Assembly (NCBI GenBank): GCA_009746045.1
Contig: RPFO01000448.1
Coordinates: forward strand, 1,034,565-1,098,564
DNA: 64,000 nucleotides
Direction: 5' to 3'
Source of the DNA: Mesostigma viride
Lineage: Eukaryota; Streptophyta; Mesostigmatophyceae; Mesostigmatales; Mesostigmataceae
Shown here: in pieces, positions 1-64,000 of the stretch
Layout: every line of letters starts with the position of its first letter
Numbering within the stretch: position 1 is the first letter of the stretch
The notes under the pieces: generated by a model
What the model saw: only the letters and a program-made list of their open reading frames with translations
Told to the model about the DNA's origin: nothing
The model's database searches: none
Program-made: the position numbers and the translations under genes

Positions 1-1
1 G

Positions 2-3000
2 CTCACCGTCAAGGAGCTCACGGGGGACCAGGTACGCGGCCTTGTTCGGCCTGATTCGGCCTGATTCGTCCTTATTCGGCCTTATTGGGCCTTATTCAGT
101 ACAGTACGCTGTATCCGTTCTAGTAGGCATGCTGTCAAGGAGCTCACGGGGGACCACGTACGTGCCCGGGCATGCTTGTAATGCGTTCCTATGAGCCGGT
201 CAGCTGTGACGTATCGATTTTATTATCAGGGATGTTGTTGGCCTACGCGGGGGACCAGGTGTTCATGCAGAGGATGTTTCTCAGCCCAGAAGCTGGTTAG
301 GTATGTTGTATGGATCGACAAGGCGTTGCTGGTAACAAGACAGCAAGGTGCAAGACGCATGGTGTAAGGTTTTTCTTATGTCTACTGGTTCATGATAGCT
401 TATACAATACGAGCACCAAATCAGCCAAGGGGTATCTTAGGGGGACACAGGTGCACCATTCAAGTTATCTTTGGTAAAGCAGCTGGGTGAAGCCTGGTTT
501 TGCTTGGGTCTACACCCCACATTCAATGTGCCGTAGTCCCCACGCTCACACTCTGCAACTTCCGCAATGTTCCTGTTGCAATTCCATTTCCTGCATCCGT
601 GCCATTCCTGCGACTGCGATGGTCCCCGCCTTGCGTGCTCCAGAACTTGTCCAAGTCCCAGATCGAGGCGACGCAGGTCATCGTGACCACGCCCGAGAAG
701 TGGGACATCATCACGCGCAAGAGCGGCGACCGCACGTACACGCAGCTGGTCAAGCTGTTGATCGTGGACGAGGTGCACCTGCTGCACGACGACCGCGGGC
801 CTGTTCTCGAGGCGATTGTCGCGCGCACGGTGCGGCAGATCGAGTCGACGCAGGAGATGATTCGGCTGGTGAGTGCCTGCTGCTGTGTTGATTGTGTCCA
901 GGGTGGTGAGTGATGACTACGGGCAGCAGAATGGTGGGAACGGTTACGATCGACGTGCTGAATGGGCTTGTCCGTGCTGTTGTGTGGGAGCATTTGCGTC
1001 CCTGTTGTGGAACAGCAGGAGGAGCTCACCTTGTCCTATGGTAGGTGTGTAGCCTACCATCTATTAGGTGTGTGTACCTGCTCCCTTGTCCTATGGTAGG
1101 TGTGTAGCCTACCATCTAATAGGTGTGTGTACCTGCTCCCTTGTCCTATGGTAGGTGAGTAGCCTACCATCTATTAGGTGTGTGTACCTGCTCCCTTGTC
1201 CTATGGTAGGTGTGTAGCCTACCATCTAATAGGTGTGTGTACCTGCTCCCTTGTCCTATGGTAGGTGTGTAGCCTACCATCTATTAGGTGTGTGTACCTG
1301 CTCCCTTGTCCTATGGTAGGTGTGTAGCCTGCCATCTAATAGGTGTGTGTACCTGCTCCCTTGTCCTATGGTAGGTGTGTAGCCTGCCATCTAATAGGTG
1401 TGTGTACCTGCTCCCTTGTCCTATGGTAGGTGTGTAGCCTACCATCTAATAGGTGTGTGTACCTGCTCCCTTGTCCTATGGTAGGTGTGTAGCCTGCCAT
1501 CTAATAGGTGTGTGTACCTGCTCCCTTGTCCTATGGTAGGTGTGTAGCCTACCATCTAATAGGTGTGTGTACCTGCTCCCTTGTCCTATGGTAGGTGTGT
1601 AGCCTACCATCTAATAGGTGTGTGTACCTGCTCCCTTGTCCTATGGTAGGTGTGTAGCCTACCATCTAATAGGTGTGTGTACCTGCTCTGCGCCTGACAC
1701 AGGGCACAGGCTGTTGCTGACAGGCATCACTGGATACTACAACCTCATATGAGCTAGCCCGTTGCTTTCTTGTCACCAGTGGGATGTCTCGTGCCCATGG
1801 TAGCGCTTAAATTTATTAATTGTAGCGGGCGTGTGTGAGATACCCTCCCCATGGATAGCCATCCCACAACTGCTATTCCCCATGGATAGCCATCCCACAA
1901 CTGCTATTCCCCGTGGATAGCCATCCCACAACTGCTATTCCCCGTCGATAGCCATCCCACAACTGCTATTCCCCGTCGATAGCCATCCCACAACTGCTAT
2001 TCCCCGTGGATAGCCATCCCACAACTGCTATTCCCCATGGATAGCCATCCCACTATTGCTATTCCCCATGGACCCACAACTGCTATAAGGCAGGGGTGTG
2101 AGCGGTCATGGGGTGCAGCCAATAGCATGGTTCGCAGGCAGTCGCTCTGCCGTGATGCCTTGTTGTACCGGGGAGCGGCGCCTGCACCCGTGACTGGTAA
2201 CGCATGGGGCAAGTGGAGAGAAGGCTTCACTGAATCGTGGCCCTGCTCTGTATGCTAGACGGTTTGCTGAAATGCAGGCCTGGGTGCCATGCGATGCTGG
2301 CAGCCTTGATTGCTTCCACCTGTGCACTGTGGATGGTTTCCGTGGGTGGTGATGGACCACCACTTGGTTGTGCGAGTACCCTTTGTTTCCCGCTCTTTTG
2401 GTGCGGATTCGCTTATTGCTTGGCGCATTGTGCTTATCGCCTGGTGCATCATGTTGTTTGCTGGTGCCATCCCTTGGCTGCCGCCCTGCGCAGGTCGGCC
2501 TGAGTGCCACGCTCCCCAACTTTGAGGACGTGGCCACCTTCTTCCGTGTTGACCCGTCCAAGGGCCTGTTCTACTTTGACAACAGGTGAGCCCGATTCCC
2601 GGCACATGATGCCTAGATTTTCACTACTCTGACAACAGGTGAGCTCCTTGCCCTGCATGCAAGCCATGGCCTGTCACACACAACTCGATCATTCCAAGTT
2701 GCCCTGTTCCATGTTTCCCGGATGCGCTTACCGCATGAAGTGTAGAAAGGACTGTAGAACTCCCTAGGCGTTCTACATTGACAATGGTTGACCCATGGCC
2801 CCTGATTGGTTGTCACGGACGCGCCGGATACGTGCAAGTGGCACCAGCCGGTTTGCTTTTGTATCAACCTGGTAAACCCCTTTTGGAGTGATGGCAGATG
2901 AGGAAGGCATGCAGGTTGTGGCTGCACTTTGGTTGCGCTTGTAATAGTGTCGGCGGCGTATGTGCATCAGTGGGCACTGTAGAAAGTTCATGTCAATAAG

Positions 3001-6000
3001 AGAGGATCGGCATTGCATTGGGGCCATTGAATGGTATGGATTTGCATTTGAATCTTGCACCATCCTTAAAAAGCTAACCTTTGGTATATTAACTGGATGT
3101 CTTGTACTCACTGGTCTCTCCCCCTGTGACCATGCCCGTTGGCCTTACTTTCCTGGCTGTTTTGCATGCGCATCCTGGCCCACGCACATCGGGTCCCCCA
3201 CCTCTGCGTGCACTTGTCTTGCGCAGCTTCCGCCCATGCCCCCTTGCGCAGACGTACATTGGCGTGACCGCCAAGAAGCCACTGCAGCGCTTCCAGATGA
3301 TGAATGACATCTGCTACGAGAAGGTGAGCGGCCTTTGGGTGGTAGGCAGATGAGGAATGGCATCCTCTCCGGGAAGGTGAGCGGTTGTTGCGTGCTAGGG
3401 GCGGAGCCTGCAGGGTGACAGCGCTGGCATTAAGGTGAATCTTGTATGCTGCGGTTGTCCTGGGCATCCACATCAGTGACATGCACCGAGGCAGTCCACA
3501 GCCTTGAGATGATCTTTCCTGTCTGTAGTTACAGCCTCCGAGCTTGCCTTTTTATCCCCGATCACGTACCCAAGCCTGCATGAAGTGTGTGCTTTTATCG
3601 CTTTTCGCTCCCCATTAACTCTCGGCCAGACGCTCCTTTGCCCTTTCCATGACACCATTTTCATTAGCTGCTGTTGGTTTTCGCCATTGTTCTGCTTTGT
3701 ACCACATTGTCCCTGTCATGGCGCATGGCAGGTGATGGAGGCGGCCGGCAAGCACCAAGTGCTCATCTTCGTGCACTCGCGTAAGGAGACCGCCAAGACG
3801 GCCAAGGCGCTGCGCGACGCCGCCATGACCAACGACACGCTCGGCCGTTTCCTCCGGGTTAGTGCCTGGACACCCATGCATGCTGTGCCCATTGTATGAG
3901 ATTGAAGCCCGACTACTTGAAAGTTCCTCGCTGGCTATGCTCCAGTCTTAGCAGCTTGCGGGTGGGCGCGGTCTCATACGAGTTGCATCTCGCTTAGTTT
4001 TGGTGTTTCTGGCATGAAAGATCATCATCAAGATCATCAAGGTCATGGTGCTACGGCTTCTGGTGCTTGGCTTGCGATAATGTTGTGTTCAGATGGCCGG
4101 CGGTGGCCACGTTCACGCCACTGCCGACAGGGAGAATCTGTGTGGCTGCACCGGGAACCTGGCCGCCCTGCTTCCGTGTGGTGCTATTTGTTTCTCCCTG
4201 CGGCTGCGATTTGCCGGTCCAGCCGGGTATAACTCGCCAAGTACCTACAGGATGCTGCAAGCCAGCTGTCACTCTGAACTGCCCCAGCTGATGCCCTTGT
4301 TGGCAAGTTTATGACAAAGCGCCTTGCAACCCCTGCAGGGGGTCGGCCAAGTTGTCAGTAGCAAGTACGTGAGCGTGCGAGGGGTGGCTGGCACATCACC
4401 TGCCTGAGGGGGTGTTCCATGGTTGCACAACTCAAGCAGAAAGCATCGGTCATTGGCACTAACGTTGTTTTTTCAACCTTTTTTTACTTTCCCCTGTACC
4501 CTGTCCCATTTGTTTGGTTTCCTTTCGCTGTGCCTATCACGACGTGACCTGTGGCAGGAGGACAGCGCGAGCCGAGAGATCCTACAGACAGAGGTGGACA
4601 GCTGCAAGAACACCGACCTCAAGGACCTGCTGCCGTACGGGTTTGCCATCCACCACGCAGGCATGGCACGGCCCGACCGCACGCTGGTGGAGGATCTGTT
4701 CGGAGACGGACACATTCAGGTGGGTGGCGACAGGCCATGGCTTGCGTACGTCACGTGTTTTGAGCGCGCTGGGAAGGCTGGTGGCGCCCTGTCTCTCTTC
4801 TGGTGGGGGCAGGGCTTACTGGCAAGCTAGGACGTCAGTGTTAGCTTTGGAGATCAAAGCCTGCAAGCAAGTTTGCTTGTCGACACCATTCAATTCGTTT
4901 CAAGGTTCATCGTAGTCATGGCTCAAGTGTGGCGGACTAGTCCTTTTATCCTTCAACCCAATCCACTGACCCACCCCACAATCGCCTCCCCCACCCCGAC
5001 CCCCACCCGCATCTTTGCCCGCCGACAGGTGCTGGTCTCCACGGCCACCCTCGCGTGGGGTGTCAACCTGCCCGCGCACACGGTCATCATCAAGGGCACG
5101 CAGGTGTACAACCCCGAGCTCGGCGCGTGGGCGGAGTTGTCGTTCCTGGACATCATGCAGATGCTCGGGCGCGCAGGCCGCCCTGCGTTCGACACGTTTG
5201 GCAAGGGCATCGTGATCACGCAGCACAGCGAGCTGCAGTACTACCTGTCACTCATGAACCAGCAGCTGCCGATCGAGAGCCAGTTTGTCAAGAAGCTCGC
5301 CGACAACCTCAACGCCGAGGTGGTCCTGGGCACCCTGGGCAACGCGTGGGAGGCCTCGGCGTGGCTCGGGTACACGTACCTGTACGTGCGCATGCTGCGC
5401 AACCCGGTGCTCTACAGCGTGAGCCCCGAGGAGAAGGAGAGGGACCCGCTGCTCGAGGGGCGGCGCGCGGATCTGGTGCACACCGCCGCCACGCTGCTGG
5501 ACCGGTGCGTGATTGTGCAGGGTGCAAGCACAGGTGAATAGTAGCAGGTAATGTAGGGTGGAAGAGCGTGCGGGACTCCATAGTAGGTGCCCTCGATGTG
5601 GCATGCGATGGTTTGATGGCACGGGCTGGACCGCTGCCTAGGGGAGAGCGTGGGGGCCAGTGCGTGTTATAGGTACACCCCCAGGTATAGGTCTGCGCAA
5701 TACACGGCAGGCTTGGGCTACACGCAGGATTGTGCGTGTGCAAGTCTGTGCAGGGTGGTACAGGGCAGGGTATGCATGGGACGGTGCAGGATATGGAGGA
5801 TGCTGGCCCGATGTTGTTGAGCGATACGGCCGTGCGTGCAGGGTAGTGTGTGATGGTATGCGACACTGTAGGGCACTGGATGGTGGTTTGGACTGTGCTG
5901 TGTGGCCTCATGATGTAGGCGGCGCAGGATGGAATGTGGGGTTGAAGGGGGGGTGCAGGATGGAATGTGCAGTAGATCTTGCAGAGTAGAGTGCATGCGA

Positions 6001-9000
6001 TAGAATGCATGTTAGTAAGATGGCATGCACAAGGAGTGCATGGGATTGAATAGTTAATTAATTGAATTGCATTGAATAATCAATCCAAAGGGTACTTCTA
6101 GGAAGTGTGCACAGGAGGGTACCTCAGTTGTCTAAGTAAAACATGTAGGGTATATGCATAGGGTATATGCAAAGGGTATATGCATGTAGGTTCTGTGTAC
6201 CAGCCAGTCACATATCTTGTGGGACGGATGGGCATCCGTGGGTAGAAACAAGCTGGAAACAAGCTGGGAAAATCTTACAAATCGGGAAAATTTTACGAAT
6301 TGGGTAACCTGCACATGTAAGCATGTTTGAACCCTGATTTGACTTGGCGTGCTCCTTTTGGGTGCGACCCTTCTGCCCCCCCCCCCCCCCCCTCCCCCAA
6401 TGGCATCCTGTTGGGTGCGACCCTCCTGTGTCCCCCCCCCCCGCCCCCTGCCCCTCCAAACGGCATCCCGCAGTCACGGCCTGATCCGCTACGACCGCAA
6501 GGGCGGCGCGCTGCAGGCGACAGACCTGGGCCGCATCGCTTCGCACTACTACGTGACACATGGCACGATCGCGACGTTCCACGAGCACCTCAAGCCGAGC
6601 ATGGGCGAGATCGAGCTGTGCCGCCTCTTCTCGCTGTCGGAGGAGTTCAAGCACATGGGTGTGCGCGAGGAAGAGAAGCTTGAGATGGCCAAGCTGCTGG
6701 AGCGCGTGCCCATCCCCGTCAAGGAGAGCATGGAGGAGCCGAGCGCCAAGATCAACGTGCTGCTGCAGGTGGGCCCAGAGGGGGTGTTTGGGCCGCATGG
6801 GGGTGGGACCTTGGGTTGATTCCTTTCGGTCCTAATGTATTATCCTTCTCTGTTTGTTATTCCCCCATTTGCCATTCGTACCTTCGGCTTTCCAGGGTTA
6901 TTTGTCAGCCCGGTAGCTGGTGATGTGTAAATTTTATGTATCAACAATCTAAATTTTGTGCATCTAATTCTTGCACTTTCCGGTTTCTCCTCTCCCTCGG
7001 CCGGCTTCTCCTCTCCTGTTGGCCCCCACATCACGCGCGTGCCCCCGTCGTGCGCAGGCGTACATCTCGCAGCTCAAGCTCGAAGGGCTGTCCCTCCTCG
7101 GCGACATGTCCTTTGTGACCCAGTCGGCCGGCCGCATCATGCGGGCCATCTTTGAGATCGTGCTGCGCCGTGGTTGGGCGTCACTGGCTGAGAAGGCGCT
7201 CGCGCTCTGCAAGATGGTCGGCCGCCGCATGTGGGCCTCGCAGACACCGCTGAGGCAGTTCCAGGGCTTGCCGGCGGTACGTCTTCCCATGCAGCTCCTT
7301 GTTTGGACATTTTGGTCCGCTTTTGGTTGTCCGTTCTGGCGAACCTGCTTGTTTTGGTCGGGGCGGGTCGGGGCGGGGCGGGGCGGGGCAGGGCGGGGCG
7401 GGGCGGGGCGGGGCGGGGCGGGGCGGGGCGGGGCGGGGCGGGGCGGGGCGGCGGGGCGGGGCGGGGCGGGCGGGCGGGGCGGGGGGGGGGGGGGGGTGGA
7501 GTGGGGGGGGGGGGGGGGGCTGGGCTGGGCTGGGCTGGGCTGGGCTGGGCTGGGCTGGGCTGGGCTGGGCTGGGCTGGGCTGGGTTGGGTTGGGTTGGGT
7601 TGGGTTGTCACATCCGGGTTCGGTTTGACGTCCTGCTTGTTGTCAGTGGTCAGTTGCTACCTGCTGTTTCCATTTGCATGGCTCGTGGCTGCTTGTCAGC
7701 ATACAGGGTCACTGTTGCCAACATGCATGTTCACTGTTGCCAATATGCACGTGAGCGAGTCCTTTCTGGTGTGCTGGAGGCTCATAGTTGACTCAAAGGT
7801 TGTGGTAGCTGCTCCTTGTTCATCCCCCGTCAATCTCCTTGCCGTACGGCTGGTCCATCCCCCTGGTCAATTCCTTCCTTCATGCGCCCCTCCGCCGCAT
7901 GGGGTGGGGTGCGTCTGTTGCGCACCAACCCTGTGCCAGGCGACCGCCATGTGTCATGCGTGGGAGCCAATCTGCACTAGTCCGTTGACTAGTTCTAGTC
8001 CTGGATCATAGGGTCTCGCCCCAGCATGTGCTCTGGGCTGGGGCGGAAATCAGCAGAATAGGCATCATGTCACGCTCTAGGTATCCTCTCACGCTGTAGG
8101 CATAATGTCCCGCTGTAGGCATCATGTCACGCTTTAGGCATCCTCTCCCGCTGTAGGCATCCTCTCACACTAATGGCATCATGTCGGGCTATAGGCATCC
8201 TCTCCCGCTGTAGGCATCCTCTCACGCTCTCCTGCAGATTCTTCCCTCCTAACGCGTTGTACTTTCACTTCACCCACATTCCAACCTTGTCCCTTGTTGG
8301 AATGGCCCTGCGTGTCGACCTTGGCATCCCTGCCCCGCCTGTGTGGCCCTTGCCAGGACATCTTGTCCAAGCTGGAGAAGAAGGACCTGCCGCTGGAGCG
8401 GCTGTACGACCTGTCGAGCGCGGAGCTGGGCGAGCTGGTGCGCGCGCCCAAGATGGGCAAGACGCTGCACCGGCTGGTGCACCAGTTCCCCAAGCTGGAG
8501 CTTGCGGCGCACGTGCAGCCGCTCACACGTGCGCTGTTGCAGGTGGAGCTCACGCTCACGCCCGATTTCCAGTGGGACGAGAAGGTGCACGGCTTTGTGG
8601 AGCCGTTCTGGGTCATCATGATGGACAACGACGGCGAGGTCATCCTCCACCACGAGTACTTTGTGCTCAAGATGCAGGTGGGTGCTGCGTGCGCAACATG
8701 CAGGTGGGTGGGCGTTCGCTCAAGTTGCAGGTGGGCAGCCAGCCCAGTCCTGGTGGGGGGGTAACGGCTCTATCTATTGTGTGATATATCGTGTGGTTAT
8801 CAACTCGATTGGGGGGGGTATCGACTCTATCTATTGTGTGTTCTATCGTGTGGTATCAACTCGATTGGGGGGGTATCGACTCTATCTATTGGGTGATCTA
8901 TCGTGTGGTTATCAACTCAACTGGGGGGGTATCGACTCTATCTATTGTGTGTTCTACGTTTGGTTATCCACTCAATTGGGGGGTATCGACTCTATCTATT

Positions 9001-12000
9001 GTGTTATCTATCGTGTGGTTATCAACTCCATCGGGGGGCGATCGACTCTATCTATTGTGTTATCTATCGTGTGGTTATCAACTCTAGTCCTGGCCAACCC
9101 TCCTGGGAGCTAATGGCATGGGTAACCATCCTGGCAGCAAATGGCTCCCGTACAGGAGTGGTACATCCTACCATCCTTCATACTTTCAGTGCATGTCCAT
9201 TCAACTATATCCTTCATACGTGATATGGGGCGGGCAGTAGTTGGTGGGGTTTGCACGCGTTTGATCCGTCATTTCTTGACCCTTTGGTTACCCCAGGCTG
9301 ACAGGGATGTGTGCCAATCAGGCCAATTAGGCCACTTAAGGGTTGCACTTAAGGATAAATGCATCATGCGGCTGGCTTGTGTGCTTCTCCCCTGGCCGTG
9401 CGGCACGCTGTGGGCGTGTGCGCTGGGTGAGTTGCCCTCTCTATTTGGGTGCTTCTCCACCTGTCCTGCAGACGACTAGTATTTTGACAGTTTGGTTGGA
9501 GGATATGAAGTTTCTAGTGTGTTGGACGTGAAGTACTACTTGAAGTTGACCCCACCAACAGTTGCATGCTTTTCTGGGATTGCGGTGTGTGGGGCCCACG
9601 CACCAGCCAAGAGCATGGCCAGTCTGACATGCCTGTTTTCTGTCCCATGGCTGCCGTGGTACTGCTGCCACACCGCCATGGTCGTGCTCCCACTCGTGTG
9701 CCTTGTAATGCTGCCACTCCGCCACACAGTACGCGGACCAGGACCACACACTCCACTTCACCGTCCCGGTGACCGAGCCGCTCCCTCCGCAGTACTTCAT
9801 CTGGGTCGTGTCCGACCGCTGGATCGGCTCCGAGGCGCTGCTGCCTGTCTCCTTTCGCCACCTCATCCTGCCGGAGAAGTACCCGCCGCCGACGGAGCTG
9901 CTGGACCTGCAGCCGCTGCCGGTGTCAGCGCTGCGCAACGCTGAGTTTGAGGCGCTCTATGCTGGCTCGTTCCAGCACTTCAACCCGATCCAGACGCAGG
10001 TGCGCGCCTGCGTAGCTGTGCGAGGCAGCGGCTTTGTAGAGTGATGGGAATTTGCTTGTACACTCGTACAGTTCCCTTCTATGTGCGTGCGCTTGGTGCT
10101 GGTGGCAATGCGGGTCATAGTGGCGTTTGTTGATGCGCTGTGTGCTTGTTTGCTCGGTAATCTGTTTGTGATGGGGAGTTCAAGCCGCCGGAGCGTCTAT
10201 GCGCTTACTACACAGGTTTTGAGGTGGTGCCTTGTGTGTTCAATGAAGCCAGTGGTGCAACCCGTTGTCCGATGCTCAGGAGCTTGACCAGCCTGCTGGC
10301 CAGTGGCTTGCAAAGGCTGCACTAAAGCGCATTTGGATGGCTATGTAGCACTGATGAATGACTAGGATTGAAAGCTTTATCGAAAAAGTTTTTTTGTGCT
10401 AGATCTAGTTGGAAAGAATCGGAGGTCTCAAATGACTGTCTGTGGCCGCGCTGCACCCCTGGTGGCTCCCCTGCCAGGTGTTCACGTGCCTGTTCAACAC
10501 GGACGACAACGCGCTGGTAGCGGCGCCCACGGGGAGCGGGAAGACCATCTGCGCTGAGTTCGCCATCCTGCGCGCGCTGCACAAGGCCAGCGAGGGCGCG
10601 GGCACCGGCAAGTGCGTCTACGTGGCGCCGCTGGAGGCCATCTGCAAGGAGCGGCTGGCGGACTGGCAGGCCAAGTTCGGCGCGCAGCTGGGTGTCCAGG
10701 TGGCGATGCTCAGCGGTGACACAGCGCGCGACCTCAAGCTGCTGGACAAGGCGCAGATCTTGATCAGCACACCCGCGCACTGGGACATGCTTTCCCGCCA
10801 GTGGAAGCGGCGCAAGAGCGTGCAGAGCCTCGCGCTATTCGTCGTCGACGAGCTGCACCTGATTGGCGGCGAGAGCGGGCCCGTGGTGGAGATCATCACA
10901 TCGCGCATGCGCTACATCGCCAGCCAGACGGACCAGCCCATCCGCATCGTGGGCCTGTGCTCCTCGCTCGCCAACGCAAAGGACCTGGGAGAGTGGATCG
11001 GAGCCTCCTCGCATGGTGAGTGGCAGGCGCTGGCGCGAAACTGATGAGAGCTGCGAAGTGTTGCCAGTTCTCTCACTGTCAATGTACGAAACTAGTGCCA
11101 CCCTTCGCCCTTCCTGTGTGCTGCCGGACATTGGTGGCTTCCCCGTGCTGATTTGCTTGTTTATGACATTCAAGTGGCGGAGGCGAATGCTCGAGCGCAT
11201 ATTGTCCGTGGTGCCATCACCCAAGGTCGCCGCTGGTTGTGACTGCCGGCAGGTCGCCCAGATCGCTGGTGGAGGGCAAGGGTCCTCTCTTTACTTTTGA
11301 CCCATGAGGCATCTCTTGCTGCAGCGGTCGGGAGATGAGGTTTTCCCTTCTAACATTGTGATCCTGGTGAGTGCTGAGGCTTCTCGTTCCTTATCACGGT
11401 GGGGCTATCCCAGTATCTCGTCTCTGTACTGTGTTGTCTTGCTTACGGTTCATCTGCGTTAATGCTGCGTGGACCGGTGTGCCCGCAGGCCTGTTCAACT
11501 TCCACCCAGGTGTCCGCCCAGTACCCCTGGAGATCCACATCCAGGGGCTGGACATCACCAACCTGGAGGCCCGCATGCAGGTATTTATTGCCCTCTTGCC
11601 CTCTTTCTGGACACAAGAATGTGCTCACGACAGCAATCTCCACCCAGCTGCACGGTGCGGGCGTCTATCATCATGGTTGGTGACTGCTGTGTGCAGTCTG
11701 GAAGATACCTTCCCCGGCGTCTGCCGTGGCCAGCGACGAATATTTCAGTCAGGACCATACAACCACAGGCAGAGGCTGCCAAGTGTTGCTGTAGTGCTTC
11801 TTGGAAATGGCTACCTGGCATTACTAGGCGTGCTTGGATTCCAAGCGGGATGTAACTGGGGATTTGCTGTTCTTCTCAGTCCCGAGAATGCGCAACGTTT
11901 TTGTGCTTTTTAATGTCTATCAAGCAGAAACCCTTTTTATTGGGAACAAAGTAAGTAAACCCTTTGCTGGGGCTTGTATGATCTGGTTTTGTGTATAAGA

Positions 12001-15000
12001 TTGTGTCCAGGAAAGTGCCTTTGTTGTGTTTCTGGCACAAGGTGTTTCATTGGCTTGATCTCTTGAACATGGCCACCCACTATCTGCTCAGCGGTTGTAA
12101 CGTCTCGCCAGGGCTTGCCTGGGCCCATGGCCGGGCGTGTCTTGGGGCTGCCGCCCCTCCTCTCGGATTCTCATTCCGCCTCCCTTGCCGCCTCCCATGC
12201 CGCCTCCCTTGCCGTCTCTCATGCCGCCTCTCATGCTGCCCTCCTTGCCGCCTCTCATGCGTCACCCGCCTGCCATGCACCGCCTGCCTGTCTCAATATA
12301 TGTCGCCTCCATCTGTTCCCCTGCTCCCATGTTTCCCCACCTCCCCGACCCCAGGCGATGGCCAAGCCGATCTACAACGCCATCTGCGACCAGTGCGGCC
12401 CCAATGAGCCGGCCATTGTGTTCGTGCCCACGCGGCGCCACGCGCGACTGGCCGCGCTGGACCTGGTCACGTTTGCGGCCGCCGACAGGGCGCCGCGCCG
12501 GTTCCTGGCGTGCGACGAGGCCGACATTGCGCCCTACGTGGAGGCCGTGCAGGACAAGGCGCTGCAGCACACGATGCCACTTGGCGTGCTCTCACTGCAC
12601 GAGGGGCTGTCCGAGGGAGACCAGGTACGTGCGGGTTTGACTCCCGCCCTCAATTGTGGTTGTTTCTCATCCTAATCGTATGCTTGTTTCCCATGGCATC
12701 CCCTATCAAAAGGGTGTGCTTGTTTCCCATGGCATCCCCTATCAAAAGGGTGTGCTTGTTTCCCATGGCATCCCCTATCAAAAGGGTGTGCTTGTTTCCC
12801 ATGGCATCCCCTATCAAAAGGGTGTGCTTGTTTCCCATGGCATCCCCTATCAAAAGGGTGTGCTTGTTTCCCATGGCATCCCCTATCAAAAGGGTGTGCT
12901 TGTTTCCCATGGCATCCCCTATCGAAAGGGTGTGCTTGTTTCCCATGGCATCCCCTATCAAAAGGGTGTGCTTGTTTCCCATGGCATCCCCTATCAAAAG
13001 GGTGTGCTTGTTTCCCATGGCATCCCCTATCAAAAGGGTGTGCTTGTTTCCCATGGCATCCCCTATCAAAAGGGTGTGCTTGTTTCCCATGGCATCCCCT
13101 ATCAAAAGGGTGTGCTTGTTTCCCATGGCATCCCCTATCAAAAGGGTGTGCTTGTTTCCCACGGCATCCCCTGGTGCCGCAGGTGGTGTGCAGGATGGCG
13201 ACCTTACCTGGTGCACTTCATGCCTGTACCTGTGCGTCTGTGTGCGCGTACAGGAGCTGGTGCGCAAGGTGTACGCGAGCGGCGCGGCGCGCGTGCTGGT
13301 GGCGTCTAGCCCCATGGCGTGGGGCATGTCGCTCACCGCACACTTGGTGGTTATCGCAGGGACCCAGCTGTACGACGGCGTGCTCAACACGAACGTGGAC
13401 TACACCATCCCTGACATGCTGCAGGTGGGTGCCCGTGCCCGATTCTTACTACTGGCGATCTTTACTGCGATTTTTACTACGTTACTGACTGGAGATTGGA
13501 GCTGAAAAATGGAGGTGATGGAGCCGCGCAGCAACGAAGCGGTCGCTTGCGTTTCCTGCTGCTTTGGGCGACTAGACGCCCCAAGCGCGCACCCTGGCAC
13601 GCGGCATGGTTGGTAGCCTGTTTTGTTTTACACTGACAAAACCACTGACTTGGTTGTAGCACTGACAAAACCATTGCGAATCACGTATCCTTGGTGCGTG
13701 GCGCACACATCAGTCCTTGCACGGTTCAAGTGGCTCCCTCCCATGGCTTCTCCTTTTGTCCCAGGGAGTTGACTCCATCCCCTAGGAGACACAGCAGTGT
13801 GGCTGGAGTTGCAGGGCTGATGGTTTTCTGGCACTGGGTGGATGGTTGGCTGGCGTGTGTTGCAGATGATGGGACGCGCGTGCCGGCCGCTGGTGGACAG
13901 CATCGGGCGCGCGTACGTGTTCTGCCACGCTCCCAAGAAGGAGTACTACAAGAAGTTTTTGTACGAGGCATACCCGGTGGAGAGCCACGTGGACCACTGC
14001 CTGGCCGACCACATCAACGCCGAGGTGGTCACGCACACGATCGAGACCAAACAGGATGCGGTCGACTACCTGACGTGGACGTTCCTGTACCGGCGACTCA
14101 GCCAGAACCCCAACTACTACAACCTGCAGGTGGGCGTCGTGGCACATCATGGTGTGACACCTGCAAGTGTCCTAGAATCATGAAATTCGACCCTGTCAGG
14201 AGAGGGGTGGCCCCGCAAAGCCTGTAGGCCATGATTAATTCTGTCTTGCAATCGACTTGGTTGCCTTGCAGGCTTAACCTGTCTGGGTAGATATCATATG
14301 CCTCTCCAGCCTGTTTGGGGCCATGCACGTGGCCCACAGGAACAGCTCGTGCCCCACACATTACCGATCCATCGCTCGTGCTTGTCATGCTTACCAATCC
14401 CCAGGCTTGCTAAAGCAGAGAGCTTTCCGCAAAATGCTCCCTCTGTTTGTTTGATATTTCTGGCAGCCTAGTATTTCCTTACTGGAAGATTTCGTGCGAT
14501 ACATATCCATCAGTAAGAGGCATATTGTAGTATGCAGCTGGCATGAAGTGGTACGCAAGGATGCAGCTGTGTGCGTCTTAGCGTGCCGACCTTGGCGTTC
14601 GGTATCTGCATATGAGCCATGAGAGAGCTCACCTGTTGCATCGCGCCCCATTTTGTTCACTTCACTTTCCGCTGCTGGCGTCCCGGCTGCGTGAGCGTCA
14701 GGGCGTGAGCCACCGGCACCTGTCGGACCACCTGTCGGAGCTGGTGGAGAACACGCTGGGTGACCTGGAGCAGAGCCGCTGCATCTCTATTGAGAACGAC
14801 ATGGACATTGCGCCACTCAACCTGGGCATGATCTGCGCTCACTACTACATCGCCTACACCACGCTCGAGCTGTTCAGCTCCTCGCTCACCGCCAAGACCA
14901 AGATGAAGGTATAGCAATCACGTAGGGGCCAAGACCAAGATGAACGTATAGTGACTACATAGGGGCCAAGACCAAGATGAAGGTATAGTGACTACACAGG

Positions 15001-18000
15001 GGCCAAGACCAAGATGAAAGTGGGGGCATAAGTGGGATGTGGTGAAGGCAGGTTTTGAGGAGGGGAGGGGGTTGAGGATGGGCAGGAGGGGAAGAAGGTT
15101 GGCGGGCGGAGGGAAGTAAGGCGGACTTCCATGAAGGCATATTTGGCCAGCTTGGGGATGTGTGGTGGCAAGGATATTATGCAGGCTCTGCATCTCGGAG
15201 AAAGAGAGGGGGAAACTTTGCTTATGAGAGGTTCATTGGAGGAAAGGCTTGCTCTTGTTTGGTTTGAAGCCAGCCCTGTTAGAAGACTGCATCAGAAGGA
15301 AGCTTTGCATTTCGCGGGCCGCATTTTCGGACGCCATGTGGGGTGATGGTGAGGAAAATTAGGTGAACTGCGCGGGGCATGTGTCATGAGCCATGTGCCG
15401 GTGTGTTGTACGGTGCTGAGGGTGGTGGGGTCTGGGGTGGAGAATGGGCGGGTAAGGATCCGCATGGCTGCACTCAGCCCTGTCATGGCACTGATGGGTA
15501 TTGAGTTGTTGGTTGGGATTCAACTGAATTGACCCGTTCGGGCCCTGGCTGTGTTAATGGCCCCGGGATCCTTGGTCTAACCGCCCCCAACCCCACTCCT
15601 AATGGATGGCGCGCCCACATCCGCAGGGCATGCTGGAGATCCTGTCGTCTGCGTCCGAGTACGGCAAGCTGCCTGTGCGGCCCGGCGAGGAGGAACGCAT
15701 CCGCAAGATGATCAACCACCAGCGGCTGGCGCCCAGCGAGCAGCCCAAGTACAATGACCCGCACGTCAAGGCCAACACGCTGCTGCAGGTACATATTATG
15801 AGGTCGATGTCCAATCATGTATATTTCCATGCGGACTTCTTAACGTTTTGGCACTTAGGAGTATAATTTACTCTACAAATGTATTTTCACATGAAGCACT
15901 CGGGGTTGCTTTTCCCTCAACTACGGCTACAGCTGGCTGGTTTAGCTACAGCTACTGCTACAGTTTAGCTGACCACCTGCTGGCATACTTCATGACCACC
16001 GGCTGACCACCGGCTGGCATTCTTTGTTTTGCTTTTTCTGTAGTATGCAATGCATCCCTCACCTGTACACCTTTCGCCACATGTAAGATGCCGCAGCTGA
16101 CACGGTCCAGCTAGACATTAGACATTGGATTCAGCTGCCCTGCATCCTAATCGTTTTCCACTGCCCCCATCCCTCTCCTAATTTGAGCTCTCCCCTTCCG
16201 GACCCTTTCACGTTTTCCACAGCGGGCTCACGCACCAACTTCCTGACCACCATGCCTCCTTGTATTTCACACTCTCGCGCGCAGGCGCACTTCTCGCGTC
16301 ACGCGGTGCACGGCGACCTGCTGCTGGACCAGCGCGCGGTGCTGGCAGACGCCCCCCGGCTGCTGCAGGCGGCCGTAGACGTGGTCAGCAGCAGCGGCTG
16401 GCTCAACCCGGCGCTCGTCGCCATGGAGCTCTCCCAGATGGTCACGCAGGCCATGTGGGAGAAGGACTCGCCGCTGCTGCAGCTGCCGCACTTCGACAAG
16501 GACCTTGTCAAAAAGTAAGAAGTCACACTAGGAGCTCTCTGGGCTGTTTTCTCCTGGGGGGGGGCAGGGAGCTGAATATAAAAACATGGTCTCCTGGCTG
16601 AGTCATGGGGGGTCGTCCAAGTGTTTCCGGGGCAAAGTTTTCTTCCCCTGTTTTTGCTGGGGGGACAGCAAGGTCCTCATTGCTGAGTTGCAGCTGCATG
16701 TGCTACTGAACAGCTGTAGTTGTTGTTGACTACCCAGGTTAACCCAAACGCCCCCCATAATACATTTTAATATTACCCATCATTTTCATCCACCGGCCGG
16801 GAACATACATATGGCTAGCCAAGGAATTGCTGTCGCTTATATGTGCATCCTTCCTGGCAGCATGCCGTTCATGCTTCAAGTGGAATTGCATGCTTTCGGC
16901 CTTTATTCAGGGCACTGCTGGTGTCCGTCTTGCCTGCCCTTTTCTCCATCATCACCGCCCTCCCCCTCCCACCGTTTCTCCGCTCCTGGTTCCCCCTTTG
17001 CCCACCATGCCGCTCGCTCGATAATAATTCCGCCATCCGGACGCTATATTTGCCCCCACGCACCACACGTGCCGGCCCCTTAGTATACTGCCCCTGCCTG
17101 GCCCATCCCTTAGCTCTCACTGCCTCACCCCTTCTCTCCCCTTTTGTCCTCTTTTCTCGTGGTCAGGCCCTCCCTCACCCCACATCACTTGGCTGGCCGG
17201 CACATGCGACTTGGATCGCTGCTGCAGCGACACGGTCTCCTTTGTCTTTGCGCTTCGCCTGTTCATGCGCTCGTCCTGACCATGCGCTCTTCCTGATCAT
17301 GCGCTCGTCCTGGCCATGATCACTCTCGCTCGCGCTCACCAGGTGTTCGGAGCAGGGCATCGAGAGTGTGTTTGACCTGGTGGACATGGAGGATGACGAG
17401 CGGCGGGCGCTGCTGGCGCTGTCGGACGCACAGCTGCTCGACATTGCGGCCGTGTGCAACCGCTACCCGAACATCGACATGAGTTACGAGGTCGCGGACA
17501 AGGACGAGATTACGGCCGAGGAGACGGTGCGCACATCTAGTGGCGGGCTAAGGGGGGGCATATTGCAGCATAGACAAGGACTAGGTTCGCCGTTGAGGCA
17601 TAGTTAGCACGGGCAAAGGGGGCATCTTATGGTGTATAGTGTTGGTTGTGTGTAGGTTGAATACTCAATACAGTTATGGTGCTCAAGCACGTTGGCGGTT
17701 GCAAGCAGGGGGCCATGCGGGGCAGGGTGGTGCCACCCAACTACAACTTTGGAATCCCACCCCTCAGAGCAAGCCCAATGTGGAGGTGGCTAACAGCAAG
17801 GGGTGGCAGAGCCTAGGAGATTGGGTGATCTGCGTGGCATACTGGTGGTGTGTCGTCAGTACAAGTCCGGATTGCCACCCATCAGGAGTACCCAGTCCAA
17901 TTCGACTCGTGAAGCCGCTATTGCCGTGGGCCACCCTTCCCGTTCGCTGGCTCCATGGCACCTGACTATTGTATCCTGCTGCCGCGGATTAATCATGATC

Positions 18001-19278
18001 GTGCCTTGTGTCTGACATGGTGTGGCCAGGTCACGGTAAATGTCACACTGGAGCGCGAGATGGATGCGAACCAGGACCTGCCACCTGTCACCGCCGCGCA
18101 CTTCCCCGCTCCCAAGGAGGAGGCCTGGTGGCTCGTGATCGGCAACCCCAAGTCCAACCAGCTGCTGGCCATCAAGCGCGTGGTGCTGCAGCGCCGCTCC
18201 AAGGTGGGTGGCTGCTACTGGAAACTTTGGTATGTGTGGTCATATGTTAGCATGTCTGTGGTCGTATGTATGTCGCGTGTTAATGGTAAAATAAAGTAAC
18301 TTACTGATCACCATGGTATCTTCGATAGCAATGAATTGATGTTGTATTGCTGTAGCTTGTGCATCGATTTCCCCATGCCCGCGTTGCTCAAGGCTGGTGT
18401 CGGAATCAGCCTACACCATCCAGCAGTTCCCCCCCCATGATTTGTGCCAAGGTGGGGTATGCTGTGTGATGGCTTGGCATGGAACGAGTGAGCATGTACA
18501 GGCGCTATCTCTCTGTCGTACTTTTTAGTGGCTCCCTATCGCATTTGTTCTTGTAGTGGAGTGGAGTGTCAACATTTCACACCGCAAGCATGTGGAGCAA
18601 CCGTTTGGCCACCAATAGAAAGCCAAGCAGCTCTACATCGTCGTAAGCATGTGTTGTCATATGTAGTAGTAGTCTGCGTCTAAGTTGTATTGGCTTTCTT
18701 TTCATGGCGCAGCGCATGCGGCTCAACTGTTCTGCATAGGTATCCCAAGCATGGACGTAACGGGAAAGTGATGGAAGTTCGTAAGGTTGCCGACCTGAGA
18801 CACTGCAGCACTGTCCCGTTCCGCCTTTTCATCTGTGTCTAACCGCGCCGTTCAAGTATTGCCTACTGGCCTTACAACCGAAAATCGTGGGAAAGAGGCA
18901 TCTTTGGTTGGTTGCTATTAGGACAGCTTTTTTATCCCACGTATGCAAGTTACGTAATTGTATCGATACGTCTGAAGTTTTATTTTGCATTTACCATCAT
19001 AGATTCTTCGTCGAGATATATGTTGTGTGACCTATTGCTATGTTTACCTCTGAACGTTATTTAATGCAAGTCCGTGTTGGAACTTGCTGCTTGGCTCCTA
19101 CCGCAATGCATCGCAGGTCAAGTTATCGTTCCAGGCACCGGAGGCTGTGGGAAGCCATGACTTCACATTGTACTTCATGTGCGACTCCTACATGGGATGC
19201 GACCAGGAGTATGAATTCAGCATCGATGTGAAACCTGATGACGGTAACAGCGACGATGACAACATGGAGGAGGATTAA
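2..19278 (+). CDS. BRR2: BRR2/SNRNP200 spliceosomal helicase, 3' part (22 exons)
   Basis: C-terminal ~1588 residues of the Ski2-like DExH RNA helicase of the U5 snRNP, which unwinds U4/U6 in the nucleus. Exons, all with GT-AG borders and consistent phase: 2-31, 644-868, 2494-2585, 3227-3323, 3732-3857, 4558-4719, 5029-5504, 6474-6768, 7058-7276, 8357-8677, 9730-9999, 10478-11015, 11489-11580, 12355-12624, 13254-13424, 13866-14129, 14702-14908, 15627-15788, 16285-16514, 17343-17526, 18030-18203, 19117-19278 (stop TAA). The spliced frame is open throughout. Order: end of helicase cassette 1, Sec63 unit 1, helicase cassette 2, Sec63 unit 2, as in eukaryotic Brr2 of ~2170 aa. About 580 N-terminal residues, including the first Walker A, lie before the window. 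Most introns are phase 0 after CAG. Exon borders were set by eye from family similarity; no transcript evidence was available. Confidence 0.95.
134..163 (+). repeat. Copy of exon 1 end plus 5' splice site inside intron 1
   Basis: The last 24 nt of exon 1 (8-31) recur at 134-157 with one changed base (final CAG to CAC), followed again by a GTACGTG donor-like stretch. A shorter third echo (cgggggaccaggt) lies near 248-260. The sequence between is a degenerate 12-bp repeat based on ggccttattc (about 46-100). Confidence 0.85.
1031..1690 (+). repeat. 55-bp tandem array in BRR2 intron 2 (12 copies)
   Basis: Copies start at 1031, 1086, 1141 and so on to 1636, at an exact 55-bp period with a few substitutions. 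Each unit contains an 8-bp inverted repeat, ATGGTAGG...CCTACCAT, so the transcript could form a row of short hairpins. The near-identity of copies suggests recent expansion or homogenisation. Confidence 0.95.
1846..2090 (+). repeat. 31-bp tandem array in BRR2 intron 2
   Basis: About seven to eight units built on atagccatcccacaactgct followed by attcccc. Variation is limited mainly to the ccatgg/ccgtgg/ccgtcg junction. It is the second, unrelated array in the same 1.6-kb intron. Confidence 0.92.
2620..2792 (+). repeat. Copies of exon 3 end plus donor inside intron 3
   Basis: The exon 3 border TACTTTGACAACAG|GTGAGC (ending 2591) recurs as tactctgacaacaggtgagc at about 2624-2643. A decayed form, ttctacattgacaatggttg, occurs at about 2771-2790. 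The first copy has a fully consensus donor only 55 nt downstream of the real one. Confidence 0.8.
3349..3384 (+). repeat. Copy of exon 4 end plus donor inside intron 4
   Basis: The exon 4 end (gatgaatgacatctgctacgagaag|gtgagcgg, 3299-3331) is echoed by gatgaggaatggcatcctct followed by ccgggaaggtgagcgg, with the same GTGAGCGG donor. Similarity is imperfect but collinear over about 35 nt. Confidence 0.65.
6375..6445 (+). repeat. Poly-C tracts at the 3' end of BRR2 intron 7
   Basis: Two runs of 10 or more C (about 6378-6393 and 6430-6441) lie in duplicated text (ggtgcgaccct... twice), within 100 nt of the exon 8 acceptor at 6473. They probably serve as an unusual C-only polypyrimidine tract. 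Confidence 0.75.
7358..7606 (+). repeat. G-rich microsatellite block in BRR2 intron 9
   Basis: Successive blocks of (GGGGC)n, a poly-G tract of more than 15, (GGGCT)n and finally (GGGTT)n. All are G-rich on the transcribed RNA strand, so G-quadruplex and R-loop formation is expected. The ordered change of unit suggests stepwise mutation at the moving edge of one expanding repeat. Confidence 0.93.
8055..8235 (+). repeat. ~20-bp tandem array in BRR2 intron 9
   Basis: About nine imperfect units of the type taggcatcctctcacgctg / taggcatcatgtcacgctc, running almost to the pyrimidine-rich region before exon 10. Confidence 0.85.
8696..8736 (+). repeat. Copies of exon 10 end plus donor inside intron 10
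   Basis: The exon 10 border ctcaagatgcag|gtgggtg (ending 8684) recurs as acatgcaggtgggtg (8696-8710) and as gctcaagttgcaggtgggc (8718-8736). This gives three tandem donor-like sites within 60 nt. Confidence 0.75.
8776..9090 (+). repeat. ~60-bp tandem array in BRR2 intron 10
   Basis: Five to six imperfect copies built on gtggttatcaactc, a G-run, tatcgactctatctattgtgt. The length of the G run and one dinucleotide vary between copies. Confidence 0.9.
12165..12270 (+). repeat. Pyrimidine-rich 12-bp repeat before exon 14
   Basis: Repeats of the type cctcccttgccg / cctctcatgccg form a CT-rich stretch about 90 nt upstream of the exon 14 acceptor (12354). A related CT-rich repeat, catgcgctcgtcctgac, precedes exon 20 at about 17262-17320. 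Confidence 0.8.
12681..13172 (+). repeat. 36-bp tandem array in BRR2 intron 14 (~13.5 copies)
   Basis: An almost perfect 36-bp unit (ttgtttcccatggcatcccc, then tatcaaaagggtgtgc) with one or two single-base variants. It is open in several frames, which makes long repetitive but meaningless ORFs; the splice borders at 12624 and 13254 show that it is intronic. Confidence 0.95.
14702..19278 (+). other. BRR2: BRR2 exons 17-22: C-terminal Sec63 unit and stop
   Basis: Exon 17 begins [19 protein letters not shown]. Exon 18 has the [20 protein letters not shown] block. Exon 19 has [19 protein letters not shown]. Exon 20 has [16 protein letters not shown] and CNRYPNID. Exon 21 has [20 protein letters not shown]. 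Exon 22 has the closing [20 protein letters not shown] and a short acidic tail of Asp and Glu before TAA at 19276-19278. The acidic C-terminus matches family members. Codon AAG at the exon 19/20 junction is split (AA|G). Confidence 0.93.
14890..15024 (+). repeat. Four tandem copies of exon 17 end plus donor
   Basis: The exon 17 end gccaagaccaagatgaag|gtatag is repeated in intron 17 at about 14929, 14965 and 15002 with a 36-37-bp period. The copies read gatgaacgtatag, gatgaaggtatag and gatgaaagtg, so each keeps or nearly keeps a GT donor. The first in-frame codons after the real border include a TAG. Confidence 0.92.
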
Positions 19279-19720
19279 ATCGGATTGCCTGTTGTGCTAC
19301 CATGTGGGGTGGAAAAGGTCACGTGCAGGCAAACAGGGGATTCTGTCAATGTGGCCTGTGGCTCCAGGACATGTATATTTCCAGTAGTAGGTTGTGGCCA
19401 GTCAATCTGGCTGTACATGCTGTTGCTTTGTTGGATGGCAGCGGTCTGCAGCCTTTGACTGTAAACGCCGGGAGGATTCGTAGTGCAGGGCAATAAGTTG
19501 CTAAATGCAGGGCACATAACTTGAGAGTTTCGTTTGGTTTCCAAGCATCGTCTTCACAAGCTCTGAAGTGCTGTGAGCAGAAGGGGAGGGATAGCTTCGA
19601 ACGTTCCTGGCGTGGAATGTAAGAGAATAAGTTTGGATTGCAGCCCCCAAGTGCCTGCGCCTATATCCATTTTCACATTATTGTACAAGGGCTCGAAAGG
19701 TATATAAACTAACATAATTG
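19279..19720. other. BRR2 3' flank / 3' UTR
   Basis: No coding signal. TGTAAACG near 19459 could be a green-algal TGTAA-type polyadenylation signal, but this is a short motif and not decisive. The element copies begin at about 19725. Confidence 0.4.
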
Positions 19721-19724
19721 GTAA

Positions 19725-20425
19725 TATATATTCATTGAGAATGATAGATGACGGAGGTGAGATGGGCATGCAACGTAAGGAAAAACCGAAAAGAGAAGAA
19801 CCCTGAAGAAAGTAATAGGAATCTGACACGGACATCCAAGGATCACGCCAGCTGCACAAGGTACAACTAACTACATCACAAAACTATGACACGCAGCAAC
19901 ATCGCTGCCGGCCCACCATTCAGGCCTGGGAGGGATCGATCTAGACCGCATGGGTCGCGACAAAGTCGGCCCGGGTGCGGCGGAATAACACATCAGCCAC
20001 GGTGCGAGTGAGGGCGAGTGACAGGTGCTGCCGCCAATTCGAGGACCACGTGCGGGCAGACCATGGGGCGGTCTGACCCTCGAGGTCGAGGCGGTCTTCA
20101 CGGCGCTGGCAGCACTCGTGGAAAAACTCTGCTGTCTTGGGGCCCATGGCCCCGAACTAAGTCCTCAAGGACAAAGGGGATGACCCAGTGGGGCCCCACA
20201 TTGCCGTAGGAGGCAAACTTGTTGCGCTCAGCCACAGCGGCAGCAGCGCCGGCATCCACAGCCGCCCGGAGGATGTGGCGACCGTAGAGCGGCCGAGCCA
20301 CGGAGACATCGATGAGCAGGTGGCAACCCTGCCCGTCGTAGTCAAGCACGGTAATGTCGGGGCGGTGGTTGGGTGAGTAGAGGGCGGCCCCATCCGCATC
20401 CTCGCACTTGATGGTGGAGTGGGGA
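19725..20425 (-). mobile_element. 5'-truncated retroelement copy 1, restriction-like endonuclease domain
   Basis: The - strand encodes a C-terminal protein fragment with EDADGAALYSPNHRPDI, then LLIDVSVARPL, ASYGNVGPHWVIPFVLED and an arginine-rich end finishing at the stop near 19941. The RPD...D(V/S)V pattern fits a PD-(D/E)xK, restriction-like endonuclease fold as found after reverse transcriptase in some non-LTR retroelements. The frame is broken near 20150. The 3' end on the - strand has an AT-rich tail (aatatatattacc), as in copy 2. No reverse transcriptase is present, consistent with 5' truncation. Domain identity is from motif pattern only. Confidence 0.65.
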
Positions 20426-20429
20426 AATC

Positions 20430-22070
20430 GGTAATATATATTAAAAATATAATTACTTACAGCAGAGTGAAATCACTCAAACCAAAGCAAACGCCCAGCT
20501 ATAAACCTATATACAGAGCCATGTCAAAGCTCTATACTACGATAAGACCAATGGAAACGCCTAACGGGAGGAACCTAATAGCCCTGCTGCACCGCAAAAT
20601 CAGCCCGCGTACGGCGGAGCATGATGTCAGCCATGGCCCGAGTCAGCGCCACCGACAAGCGCTGACGCCAATATGACGTCCGGCCAGGTCCGCGCCGACC
20701 ATGGGGGCCGCTGGCCCTCCAGGTCCAGCCGGTCCTCCCGGAGCCGGCAACACTCCTTGAAGAAGGCGGAGGTCAGGGGCCCCATGGCCCCAAACTCCTC
20801 CAGGACAAAGGGCACCACACGATGGTGCCCGACGTCGCCGTAGGCCAGGAGCTTGGCCCGCTCCGCCCGGTCTGCCGTGTAACCTGCCGTGAGGGAGGCC
20901 CCAGCCACGTGGCTAAGAGCCAAGGGCCGCGCCACCGAAACGTCAATAAGCAGATGCATGCCGGCCACCCCCCTCAAAGTCCAGCACCACGATGTCAGGC
21001 CGGTGGTTGGGGGAATAGAAGGCAGCGCCATCCGCATCCTCGGACCGGATGTTCGCGTGGGGGAAAACCGACCGAACCATGGCGAGCACCACCGTCCCGA
21101 GGACAGTGTGCAAATACAAATACCAATTCTGATTCTATTGGCCCCCCATGCAGGCAAGGTAGTGAGTCCCCGTGGGATCCAGCGGCTGCCCACAGCTACC
21201 ACAAGGCCGCCCGGCCGGAACAAGAGGCTGCCGGGCATGCTTGGCGGCAATGTCCTTCACCGCCTGGGCGGTGAGGCCTGCGGTGTTCTGCAGGACCTCG
21301 ATAGCGATGGCATTGTCCTTAAGACGCTGGCCGATGTCGCGGAGCTGGGCGGTGATGGAGTCGGTGGAGGCGGAGGGGGGGGGGGGTGTGGAGGCGAGGA
21401 GGGTGGCGGTGGCGGTGGGGATGGTGGGGAGCTCAGCAGCCAGCGTGCGCCCCACAGCTGCCACATCTGCAGCAAGGGGCGTCACGTGCTGTGAGAGGGC
21501 GTCGTGGAGGTGGCGGAGGAAGGTGGATTCGGTAATGGGGGCGGGTTGCAGGAGGTCCGCGGACGAGCGCTTAGTGAGGGTAAAGAGAGCTGCGAGCTGA
21601 AGGCGGGGGCGAGACCAGCCGGCCATGTTGGCCGAAGAAGGGGCGTCAGATACGCTATTGGAAAAATTGCCGTCAGCTCCATTGCGGAAAAGGTGGGTTC
21701 TGGAATGGAACTGCTCGCACAGGGCCAGCAATGAGGCGTGGGACCCATAAAACACGAGCTCCAGTATTTTGATGGATGGCAATGCGAAAAAGCTAGGCAG
21801 GCCTCTTGACGTCGAATTCGGCAAAGAGCTGATCAACGTCAAAATCACGCTCAGACCAGCCAGGTTCGCTTGGGCGACTGCACTTTGGGTCAGGCGACGC
21901 TGCTGGCGAGGCGAGCCCGAGAGGGGGCTGGGCGACCACTAGAGCTTGGCTAGTGGCGCCGCTGCCTTCTGGGCCAGTGGGCGAAGCTGCAGCCGGAGCT
22001 GCAGACGTATTTTCATTGCTGAGCGCAGCCGCCAGGCTGCGTTGCGTCGAGAGGCGTTTGCTCATCGTAT
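20430..22070 (-). mobile_element. Related element copy 2 with longer N-terminal ORF, frameshifted
   Basis: On the - strand an ORF starts at 22065 (MSKRLSTQRSLAAAL, Ala/Pro-rich), shifts frame near 21800 and continues to 21135. The latter part includes a coiled-coil-like stretch and a zinc-finger-like CGSC...THYLAC motif. After another shift comes a domain with SEDADGAAFYSPNHRPDI, LLIDVSVARPL and VVPFVLEEFGAMGPL, about as in copy 1. It lies directly upstream of copy 1 on the same strand. Because an apparent start codon and no RT are present, this may be a short non-autonomous or RT-less protein rather than a simple truncation. The function is inferred as endonuclease-like. Confidence 0.6.
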
Positions 22071-22339
22071 ATTGCGTAATAGCTAGCTTCGGAAAATTAT
22101 ATCAGCATGTGCGTCGTAGGAAGACGCGTCGATTGTGATATTCACGGCTAAATTCGGTGCTCAAACGTGAAAGTTATGAGCTCCGCCGTCAGCCACGGCT
22201 ACCTCGTGTCTCTGGGATGTGTGCTACATATACTCCCAAGGGAGTTATGTTCCTAATTAATTAATATGCGACAGGTGCACCTCCCTGAACCCTTGGGTAT
22301 TCTGATCCCTTGGGTATGGCCGTGTTGTCTCCCCACGCA

Positions 22340-22790
22340 CGGCCCATGCATTGCTGCTAGCTACAGCCAGTAGCTCAATCCAGGGTAGCAGCTTGTCTTC
22401 AGGTAGAGGTAACTAATGCCCCTAAAGATAGCCATTAGCCGCTACACTACTGCATCACGTCGGCCATCATGACTGCAGAAGATGTATAGCTCGGATGATG
22501 ATAACATCCCAATCTAATGAAGCTATAGGGTTGGGGCATGATCATTGCAGATGGTCTTCGCTTTTAGCTCTTATGTACATTATTATTTTACTACCTACCA
22601 TTATGAGATTAGCATAGTACTCCATGGCGTGCCTTTGCGCATGACACGCACGTACTCACTACTTTTGGGAGTCGTGCCGCCCCCTTCTTGTCGTGCAACA
22701 CACATGGATTGGAAGCACCCGAAAGTGCTCCACGTTCTCCCGTACGGGTTCGTGTGCGATCCAAAATTGTTTTATTAAATTTTGTAAGAA
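22340..22790 (+). mobile_element. 3' end of a non-LTR retroelement (LINE/SINE-like), + strand
   Basis: Matches the reverse complement of 31970-32480 over several blocks: tagccgctacactac, agctcggatga...ataacatccc, tagtactccatggcgtgcct followed by ttgcgcatgacacgc. It ends in a hairpin-rich segment (agcacccgaaagtgct, then ctcccgtacggg) and an A/T-rich tail, the same arrangement as the better-preserved copy at 38385-38673. No coding potential is seen. Confidence 0.65.
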
Positions 22791-23114
22791 GGTTCGGCAG
22801 AGACACTGCACAGACAACAGCCCAAGTCATAAGATCATTACTACCTGGAGCCAGGCTGCCTGGAGCCCTGTGCACCATGCTTTGCATGAGTAACAATAGA
22901 CATGTGTATATTGTGACAGATTATGGCAATCCACCGCACTGCAGCATTATGATCTTACTCTCCCAACAGCGGCCCACCAACTAACTGCATAGTATTGTGG
23001 GTTACATGTGCCTTCCAACTTCCATCTACTACACCATGTTGTCAATCAAACAAGCAGTGAGTTTACACATGCTTTCACAGCACAGAAGTACAGGTTATTG
23101 TCTCGAGAAATTCC
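22791..23114. other. Intergenic, downstream of GET3
   Basis: AT-rich sequence after the GET3 stop codon on the - strand, probably including its 3' UTR. No gene, RNA or repeat was recognised. Confidence 0.4.
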
Positions 23115-26100
23115 CTAAACAGTGGCCTTGAGCTCATTTAGCTCATCTTTCAAACGAGCATTTTCTACCTTCAGGGCTTGAACCTCACGTTCCAGCGTCA
23201 GAACCCAGCCCTCTGCAGTATCAAAATCTGCAGGGGGCGGCTGGTATGGTACCAGCATATGCTTCGCAAAATCCTTAATGGAGTCGACGCCGCGAAGCTG
23301 CGTTTACAAACAACGGTTGCAGGTAAGCCACCAGAAAAGGAGTATGCTTCAATAAGTTCCCAGTACGTTATGCTATTGGTGATAGGAATTACCAATATTT
23401 TCATGAACTAGTCAATATGGGGCCAACATCACAACCCCCACCATCCGGGCTGCTGCCAGGGCTGCTTGTGCTAGCATCAAACTCTAAACGAAAAGGGATA
23501 TGCAGGAAGGGGGAGAGCTGTACTGGAGAAACGCCCTGGCGAGCCGCCTACGTGCAACCAACATCACAACTCTGTGTGAAAGCCGGCACCACAGGACTGA
23601 AGAATCGCTTGTGCATCAACGGCATGCCGTGCTTGCTGTTGACCCCACGTACCAGGCAGGTACGTGCGGTCACACATGGATACATTGCTGTGCACAACGG
23701 AAACAACCAACTGTGAGTGCGCGGGTGGATAAGTGGGTAAATGCGTGCGTAAGTGGGTGAGTATGTGCAAGTGTGTGCGGGTGCGTCCGTTGTTGTGATG
23801 AAAGAGTGAGGTTATCCATCCTTTCAGGTCCGCAGGTGGGTGGGCAGGCAGGCGGGCGGGCGGGCGGGCGGGCGGGCGGGCGGGCGGGCGGGCGGGCGGG
23901 CGGGCGCGGCGGGCGGCGCGGGGGCGGGCGGGCGGCGGGCGGGCGGGCGGGCGGGCGGGCGGGCGGGCGGGCGGGCGGCGGGCGGGCGGGCGGGCGGCGG
24001 GCGGGCGGGCGGGCGGGCGGGCGGGCGGGCGGGCGGCGGGCGGGCGGGCGGGCGGGCGGGCAGGCGGGCGGGCAGGCGGTCGGGTGGGTAAGCCAGCAGT
24101 AAGAGGAATTATTATACAGCAGCCACCCACCTCCTCTGGCTGCAGCGGTAGCTGGATAATGTGGAAGTCCTCGTACAGGTCGTGGTACTGGCGAATGTAC
24201 TTGTTCTGCATGTCCATGCGAGCTCGAAGCAGTGGGTCCAGCACTGCCGAATGGCAGGGTGCGGCACAGATGGCATGCAGATGCCGGCCAGCACAGGAGG
24301 CCATAGGGAGAAGTAATGAGCACCAGAAAATGTGGGGTCGGGAGCAAAAAGCGTGCTGAGAAGTTGTGCCGAGCAGGAAGTGCGTAAGGCAGAAAAACTA
24401 CCAAAAGACAATGCCATAACAACCGCAGCAGCAGCCCCTCACGGGATACGCTTGCCAAGCCACGTGTTTGGTCGTGTGCGTCGTGACTCACGGTTCTTAG
24501 ACATGATCACTTGGTTGATGATGATGTTGCGCGTGTCGATCTCAAACTTGGCCAGGTCCTGGATGAGACGCTCCGTCTCGTACAGCGACAGGAACTCGGC
24601 GATGCAGACGCAAACAAACGTGGTCAGCTTCTGCATGCCGGCGAAAAATGGGCCGCCCCAAGATGCAATGGGGGGGAAATGCGAGGGGCACCAGGTAAAA
24701 AGGGGGCTTAGGAGATGTTGCATTTGGAGATATTCTGGGATGTGAATGGGTGATCCCTGCGGGGAAACAAGTACGAAAGGGATTAGGACCGATAATGCTC
24801 TCAAGTGCTGTGGACGCGGCCAGGATGCACGAGCAGAACAGCGGATGGAAACCCAGAGGGCCAGGCAAAATACCTGTATATAGATAATATGTGCACACAC
24901 AGGATAGAATATCCCAAGCGGCACATGATGTCAGCGAGACGCTCAACGTCACCAACGTACCTAGGCAATATTCATCACGCGATGTGTTCCTTGCTTCTGA
25001 CCAAACAGCGCGTTAGTTTGAGGTTCCCGTGTTTATTTGGACACCGTAAATCCAATCCTTTGGATGACCATGGCACCATAGCATTCCTTCATTCCTGGCC
25101 GATAACCCATACCAAAGATTTCCCTATTATGCCTTACTCCATCAACGTAACGCAACGGTCAAGTTACCATCGATTGCCCCATGCCATCCTGAATGACATG
25201 CTCAACTGGCTGGCCGCAAGACCATGGCTCTCACATGGAGTAGGCAAGCCATCTCATGCAAACAGTAATAGAACACAGTCATATGTCTGGGCTTACTGGC
25301 AAGGGTATCTAAAAAGCACAACGGCTCTTCGAGCCAGCAAAAAATGCTGCCGGTACAAACAACCAGATGGACACAACAGATCTGTAGATCTCGGCCAGAC
25401 GGCCACCATGTGCCACGCACCGGATCCCTGAACTGGGCATTCACATTGGACACCACGGCCTTGATACCGTCCAGCTTCCCCAGCAGCTGCTCCTCTTCAA
25501 ACATGTCGCCGCCACCGAACATGGAGGACATCTGGATCGGATTGCACGGGCCATGTACCCAGGACAGCAGCCCACAGCAGGATTAAGCGCGCACAATGAG
25601 GGAGGCAGCCAGGGACATGCCAGAGAGCACCAAAATGTCATACTTTTGCAGGAAGCAAGCTAGTGCGAGCTAGTGAGAGGGCTCCCTCCCTCCTTCTCGT
25701 CGTGCACAGGGGTTTACGGTTCCTTCAATGGTACCCGTGTGAGGCAGTCACGTGATTTAGTTAGCATGTGGGAGTCAACCAAGTCCAATTGATACATTCA
25801 TGCATTCTTGTCACGTGTGTGTTGCGGCATAAGAAAATCTGGCGTCTGCAAGGCGACCAGCAGTGCCAGATGGGAGGACATGCCTCTGCCAGGTAAGGAG
25901 ATCCCGCCAGATTGGCCTGCACTTAAACCCCCAGCAAAAGTGCTCAAATATGTCCGGTCTGTTTGGTCAATGCGCGCAAAACGTTGCAATGCTGCCTGCG
26001 GTGCAGGCCCAAGTTGTGGCAAAAACATCCAGGCACCCCACCCCCCCCAAAAAAAAACAACGCTGAAGCGATGCTTTGTCTAGGGCTCATGCCTCCCGTT

Positions 26101-29100
26101 TTGTAACGGAGCATTATGAAAACATGGCATTGAGCATGGCAAAACAGCACATGTTGTGCTGGTTCTCAGGAAACAACCGATTGCAGGACCTGCCGAGGCA
26201 CCAGGATGCCACCTGTGCCCTGCTCGTGGATCAACCAGGCTCGTGAAGCTGCGACTGCCATGGAATCCTCTGTATAGCCCAGCCTCTGCATAGCCCAGCT
26301 GAGCGTGCACCAAGACTGGCGCACGAGCATTTGCAACATCTCACAAGCATTAGACAAGCATTTCACCAAGAGGTGAAGTGGAAGTATCAAGATGCATGTT
26401 GAATCCCCCTCTACTGACTGGGATCACCTGGATTGCCGTAGCTTCTACGACAGCAGCATTCGGTGCAGCATTTCCTCACTCATGACAGGACATCCCAGTA
26501 CAGTCATTCACGCCGTTGGGTTCGAGGTTTTAATCGGGTCAACCCAGCTTGAGGCGTGAACCCAACTTAAGGCGTGAATGGCTCTACTAAATTGTACTAA
26601 TTTGAACCAAAGATACTAAAACATACTACTCTGAACTTCGAACTCAAAATGCCGAAATACTATTCGACCCAACTTAAGGCGTGAACACAACTAAAGCCAA
26701 CCCAACTTAAGGCGTCAATGACTGTACATCAGCCAGGTAGGATCGCCCCATAGAAAGCGGCTGCAATGAGTTCTCTTGACTGCAAAGCAGGCGGCATGTA
26801 TTTTGACTACGACAGTACCATATTGTTCATGAGTTTGGACCTCTCAGGGCACACTGCCAGCTGGATGAGTTAGGTAGTCAGCTGAGCGCCCCAAAGCCTC
26901 ACGCTGCGCGAGCTGGGGGCTTCCTCCAGGGCACCATGGGGGCATGACCCCCAAATTCCTGGCATATGCATTCCACTGAGCCCACACCTCTGACATATCG
27001 GGTCACACCTTCCACCTATCGGCAAGAGCCACCTGGGTATGCTCCGCCACGACCCTCCAACTGTTAGCCTGAAGCTGTTATCCATGGAAACTTGAAATGG
27101 CTACAAGGTAGGATTACAGCCCAGTCTCTCAGTCTCAAATACAGGTCATGTGCTTGAGCGTGTGTGTGTCCTTGCTGCAGGACACGCTGCGTGCTCATGG
27201 GGCGCATCCAGCAAGTCCCACTTTCGCAACTGCCCACGCCCATGAGCGATGCAGCGCAATCATGCCACGTCCGGCTTTTAAGACATCATTGGGCAGCTCA
27301 GCTCCACTTCTATTATTGCACACAATGCCTGGTTCCTGGGGCATTGCGTCCGTTTTTCAAAGCTCCACTGCACTTGGTCCTACTTAGCAAGTTCAACAAA
27401 TCTGTTTGCCAAATCTCAGTAGTAATTGTAATTTCAAAATGATGATTTCCGGTACGGCTACCTCTTCCTGCCTCAGAGATTTTATGCACAATTACAACAA
27501 ACATGAGCTCAAAATACTAAAAAAAAGACTAGCTCTATACCAATTTCCACTACATGTCGCAGTGAAGACGTGAGACACCGTTTGTTACAAACCAACCTGT
27601 CAGGTAAGCCTGATGACAGGCAGCTTCCCTGACTGCCATGCATGCCATACAGCCGCAAAGCAGCCCCTTACCCCTAACGTGCTTCTGTAATCCCCCAGCT
27701 CCCTGGCCTTCGACCAAGGCAGCTGTGCATTCATCCTGTCCCTTGCGAAGCACTGGGTGTGACACCACGCACCTGCTGCAGCATGCCCGAGAACTTGCCC
27801 TTGAGCGAGATCATCTTGGACAGGCCCTTGTCCAGCGTCGACGGCAATTCCAGCAGCCGCAGCGTGTGGCCCGTGGGCGCGGTGTCAAACACCACCACGT
27901 CGTAATCCATGCTCTGCACCAGCCTGCGGGAGGGGTGCATGCAACCAGTTGGGATTATTATTACTATTATTATTGTTATTATTATTATTTCATTTATTTT
28001 TCTTTTGCAGCCATCAACAGTCGCTAAGCAGCCTAGCCACCACATCGTCCACTCACAAAACAACACAGAAAATGAGGAAGGAGGGATGGTCGGAAAAGAC
28101 CACAACAAAGTCACGTCGCGGGATGCCCATCAGATCATGTCGCTCACTGGGCATGTTTTGGGACAATGAGGCAAGCACATGGCCGGATGCAAGTTGTCTG
28201 GCTGCCTGGTGAGCTTCCTAGTTAACAGGCAGTAATGGTAGAGATGAGAGGGAACGTTGCGCTCTCAGGGCAGCCAACCTCTGCATGCCCGAACCGATGA
28301 GCAAGAGCAGGAGGTGTCTAGCGCTGAGGATGGCATAACAGCTTTCCATAATCCATACCATATCTGGATGCCATTACAATTAGTGCTGTGAGAAAAAAGT
28401 ATCCGACAAAAACATAAAGCACTCTATAATGCTATAGTAACAGCCATGCCAGGAATTCAATTTATGGAATAGAAAAGGTGGAAAATGGAAGCTGGGGAGA
28501 ACTTTTCCTATTCCATGAACTCCTATGGTTCAACCAGTTTCCCAAGCAGGCACTGGGAGCCGCAAAATGTAAGCTTTAGTCCGCCAGGCAGCTTCACGTC
28601 ATCTGCTTCTACTTGACTGGCACAATCGTATCCTACCAACTCACTTAAGCATCTCGGCAAAGCTCATGGCCTCATCGATCCCAGGAATTGCGCCCACCAG
28701 GTCCGACATGAGCCCATCCGCGCCACCGCCCAAAAAGTCCACCGCATCTTCGTCCATTGACGGGTCGATCTCCTGGTGATGCAACACAATGGGCACCAAA
28801 ATACATAAGGACCTTTCTGCATGTGCAACATACTATTCATGCAACGCCCATGGGTAAGCCAAACAAGCCTGAAGCATCAGGACCCCGCCCAGGAGTCAGC
28901 GCCATGTGATGCATTCTATGTCAAATGCGTGTGTGCCCTTTGTGGCAAGCCTTACGCTGCCACTTGTGGCAACACATCAACTGTGCTTCCTACTGTACTT
29001 CCTGACTTCCAACTTGAAAACAAACGCATGGATGGACCTCTCGCATGCTGGCACTGCAATGTGTGTGAAAGGAGATGGTGGATCCGCATCCAACAGAAGC

Positions 29101-30040
29101 ATCCAAGTTTGAAAAAACTCATCCTGCCAACTGTCACATCCAACAGAAGGCTGAGCTTTCCCAAACTCCTTTCCGGATAGAAAGCGTTTCCTGCTCACTT
29201 GCGCTCCAGCACCCTCCCTGACAGCGTGAACTCAGGACAAGTATACACATACATTATGCAAAATCTAAGCCCAAGCGAAAATGGCAGCACCTTGTTGGCA
29301 GTGCATGCTCCTGCTGCGCACAGGGCATGCACACTGGCTAAAAACGGGATCGATTCCGAGGCAATTTCAGAAATCCATGAACACACGTCTATGTCCTTTG
29401 TTGTAATGATAGTCAAGACTAGTTCGGTGCCCTGCCACCAAGAGTGACTGCCAGCTGATTACACATCGTCGTTCGTGCACTTCCCAAGGAAAAGGCATGG
29501 GTAGATGAGCAGCAAATACATGGAATAGGCTTATTCGCCACATCCCGCACAGTAAAGATGTGGGTCAGGAGATTGGGTACATGGGGCAGCCCGCGTACCC
29601 AATAAGCGTAGCCCATTTAGCCCTCGTAAAGCGACAGTAAAGCGGAAAGGGCGGGAAAGAAACAACGTCTATGAATCGCCTCTCCAGGCCGAAACGTCGT
29701 TGCCCCTTGGCGGTCCTGGCATCCCTGTTCGGTACAAGCATTCTAGGATTGCAAAGCTAAGTTGGCCCAGGTACCTGCCGCGAACAGCACATACCATTGC
29801 GAAGAGGTTCGTAAAGCCCTGTACAGGCGCCGGGCTGCGTGAGAACTTCTGCCGAAACGCATCGCTTAGGTTATGGGCGGGGTCCGTAGAAATGATCAGC
29901 ACACTGCTGCGCACTTGAGCCAACAGAACCGCCAAGCAGCAGCTGCAGGTTGTCTTTCCCACGCCGCCTTTTCCACCAACGAAAATCCATTTCAAATCTC
30001 GCTGATCCAGAACGTTCCGAATGCTCGGGTCGCTTGCCAT
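23115..30040 (-). CDS. GET3: GET3/TRC40 (ArsA-like) tail-anchored protein targeting ATPase, 7 exons
   Basis: Cytosolic homodimeric ATPase that hands tail-anchored proteins to the ER. Exons on the - strand: 30040-29795, 28772-28645, 27923-27773, 25531-25421, 24630-24492, 24243-24131, 23297-23115 (stop TAG). All introns are GT-AG, phases agree, and the total is 356 aa, close to the usual 330-360. Exon 1 has the deviant Walker [13 protein letters not shown] (residues ~20-31) and switch [11 protein letters not shown]. Exon 2 has EIDP and the [12 protein letters not shown] helix. Exon 3 has switch [16 protein letters not shown]. Exon 5 has [19 protein letters not shown]. The animal/yeast CxxC zinc motif is absent ([16 protein letters not shown]), as I recall for plant GET3a. 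Exon 7 adds a coiled-coil tail ([19 protein letters not shown]) after VPYQPPP. The start at 30040 is the first ATG of the conserved N-terminus. Confidence 0.95.
23836..24086 (+). repeat. (GGGC)n microsatellite in the last GET3 intron
   Basis: About 250 bp of cgggcggg repeats with scattered GGC slips, between GET3 exons 6 and 7. It is G-rich on the + strand and so C-rich in the GET3 transcript. Long ORFs across it are artefacts. Confidence 0.95.
26501..26724. mobile_element. 224-bp MITE with TA target duplication in a GET3 intron
   Basis: Starts cagtcattcacgcc and ends ggcgtcaatgactg, 14-bp terminal inverted repeats with one mismatch, flanked by TA at 26499-26500 and 26725-26726. The interior repeats the motif cccaacttaaggcgtgaa several times. 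TA duplication and CAGT termini fit the Tc1/mariner-pogo type. It has no coding capacity and sits between GET3 exons 3 and 4. Confidence 0.8.
27955..27992 (+). repeat. (ATT)n microsatellite in GET3 intron 2
   Basis: ATT/ATTATT repeats with a few interruptions, directly upstream (in genic orientation) of the exon 3 acceptor region. Confidence 0.85.
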
Positions 30041-30345
30041 CTGTGCAGGCGTCCACAGTCAGTTAATAAGCTGCGGGCATGCCGCCAGAAATCCGAGCGC
30101 ACAATCGACGGGCAAAGCTACTTTCTTCTGCCGCGGCTGACGACCAGGCTGATACGAGTTCAACGCGGTACGTCGAATTTCCACGCCGACCAAGAGTGTT
30201 CGCATTAGGCTTCACCAAACTGCTTTTCCTACGCAGTAATTACAAATCATGGCTGATGTAGCTGCAACTTGTCCAATTTACCTGATAGGCGAGCACGTGA
30301 CAGTATGGCGTGCACAAGTCACAACCATACCTAGCCATGTTACAG
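30041..30345 (-). promoter_or_regulatory. GET3 5' flank, presumed promoter
   Basis: Region between the GET3 start codon and the TA-flanked element. No TATA box or other core motif stands out, so the assignment rests on position alone. The element's edge is only about 300 bp from the start codon. Confidence 0.35.
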
Positions 30346-30347
30346 TA

Positions 30348-31594
30348 CAGTCATACCCGCGTTAAGTTACGATCGCCGCCAATTTCAGGGCGTCGATAAC
30401 TTAACGCGGGTACGTTACTTAACGGTAGAATTAGGCTAGCAGCCCACCCCCTCCTCCTCTGACGGACTTCTATACGGCAATCGACAGCTCTCGTCAAGCC
30501 CGATCCAGCTGCAGCATCTAAGTCGCCGAAAGTCCATTTTTCAGGCTAGATATTTTGGTCAAGGCCGGCGGTGAGGTATACGCCGGTTGTAGCCACACAG
30601 TGCCTGCGTTTTTTACCAAAACAAAACTACCGTGTTTCAACCCCTAAACCGACAACTAGAGTTACTAGTCAGATCCAAAATCCGCTTGCCAGACCGGGAA
30701 CTCCGTCCAATACCGTAGTGCATTGAATTGAATTGGAACATAAATCCTTCTTTCCGTCACCCTCGATATGTTTTCGTACAATACTACAAATTCACGCCAA
30801 TAGAAATTCACGTCCGAACATATATCTCGATAGAGTCATGCCTCTTATTTAATTTCAAGGTACCTCTTAATTAATCTCGGCCCCCGCCCTGTGAGAATTT
30901 GAGAATTGAGAACTCTGGAGCCAATTTTACCCCGACTAGACTCGGTAGCGGATCCCTATTCCAGCCGGCATCACATTTGCTCAGTACAGTAGCAAAACAA
31001 TGGGGACCGCAGTGGTGAGGGAAGCGTCCTTCATTGTCAATGGCCCCACTCGGGTCAATGGCTGGTCCCACTCGGGTCCAGTGACACAAGCTACACATGT
31101 CAACAATAATAACGTTGCAGCTGACGGCGACTGAGGCATGCGTCCTTGTCAGGGAACTGAACGGGACAACCCGTGGTTACCAACGCCTTCCATTTATCAC
31201 GGACATTGTCCCCGGCCTCATTTTCCTTGTCCGGCTTTGCCCTTCTGTGCTTTCGGCATGACGGTACACTAGTGTGATGTGACTTGCCTCATTGCGGGCA
31301 ACCTGCATGCACCTGGCTAAAAGGATTTTTATCAGTTGAGATGATCAGTTGTACTTTGCCGCCGAAACGTTACATTGCAAAACCATCACAGTTGGCGGGT
31401 TCCTTCGTCCGGACTTGTCCATTTTCGCGGTCAAAAGTGGCCTTACGCCCAGGTTACGCCTTGAAATTGGGCCATAACCGGGTTAAGTTGCGGTTGCACC
31501 CAGGCTTAAGTTACGGTCGCCGCCCAAACTTCGGCGTCGTAACTTAACGCGGGTACATAACCTTAAGAATCGTAACTTAACGCGGGTATGACTG
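30348..31594. mobile_element. 1.25-kb TA-flanked element with perfect 26-bp TIRs
   Basis: Left end 30348-30373 begins cagtcatacccgcgttaagt. The right end 31569-31594 is its perfect reverse complement. TA occurs at 30346-30347 and 31595-31596. Each end has subterminal inverted copies of the same motif (acttaacgcgggta near 30397-30410 and 31540-31553), giving hairpin-capable ends. No transposase-like ORF is visible, so it is probably a non-autonomous Tc1/mariner-pogo-like element. It shares the CAGTCAT terminus with the MITE at 26501. Confidence 0.9.
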
Positions 31595-31654
31595 TAGTTC
31601 ACGATAGAGTCCAACAGCCAGTTACTGGCTGTCCGCGACACTCCCGGAGCTAGT

Positions 31655-31845
31655 GTACACAGGGGGGGGGCTAGACCCCCCCCCCCCCTACCCCCAAAAC
31701 TGGGGGGGCTGGGGGTGAAGGGTCGGACCCCCCGCCCCCCACACACAGAAAATGGGGGGGGGGAGGGTTTAGGAGGTTTTGGATGCAGACTCCCCCCCCC
31801 CCCCCCCCCTTTTTTCAGGGGGGGGGGGGGGGGGGGTCGCCAGCC
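31655..31845. repeat. Alternating poly-G and poly-C runs
   Basis: Runs of 7-17 G or C alternate over 190 bp, able to form hairpins or quadruplexes. No gene is seen between the element end at 31594 and the retroelement copy at 31970. Confidence 0.85.
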
Positions 31846-31969
31846 AAATTCTTTATTTTGGCTAAGGGAGCGGGTCCAAGAACACATCCGTCGCACCCAT
31901 TCTCCTAGCCCTGGCTATGATGGTAGGCTGAGCACAGCGTGCCTCCAAATTCAGCCATTTGTGGCATGA

Positions 31970-32480
31970 ATTAATTAATTAATTAGACTCGTGCTCCCGT
32001 TGGGGAGTCACGGAGCATTAAACCCGATGGATGGATGCAAACAAGCCTACCGGTCTAACTAAGCTATCTACAACAACTATCTACAACATCTATCTACAAA
32101 ATCTATCAACAACAACTCTACCCTAGGGGACCTGTCTGGCGTGCTTCCCGTATGTTTGCACACGCGGGCGCTTCCCCATGGGGGGGGGCTCGTTGTCCGT
32201 CCTCTATAAGTAAGTAAGTAAGTACTTGCGTGTCATGCGCAAAGGCATGCCACGGAGTACTACTATGCTTATCTCATTAGAAAAATAATTACACAAAAGT
32301 TTAAACAAATATCGTCTCCATCATCCCCCAACCGTTAAGCGCTAGATGGGGATGTAATCCTCATCCGAGCTGCCCTCTAAGTACTGTAATGGCAGACGAG
32401 GCGGTAGTGTAGCGGCTATCCTCAGGACCAATAACCTCCACCTGCGGACGTCTACCCTGGCTAGCAACGGGCCGCGGGGC
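31970..32480 (-). mobile_element. 3' end of a non-LTR retroelement, - strand
   Basis: On the - strand it ends with a stem-loop (ctccccaacgggagcacgag) and then a TAAT/ATTA tail (31970-31985 on +), like the insertion at 38385-38673. Its body is homologous to 22340-22700 in opposite orientation. It contains a (TAAG)n stretch near 32208-32223 and no ORF. The 5' limit is uncertain. Confidence 0.65.
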
Positions 32481-32710
32481 CCGTGGGGAGAAAACAGGAG
32501 CATACCCCTAGCTCAGAAAGGTGCTTATCGCACACGGCAGCCCATTTCTCCTTGTCAATCATGCGGGCGCGGAGTACTGATAGTCCCAGAAGCGCCCTGC
32601 ATCTTCAAGCAGTTGTGTCACATAGGTCCGGGTCGCGCCGCGCCGGTGCCCGGCGCGCGCAAGTTTGCCAGTGGGTTGCGATGGGACAAGGGGACCCTGC
32701 CATAGGAGGA
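32481..32710. other. GC-rich flank of TE1
   Basis: No supported gene. It holds a strong local palindrome (gcgccgcgccggtgcccggcgcgcgc region near 32635-32660). The last bases, ggtgt at 32711-32715, are the left copy of the TE1 target duplication. Confidence 0.5.
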
Positions 32711-32715
32711 GGTGT

Positions 32716-33287
32716 TGTTACGTCGCGTAACAATTCGTTGTAGTTACGGACGTAAATTAGGTCCTTGGCCTCGGTTGTTCCTAGGTTTGCGTGTAGTCCT
32801 AGCTGGGACATTATTGTCCTCGTAACAGTACTGTGGTATATTGGGTGCCTTTGGGCGCCGCGCCGCGTACTTTATTAGTGGTCCTTATCCTTTGGTAGAA
32901 TGTAGTGGACCGGCGTGCATCTGTGCACCTTCCTGTGTTTCTGTGTTTCTGCAGGCGAGGGCCAGGTCGGCCCGAGCCTGTTGGACCGTTGGTGACCATT
33001 TATGCACGTTCCACTCCTTGTGTGGTCACTCGGCGTGTGTTAAATGAATTAACACATATTAGCTTGGGTCACGGCAGTGTAGTTGTGTTTCCTTCCTCTA
33101 TTCCTGGAGTAAACGGGTTTGGTTAAATGGCTTATGGTGTATTACAGTAGCACATACGTAAATGCATTGAGATCTGGATCGTCTCGTTCGTCTTTCGCTA
33201 GGGGTTTAACTAAAGGCGGCCTTACTAGTTTAGGTAGCATCAGGACAGGTAGAGGTAGAGGTGGCGGTAGAGGCTTGCGGCGTAACA
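32716..33287 (+). repeat. TE1 left LTR (572 bp)
   Basis: Compared with the right LTR it has 6 extra bases (near 32957) and lacks 3 bases (near 33270). It also has two substitutions (near 33136 and 33193). The first 17 bases are themselves palindromic (TGTTACG-TCG-CGTAACA). Confidence 0.95.
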
Positions 33288-33433
33288 ATGGACTCGGAGG
33301 TAGTTTATATAGAGAGCGAGACGACGATCCTCTGCAACATACGTCATTGAATCAACCCTTCCGCGGCTGGGAAAATGAAGACGACACCTACTTGACAGGT
33401 AATGGGCGGGTCGCCTGCGAGCTGGGGGGGTAG
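33134..33433 (+). CDS. TE1 LTR-leader ORF, Gly/Arg-rich, possible spliced small protein
   Basis: An open frame runs from the LTR (ATG at 33134) across the LTR end into the leader and encodes an RG-rich stretch (TGRGRGGGRGLRRN) then an acidic part ending in DDTYLTG. A GT donor-like site (ttgacag|gtaatg, about 33400) lies near its end, and an AG acceptor-like site (tttgtatttag, about 33640) is followed by a frame that would continue acidic (DDPSPDAEFLKPDTYD) to a stop near 33757. Whether it is translated or spliced is unknown. Confidence 0.3.
   Translation: MVYYSSTYVNALRSGSSRSSFARGLTKGGLTSLGSIRTGRGRGGGRGLRRNNGLGGSLYRERDDDPLQHTSLNQPFRGWENEDDTYLTGNGRVACELGG
33288..33305 (+). promoter_or_regulatory. 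TE1 probable primer binding site
   Basis: Sequence starting TGGACTCGGAGG one base after the left LTR, the position where a tRNA 3' end (complement of ...CCA) primes minus-strand synthesis. The tRNA species was not identified. Confidence 0.55.
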
Positions 33434-33815
33434 TGCTGCCCGATTCGGGACACGCCCTGCCTAGAAGATAGACCTGCTCGAAGCGGAAAATCCTTTTATA
33501 GATAGCTCCTTTTCCTCGTTTTGTTTTCCTGAGAAATGTTGCTTACTGTCGTAGAAAGGTGATGGTTTTGGTTCTACGGTAGAGAGACGACTAGCGTCTC
33601 GTAGATTACACTTTTTCTGCATCTTGCCTGCTTTGTATTTAGACGACCCATCGCCGGACGCAGAATTCTTGAAACCGGATACTTACGACCACCTGGCGCT
33701 GGAAACCTCGTCCCTGCGTGCGTCGTCAATCTGGTTCGGTTTCAGACACCCGAGATAAGTCGCCTTCTCCTCGTTCTCCTCATTTGACTACTCAAGACCT
33801 ACCAGGTGCGTTAAC

Positions 33816-34220
33816 ATGAGCCAGCGACGTCCTTTTCCTGCTCCTTCTCATTCGACTAGTAATAATAGCTTAGCGAAATATTACGTAGTTATTACCCCTC
33901 AATGGGCATCTATTTTCTTATCGTGGGCCGATGCTAGGAAGTTCGTTCAGTCGCGTACTTATAATGTCTCCAAATATAAGAAGTTTATGTCCTTTGAAGA
34001 AGCTCAGACCTACCTCTTAAATCATAGTGAATCAGATTTGGGTCTACATTCTCGTCCTTCTCCTCATGCTCGTCCTGCTGTAGATAGTCTTGTTTTCGTC
34101 ACACCACCTCCATCTCCTCCTTCGTCTCCCCCTAAACGGGCTGCATCCTCATCTAGCTTAGATATGCCTCTCACTTTGGAGTTTGGCTCCCTATCCATTA
34201 CTGTTGCTAAAAAGGATTGA
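33816..34220 (+). CDS. TE1 ORF with RNase H1-type hybrid-binding (viroplasmin-like) domain
   Basis: A 134-residue protein starting MSQRRPFPAP. Residues ~20-70 match the N-terminal RNA:DNA hybrid-binding domain of eukaryotic RNase H1 (also called caulimovirus viroplasmin domain). Visible features are KYYVV, a central SWADARKFV segment with the conserved Trp, and KYKKFMSFEEAQTYLL. The rest is Pro/Ser-rich and low-complexity. It is a separate ORF between the leader and gag, in the same orientation, and ends at TGA 34218-34220. In this place it could bind the RNA:DNA intermediate during reverse transcription; that role is inference. The domain call is by motif pattern. Confidence 0.7.
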   Translation: MSQRRPFPAPSHSTSNNSLAKYYVVITPQWASIFLSWADARKFVQSRTYNVSKYKKFMSFEEAQTYLLNHSESDLGLHSRPSPHARPAVDSLVFVTPPPSPPSSPPKRAASSSSLDMPLTLEFGSLSITVAKKD

Positions 34221-34334
34221 TTTAAATTGTTTTTTTTGTTGTAGGACATTAAAAGCTTTTCCTTTTTCCTTTGTTGCTTTCATCTAGATTCCTATTCCTT
34301 TACTTAATTAAAGACGGATCCAGTGGGTGGAGAT

Positions 34335-34354
34335 ATGTCGCCTATACCTACCAA

Positions 34355-34387
<33 letters not shown>

Positions 34388-35888
34388 CATAACAATACTC
34401 GTGGTAACCGACGGGACTCCTTGGAAACGGTACACCATCTCACTCCTCAAGGTATTCTGCGTACCTCACCTCCTTCTCCTGTTACTGGTGGTCGCCGTCG
34501 TCCCTCAATTACCCCACCTACCTATGAACAACGTATTTCACAAGTCAGATTTAGTGATGAACCCTCTTTTGCTGTGAACCAGGCCCCTGCCCCTTCTGCA
34601 ACCTTGGCTCACCCCTCCAGCAGGTCCTCACTCACTAACAATGCTTCTAGGCCTCCTTCCCACCCTGTGCCTTCCATGCCTGCTTTAACACGGGTCGTAC
34701 CTCTGCCCCTGTCGGCCCTTCTGGGCGCCCTAGTGCAGTTCCCTTTTACCCACCTGCTTCCTGGTCCTACCCTGAGACGGCCTATGAGGCTGCCCAGGTC
34801 CCTACCCGTGTGGCTGATTTAGAAGTTAATAATGATTTCAGTACCATGCCCCTAGATGATAGGAATTATGATCATTTTGCCTACTCCTCTCTTCGTGAGC
34901 AATATACTGTTCCCTTCTCCTATGGGCACCATCCTGAAACGGTGGCTCCCTCTAGACCCCTACCCAAAACTTTTCCTATCCCTTCCTTCTATCCCGCTTA
35001 TGTAGCAGTGGAAGATAGTGGCCCTATGGGAAAAACTGATTCTTCTAATCCCCCTAAGCCTCCTGCTCTTCCCCTCTTTGCCAACCTTCCTAAGCTGGAT
35101 GTCAAGTCTACCCCTCAACAGTTTTTCACTTTCATTATGTTGCTCACCCAGAACACAGAGTCTGGCAGAACCACAATAGGTGGCGCCTCTCTGATGCTGT
35201 ACTAGTTCCTCATTATCTTACTACCTGCATTACTCCTGAGCTTGCTAACCTCATCCAGTGTGAGTCTCTTGCCTCTCATGCCTACCCAAACTCTGTAGCA
35301 GAATTGTTTAAGCGTTTAGAGAACCATTTAGTCCCTCCCGATGCAGATTGGCAGGATAGATTAGCCTTTGGTACCTTGCAGCAGGGTACCAAATCCTTCA
35401 AAGAATATATGAAAGAGTTTGATGCCCAGATGGTACGAATTAGGGATTTGTCGGGCGCAGAAGTACGTGCCCGCTTCCTTCAGGGCCTCAGTAGACCCTT
35501 ATTGCGTGAAGTCAAGCGCCAGTTCTCTGCCTACCGTTTTACTGACCTGCCCCTCAAGCATGTGCGCCAGCATCTTTTACGAGTAGCAGATTTCTTCTCC
35601 ACGCCTTCTCTTCCTACCCGTTCCCGTATTAATAATATTAGTCTTACCCCTGAGGAGGAGAACTCCTATGTAGAAGAATTAGATATTTGTGTGACTGACC
35701 TTTCAGCTCTGGATGTCTCTCATATCACCTGCTATCATTGTAAGGAAGTAGGTCATCTTAAACGTGAGTGCCCCAAGTTCCTTTCGGGTGCTCCCCCTCA
35801 TCCCGACGCTCGCCCTCCTCGTACCCCTCAGCGTGCTCCTATTCGTCCCACTTCAGGACGCATTCCTCAGCTACCCCTAGTAGGCTGA
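34335..35888 (+). CDS. TE1 gag (frameshifted), zinc knuckle
   Basis: Starts MSPIPT followed by a poly-Asn tract from an AAT repeat. Reading continues through four successive segments, each one base back: 34335-34440, about 34421-34760, about 34760-35165 and about 35165-35888. The last contains the Ty3-type capsid region (RLAFGTLQQGTKSFKEYMKEF, FLQGLSRPLLREV) and a CCHC knuckle, CYHCKEVGHLKREC, at 35730-35771, then a Pro/Arg-rich end. N-terminal parts are Pro/Ser-rich and less certain. The apparent start may not be the true one given the breaks. Confidence 0.75.
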
Positions 35889-36169
35889 ATGCTGTGCAGA
35901 CAGGACCCCAGGGTTCCCCTATGATAATCAGGCTCCCGCACCCTCTTCAATCCCTCGTGACCCTCCAGCAGTGGCTTTTCCGCCAGGGTCTTCTTCGGGG
36001 TTAGTTCCTATGGATTTGGGGGGGAGGGGGAACAGTAGGCCTGTCAGCCGGGGGTAACCTGGACAGGTCCTTAGATAGTACCCCAGATAATAATTTTTGC
36101 TTGCCTGTTTTTATAACCTCTGTAGGAGCTGAATCATCCCTACCACTACGTGTGCGTCCTCTTATGTTC

Positions 36170-36423
36170 TTGAATGGTGGCTTAACCGTCCTCATACTGT
36201 TGTAGACCCCTTCTTGCATGCTGATGAACTCTTGAATGTCTCTGTGTTAGTGGATAGCGGTGCGGCTAGCTCCTTTGTGAGCGAGGCCCTAGTTAGGCGT
36301 TTAGGACTAGTCCCTACCCCTCACACAAAAACGTCACTGTCCATTATGCTGACGGTCGCACCAGTCATTCCCCGGGTACGGTGTCCCTTCCCCTGGTCAT
36401 ACAAGGACGTACGGTCAACCTGA
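36170..36423 (+). CDS. TE1 aspartic protease (retropepsin), partial frame
   Basis: The active-site motif VLVDSGAASSFVSEAL has its DSG codons at 36253-36261. A frame change in the A5 run near 36328 moves the continuation (SLPLVIQG...DVLLGLDWH, the flap and C-terminal ALLG-like motif) into the RT frame. It cleaves gag-pol in related elements. Either a real single-base loss or a sequencing error explains the break. Confidence 0.8.
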
Positions 36424-38387
36424 CGGCCACTATAGGCCCTATCACTACAGCTGATGTATTACTAGGATTAGATTGGCACCAGGATAATAAGATTACTATT
36501 AATTATGATACTATGGTCATTTGGTTTCCAGATAGCTCTTACTGGGTACCAGAACGTCATTATAGATTAGAAAATTTATCCTTGGTAGATATTACTCCTC
36601 CTACACCTGTTGATCCTCCTGTGAGACCTATACCTGAAGTATTAATGTCCAATGACGAATTGCGATCTGAACTAAAGGAATATGGATACCTATTATGTAT
36701 GTTCCTTCAGTTAGAAGTACAAGAGATACCTATCACTAATAATAGTGTGGATATAGATGTAAACACAGTGGATACAATAGGAGTGGGATTTACTGAAAAT
36801 GAAATAGTAAGATACATGGCTGTGATAGATTCCTCAAAAGTATTTGAAGAAAAGACTCCTTCTTATCCTCCTCCTCGTTCTGTTTTACACCGTGTAGTTA
36901 TCAAGGACGGTGCAGTTCCTACGCACTCTCCGATGTATAGAATGGGCCCTACCGAATTAAAGGAACTAAAACAGATTTTAGTGTCACTATTAGAAGCAGG
37001 ATTGATAGAGCCTAGTAACTCCCCCTACTCCGCTGGTGTCCTGTTAGTTCCTAAGCCAAATGGCAAGTTTCGCCTAGTTACTGATTATAGGAAGTTAAAC
37101 GATATTACTGTGAAGTCTAAATACCCTCTACCTCGTATTGATGATATATTTAATAAGGTTAAAGGTTCTACCTGTTTCACAGTACTAGATTGTGCGGATG
37201 GTTTTTGGCAACTACGTATAGCTCCTGAGGATTGCCACAAAACCGCCTTTGCTACCCCTTTTGGGCATTACCAGTTTAGAGTAGCGGCTATGGGACTCTG
37301 TAACTCTCCTGCCTCTTTCCAAATGTTAATGAATGAAGTGCTTAGACCTGTTATGGGAAATTCTCACCTTCCTCAAGTGTCCTCTGATTTAAAGGATCCT
37401 TCCTTCTCCTCTGTTTCTTTATCTGAGCATGACCGTTCTTGTGCTCAAGCTTACTTAGATGATATCCTTATTTATTCTCCTGATTTTGAAACGCACCTAC
37501 GTGATTTAAAGAAAGTATTAGAAATCATGGCTGAAAATTCTTTATGGGCACGCCGTGCTAAAGTTCGCTCTGGTAGGAGTGTCCCATTTTTAGGGCACGT
37601 TCTGTCAGATGCCGGGGTTGCTACCGACCCGGATAAAACTAAGTCAATTCAGGAATGGCCTACCCCTACCGACGTTAAAGGTGTACGTAGTTTTCTAGGA
37701 ATTGCTTCTTACTATAGGCGTTTTATCCCGCGTTTCGCAACTATAGCAGCCCCTATTAATCATCTATTAAAGAAGGATATCCCCTTTGTTTGGAGTAGTG
37801 AATGTCAGTCGGCTTTTCAGTGTCTAAAATCCCTACTCCTCTCCCCTCCCGTACTCATCCTACCGGATACTACTAAACCCTTTGTTGTAGCTACAGATGC
37901 TAGCAAGGTAGCTATAGGGGGCGTCCTTCTCCAGGATCAGGGTCAGGGCTTACAGCCAATCGAGTATATCTCTAGGACAATGCTTCCTGCGGAGCGTAAC
38001 TATCCCGTACACCAGCAGGAACTATTAGCTGTGGTGTATTGTTGCCACGCGTGGCAGCACTTTCTTAAAGGTGCTCAATTTGATGTTTGTCTGAATGAAC
38101 CCTGCGAGATTGATCCTTATAGATTAGTTATCCAGACGGACCACCGTCCCCTTACCCATCTTCTCTCACAACCCAACCTTACCCCTCGTCAAGCGCGCTG
38201 GATGGAGTTTTTAGCACAGTTTTCCCCTTTTAAACTTCAGTATGTTAAGGGTGTAGATAACATAGTACCAGATGCACTCTCCCGTCGTGCAGATTACTCC
38301 TTTTTCGAGGACCTTGATGTTCTCAATACTACTCTAGTTCCTACTACTATGGGTGTAACCCCGTATGGTGAACTACCTGATGATTAA
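36381..38387 (+). CDS. TE1 reverse transcriptase and RNase H
   Basis: Long intact frame. The end of protease (LLGLDWHQDN) is followed by an RT core with AGLIEPSNSPYSAGVLLVPK, LDCADGFWQLRIAPED (motif A Asp) and AYLDDILIYS (catalytic YLDD, 37449-37478). Next come the thumb-connection motif SFLGIASYYRRFI and RNase H with VATDASKVAIGGVLLQ, QQELLAVVY and TDHRPLTHLL. It ends VPDALSRR and an acidic tail, and is then cut by the 289-bp insertion whose TAAT tail supplies the stop. Codon use is AT-leaning, unlike the GC-rich host exons and the downstream extra ORF. All catalytic motifs look intact. Confidence 0.95.
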   Translation: MSLPLVIQGRTVNLTATIGPITTADVLLGLDWHQDNKITINYDTMVIWFPDSSYWVPERHYRLENLSLVDITPPTPVDPPVRPIPEVLMSNDELRSELKEYGYLLCMFLQLEVQEIPITNNSVDIDVNTVDTIGVGFTENEIVRYMAVIDSSKVFEEKTPSYPPPRSVLHRVVIKDGAVPTHSPMYRMGPTELKELKQILVSLLEAGLIEPSNSPYSAGVLLVPKPNGKFRLVTDYRKLNDITVKSKYPLPRIDDIFNKVKGSTCFTVLDCADGFWQLRIAPEDCHKTAFATPFGHYQFRVAAMGLCNSPASFQMLMNEVLRPVMGNSHLPQVSSDLKDPSFSSVSLSEHDRSCAQAYLDDILIYSPDFETHLRDLKKVLEIMAENSLWARRAKVRSGRSVPFLGHVLSDAGVATDPDKTKSIQEWPTPTDVKGVRSFLGIASYYRRFIPRFATIAAPINHLLKKDIPFVWSSECQSAFQCLKSLLLSPPVLILPDTTKPFVVATDASKVAIGGVLLQDQGQGLQPIEYISRTMLPAERNYPVHQQELLAVVYCCHAWQHFLKGAQFDVCLNEPCEIDPYRLVIQTDHRPLTHLLSQPNLTPRQARWMEFLAQFSPFKLQYVKGVDNIVPDALSRRADYSFFEDLDVLNTTLVPTTMGVTPYGELPDD

Positions 38388-38673
38388 TTAATTAATTAAT
38401 TAAACTCGTGCTCCCGTTGGGGAGTCACGGAGCACCGAAGTGCTTTTAATCCCTGTGTGTGCACTACAGGAGAAAGGGCAGAGACCCCCAGTCTCCTTCA
38501 TGCCAAAGGCATGCCACAGCTGCAATCGGGCGCGGCTAGCTAAAAGGACAGGCTAACGATCCGGCAAACTGTGGGTGCAATAAGACCCATGTGAGCATAT
38601 CATAGCAAGGAGCGTGGGCAAGTAATCTGAACATAGCCAGGGCGTAGCATGGCTGTACTAGGACTAGGCCTGT
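38385..38673 (-). mobile_element. 289-bp LINE/SINE-like insertion in TE1 pol
   Basis: Flanked by the 10-bp duplication ACCTGATGAT (38375-38384 and 38674-38683). On the - strand it ends with two adjacent stem-loops, AGCAC-TTCG-GTGCT and CTCCCC-AAC-GGGAG-type, and then a TAAT tail. The same 3' end occurs at 31970-32030 and, diverged, at 42355-42440 and 22690-22780. No pol III A/B boxes were recognised, so a 5'-truncated LINE is as likely as a SINE. Confidence 0.85.
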
Positions 38674-39247
38674 ACCTGATGATGAATCCTATGCCTACCT
38701 CTTTCATACAGCTGTTCGCATGCCTGATCTCCTTTCTCACGTAGGACTCTCTCTCCCGTGTGAGGCCCTTCCTGTGGCCTCGGTGGGGGGGGAGGGGAAA
38801 AATAAAATTTCTATACCGCTTAGCCATGTAGCGACTAGGTCAGGAAAGTCTTATGAAAGCATAGTCCCTCTAGGACCTCCCCTTCTCTTTGGCAAGGCGG
38901 TAGGAGATCTCTTTAAACCTGTTCTGGATACCTCTGTAGCGATGCCTACCTCTGATCTTGAACGCCTTATTAGTAGATTTACGGCCACTGAGCCGGAAGC
39001 ATTAGCTGCCATTGCTGCCCATCCCCAACAATTAGGCAAGCACCCTTGTAAATTTGTAGGTGGATTTTTATATGTGCAGATAGCAGATTCTCCCCCTCAA
39101 TGGCGCCTGTATGTCCCTCCTATCTGTCGCTCCTCCTTGCTCTTTGAGTTGCATGACTTAGCTGCTCATCAGGGTGGTAAACGGGTACGGGACCTAGTAG
39201 CCCGCTCTTACTACTGGCCTTCCCTTTTAAAGGATGTAGATGAGTAT
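38674..39247 (+). CDS. TE1 integrase N-terminal part (before the 10-kb insertion)
   Basis: Resumes the pol frame after the 289-bp insertion and ends in the HHCC zinc-binding part, FELHDLAAHQGGKRVRDLV then YYWPSLLKDVDEY, where the TAT duplication of the large insertion falls. The two His ligands are here; the two Cys ligands are at 49530-49550. A region before it is spacer between RNase H and integrase. Confidence 0.85.
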
Positions 39248-39324
39248 GAGGGGATTCATAGGTGTTTGCTCAATTTCACAAGTCTTCAAATGAGTAAAAA
39301 AAAAATCTTTCAGATCTGAGGGTA

Positions 39325-41690
39325 CCTAAAGCTGGACTGTTGCAGGCAGCATGTAGACCATGAAAATAGACCACCCACGAAAATTGGGCTCATTCTGAGC
39401 TCAAATGGTGACATGTGACAGCATACATGTGCAGTTTTTCGTCATTTCCCCCCTTTACTTACATGAAACAAATATGAATAGTGGACAAATGAACTCATTT
39501 CAGGCTGGATTGTTGCAGGCAGCATCTAGACCATGAAAATAGACCACCCACGAAAATTGGGCTCATTCTGAGCTCAAATGGTGACATGTGACAGCATACA
39601 TGTGCAGTTTTTCGTCATTTCCCCCCTTTACTTACATGAAACAAATATGAATAGTGGACAAATGAACTCATTTCAGGCTGGATTCTTGCAGGCAGCATCT
39701 AGACCATGAAAATAGACCACCCACAAAAATTGGGCTCATTCTGAGCTCAAATGGTGACATGTGACAGCATACATGTGCAGTTTTTCGTCATTTTCCCCCT
39801 TTTCTTACATGAAACAAATATGAATAGTGAACAAATGAACTCATTTCAGGCTGGATTCTTGCAGGCAGCATGTAGACCATGAAAATAGACCACCCACAAA
39901 AATTGGGCTCATTCTGAGCTCAAATGGTGACATGTGACAGCATACATGTGCAGTTTTTCGTCATTTTCCCCCTTTTCTTACATGAAACAAATATGAATAG
40001 TGGACAAATGAACTCATTTCAGGCTGGATTCTTGCAGGCAGCATCTAGACCATGAAAATAGACCACCCACAAAAATTGGGCTCATTCTGAGCTCAAATGG
40101 TGACATGTGACAGCATACATGTGCAGTTTTTCGTCATTTCCCCCCTTTACTTACATGAAACAAATATGAATAGTGGACTTGTAAATGAACTCATTTCAGG
40201 CTGGATTCTTGCAGGCAGCATCTAGACCATGAAAATAGACCACCCACAAAAATTGGGCTCATTCTGAGCTCAAATGGTGACATGTGACAGCATACATGTG
40301 CAGTTTTTCGTCATTTTCCCCCTTTTCTTACATGAAACAAATATGAATAGTGGACTTGTAAATGAACTCATTTCAGGCTGGATTCTTGCAGGCAGCATTT
40401 AGACCATGAAAATAGACCACCCACAAAAATTGGGCTCATTCTGAGCTCAAATGGTGACATGTGACAGCATACATGTGCAGTTTTTCGTCATTTTCCCCCT
40501 TTTCTTACATGAAACAAATATGAATAGTGGACAAATGAACTCATATCAGGCTGGATTCTTGCAGGCAGCATTTAGACCATGAAAATAGACCACCCACAAA
40601 AATTGGGCTCATTCTGAGCTCAAATGGTGACATGTGACAGCATACATGTGCAGTTTTTCGTCATTTTCCCCCTTTTCTTACATGAAACAAATATGAATAG
40701 TGAACAAATGAACTCATATCAGGCTGGATTCTTGCAGGCAGCATTTATACCATGAAAATAGACCACCCACAAAAATTGGGCTCATTATGAGCTCAAATGG
40801 TGACATGTGACAGCATACATGTGCAGTTTTTCGTCATTTTCCCCCTTTTCTTACATGAAACAAATATGAACAGTGGACAAATGAACTCATTTCAGGCTGG
40901 ATTCTTGCAAGCAGCATCTAGACCATGAAAATAGACCACCCACAAAAATTGGGCTCATTCTGAGCTCAAATGGTGACATGTGACAGCATACATGTGCAGC
41001 TTTTCGTCATTTGCACCGGTTTCTTACATGAAACAAATAGGAATCATGACCAAATGAACTCATATCGAGCTGCCAGGATTCTTGCAAGCAACATTTAAAC
41101 CATAATACTACACCACCTACAAAAATTGGGCTCATTATGAGCTCAAATGGTGACATGTGACAGTATAAATATGCAGTTTTACGCCATTTTCATCGTTTTC
41201 TTACACGAAATAAATAGGAATCATGACCAAATGAGCTCATATCGAGCTGGATTCTTGCAAGCTACATTTAAACCATAATACTAGACCACCTACAAAAATT
41301 GGGCTCATTATGAGCTCAAATGGTGACATGTGACAGTATAAATATGCAACCTTTTGTCATTTGCACCGGTTTCTTACATGAAACAAATAGGAATCATGAA
41401 CCAATGAACTCATATCCAGCTGGATTCTTGCAAGCTACATTTAAACCATAATACTACACCACCTACAAAAATTGGGCTCATTATGAGCTCAAATGGTGAC
41501 ATGTGACAGTATGAATATGCAGTTTTACGCCATTTGCACCGGTTTCTTACATGAAACAAATAGGAATCATGACCAAATGAACTCATATCAAGCTGGATTC
41601 TTGCAAGCAACATTTAAACCATAATACTAGACCACCTACAAAAATTGGGCTCATTCGATCTGAGCTCAAATGGTGACATGTGACAGTATA
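39325..41690 (+). repeat. 173-bp satellite array, left arm (~13.5 copies)
   Basis: Monomers start at gctggattcttgcaggcagc (39331, 39504, 39677 and so on, period 173). Inner copies differ by a few substitutions. The last four (from about 41040) are clearly more diverged, so the array is youngest toward the outer end. Confidence 0.95.
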
Positions 41691-41691
41691 T

Positions 41692-41895
41692 GAAAAGAGA
41701 CAACAAACGTGGACTGAAGCATTGGCACGCTGAGCCCCGTGCATGTCTGAGACCAGTTGTCTGAAAAGAGACAACAAACGTGGCAGCATGGCACGCCGAG
41801 CCCCGTGCATGTCTGAGACCAGTTGTCTGAAAAGAGACAACAAACGTGGAAGCATGGCACGCCGAGCCCCGTGCATGTCTGAGACCAGTTGTCTG
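41692..41895 (+). repeat. 66-bp tandem repeat, 3 copies
   Basis: Units begin tgaaaagagacaacaaacgtgg at about 41691, 41762 and 41828 and end cgtgcatgtctgagaccagt. The array abuts the diverged end of the satellite array. Confidence 0.9.
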
Positions 41896-41962
41896 AACTG
41901 AAACGTAAAAAGCGCGGATCCGCGTAAGGCGCGATGTCTACTGGCTCAGGACAGTATATATA

Positions 41963-42294
41963 TTAAAAATATAATTACTTACAGCAGAGTGAAATCACTC
42001 AAACCAAAGCAAACGCCCAGCTATAAACCTATATACAGAGCCATGTCAAAGCTCTATACTACGATAAGACCAATGGAAACGCCTAACGGAGGAACCTAAT
42101 AGCCCTGCTGCACCGCAAAATCAGCCCGCGTACGGCGGAGCATGATGTCAGCCATGGCCCGAGTCAGCGCCACCGACAAGCGCTGACGCCAATATGACGT
42201 CCAGGTCCGCGCCGACCATGGGGCCCGCTGGCCCTCCAGGTCCAGCCGGTCCTCCCGGAGCCGGCAACACTCCTTGAAGAAGGCGGAGGTATAA
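41963..42294 (-). mobile_element. 5'-truncated retroelement copy 3 (same family as 20430-22070)
   Basis: Near-identical to 20445-20790, sharing the - strand 3' end. Flanked by GACAGTATATATA on both sides (41950-41962 and 42295-42307), a 13-bp target duplication. It is truncated within the endonuclease-like domain. The shared 3' end with different 5' ends in three copies is the signature of target-primed reverse transcription. Confidence 0.85.
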
Positions 42295-42354
42295 GACAGT
42301 ATATATATATATAAGTAACATTTAAACTCAGCCCAGTTTTGACGTCATTTCCAA

Positions 42355-42440
42355 CTGAAAAAATTATTAATTAAATAATTCATTGATAAAACACGCGCTC
42401 CTATTGGGGAGTCGCAGAGCACAATAATACATGTTAAAGT
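42355..42440 (-). mobile_element. Diverged 3' end of LINE/SINE-like family
   Basis: Contains the terminal hairpin in variant form (gcgctcctattggggagtcg on +) next to an AT-rich tail, and the aaagtgctttt arm beyond. Boundaries are unclear. Confidence 0.5.
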
Positions 42441-42637
42441 GCTTTTCATCCCTGTATGTTGCACGCTGGGATCTAAAACTGAAAAATTTAAACTCACATC
42501 AATAAGGCTAGTCTGAGTCTGAGTCATCAATTATGTGGGGAGGGCGGCGCTTGTGGCGCGGGGTCGCCTTCGCTTGCTTGCTAGCCGTGCCCCGGTGTGC
42601 GACCTGCTTCGATCCGAACGCACTCTACTATCTCCGC

Positions 42638-42928
42638 CTAACCTCGCGCAGTCGAGTCGGGTGGCAGATTGGGTAACTCTACACCTGGGCATGCGCAAAG
42701 CGCAGCTCGCACCTCATCTAACCCTACTATTTCATCGTCCCCGTCTGTGTAGAGCACATGGACCATGTTGTGCTCCTTATTAAACGCCGTCACATGGGCA
42801 TGATACCGCTTCTCCCCTGAGTTTGGGCCTGAAAATATCTTGCATACCGGGGTCCCCACCAACCATTCCGGCTCGTGCACGTCCATGACATGCGATTTGA
42901 AAAGTGCCATCGCCGTCTTCTCCGCCAT
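42638..42928 (-). CDS. Small ORF with Tudor/chromo-barrel-like motif inside the 10-kb element
   Basis: 96 residues starting MAEKTAMALFKSHVMD. Residues 25-75 contain LVGTPVCKIFSGP, a GEKRYHAHVTAF strand and VHVLYTDGDDEIVGLDEVR. The Y-x-DGD-x-E...E(V/L) pattern is typical of small beta-barrel Tudor/agenet-like readers, which bind methylated histone tails. The C-terminus is unrelated and ends at a stop, so it may be the first exon of a longer gene. It could be element-encoded or captured. Function is not assigned. Confidence 0.4.
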   Translation of the reverse strand: MAEKTAMALFKSHVMDVHEPEWLVGTPVCKIFSGPNSGEKRYHAHVTAFNKEHNMVHVLYTDGDDEIVGLDEVRAALCACPGVELPNLPPDSTARG

Positions 42929-43031
42929 TGCTGATTCCGTTTTCTGTGCTTATTCCGTTTTCCCACCCCTCATGTTTCGCGCACATACGAAAAGGACTTG
43001 AATTTCCTTGCTAACAGGTCGGTCTCGGCAA

Positions 43032-43323
43032 TTTCTGAGCTATCTGCTCATTTTATAGTTATGTTGCGGCGGGCTCAAAGGGGGCCGATCTGCCGCCTGT
43101 AGCGTAGCTCTACCGTACGTCACCTACACCATGTTAGGTGCTTGTTGTTACTTAGGACTAGAGAGAGAAAAGGGACCGGCGGTGCGCCGGTACTAGTGCC
43201 TACTGGCAACCGTGCCCGCCCTTGATTGAGGGGGGCGCGGCGCCTTGAGACATGTGCTTTGTTTTCCATTTTCACACCGTACTTAGAGTGGTGTGGTGAA
43301 CGTAGGGAGGCCTTTTTGCAGCT
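43032..43323. repeat. Duplicated segment A (292 bp), copies 43032-43323 and 44853-45144
   Basis: Two direct copies that appear identical apart from the edges. They begin tttctgagctatctgctcat and end cctttttgcagct. LTR signs (TG...CA ends, target duplication) are missing. Copy 2 overlaps the end of segment B copy 1 by 2 bp. Confidence 0.9.
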
Positions 43324-44091
43324 TCGCAACTTGATCCCAGCATTTGCTGGCAAGGTCGGCTGGCCGCTATGGCGGCTGCGCTGAATGTAAGACGATGCTA
43401 TCGGCCTCTCCGGGCGTGGAGAGGCCTGGAATAAAAGTCTTTATGATCGCCACCTACCGTTACAGGCCACGGTAATGGTTGTTGGGTGGGGGGCTCTACG
43501 ATTTGAGTAAAAGGGTGTGATTTCCGGCGCTGGGCCCACTGACGATTCCCCTCTACCCCTGGGTGCGGCAAGCAGCTTCCTGACACTGGGGAAGCTGCGT
43601 TTTTTAGTCGGACAACGTCAGGGAAGGAGCCATACAGGCCAGGGCCAGCGGCTACGGTGGAAAGAATCACAGGTGGAGGCGAATCTGCCTTAAACGTGGA
43701 GATGGCTAGCGTGGGGTGCCAGGGTAGCCCATAACTACCAGGAGCCTGACAGCGGACCCGATCTTTCGGCCTGTGGCCAGACGGGAGTTTCGGGGAGGAT
43801 GCGGGGCTGGAGCGAATCTTGGTGGGAGGAGCGCGCTCTTCATAATTGCCCAGTTTTTCAGCAAAGGCAGCGGCTGCCGTGGGTCGGGGGGGGTCCTGTC
43901 GGCATGGGGAGGTCGGCAGGCACTCTGTACCCTCTCGGCGCTCCGGCGAGCAGGCCCCTTCTGCCCTTGGCGATAAGGGAGAGGTGGGAAGCTGCGGAAA
44001 ACCGTGGGTATTCATGCGCACTTACAAAAAATCTGGTTAAGAAACTCTACAGCGCTTGGCAAGCCTGGAAAAAAAATTTCCCCTCGCGGGG

Positions 44092-44171
44092 GGCGCGTGA
44101 AAACGTCTAAGGCTCCGCTACGCCCGCCCAAAGGCGGCGGGCTCCGCTTTGCCTTTGCCGTTTTCACGCGC
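44092..44171. repeat. Inverted repeat with GC-rich loop
   Basis: gcgcgtgaaaacg (44092-44104) and cgttttcacgcgc (44159-44171) are perfect inverted copies around a loop itself able to pair (cgcccgcc...ggcggcggg). The surrounding sequence 43324-44660 has no supported gene. Confidence 0.8.
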
Positions 44172-44662
44172 CTCCCACGAGGGGGGGTGCGTGTGGAACC
44201 CGGCAGTGCGGTCCGGCTTTGGTTTAAGAAAATGCATTATATACCATAATAAAGCTCCACTCGGCTGCGGCTGCGCCAAGGCTCGTGACACCATGGCGAT
44301 GGTGAGCCTTGGCGCTAGGAGGTCCGCAGCCATCATTATCACCACGATGGGGGGTAATGGAGCCAGTGGCAGTGGCTCTACCCTCGGGAAATCCCAGCGG
44401 CTTTGCCGGTGGGCTGGTGATGGTGGTTGGGTGAGCTGGAGACGTTCCCAGGTGGCATAAGTCCTAAAGCGGCAGCACTGGGATGCGCCCCTCTAGGAAG
44501 GGGAACGCATGTGGCTCCGCCCTGCGTCCGCCGGGAGACCGTAGCGGCCACACGGGGGCGGGAAGGGGGGCATCATCATGCCAACAAGAGCCCAGCATTC
44601 CAAGTGGTTGCGTTCCTACCACCAGGGCTGGAAACGGCCTGGGTGGCCAGAGATGGTGATGT

Positions 44663-44854
44663 GGGACAAGATTGGACCAAGGGGGCATGTGCTGGGCCCC
44701 AGCATGGTGAACTGGCCTAACTTGACAATGACTTGTACAATGATTTTGAGGGTGTGGCTAGGCTCAACTGTTAAAGCCTGCACACACTTATTGTAATAAA
44801 CTTGTTTCTCTGGTAGGAAGGCACTCCAATGGACCTTAGCTTCAGCACCTATTT
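44663..44854. repeat. Duplicated segment B (192 bp), copies 44663-44854 and 45172-45363
   Basis: Direct copies beginning gggacaagattggaccaagg and ending ttcagcacctattt. The - strand of B is open (AFLPEKQVYYNKCVQAL...) but no family was recognised. Confidence 0.9.
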
Positions 44855-45551
44855 TCTGAGCTATCTGCTCATTTTATAGTTATGTTGCGGCGGGCTCAAA
44901 GGGGGCCGATCTGCCGCCTGTAGCGTAGCTCTACCGTACGTCACCTACACCATGTTAGGTGCTTGTTGTTACTTAGGACTAGAGAGAGAAAAGGGACCGG
45001 CGGTGCGCCGGTACTAGTGCCTACTGGCAACCGTGCCCGCCCTTGATTGAGGGGGGCGCGGCGCCTTGAGACATGTGCTTTGTTTTCCATTTTCACACCG
45101 TACTTAGAGTGGTGTGGTGAACGTAGGGAGGCCTTTTTGCAGCTCCCACCCACCCACCCTCGCTGCTGTTGGGGACAAGATTGGACCAAGGGGGCATGTG
45201 CTGGGCCCCAGCATGGTGAACTGGCCTAACTTGACAATGACTTGTACAATGATTTTGAGGGTGTGGCTAGGCTCAACTGTTAAAGCCTGCACACACTTAT
45301 TGTAATAAACTTGTTTCTCTGGTAGGAAGGCACTCCAATGGACCTTAGCTTCAGCACCTATTTCATCTTGCATTCACTGGAATTCACTCATCGAAGCCCC
45401 GAGACTGCCCGTCCAGTCTGAACATACGAAAAGGACTTGAATTTCCTTGCTAACAGGTCGGTCTCGGCAATTCATCTTGCATTCACTGGAATTCACTCAT
45501 CGAAGCCCCGAGACTGCCCGTCCAGTCTGAACATACGAAAAGGACTTGAAT

Positions 45552-45679
45552 TTCATGTCCCACGTAGCTCCCACAAAAACCAGCATCTTCATTAAAACAA
45601 TAAGTGGAAGCATACATGTGACACTAATTGACATGCCCGGAGGCACGCCGTTCAAGGCCCTTCATGAAGTACGTTGCCC
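45552..45679 (+). repeat. Duplicated segment C (~127 bp) with exon-like ORF, copies 45552-45679 and 46132-46259
   Basis: Both copies encode TSIFIKTISGSIHVTLID then MPGGTPFKALHE, followed by a GTACGT donor-like site, and are preceded by a CCCACGTAG acceptor-like site. The start resembles the first strand pair of ubiquitin-like folds (IF-K-T-G pattern), but the stretch is too short to be sure. It is possibly a captured exon. Confidence 0.55.
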
Positions 45680-45712
45680 TAGAGGCAACCAAGACACGGG
45701 TGGGTGGGTGGG

Positions 45713-46134
45713 GAGCAAAGAAAGAGGCCGACAAAACCAGCCAGAGCGGCTTTTAGTCGCAAAACCTCCCTTATCCCTAGCTAACTGACGTCATTAAACC
45801 CTTATGTTTAGTGGATGCTAGTAAGACGCTAACCGTACAAACCGGGGGTAGAATATCCCGAATCTGCACGGCTAGTATTAAATAATGCGTAGGTTGTTCT
45901 TTTCAGGGGCACTGCACCTCACGCCCCGTTCCGCCCGGGTATAATCAACCCAAGCGCGGAACGCACATTTTATTTAATTCATTTTTCAACCATGCACTAT
46001 ATTGCATCTACTAATCACAAAAGCTCTAGCCAAACAGCTACGAGTAAACACTACGACCTATAAGCCGCTCATCCAGCGGCCTCTTGTTCCCGCATTCACG
46101 TATAGAAGAAACTCCATTCAAAGAACCCCGATTC
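45713..46134. repeat. Duplicated segment D (422 bp), copies 45713-46134 and 47096-47517
   Basis: Direct copies beginning gagcaaagaaagaggccgac and ending agaaccccgattc, with very few differences. The first copy runs into segment C copy 2; the second runs into the 109-bp array. Confidence 0.92.
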
Positions 46135-47517
46135 ATGTCCCACGTAGCTCCCACAAAAACCAGCATCTTCATTAAAACAATAAGTGGAAGCATACATGTG
46201 ACACTAATTGACATGCCCGGAGGCACGCCGTTCAAGGCCCTTCATGAAGTACGTTGCCCAATCACCCCCGCCCTGGCTTTCCCTTGAAGCCGCACTCCAC
46301 CTTGCTCGTTGTCACAAGTGACCGCCCTGCCGCAAAACGGGAGCCCCCCCACATCGGGAGGCGTGTGCCCGGCGGCTGTGGATGCATGGCCAGGCCCAAA
46401 AAGGCCCAGCGCATTTGCACTGCGATTGCGCACGGCCAGCCTATCATGACCCCTCTCGGGCCCCGAGTCGGTACCGCTATGGCCGTCTCCCCATAGACCC
46501 GGGGTGCTTCGAGAAAAAACGTGGACCTAGCCCAGGCCCCGCCAGCCCGGATGCCCGAGGCCACAGCCCCAGGCACCTGGCTGAACGAGAGTCCGTTCAG
46601 CCAAGACCGCATTCCCCCCCGAGGTTTCTATGCGTGGGGAAAAATTTTCTAGCTTAGGCGCTTTTCCCATCGCCGTCCCCAGCCCCAACCACCCCCCCCT
46701 CGGCGGAAGGCAATTGCAAAGTTTGCTGGCCAGCAGCAATTTCCGAAGAAAAAGCCGCAGGCCGCGGACCGAGACACGGGTCGCCAGTGCCAGCCATCCG
46801 GCTCCAACCCGGGGTGCAAGCATCCCCAGGTACGGAGCACCAGCTCGCGCACTGGGCCGACCAAGCGACAGTTGAGCACCTGTCACGGCATCCGGCCCAC
46901 CAAAGACCCCAAGCTGGGGAAAAGGTGCGGACCGGAGGTAATCATTTTCTTTTCTTTTAGTTAACCGAGCGAGGAACTACGCCTGGCCGGTTAACAACTG
47001 GAAGTCTCACCACTGGCCAAGTGGCCAGTGCAACCAGTGCTTTTGGGATTTTGCTCCGCAGCACCCATAGCTGCGGCTGCCGCCGCAACGACAACGAGCA
47101 AAGAAAGAGGCCGACAAAACCAGCCAGAGCGGCTTTTAGTCGCAAAACCTCCCTTATCCCCAGCTAACTGACGTCATTAAACCCTTATGTTTAGTGGATG
47201 CTAGTAAGACGCTAACCGTACAAACCGGGGGTAGAATATCCCGAATCTGCACGGCTAGTATTAAATAATGCGTAGGTTGTTCTTTTCAGGGGCACTGCAC
47301 CTCACGCCCCGTTCCGCCCGGGTATAATCAACCCAAGCGCGGAACGCACATTTTATTTAATTCATTTTTCAACCATGCACTATATTGCATCTACTAATCA
47401 CAAAAGCTCTAGCCAAACAGCTACGAGTAAACACTACGACCTATAAGCCGCTCATCCAGCGGCCTCTTGTTCCCGCATTCACGTATAGAAGAAACTCCGT
47501 TCAAAGAACCCCGATTC

Positions 47518-48362
47518 CTTGCTAACAGGTCGGTCTCGGCAATTCATCTTGCATTCACTGGAATTCACTCATCGAAGCCCCGAGACTGCCCGTCCAGTCT
47601 GAACATACGAAAAGGACTTGAATTTCCTTGCTAACAGGTCGGTCTCGGCAATTCATCTTGCATTCACTGGAATTCACTCATCGAAGCCCCGAGACTGCCC
47701 GTCCAGTCTGAACATACGAAAAGGACTTGAATTTCCTTGCTAACAGGTCGGTCTCGGCAATTCATCTTGCATTCACTGGAATTCACTCATCGAAGCCCCG
47801 AGACTGCCCGTCCAGTCTGAACATACGAAAAGGACTTGAATTTCCTTGCTAACAGGTCGGTCTCGGCAATTCATCTTGCATTCACTGGAATTCACTCATC
47901 GAAGCCCCGAGACTGCCCGTCCAGTCTGAACATACGAAAAGGACTTGAATTTCCTTGCTAACAGGTCGGTCTCGGCAATTCATCTTGCATTCACTGGAAT
48001 TCACTCATCGAAGCCCCGAGACTGCCCGTCCAGTCTGAACATACGAAAAGGACTTGAATTTCCTTGCTAACAGGTCGGTCTCGGCAATTCATCTTGCATT
48101 CACTGGAATTCACTCATCGAAGCCCCGAGACTGCCCGTCCAGTCTGAACATACGAAAAGGACTTGAATTTCCTTGCTAACAGGTCGGTCTCGGCAATTCA
48201 TCTTGCATTCACTGGAATTCACTCATCGAAGCCCCGAGACTGCCCGTCCAGTCTGAACATACGAAAAGGACGAATTTCCTTGCTAACAGGTCGGTCTCGG
48301 CAATTCATCTTGCATTCACTGGAATTCATTCATCGAAGACCCGAGACTGCCCGTCCAGTCTG
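47518..48362 (+). repeat. 109-bp tandem array (8 copies)
   Basis: Period 109 (gctaacaggtcggtctcggc at 47521, 47630, 47739 and so on), nearly identical copies, the last with a 2-bp loss. About one and a half further units lie at 45365-45556 and a fragment at 42985-43031. There are no unique spacers between units, so it is a satellite and not a CRISPR array. Confidence 0.95.
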
Positions 48363-48559
48363 AACTTCATACTACCGTTGTACGAAATTCAGACTGCACG
48401 AACCTCGAGGATTGTCAATGAATGCCCATGAATTTCATTTGGTCGCACAAAAATGTTTTATTCAAGAGAACAGTGGCAATGGCATCAAACTGCATTGTTT
48501 TCCTTTCATTTGTCACCTTTTGAGCTGTAAACAGTCTATTTTGATGGTCTACATGCTGC

Positions 48560-49425
48560 TTACAAGTTTCCAGCCTGATCTGAGTTCATTTGTTCAATAT
48601 TCATATTTGTTTCATGTAAGATAACCGAGAAAATGACGAAAAACTGCACATGTATGCTGTCACGTGTCACCATTTGAGCTCAGAATGAGCCCAATTTTTG
48701 TGGGTGGTCTATTTTTATGGTCTAGATGCTGCCTGCAAGAATCCAGCCTGAAATGAGTTCATTTGTTCACTGTTCATATTTGTTTCATGTAAGAAAAGGG
48801 GGAAAATGACGAAAAACTGCACATGTATGCTGTCACATGTCACCATTTGAGCTCAGAATGAGCCCAATTTTTGTGGGTGGTCTATTTTCATGGTCTAGAT
48901 GCTGCCTGCAAGAACCCAGCCTGAAATGAGTTCATTTGTTCACTGTTCATATTTGTTTCATGTAAGATAACCGAGAAAATGACGAAAAACTGCACATGTA
49001 TGCTGTCACATGTCACCATTTGAGCTCAGAATGAGCCCAATTTTTGTGGGTGGTCTATTTTCATGGTCTAGATGCTGCCTGCAAGAATCCAGCCTGAAAT
49101 GAGTTCATTTGTTCACTATTCATATTTGTTTCATGTAAGAAAAGGGGGAAAATGACGAAAAACTGCACATGTATGCGGTCAAATGTCACCATTTGAGCTC
49201 AGAATGAGCCCAATTTTTGTGGGTGGTCTATTTTCATGGTCTAGATGCTGCCTGCAAGAACCCAGCCTGATATGAGTTCATTTGTCCACTGTTCATATTT
49301 GTTTCATGTAAGAAAAGGGGGAAAATGACGAAAAACTGCACATGTATGCTGTCACATGTCACCATTTGAGCTCAGAATGAGCCCAATTTTTGTGGGTGGT
49401 CTATTTTCATGGTCTGAAGGCTGGA
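48560..49425 (-). repeat. 173-bp satellite array, right arm (~5 copies, inverted)
   Basis: Reverse complement of the left-arm monomer (for example gctgcctgcaagaatccagc and tgagcccaatttttgtgggt). The copies alternate between two variants (aagaaaagggggaaaa and aagataaccgagaaaa), which suggests a higher-order dimer absent from the left arm. Confidence 0.93.
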
Positions 49426-49520
49426 TGACCCCTGCTTTATTGACAAATATAAGGATTTAATCACATGTGGAAAAATTGAGTAAAATTTATGAAATTGAGC
49501 AAACACTTATGAATCCCCTC

Positions 49521-50478
49521 TATGTTAGAACCTGTCAATCTTGCCAGGAGATGAAACCCAACAATGTAGGACAGATAGCAGAGCCTAGGACCTTACCTGA
49601 TCCCATCATGCCGTGGGACTCCATTATGATGGATTTTGTAGGACCTTTTAGGAAGAATGATAGAGGTAACGCCCAGATCCTTGTTTTCGTAGATCGTTTT
49701 ACTCGTATGTGTCATCTCGTGCCGTGTCCCTTAGAACTCACCGCACGCGATTGCGCACGCCTATACCTTAATAACGTATATAGATATCATGGTTTGAGTA
49801 GGCAGTTTATTAGTGATAAAGATAAGTTATTTACTTCTGATTTTTGGCAGCAGTTCTTCGCTGCTATCGGTACCAAGGTCACCCTCGGTACTGCCTACCA
49901 CTCCTCCTCGTCTCATTTAGTAGAACGTTTGAATAGGGTAGTGGAAGAAGCTCTGCGGCACTATGTGAATGGCTCTGGGAGTGATTGGGAGGATTATCTA
50001 TGTCTGGTAGAGTTCTCCCTTAACAACTGCCCTCAGGCTGCGCATGGTTATACGCCCTTCTTCCTAGATACTGGTAGACAACCTCTTACCCCTACCTCTC
50101 TCTTAGCTAGTCCTTTAAGGGACAAGGATGATGTGTCCCGGGATACTGTAGAAGGTGTGCAGGCGTTATTAGATAAGATGAAGAATGCACACGACAACGC
50201 TATTGCAGGGTACCATAGGGCGCAGGCCAAGTACCTTAATTGCTAGGTTGCGTGCCTCATTAGATAGAAGAGCACCTGAGATAGAAATAGGAGATTTAGT
50301 CTTAGTAGAAGGCCCCCGTGTTGGCCGATTCGCTCACAAGTTCGAAGCTGAACTGAAAGTGAAACTTAGGCCCGCCTTCTTAGGACCCTTCCGTGTGTTG
50401 TCTAGAGTAGGTAATTTCCTGTATGAGATAGATATTCCTACCTCTTCAGTGGCAGACCCACTCGCGCACCTTTCATAG
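49521..50478 (+). CDS. TE1 integrase catalytic core and C-terminal part (after insertion)
   Basis: Continues the HHCC domain with CQSCQEMK. The catalytic triad follows: MDFVGP (Asp codon 49632-49634), FISDKDKLF and HLVERLNRVVEEAL (Glu). The core is intact to about 50240, where a one-base change moves the C-terminal SH3-like part (EIEIGDLVLVEGPRVGRF, FLGPFRVLSRVGNFLYEI) into another frame that stops at 50476-50478. The enzyme inserts the cDNA into the genome. This copy is split by the 10-kb element and frameshifted. Confidence 0.9.
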
Positions 50479-50752
50479 AAGCCAGCTGAAGCTTTATCAT
50501 CAAAGCACGTTCGCTGGTAGAGAATTAGCCCCTGCCCCTTTAGAGCATAATCCTGATACTGGTGAGGTAGAGGACGAGGTAGAGGGTATCGTGGCCCATA
50601 GAGATATCAAAAAGGGCCGCGGTACCCAGCGCCAGTATAAGGTGAAGTGGATGTATGCTCGTAGTGAGGTAGATAAGGTCTGGTATACGGAGAGTGAGCT
50701 AGATGGGTGTAGTCGCCTGCTGCAGGAGTATAAAACCCTGCATAAGCTCTAG
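50465..50752 (+). CDS. TE1 chromodomain at the pol C-terminus
   Basis: A third frame carries FHRSQLKLYHQ, then EVEDEVEGIVAHRDIKKG, QRQYKVKWMYA and VWYTESELDGCSRLLQEY, ending TAG 50750-50752. Aromatic and charged positions match chromodomains attached to integrase in chromoviruses, which steer insertion to marked chromatin. The expected cage Trp after KW is displaced (VWYTESEL), so binding specificity may differ. Confidence 0.8.
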   Translation, partial: RTFHRSQLKLYHQSTFAGRELAPAPLEHNPDTGEVEDEVEGIVAHRDIKKGRGTQRQYKVKWMYARSEVDKVWYTESELDGCSRLLQEYKTLHKL

Positions 50753-50828
50753 TTGTAGACCTTCTCCTCTCTTATGTTATGTCTGCTGTCGACGGGTGGT
50801 TGGTTGTCCCCTCCCCTCCGCAGCCGTC

Positions 50829-52842
50829 ATGTCAGAGCCTACCCCTCCGGCGGAGAGCCCGCTGCCGTCCCCGCCCCCACCGGACCCTGAGCTGTACTTC
50901 GAGGCCCTTCCGGGCCGCTGGGTGTCACGGTCCAGTTATCCGGGTGGCATCGTGCAGCCGGCCCTCCAGGCCCAACATGCGAGTTTAGTCAGGGCTGCTC
51001 TCTTTGGGGTCGCGTGGTACGGCCCATCCCCTGATGAACCGCACCAGCTTGTTTTGCACGGGTTCGACGATGCCGGGCATTGTCTGTTAGGATGTGGCTC
51101 CCGCTGTCCAGCCTTGGAACAGATAGCTGCGGTTCTCCAGTGCTCCCGGGTGTTCTCCTACCTTTCTACCCCTGTGGGCCGCTCCTGCCTACGGGATGTG
51201 TTCCCCTGGCTTCCGGCTGAGGGTGATGCAGAAGTAGATGAGAACCCCTGCGACCTTCTACGGGCAGTAGAGTTCATGGAAATCGCAGACCAGTCAGCGG
51301 GGGTAGTAGTTGGTGCTCCTGCCCCTACGGACGCCCCAGTCGAGGCACATTACACTCCAGAATATTCAGCCTCGAGCGCAGCGTCCTCCTCCTCAGTGTC
51401 GGCTCCCTCCCCTGTCCCGTCGTCACCACGGTCGACCCGGCGTGCTTCAGTGGAGCCTACCCCTTTGGGTTTGGAGCGCGAGCCTGATCATCTCTCGGCG
51501 ACTGTTTCGGCGATGCAGGCCCAGATTCAGTCCCTGACCACGGCGTTCGGGGCCTTCATGGCGGCCCAAGCGCAGGCCCGGCCACGCCAGGTGGGGTGTC
51601 TGTTGTGTCCGCGCCCCCTACCCCTTCGGTTGTTTCGGCACCTGTGGTTTCGCCTGCTCCGCGCGAGCCTTCGGTAACTGCGGTTTCCTCGGTTGCTGCG
51701 GCTCCGACACCTCTGGTTGCCTCTGTGCCTGCGACCGACGTTTCTGCGCCGCGACGCGAGTCTTCCGCCCCAGCGGCTGTGGCCTCCGTCGCCGCCTCTG
51801 GGCCGCCCGCTGCGCCATCGCAGCCAGTGCGGGGTTTCTTCAGCGACACGGGCGATCATCCCAGGCTTTGGGAGGGTGGTCCCCCGCAGAGGATTCCGGT
51901 GCCCGACTGGAGCTTGGATGGCAACCAATCTTATGCCGGACTGCCTGTCCCTACGGGCCCTATTTTCAATATGTGGCCTGAGGGTGCGCCGGCAACGGAG
52001 ACCGGCGCGCCAGCTGCGGTGGCGGGTCCGTCACGGCCCTCTCTGGCTTCGGGTCCGGCGCGACCTCCTGTTGTACCAGTGCCACCTGCGTCGGTGTCGG
52101 CTCCCGCCCCTGCTTCGGCCCCTGCTTCGGCCCCTGCCCCTTCGGCCTCGCGGTCTTTGGCTGCGGTTGTTCGGTCCACCGGTCAGGATCCTCGCGCCAC
52201 CCGCGCTGCCGATTCCCTCCGGGAGTTGTCCCAGGGTGATCGGGACAGGGCCCCTTCTGTGGTGCATGCGACGCCGGAGTCGCGCGACACGCCCGTTCCT
52301 GGGTATGGTATGTCCGCACTCGCCTGCCGCCAGTGTGACCTTCCGCGCGCCTCCGCCGAGCTTGCCATCTCGTCCATGTCCTACGGGTTCTCCCAGGTGT
52401 GTCGGGCGCCGCGGGATCGTGGCCTACCCATTGAGAGACATTCGGGTCGCGACAGTGTGCTCGTCGGTGGCGCTCCCGAGAGGTTCGGCACATCCGGATG
52501 TGGCCGTCCAACGTGGAGCCCCTGGTGGATCTGTTCTTCCCGACGGGTTTGCGCCCTCGGATCCGGTACCATCACCTCCTCCTGCGGGCCCTCTGTTTGA
52601 TCGCGGTAGAGCCTTTCCTTCGCCTCTTTGCCTGTGGCTTCCTGGACTGGGCCCGTGGCCAGGTCGTTCTTACGCAGCATAGGTATTACTGGGCCTTTCT
52701 GGGCCTTTTTCCTGACGGCGTGTGGGCCGATGTTTTCCTCACCGTAGATAGGCATGACAATGCCGAGGATGTGGCCCACTACCAGGCCTACCTGGAGGTC
52801 CTGCTGGCCTCTCGTGGCACTTATCAGACGGATGGCCACTAG
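50829..52842 (+). CDS. TE1 extra GC-rich ORF between pol and right LTR
   Basis: Starts MSEPTPPAESPLPSPP. Open in three successive frames, each one base back: 50829-~51590, ~51590-~52495 and 52498-52842 (stop TAG). Together they give about 670 residues. Part 1 has a compact region (ELYFEALPGRWVSRSSYP, FGVAWYGPSPDEPHQLVLHG, CGSRCPALEQIAAVLQ) and a coiled-coil-like AMQAQIQSLTTAFGAF. Part 2 is Ala/Pro/Ser/Val-rich. Part 3 (IRYHHLLLRALCLIAVEP, WADVFLTVDRHDN) is compact again. No family was recognised and no clear signal peptide or envelope features are seen. Its GC-rich codons contrast sharply with AT-leaning TE1 pol, suggesting separate origin. It could be an additional gag-like or captured host protein. 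Confidence 0.55.
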
Positions 52843-53202
52843 ATAGAGGGCCTTAGGCCCGACCTGAGGGTGTTGTCCCTCCGGTATATAGAGTCGCCCT
52901 CATATTCTGGCCAGTTGGTTGGCTGTTCTTGGTCCTTAGTACTGATGTGTTTACTGTGTGTGTCCTGCCCAGTGCCGTCCCCCCCGGCAAGGACTCCGTT
53001 CCAGGCAGTTAGGGGAACCTCCCACCAGGCTTGGTGCTGGCTAACCCTACACCACCCGGCGTGGTGGTGGAGACCGTGTGAACTATTGGTGCTTTGTATC
53101 TGGGATGGTCTATCGATTGTGTTGGTGTGTGTTGGGTGCATTAGGTTTTTCCTACCCCTTTGGTTTCCTCCCTGTGCGTAGGGCGAGGGCTCCCTACCTT
53201 TT

Positions 53203-53215
53203 GTGGGGGGGGAGG
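53203..53215 (+). promoter_or_regulatory. TE1 polypurine tract
   Basis: Uninterrupted purines rich in G, apart from one T, directly abutting the TGTTACG of the right LTR. This is the expected plus-strand primer site. Confidence 0.85.
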
Positions 53216-53784
53216 TGTTACGTCGCGTAACAATTCGTTGTAGTTACGGACGTAAATTAGGTCCTTGGCCTCGGTTGTTCCTAGGTTTGCGTGTAGTCCT
53301 AGCTGGGACATTATTGTCCTCGTAACAGTACTGTGGTATATTGGGTGCCTTTGGGCGCCGCGCCGCGTACTTTATTAGTGGTCCTTATCCTTTGGTAGAA
53401 TGTAGTGGACCGGCGTGCATCTGTGCACCTTCCTGTGTTTCTGTGTTTCTGCAGGCGAGGTCGGCCCGAGCCTGTTGGACCGTTGGTGACCATTTATGCA
53501 CGTTCCACTCCTTGTGTGGTCACTCGGCGTGTGTTAAATGAATTAACACATATTAGCTTGGGTCACGGCAGTGTAGTTGTGTTTCCTTCCTCTATTCCTG
53601 GAGTAAACGGGTTTGGTTAAATGGCTTATGGCGTATTACAGTAGCACATACGTAAATGCATTGAGATCTGGATCGTCTCGTTCGTTTTTCGCTAGGGGTT
53701 TAACTAAAGGCGGCCTTACTAGTTTAGGTAGCATCAGGACAGGTAGAGGTAGAGGTGGCGGTAGTAGAGGCTTGCGGCGTAACA
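53216..53784 (+). repeat. TE1 right LTR (569 bp)
   Basis: Near-identical to the left LTR. Preceded by the polypurine tract and followed by target duplication GGTGT at 53785-53789. Confidence 0.95.
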
Positions 53785-53789
53785 GGTGT

Positions 53790-56196
53790 CTACTAGCTTG
53801 GTTGGCCCGGGGACTCGCGTACGTCCAAAAGCCTGAAAAACTGACTTTAATGAATATCAGTTCCAATGCACGCGGGAACCATCTAGTGATGATTGAGTAC
53901 CATAAATATGATGTTTGGACATTCATGCCACCACTTGTTGGGGGTACTACCCCCAACCACGCACCGGTGGCGAGCTAAAAATAGAAAAAGACGCTATTTA
54001 TGAGATATTTTGCCCAAGACAAACCACTTATCCAAATGACCTGCCCATACATTTCTGCAAAGTTCCCCCACTTTTTTAAAAGCTGGGCTATTTACATGGC
54101 CAAAATGGTCACATTTGTTTGAGTTATTTTTTCCCGCAAAATGGGTACTTTTTTTAGCCAAAAAAATTAATCAAATCATTAACACATCAGATTGGGTAAT
54201 CAATACATTTTATATTCCACTGATTGGGGGGAAACACAACCCCAAAGTTTGAGCTCATTCTGACAAGTGTAGCTCAAGTTATTGATTTTCCTGTGATGCC
54301 ACCTGGGTAGACGCTAAAAGAGAATTGAGCTAGTGCTGAGCCAAAATGACATCTGTTTTTAACCCTAGACACCCATTAAAACATGCCCACTTTGATCACG
54401 GAGTGTGAGGAGGATGTCCGGAGCGACATACGCCCCACCCCTCCATCGGCACAGCCAGCCTTGTGAGTCTACCCTTAACAACAAGGCTGGTAGGACGACA
54501 CGCCTGAGCAGCATATGTCATGCCTATCTCAGGCTAATAATATGTGATTTTGTGCCAACAACCAAGTTGTTCCACCCAACAACACATTAAAAACCCTCTT
54601 CCAAAATGCCCAACAAGCCGGACATGTGGAGGACCACACACGCAGTATATAAAGAGAAAATAAGCTGACTTTTTATCCAGCCAACCTGTGGCTAGCTGCT
54701 CTGGTTAGCATGACAAAGGCTATCATTTACTCAGTGGGAAAGATGAAGAGACCATATTTGGAACAACCTACCTGATGCATGTGCCACCAAAGCATGTCAC
54801 GGACGCGAGCTATGTCATCCGGGCGGCGCCCACTATGCACAAGACCGGTGACGTGCGCAAGGAATTTGTTTTCTACGCATTTTCGACAAAGGCTAGTGAC
54901 CGGGGGGGGACACTAGCACTTGCAGCATAAGAGCGGACGAAAGTGTACGTGCATGCGCGCCGGGCCAGGCACAGCTGGGCGCGCAGCACTGACTTGAGCG
55001 GACGGCAGCACAAGTGCGCAGCGTCGAGAGGATCATACGCGTGTTAGTGGACAGCTGGAGCTGAAGCTGGACTGCTGGACTTCAACAGCGCCGAGGCTAT
55101 TGACAGGCCAGGTGTCTTTGTGGTGTAGAATAGCGGGTCAACGTTATGAGGACTGGACAGAAAATGAAAAAGGACAATTTGCGGTGCGGAGCCAGATCGC
55201 TGGAATGAATGCGAAATCGCTGGCAGCCCTACAAAGGGATTTCTTCTAGAAAGGAACGATTAGACGCAATGTTTGCTGGGCCACTCACACGCAAGGTGTG
55301 AGCGTGCAGATTGTCTGAAGGATATTATGCTTCGACCTTGCTGGACGTGACTCAATGTCGGACATTCCCAGGGACAGAAATGCCGGAGCCTCTAGGAGAT
55401 GAGATCGGCAACAGGGTAGCAATTTAGATTTGTCGGGATGCCTTCCTGCTTTTGTTGGCATGTGTGGTAGAAAGCCAGGACGGCAACTGGAATGCGGTTT
55501 CTATTTGCATGGTTCAGGCAGCAAGATAGTTTTGGCATTCCTGGCTGGACTGACAAGTGTGGCGTGTGTCATGCGTGTGGCATGCATGACGAATGGTTTG
55601 GTTCATAGTCGAAGAGGACTCTCACGCAGCGTGTAGTCTCTTCGAGTCTCTCGTTAGTGGCCTTCGTGTTTCTCCCTTTCCTTGGGAGCAAGGCCGGTAG
55701 CATGTCATGGAGCGCTGCCTAACTGCGGGCTCGTGAGCATGGAGTGCATCGATATTGAGACTATCAACGTGTTGTAATTGTATTAACTTTCTCAATAAAT
55801 TCCGCATGTGCGGCTTCATCATCAGACTGTGCAAAGTGTGTGTTGTGAAAGCATTGTTCTATAGCAGGGGAGGCAAAAGCACCCTCTTGCACCATCATAT
55901 TGTCGCAATTAGAGTAGTTGGAGCGTCTAGCTAACGCCCCAGCAAGGATATTCAAACGCGGCACGCGACGGTACACAAGGGGATCAAGAAGGTGGTCATC
56001 AGGCACGAGGGACAGTTCCTTGTCCTCGGCTGAGAGCCCTCTTTTCATTACTCGAAGAGACTAGCTCCATCTGCAAAGGAACATTTTCATTTCAGCAAAG
56101 AGAGACGGTGTGCAGTTTTCTGGGGAAGACTAGCACACATAGTGGCCTGATCAACCATTAAGTCTTTCAGATTAGACCGTTGCTACTTGGTAGTGG
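53790..56196. other. Region between TE1 and TE2, little recognised
   Basis: AT-rich, repeat-poor sequence. 54709-54930 (+) is open for 73 codons (YHLLSGKDEETIF, YLMHVPPKHVTDASYVI) after a stop and without an upstream ATG. 55764-56048 (-) is a 94-codon ORF starting MKRGLSAEDKELS. Neither is recognised. Inverted 14-mers tagtctcttcgagt (55631-55644) and actcgaagagacta (56050-56063) enclose the latter, without an evident target duplication. The 5' LTR of TE2 should lie here but cannot be identified without its partner. Confidence 0.4.
55764..56048 (-). CDS. Unrecognised 94-residue ORF
   Basis: Starts MKRGLSAEDKELS and ends NTITTR, with LDPLVYRRVPRLNILAGALA and FHNTHFAQSDDEAAHAEF in between. Composition is protein-like and mixed, and there is no repeat inside. 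No family was recognised. It lies between the inverted 14-mers, so it may belong to a small mobile element or be a chance ORF within the TE2 leader or LTR. Confidence 0.25.
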   Translation of the reverse strand: MKRGLSAEDKELSLVPDDHLLDPLVYRRVPRLNILAGALARRSNYSNCDNMMVQEGAFASPAIEQCFHNTHFAQSDDEAAHAEFIEKVNTITTR

Positions 56197-56322
56197 TTGT
56201 GGCAGTTTATGTCATATCACACTAGGTCGGTCACAGCGTTTTTGGCAAGCCACGCAGGCTGTGCCAACACGGGCGTCGACACCGACGGGCAGGAGCTCTC
56301 CAGGGTCGATACCACCATCAAC

Positions 56323-59300
56323 ATGTCAGGAACTGACCCCACAGCATCAGGCAGTGGTGGGTCAGCGCCGGCAGCTACGGGCGGTCAAGCAACTGACCCG
56401 CCCAGCGGTCGTCTCGGCACTAGTGCGGACACCGCTTTGTTAGGTAATGGAGCGCCTTCCCTTTCTTCGGCAGGGGACGGTGGTGCTCTTACCCAAGTGC
56501 TGCGCCTGCTGCAAGAGCAAGCGGCAGAGCTGGCGGCACTCCGAGCTCAGCAAGCGACGCAGTTATCGCAACAGGCGACGCTTGTTGAAGAAACTGTGCG
56601 ACTTGCTTTGGAGCGCGCGGAATCTACGGCTGAAGCGAGGCGTGCTACGGAGCGCGCTGAGCAACGGCGGCAGGCGGAGGCAACCACGGAAGCTGCACGC
56701 GCCTGCCAAGCTGCGGCCCAACGCGACGCCGAGGCCAGGCAGGCTGCCGACGAGGAGGCCGCTGCCGAGGAAGCGCGGCGACATGAGGCGCTGCGTGACC
56801 AACGCGGACACTTCGACGAAGAGCGCAGTGGGACAGGTCCACTACGCAACGTTGAGCCCAGTCAGCCACGCGTCGGACCAAGCGGTCAACGGCGGGGCGA
56901 CGGGGAAATGGCGCAGGATGACGAGCTGCAGCCGAACGTCGGTCGGGTAGGCACCCGGTCGACTGCCGACGCATCTTATACGCTGGGGGGGAACCTACGG
57001 GCACCCAACCAAGGCACGTTATCGTGGCGCGGCGGGTATGGTGCAGCCCCCAGGGGGGGAGCATCAGGTGGCTTGTTTAGCACAGGTCGGCCACCCATGA
57101 CGGCGGCAGCAACGCCGTTGGGTGGCACCGCAGGGCGGCCCAGGCTTGGCGGCACTCGGTCAGACTTCGGCTGGGGCCAAGTCGATCGGGAGGTAGCCAG
57201 CATACCATGGGGTGAGGGCGACGACGTCCAGCGACCCCACCGCATGCCGTACGGCGTGCATGGCGAATCCACTCGTGTGCCATCGCTGCCCAAGGTGGAG
57301 CTTCGCGAGAAGTTCACCTCAGCAGGCACGGGTGCGACTTTAGAGGAAGCCTATGAGCTCTTCCGAGCTCATTGTAACACTTATCGTTATGCCTCGGGGT
57401 ATCCTCTTCGCCATGAGATGGTGATGGATTTTATTCACCTTTTTTTCCATGACCTGACCAAGAAGAAGGTCCAGGTTTTGGTCCAGCATTACCGAGCGCT
57501 CGTGGACCGATGTCATCGCACGGACATATGGTTTGCGCTCACGGACATGGGCACACCGGATCTCGACTCGATCATCTTCGATGTCGACCCGGCAGAGCAG
57601 CTGTGGCAGCAACTGCGGCTGGAGTACCCAGTTGAGCACGTCAAGGCCATCGCGGAATGGAATGGAGCGTTCACCGTCGCCGAGGGTGAGGATCCGGCTT
57701 TCTCCCTTGACCGGCTTCTCGCGTTTGCGGGCAAAGTGCCTGATTATACGCAGACCAAGGCTTGCCGGTTATGGCGGAGTGCAGTGCCCCTGCTGGCCAT
57801 CGATCTTCCGGAGCCGCCCGGTGGGGAGTGGACTTTGGTGACTCTCTGTGCAGCATTCAAGCGGCTGCTCAGGAAGCGTGCGGAAGGCGAGAAGGGTATC
57901 TCGTCTGAGCTGGCTGAGATGCGCAAGAAGATGGCTGAGATGGAGAAGGCCATCGCGGTCAAGGGTGGCCAGCGGCTGCCTGGTGCGGGGCGCGGTGAAT
58001 ATGTCGGCACTCAGGGTGGTGGCAACGCCGGTCACGGGGGCAGCGGCGGTGGCGGTCAGGGTGGCAGCGGCGGTGGCGGTCAGGGTGGCAGTGGCGGTGT
58101 CAGTCGTGGTGGCGGCGGCAGTGGCTACGGTGGTCGGGGTCGCGGTGGTGGTCGAGGCGGAGGCGGTCGTCCGCCGTCATCGGATGGGACTCAGGAGGCG
58201 CAGGGCGTGCAAGGCGCGCTGGGCGCACCCACCCCGTCACGCGGTAAATGTTACCTTTGCGACAAGGATGGGCACCTTAGTCGCGAGTGTCCAAGCCGCT
58301 GCACGAAGCCGCATGGGGCAGACACGAAGTGGCACCTGATGAACAAGTGTCCAGCCGCGGGCATCAAGACGGTCCACTTCGCCGAGATGGCGGGCAAGAC
58401 CGACTCGATGGAAGCCCAGGTGGCTGCCATCAAGCATGGTGAGGAGGCGACGGCGCCCCCCAACCAATTCGCGACGGTGTACCGGGAGGACCCATTCTGG
58501 GCGCCCATGCCGGGTGACGTCGAGATCAACGCTGCGGAGGCTACCAAAGGCAAGCAGGCACGCAGCCCGCTTTCTTTTCAGCAGGCACCCATGTTGCCTG
58601 CCGGGCAGTTGCCCGCGTCCTTTTCCATGCCGCTGGCTGGGGTGCAATCTGCTTTTGAGCATGCGAACCCTGCTGGGCTGGAGCAGCGTAGGCGATTGGC
58701 GCCTGTGTACCCAATGCCGTTCATTGTGGACGTACCCATGTTTTCAGCACGGCAGGTGGTCGACACCTTCGGGCAGAAGGGGGTTGAGTGGCTGGGGTCG
58801 GTTGTGTCCGAGATCCAGTTGTTCGCAGATGGGCATGATGTGCGCACCTTGCGCAATTCTGAGTCCGTCACCTACGGGCGTCAGCCGGTAGAAGCCGCAG
58901 TGCCCGTGGTGCAAGCGGGAGTGGTCAGCACAAGTAGCCAGCAGCGCACTAGTGCAGTTCCCCAGGTTCCCACGGTGGTTCCATACCCCAATGGTGAGCC
59001 GTCCATAGCGTTCCAAGCAGTTGGAGCCTGTGGAGATGTATGGAGCGACATGGTGACATGTCCGTTGGTTGGCGCAGTCAAGCTTGATAGCGGTGCTCAG
59101 CCGCTAGTCATCAGCACAGACTTGGCCACCATGCTGAACCTGACCTACGAGAACGGTGGCTTAGTAGAAAGCCCCGTGTCTGTGTCAGGTTGGCAGGGTC
59201 CGGCTAGTAAGCCGTACGCTATGACGGCGGTTAAAGTCAACGTGATTTTCAATCCGTTGCGCGCCTCTAGCATGACCACCGTGTCCGCGTATGCGCTGGT

Positions 59301-59628
59301 GGTCAACAAGTGTGGATATTCCGCACTACTCGGGGTGGATGTCCTTGCTCGCGCCATGGTTCAGGTGGACTATAGGGCGGAGGAGGCATCTTACATCCCT
59401 GATTGGGATGGGGCTGGCCTGAAGCGGGCCAGTGTGCCGGTCTCATGCTTCAGTTCTTCAGCCGGGGCTGCACGCCTCAACCCTTCGCGGCTGCGGGCGT
59501 GGTGGAGGTCAGCATGGTGGAGGTACGGGCGGCGGGCTCATCGGCGTGGGACAAGCATCGGACGGTGCTGCCTCAGCCAACGGCGAGCATTGCCAAGATG
59601 CGCACGCAGTGGTCGCTGGATGCTGTGA
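56323..59628 (+). CDS. TE2 gag-protease polyprotein
   Basis: Starts MSGTDPTASGSGG (the open frame extends upstream to 56197 without ATG). Residues ~60-190 are a long Ala/Glu/Arg-rich coiled coil (RRATERAEQRRQAEATTEAA). A disordered Gly/Arg stretch follows, then a capsid-like region (LEEAYELFRAHCNTYRYASG, LTKKKVQVLVQHYRAL) and a basic helix. A Gly-rich linker leads to knuckle CYLCDKDGHLSREC (58249-58290) and a second Cys/His cluster (CTKPHGADTKWHLMNKC). Retropepsin shows VKLDSGAQPLVIST (DSG at 59086-59094) and ALLGVDVLARA. The true frame leaves near 59470 for the methyltransferase frame; the tail to 59628 is out-of-frame arginine-rich noise. Confidence 0.9.
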   Translation: MSGTDPTASGSGGSAPAATGGQATDPPSGRLGTSADTALLGNGAPSLSSAGDGGALTQVLRLLQEQAAELAALRAQQATQLSQQATLVEETVRLALERAESTAEARRATERAEQRRQAEATTEAARACQAAAQRDAEARQAADEEAAAEEARRHEALRDQRGHFDEERSGTGPLRNVEPSQPRVGPSGQRRGDGEMAQDDELQPNVGRVGTRSTADASYTLGGNLRAPNQGTLSWRGGYGAAPRGGASGGLFSTGRPPMTAAATPLGGTAGRPRLGGTRSDFGWGQVDREVASIPWGEGDDVQRPHRMPYGVHGESTRVPSLPKVELREKFTSAGTGATLEEAYELFRAHCNTYRYASGYPLRHEMVMDFIHLFFHDLTKKKVQVLVQHYRALVDRCHRTDIWFALTDMGTPDLDSIIFDVDPAEQLWQQLRLEYPVEHVKAIAEWNGAFTVAEGEDPAFSLDRLLAFAGKVPDYTQTKACRLWRSAVPLLAIDLPEPPGGEWTLVTLCAAFKRLLRKRAEGEKGISSELAEMRKKMAEMEKAIAVKGGQRLPGAGRGEYVGTQGGGNAGHGGSGGGGQGGSGGGGQGGSGGVSRGGGGSGYGGRGRGGGRGGGGRPPSSDGTQEAQGVQGALGAPTPSRGKCYLCDKDGHLSRECPSRCTKPHGADTKWHLMNKCPAAGIKTVHFAEMAGKTDSMEAQVAAIKHGEEATAPPNQFATVYREDPFWAPMPGDVEINAAEATKGKQARSPLSFQQAPMLPAGQLPASFSMPLAGVQSAFEHANPAGLEQRRRLAPVYPMPFIVDVPMFSARQVVDTFGQKGVEWLGSVVSEIQLFADGHDVRTLRNSESVTYGRQPVEAAVPVVQAGVVSTSSQQRTSAVPQVPTVVPYPNGEPSIAFQAVGACGDVWSDMVTCPLVGAVKLDSGAQPLVISTDLATMLNLTYENGGLVESPVSVSGWQGPASKPYAMTAVKVNVIFNPLRASSMTTVSAYALVVNKCGYSALLGVDVLARAMVQVDYRAEEASYIPDWDGAGLKRASVPVSCFSSSAGAARLNPSRLRAWWRSAWWRYGRRAHRRGTSIGRCCLSQRRALPRCARSGRWML

Positions 59629-60866
59629 CGTCCACGCGGCAGCTGGCTATGCGCAAGCGGGTGACTGAAGCCGTCATCACCATTCCTCAGATGGCCAGCC
59701 ATGGCCTCACTTTGGTGCAACCGGGTGTCTCGGAGGCCCAAGGTAATTTTTCTGCTGCAATCTTACCGCAGGCCCCTGATTTTGCCAAGGGTGCGGTAGT
59801 GTTGGAACTGTTTGCGGGGATCGGAGGGGGCATTGCAGGCTTTTTGGCCGCAGGCGGCGTGTGCCGTAAACTCATCGCGGTAGAGCCATCGCACAAGGCG
59901 CGTCAGGTGTACTTCAGTCACTGTGGCGTGTTGTCGCGAGAGTATCCCGCGCAGTTTCCGCCATCAGCATGGCGTGACCCGTTTGGGGAATGTCCTCAAG
60001 ATATCCGAGCCATCGGTGAGGTGCAGGTGCAGCAGTTGTTGCGCAGGCATCATGCCATCGACTTGGTAATTGCGGGTTGGGAGTGCCAGGGCCTGAGCCA
60101 GGCAGGGCAAGGGCGGGGGCTAGCCGATCCGCGTAGCGCGCTGTTCTGGGAACTGTTGCGTGTGGTGGGACTGTTGCAGTCGCGTCAGCCCCATCCGCCT
60201 GCGTATCTGTTTGAGAACGTTGTGGCGGGTGACAGCCCACATCAGGCGGTGCGGGAGGACTGGGCTACAATCGTGGCACTCCTGGGGGAGCCCATCGTGT
60301 GTGACAACGCAGGGCTGGGTGGGCTCACGCATCGTTTGCGTGCCTATTGGACCAACGTGGCGTGTGCGACCGGTGTGCAGGCGGTCTTGGGGCCGTCGCA
60401 AGGCAGCATCCGAGTGTGTCTGCGGAGGTAGCATTGCCTTCCCACCTAGTCACGCAGAAGGTGGATAGCGAGGATCGCCCACCGTATGCACGCGTCAACC
60501 GGGTCGGGAGCCCCATGTGTGCACTGCCGACCCTGGTCAGTTACCAAGGGTCGACAGCATACCGTGATCGGGGTAAGGGTCTCGTTTGGGACACTACCAC
60601 CGGTCTGTTGGTGCAGCCACCCGCAGAATTTCGTGAGGCCAGCATGGGTTTTCATGTCGGGGCCTCGGCGCTGCCGGGCGTGCTCGAGAGTGAGCGCTGG
60701 TCTTTGATAGGCCAGGCTATGTCGGTGTTGCAGGTCGGGTATGTGCTGCTTGCATCGGTTGCCGTGCGCCAGTCTGGGGGGGCGTCCCCAGCCAATCCGC
60801 CTCAGCAGGTTGAGGCGCGCGCAGCCAAACTGAAGCGCCCTGCAGCGACGGGGACTTCATCAGCAT
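59403..60866 (+). CDS. TE2 C5-cytosine DNA methyltransferase domain
   Basis: Motif I VLELFAGIGGGIAGF (about 59799-59843, SAM binding), motif IV VIAGWECQGLSQAG (catalytic Cys codon 60084-60086), motif VI YLFENV (60204-60221), and motif VIII region CDNAGLGGLTHRLRAYWTN. A frame step near 60395 leads to the C-terminal motifs IX/X (ALPTLVSYQGSTAY, GKGLVWD, FREASMGFHVGAS, SERWSLIGQAMSVLQ). The H-R-x-R-x-W-x-N form of motif VIII is more like Dnmt3/DRM-type enzymes than Dnmt1 type. The usual PCQ is ECQ here, with Cys kept. It lies between protease and RT in the same polyprotein order, so it would be made with pol. It could methylate the element or host DNA; target is unknown. One frame step lies inside the domain. 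Confidence 0.92.
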
Positions 60867-63437
60867 GGGGGTGGCGTCTGCGACAGGTGTGGACTATCAT
60901 TCTCATGACCGCCCTGCTGACCAGCACCGTGCTGGCCGGCGAGCCCACGCTGCATCGGGTAATACACCGGCGGCACGCGAGGCTCCGGCGGTGGGTGTCA
61001 CACCAGGTGTGGCAGCCTTTTCCTTGTTCCACGACGATGCGGCTAGGGCGCCGCATCTTGAGGCACATGCGGTAGCTGTGGGTGATCCCGCGGATACGCA
61101 CCCCTGGGCTATTGGCGAACACCTTTCTGATGCGCAGCGCTCAGCCATGCTAAAGTGGCTAGGCACTGCAAGGGGGGCCTTCGCTTTCACAAGTGATGAA
61201 CTGGGGTGTTTCAATGGTGGGACCATGCGTGTTCCATTGGACACTGACACTCCTTTGTTCCGACGCCAGCATCGCCTGAGTCAGGCCGAGTTGGATTTTG
61301 TAGCCGAGCAATGCAAGGAGTTAGAGGATGCCGGTATCATCAGGCAATCTTCCTCCAGCTATGCTGCTGCCGTTGTCGTTGCGCCCAAGAAGGACGCTAT
61401 CACCGGGGCATGGACGGGTATGCGCATGGCCACCGATCTGCGGTTGCTGAATGCACACACACCCGTGGACCGTTACCCCATGCCACGTGTGGATGATGTC
61501 CTGGATAAGATATCTCCTCATGTGAAGTTTGTGTCCTCGCTGGACCTGCGTAGCGGCTTTCATCAGATCGCAGTTGCGCCGGAGGATCAGCGGAAGCTTG
61601 CATTCTGGGGGGCGGCAATTTGTATGAGTGGGTGCGCATGCCCTTTGGGCACCGCAACGCTAGTGCTGTTTTCCAACGAGCTATGGACAAAGTGCTTGCA
61701 GGTCTTCCTTTCGCCGCTTGTTACATTGATGATGTAATCGTCTTTAGCGCGACATTTGAGGAGCACCTGGCGCACTTGGAGCAGGTTCGCTTGGCTCTCG
61801 AGGAGCATAATATGCGGCTGCACCCTGAGAAGTGCAAGTTCGCCCAGCGGACCCTCTCATTCCTTGGTCATCAGATTGTGCCGGGTGGCCGGACGCCTGA
61901 TGCCGCCAAGGTCGAATCCATTGCGCAGGCCGCCGTACCCACGGATGTCTCAGGGGTGCGGGCGTATTTGGGTTTGGCTGGCTATTACCGAGGTTACATT
62001 GAGAACTTCAGCAGCAAGGTGAAGCCCTTGACCGAGTTACTCAAGAAGGGGTGCGTGTGGGCGTGGGGTCCCGCACAGCAACGCGCCATCGAGACAATCA
62101 AGCAGGAGCTCACGTCGGCACCGATTCTGCGCGCCCCTGACTATGCTTTGCCATTTGTGTTATATACCGACTGGTCCAAGGTAGGACTGGGTGCGGTCTT
62201 GGCGCAAAAGGATGGTGATGGGCGCGAGCACGTTATTGCTTATGCTAGTCGCAGCAACAACCCAGCGGAGAGCCGGTATTCTTCCTATGAGGGGGAGGCA
62301 CTGGCTGTGGTGTGGGCCATCAAGCACTTTCGCCCGTATTTATTTGGGCGCGTGTTTACTCTGGTGACAGACCACCAGCCGCTTCAGTGGCTAATGACCA
62401 ACACCAACCTGACGGGTAAGCTCGCCCGATGGGCCATGATTATCCAGGAGTACCACATGACCATTGTGCATCGGGCCGGCAAGGACCATGTCAACGCCGA
62501 TGTGCTATCCCGATACGCCATGCCTACCACTGTTGACCACACTGGAGCCCGGGCCATGGGTGCCGAGGGCTCGTCTGGTTCTGTGGTCTTTGTGAACGCT
62601 GCTGGGTATGCGGCCGACGATGAGGAGGAGGCGTGGTGGCGCAGTGTCGAGTACTCTGTGGCGGACTTCGGCATCAGCGACGACCCGGTGCGGCCGTCGC
62701 CATTCACGCCATCCAAAGCTGTGTGCGCTATGGAAGAGGGTAGGTCTCTGTCCTTTGACATTGATCCTTCTCTGCAGCAGCTGATCGCTGTGCAGGCTCT
62801 CTTAGCGCGTAGCTCTCTTGCTGATTGCTACACCGCTGATATCTGGCTAGATGGTCGAGTGTTGGAGCAAGTGCAGGGTGCTGTCTTGACTCCTACTCCA
62901 GTCGATTGGACTCCTGCTCAGAAGGCGACGGAGTTGAACAGGGTGCAGCACAGGGCTGCAACCTATGGTTGGGAAGATGGGGTTTTGTACAAGCTGTTGG
63001 GCAAGCGTAGGGTGGTCGTCCCACCGCCTGACAAGCGCGTTGCTATAGTGCAGGCGTACCACGAGCGGTATGGTCACTTGGGTGGCAATCGCACGCTCAG
63101 CCTCGTACGGACCAGCTATTGGTGGAATAACATGCGACACACGGTGGCCCAGGTAGTGGCCAGCTGTGTCCCGTGTGCTCGAACCAAGGCTAACTTTAGC
63201 GCAGATCATGGTGCCAAGGAGCTGATGTCGCTTCCCATCAAGGGCTTGTTTTATCGCTGGCACGTCGATCTGTGCGGGCCGTTTCAGGAGAGCCCTGACG
63301 GCAACCTCTATGTCATGGTATGCGTGGAGAGCTTTAGCAAATGGGTTGAGTTGATCCCCATTGCTGACAAGCATGCCGCTACCACAGCGAAGCATTTTGC
63401 GGACATCATACCAGGTTTGGGGCTCCCGCGGAGGTAG
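60866..63437 (+). CDS. TE2 reverse transcriptase, RNase H and integrase N-terminal part
   Basis: Segment 1 (about 60866-61612) holds the RT start: LEDAGIIRQSSSSYAAAVVV, MATDLRLLNAHTPVDRYP and SSLDLRSGFHQIAVAPED (motif A Asp). A frame step in a G6 run at 61607-61612 leads to segment 2 (to 63437): YEWVRMPFGHRNASAVFQ, ACYIDDVIVFSATF (catalytic YIDD), GLAGYYRGYIENF, RNase H VLYTDWSKVGLGAVLAQ, EGEALAVVWAI and TDHQPLQWLM. Integrase HHCC follows (HERYGHLGGNRTL...CVPCARTK) with the first catalytic Asp in WHVDLCGPF. Catalytic motifs are intact. Confidence 0.93.
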
Positions 63438-64000
63438 TCACGGACCAGGGTGGTGAGTTCAGGGGTGAGTTCCAGGAGTTGCTGGATGGATGTCTTATTG
63501 ATCACCGTCGCACTTCTCGGGAGCATCCTCAGGCCAATGGTTTGGCTGAGAGATTGGTGCAGACCGTCAAGCAGGCGCTGCGCAAGTGGAGCCTGCAGGT
63601 GCCGGAGTCGGCCAGGTGGGATCGCGAGTTGGCATGGATTGCCATGGGTTATCGCATGTCTCCCCAGGAGTCTCTCGCTACCTTCTCCCCGTATTTCCTT
63701 CTGTTCGGGCGTAATCCTCTTTTGCCTACGGAGGCACAGGTTGCGCACCCCGAACCCATGGCCTTCGACAACGCTCAGCAATTTTTGGTTGAGGTGCTGG
63801 CCAGGGCAGAGACTTTTAAGAAGGTCATGCCCATCGCGATGAACAACTTGTTCATTGCTCAGCACAGGGACTCCCTGCGTTACGCTCAGCGCCGGGGGGG
63901 CGCATACATGGCTCGCCAGCTGCGGTTTAGGCCAGGGCAGTATGTTTTCCTGCGCACTCAGCTGAAGCACACTTTGGATGTGGAGGCGGGGCCCACCATT
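63416..64000 (+). CDS. TE2 integrase catalytic core end and C-terminal part (runs off window)
   Basis: After a one-base step near 63413 the frame continues FGAPAEVVTDQGGEFRGEF (second Asp) and HPQANGLAERLVQTVKQAL (Glu), completing a DDE triad. The GYRMSPQESLATFSPYFLLF segment follows and then a C-terminal domain start (RFRPGQYVFLRT). It is open to 64000. A chromodomain, if present, is beyond the window. Confidence 0.9.

Follow-up and report, generated by a model that had tools for sequence, protein, structure and literature searches.

A Ty3/Gypsy retrotransposon of Mesostigma viride with a Dnmt3-class methyltransferase in Pol, a PHD finger, and DIRS-like repeats

Introduction

Retroelements that carry a cytosine methyltransferase are known from Klebsormidium nitens and from dinoflagellates (de Mendoza et al. 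2018, PMC5890265), a precedent that the initial annotation of the locus described here had correctly noted. As that paper describes it, KnitGypsy-Dnmt3 of K. nitens is a Gypsy element with a Dnmt3 domain and DIRS-like repeats, the DIRS repeat layout being given as A-coding region-B-A-B. The domain is reported to be under purifying selection. In yeast it produced no methylation, a result that the authors judged inconclusive. The dinoflagellate elements are SymbioDIRS-Dnmt3, whose Dnmt3 domain lies within Pol, and SymbioLINE-Dnmt. The sections of the paper considered here do not explain why an element with a DDE integrase should have DIRS-like repeats. Since 2018, the question has been why a parasite carries an enzyme that hosts use for silencing parasites.

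DIRS elements rely on a tyrosine recombinase in place of an integrase and make no target duplication, and LINEs lack LTRs. Ty3/Gypsy elements of the Tf1 type are self-primed: a stretch of their RNA can pair with the site immediately downstream of the LTR. CrREM1 of Chlamydomonas is a Gypsy element whose PHD finger lies in a frame of its own, in reverse orientation, and which is not known to carry a methyltransferase.

Here, we describe an element from M. viride, a streptophyte green alga related to land plants. Its kind is already known from K. nitens; what is new is the host and clade, a glutamate in motif IV of the methyltransferase, and the PHD finger. Also new would be an explanation of the odd repeats, in which a palindrome inside a two-LTR circle is the point of opening; it would account, in a concrete way that can be checked, for a DIRS-like layout in an element with a DDE integrase. 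The role of the enzyme becomes testable, because abundant, near-identical copies and two diverged families are present in one sequenced unicellular alga.

Results and Discussion

Layout of the element

We analyzed a 64,000-nt stretch of the M. viride genome (the window). A Ty3/Gypsy element spans positions 54,795 to about 65,939, and its right end lies beyond the window (Table 1). Pfam scans gave the domain order CCHC zinc knuckle, protease, methyltransferase, reverse transcriptase, RNase H, and integrase. The initial annotation had placed a cytosine methyltransferase in line between the protease and the reverse transcriptase of a Ty3/Gypsy element, and both this order and a PF00145 match bear it out. 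The element is almost certainly a Ty3/Gypsy retrotransposon with a Dnmt3-class methyltransferase in Pol. In gag, the Pfam scan matched the zinc knuckle and nothing else. The window protease is 47% identical to P0001, an M. viride gene model, over 175 positions, and the protease of the relative P0008 has a clear PF13650 match (E=2.9e-6). There are five frame switches from the protease to the window end, including one near 63,42x in the integrase, whose reading goes on past that end. The gag frame is shared with the rest in some copies and overlaps it in others.

Table 1. Features of the element, in window coordinates
Feature	Position	Strand	Basis
Target duplication, left copy AGCA (4 bp)	54791..54794	+	Flanks by eye; right copy past window, after B2
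Repeat A1, left end TGTCACGG	54795..56049	+	End from A2|B2 joint and primer site
Presumed self-primer TAGTCTCTTCGAGT, near RNA 5' end	55634..55647	+	Reverse complement of primer-site region
Presumed primer-binding site ACTCGAAGAGACTA	56050..56063	+	Adjoins A1 end
gag	56323..58242	+	Within open frame 56,197-59,628; start codon chosen by us
CCHC zinc knuckle	58243..58296	+	PF00098, E=1.5e-4
Retropepsin-like protease, LDSGAQ	59080..59340	+	PF13650, E=0.049, under cut-off
C5-cytosine methyltransferase, motifs I, IV, VI, VIII	59796..60392	+	Frame 0; PF00145, E=1.4e-12
Methyltransferase rest, motifs IX and X	60393..60772	+	Different frame in window copy
Reverse transcriptase, two frames in window copy	61384..61877	+	PF00078, E=3.6e-4 and 4.7e-19
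RNase H	62064..62453	+	PF17917, E=2.8e-39
DDE integrase (H2C2 zinc finger and rve)	63021..64000	+	PF17921, E=1.7e-17; PF00665, E=8.5e-4
PHD finger	about 64,160-64,294 (window equivalent)		Past window end
Repeats B1, A2, B2	to about 65,939		Past window end

The element resembles KnitGypsy-Dnmt3, as the latter is described in the published text, in its LTR Gypsy domain set, the Dnmt3 inside Pol, the DIRS-like repeats, and purifying selection. It differs in its host and in its PHD finger, a term absent from the main text of that paper. With SymbioDIRS-Dnmt3 and SymbioLINE-Dnmt it shares a retroelement methyltransferase but, unlike them, has a DDE integrase and a 4-bp target duplication. CrREM1 is likewise a Gypsy element with a PHD finger; in the Mesostigma element, by contrast, the finger follows the integrase and a methyltransferase is present.

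The methyltransferase domain and its class

The frame-0 piece (59,403-60,431) matched PF00145 with 48.1 bits against a cut-off of 22. It also matched TIGR00675 (dcm) with E=6.3e-12 and 45.8 bits, below that model's cut-off of 100.65. By eye, six motifs follow one another in order: I (LELFAGIGGG, ~59,802), IV (GWECQG, ~60,075), VI (FENV, ~60,210), VIII (HRLRAYW, ~60,330), IX (CALPTLVSYQ, ~60,518), and X (LIGQAMS, ~60,704). The initial annotation had read motifs I to IX/X as lying in line. Their order stands, but the window copy does not read them in a single frame: one of the five frame switches, near 60,39x, separates motifs I to VIII from IX and X. On its own, the piece with motifs IX and X matched no methyltransferase, either in Pfam or in the PDB. 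In copy L027, these two motifs share a frame with the remaining methyltransferase, and in other copies the whole domain lies within an open frame.

The annotation had also passed over motif IV, which reads ECQ, not PCQ, in the window copy. Glu precedes the catalytic Cys in five of seven clade rows, and Pro in all 30 other rows readable there; L044 and L127, whose frames missed motif IV (17% and 22% filled), were excluded from this tally. P0008 and contig L124 have the ordinary PCQ. The motif that the Glu alters ranks among the best conserved in DNA methyltransferases. Most of a clade has kept this alteration, which could modify or abolish activity.

We compared a four-sequence profile with solved chains. 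DNMT3A/3B scored best (E=1.1e-16, 64 bits), followed by DRM (42 bits), HhaI (40), HaeIII (34), and DNMT2 (28). The single window sequence had a DRM-type methyltransferase as its best match (7.7e-5), and DNMT3A/3B was absent among its 17 matches to solved chains. In trees, which were built without DNMT1, CMT, and DNMT5 rows, the element methyltransferase groups with DNMT3A, DRM, and P0014. Support was 100/100 in the first tree (25 hand-chosen rows from 46 protein ids, loci, and 3 PDB chains) and 92/89 in an enlarged tree that adds L124 and 13 of 147 other loci from the viral and bacterial searches. The rows of P0013 and P0002 are partial sequences that may or may not belong to retroelements. 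Profile and trees place the domain in the Dnmt3 class, nearer to DNMT3/DRM than to the other C5 methyltransferases compared, as the motif VIII had led the initial annotation to suggest.

Copies, families, and constraint

A scan of the 439.9-Mb genome of M. viride, a copy count that the initial annotation had called for, found 118 scored copies among 649 candidates, with 96-100% identity. The element has multiplied recently. The block recurs with the element, so a host gene interrupted by unrelated elements, which the initial annotation had named as the refuting case, is rejected. Twenty copies have an open frame of equal length, 2074 aa. In 35 of the 118, the match runs across the point where the window copy switches frame within the methyltransferase, so either the broken version spread too or the copies share an assembly error. 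P0001 matches its own genome in two adjacent pieces, at 97 and 99%.

A second family (B, the first being A) is present in the same genome. It has the same protein order, with the PHD finger after the integrase; its left end was not found in the stretch examined. Contig L124 has this order and PHD position as well. Identity between families A and B is 0.735, 0.764, and 0.39 at codon positions 1, 2, and 3, and the methyltransferase is under constraint in both. Synonymous sites are saturated between the families: dS reaches 3.09 in the methyltransferase and could not be computed in the reverse transcriptase, which precludes an exact dN/dS.

Repeats, priming, and a proposed circle

The insertion has the layout A-coding-B-A-B, with ends TGTC...GACA and 4-bp target duplications. 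The duplication was found in 12 of the 14 copies having both ends and was missing in two. In a second copy set (n=20), 14 copies lacked one or both ends and were unusable for this comparison, and the A2|B2 joint was unreadable in six; C488 and C887, whose right flanks are identical, are possibly not independent copies. A1 and A2 are 99.7% identical. No repeat B precedes A1 in the window copy, nor was one found at any of 18 left ends read (9 + 9). The two insertion ends do not carry identical LTRs; the primer site and purine tract define an LTR of order B+A. The split repeats are those of DIRS, but the rve integrase and the target duplications are not.

A tRNA-type primer site was not found: TGG does not occur within the 40 nt that follow A1, and tRNA priming is rejected on that ground. 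A self-primer match of the TAGTCTCTTCGAGT type was found in nine of nine copies with A1, whereas no match longer than 11 nt arose from shuffled A1. The self-complementary RNA stretch and the absence of TGG are as in Tf1-type elements; unlike in these, the insertion ends are not LTR tips. The A2|B2 joint consists of exact LTR tips in 16 of 22 readable copies and is variable in six, and one joint contains filler of about 90 nt. The B|A border carries a palindrome, GACA-GC-TGTC, that recurs in the distant contig L124.

We suggest that the element RNA primes its own reverse transcription just after A1, and that ordinary reverse transcription would then yield linear DNA with B+A LTRs. Joining of the ends would give a circle, which the integrase may open at the palindrome and insert. 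A two-LTR circle would produce A-coding-B-A-B and a one-LTR circle A-coding-B. The A-coding-B form could alternatively arise by B1-B2 recombination. Such permuted insertion from a circle is likely, and, if it occurs, each inserted copy would be a circularly permuted reverse transcript. For the best explanation overall, which combines the element, circle-based replication, self-methylation, and PHD targeting, we estimate a probability of about 0.6. More speculative is its extension to a whole clade that inserts circularized cDNA opened at an inner palindrome, not at LTR tips, with a Dnmt3 bearing an old Glu marking the circle as self and the PHD finger picking the site.

The layout may instead arise in reverse transcription, by a template switch from the A end to B, with no opening of a circle. 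This would also give each copy a fresh, variable A2|B2 joint. However, most joints are exact LTR tips set by the primer site and purine tract, the filler resembles end joining, and the terminal palindrome is common to L124. We therefore regard a template switch as unlikely.

Origin of the domain

Family A, family B, and contig L124, though diverged, have in common the order protease-methyltransferase-reverse transcriptase-integrase-PHD. This suggests a single ancient capture of the methyltransferase, apparently kept with the element since. The contig of L124 was binned with a cyanobacterium. Because L124 itself is a retroelement, we infer that it is eukaryotic contamination of that bin. Among the loci listed from the viral and bacterial searches, it was the only one whose match (43%, residues 26-354) covers almost all of the domain.

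The proposal of the initial annotation that the Mesostigma domain may define another acquisition is weakened by this common order and by the likeness to KnitGypsy-Dnmt3. Two separate captures would fit the lack of any match to a protein named as K. nitens, although proteins listed in EukProt for M. viride and Prorocentrum lima were among the matches. But P0002, P0008, P0010, or P0013 could be from K. nitens or its kin, the protein searches were restricted by length and shared words, and both elements combine Dnmt3, Gypsy, and DIRS-like repeats, so separate captures seem improbable.

We also considered an enzyme of prokaryotes or phages as the closest relative and rejected it, since the loci listed from viruses and bacteria (80 of 185, plus 68, compared) share 23-46% over parts of the domain. 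Viral contigs scanned with the window piece alone gave no relative. Since P0014 falls in the same tree group, a viral or bacterial donor of the methyltransferase is possible.

Role of the enzyme and the PHD finger

We propose that the methyltransferase is released from the polyprotein in the particle and methylates the element's new DNA, most likely at CpG, so that the circle and the new insertion would bear the host's mark. That methylation of its own DNA is the enzyme's main role has, in our estimate, slightly less than an even chance.

The captured domain might have lost catalysis through the Pro-to-Glu change and persist in the polyprotein for binding nucleic acid or SAM. The predominance of Glu in the clade favors this reading, but families A and B still have the catalytic Cys, the EN of motif VI, and the SAM loop, their codons are conserved at positions 1 and 2 and have diverged at position 3, and P0008 and L124 have PCQ. 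Such a loss is quite unlikely. Equally doubtful is that the enzyme serves the host, with insertions methylating themselves and their neighbors and being silenced, hence tolerated at high copy number: the copies are very many and near-identical, and CHH and CHG methylation is described on silent KnitGypsy copies (PMC5890265), but CpG is not depleted and an element that multiplied recently was hardly silent. CpG observed/expected is 0.84-0.89 in the element against 0.75 in the whole window, with no depletion as a methylation scar, in copies too young for an informative test. The same limit applies to the suggestion of the initial annotation that the element could silence itself and yet stay intact.

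The PHD finger would direct integration to chromatin without H3K4 methylation, a form of guided insertion that we advance tentatively. No PHD match was found in the right half of C623, one of two right halves scanned. Several of the PHD fingers of BAZ2B, Lid, BAZ2A, CHD4, WSTF, ATXR5, and UHRF1 bind unmethylated H3K4. The finger of the element is nearest to those of BAZ2B, Lid, BAZ2A, CHD4, WSTF, and ATXR5, with the UHRF1 fingers further down.

A methyltransferase within the pol frame of a multicopy Gypsy element

The initial annotation read the block between the protease and the reverse transcriptase (RT) of the Gypsy element as a cytosine methyltransferase. Domain searches bore this out, with a PF00145 match at E=1.4e-12 and a TIGR dcm match at E=6.3e-12, the latter below the dcm cut-off. 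The block lies where it was placed: a zinc knuckle and a retropepsin, the latter scoring weakly in this copy, are upstream, and RT, RNase H and integrase are downstream. The motifs were said to be in line. Their order holds, but the frame switches between motifs VIII and IX, which is the one switch within the methyltransferase among five from the protease to the window end. Certain other copies are naturally open, unlike this one. In the open copy C1391, all domains from the CCHC knuckle to a PHD finger form a single frame, and gag occupies a separate, overlapping upstream frame. In the window copy and copy C623, gag is in frame with the downstream domains.

Domains of open copy C1391, and protein identity of the diverged element L124 to family A
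Domain	Match in C1391 (E)	Frame or motifs	L124 identity
CCHC	0.0012, slightly below cut-off	same frame as pol	
Protease	0.071, weak	same frame as pol	31%
Methyltransferase	4.7e-11	motifs I to X all in one frame	44%
RT-RNase H	RT 2.5e-27; RNase H 1.6e-38		53%
Integrase	H2C2 5.9e-17; rve 1.4e-11		49%
PHD finger	2.6e-9		51%

Of the two right halves scanned, that of C1391 gave the PHD finger and that of C623 gave none. The PHD region of the window copy is immediately beyond the window end and is identical to that of C1391. Among the best 60 of 99 matches to solved PHD fingers, BAZ2B was closest (1.7e-15), then Lid, BAZ2A, CHD4, WSTF and ATXR5, with UHRF1 lower. Several of these fingers read unmethylated H3K4.

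The block was annotated as part of a retrotransposon, and it recurs throughout the genome. With a 342-aa piece as the query against the 439.9-Mb assembly, 118 of 649 candidates were scored, every one 96 to 100% identical. The match extended to residue 342, across the frame switch of the window copy, in 35 of the 118 and stopped at residue 331 in the other 83; 20 had an open frame, each 2074 aa long. We compared 29 copies (the best-scoring loci of this search plus 9 more) over 1502 columns; they differ at no more than 8 two-state sites, and gaps occur in 8 columns. Both A1 and A2 could be located in 8 of 10 copies, and within each of these the two repeats were 98.3 to 99.7% identical. This near-identity, among copies and between A1 and A2, argues that family A multiplied recently. 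EukProt gene models of M. viride (P0007, P0009 and P0011) already span pieces of the element, none named as such; P0007 is 100% identical over 79% of the query region. Another EukProt protein, P0012, is labelled Prorocentrum lima: its 159 aa cover the last part of the family A methyltransferase at 98% identity and run on into the linker. This may reflect either cross-contamination of a data set or transfer in the very recent past.

A second family and distant relatives

P0001, the closest protein found by the first search, is an M. viride gene model that matches the assembly of the window in two adjoining pieces (99 and 97% identity). It represents a second family, family B, in the same genome. 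Searching that genome with P0001 gave at least 197 matches (96 of 564 candidates scored). Among those listed, family B pieces were 66 to 99% identical, mostly 84 to 99%, and family A pieces reached 61 to 63% within the methyltransferase and 43% in the sequence preceding it. Family B copy C1837 changes frame between the protease and methyltransferase-RT, and it too has a PHD finger (7.6e-9). The methyltransferases of the two families share 64.7% protein identity. Their identities at the three codon positions are 0.735, 0.764 and 0.39, and those of RT-RNase H are 0.801, 0.86 and 0.414. This pattern points to protein-level constraint on both regions, with dS saturated between families.

L124 is a diverged element of the same order, on a contig binned with a cyanobacterium (AVDCRST_MAG81, a label in which we read 'crust'). 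For comparison, TE1, the window's second Gypsy RT, has 34% identity to family A. In L124, gag, protease and methyltransferase share one frame that ends in UAG followed by CAATCA, and RT-RNase H-integrase-PHD continue in the same frame. UAG-CARYYA is a stop read-through context, so in L124 the methyltransferase is probably part of the abundant Gag product. The L124 element is cut at its left end and sits in a 'Synechococcales' bin, where it is probably a eukaryotic contaminant, perhaps from a soil alga. Among the protein relatives, P0008 has gag and protease linked to the methyltransferase; in P0010, a stretch resembling a protease lies upstream of the enzyme (by eye only), and P0002 and P0013 show no gag or protease neighbor.

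Class of the enzyme and motif IV

Motif VIII had been called Dnmt3/DRM-like. With a four-sequence profile, the best solved chains were DNMT3A/3B (E=1.1e-16), with DRM, HhaI, HaeIII and DNMT2 after them (57 sequences listed). The single window sequence matched a DRM-type chain first (7.7e-5), with no DNMT3 among its 17 solved-chain matches. In a 25-row tree, a single branch (100/99) set the six rows of the element clade apart, and the clade grouped with DNMT3A, two DRMs and P0014 (100/100). With 39 rows, the seven clade rows had 92/98, and the grouping with DNMT3A, DRMs and P0014 had 92/89. P0014 comes from an 18-kb contig, and its presence in the group makes a viral or bacterial donor of the methyltransferase possible.

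Families A and B have ECQ in motif IV, as do P0002, P0010 and P0013. The sister rows P0008 and L124 (100/97) have PCQ instead. Proline occupies this place in all 30 other readable rows of the 39-row tree. By this distribution, the Glu is old within the clade and is no defect of dying copies. A later reversion in P0008/L124 may be the more parsimonious history on that tree, whose inner clade branches are weak (82/73, 82/79).

Repeats, insertion ends and joints

Blast of upstream against downstream sequence gave the layout A-coding-B-A-B. In most copies, A is 1.14 to 1.26 kb long and B 143 bp. PMC5890265 reports a DIRS repeat structure for the K. nitens elements. Insertions begin with TGTCACGG and end with GCGACA. 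Reading flanks by eye, we found 4-bp target duplications in seven of the eight copies with both ends: AGCA (window copy), CCAG (C1429), TAGT (C1468), CATG (C1391), CCCT (C1413), CTGG (C1563) and AACC (C224). The eighth, C998, had none. A further set had duplications in 5/6 copies, C488 being the exception. No B preceded A at any left end read (18/18; 9 + 9 copies). C224, with its duplication, is A-coding-B only; the right end of C623 is altered, and A1 is lacking in C58.

In all nine copies with A1, the 14 to 15 nt that immediately follow it match, without a difference, the reverse complement of a segment at A position 831-840; complementarity in shuffled A1 reached at most 11 nt (mean ~7). 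Elements of the Tf1 kind are self-priming, and this complementarity would fit priming of the element RNA by itself in that manner. The purine tract CGAGGGGGGGAATC is immediately 5' of B1, right after the pol stop (9/9 copies). Defined by this primer site and purine tract, the LTR would begin in B and end in A, and the A2|B2 joint would then be the junction of two LTR tips. Of 22 copies with a readable joint (8 copies and 14 readable of 20 more), 16 had it exact, with CTTT or CATT followed by AATCATGGG; these include C488 and C887, whose right flanks are the same, so that the two may represent a single event. The other six showed an extra G, a C for A, loss of 1 nt, loss of 3 nt, ~90 nt of filler and a shortened A2.

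The B1|A2 border was invariant in seven of the eight copies having it, C623 being off by a few bases. The genome contains 237 occurrences of its sequence GACGCGACAGCTGTCACGGACGC and none of the backward control. The core CGACAGCTGTCACGG is also found in L124, ~0.4 kb 3' of pol. The palindrome GACAGCTGTC was absent from 1,316,477 bases of other loci, where about one was expected at even base frequencies. The weight thus falls on the 15-base L124 match and its place. Two B|A borders are spaced exactly 9,450 bp apart at G000:C111, and two more at G000:C133, which suggests head-to-tail element copies and fits either circles or unequal recombination.

We infer that insertions derive from an opened circle. 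In this scenario, the ends of B-A-coding-B-A DNA would be joined into a circle. Reopening at GACA-GC-TGTC would yield exactly A-coding-B-A-B, with CA/TG ends and a fresh, variable A2|B2 joint, and a one-LTR circle would yield A-coding-B, like C224. DDE integrases prefer CA/TG ends.

Role of the methyltransferase and novelty

In our view, the methyltransferase most likely acts on the element's own DNA, in the particle or the nucleus. We base this on its translation within the polyprotein, its constraint and the activity of related SymbioDIRS enzymes, which methylate CpG de novo in yeast, according to PMC5890265. Counting against it are the motif IV change here and the same paper's report that the domain of KnitGypsy-Dnmt3 (the published Klebsormidium element) gave no methylation in yeast, a result its authors call inconclusive. 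cDNA methylation was already proposed there, in 2018, for DIRS elements.

PMC5890265 was the one source on KnitGypsy-type elements met in the mostly open-access literature searched. The accessible part of the M. viride genome paper (PMC6947507) mentions no such element, and searching that literature for Mesostigma with DNMT3 and retrotransposon returned papers whose titles concern Ecdysozoa and mites. Within its bounds, the kind of element is known, and the host, clade, motif IV Glu, PHD finger and the explanation proposed for the repeats appear new.

Other features

We would guess that the RT and integrase parts of TE1 form one element. The stretch open in all frames beside the C58 copy looks like low-complexity or tandem sequence.

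Coordinates of features in the window and at one further copy
Feature	Position	Remark
Methyltransferase block	59,403-60,866	
SNRNP200/Brr2-type helicase gene	4,873-13,505	exons
36-bp minisatellite	12,681-13,172	between helicase exons; open in several frames
TE1 Gypsy RT part and rve integrase part	36,381-38,387 and 49,467-50,246	~11 kb apart, satellite arrays between
173-bp satellite arrays	39,331-41,690 and 48,534-49,415	opposite orientation, ~95% complementary; flank the block with the 109-bp satellite
109-bp satellite	47,515-48,365	
Element copy beside open stretch	G000:C58:51,684-52,610 and L037	stretch open in all three frames for >1,500 codons
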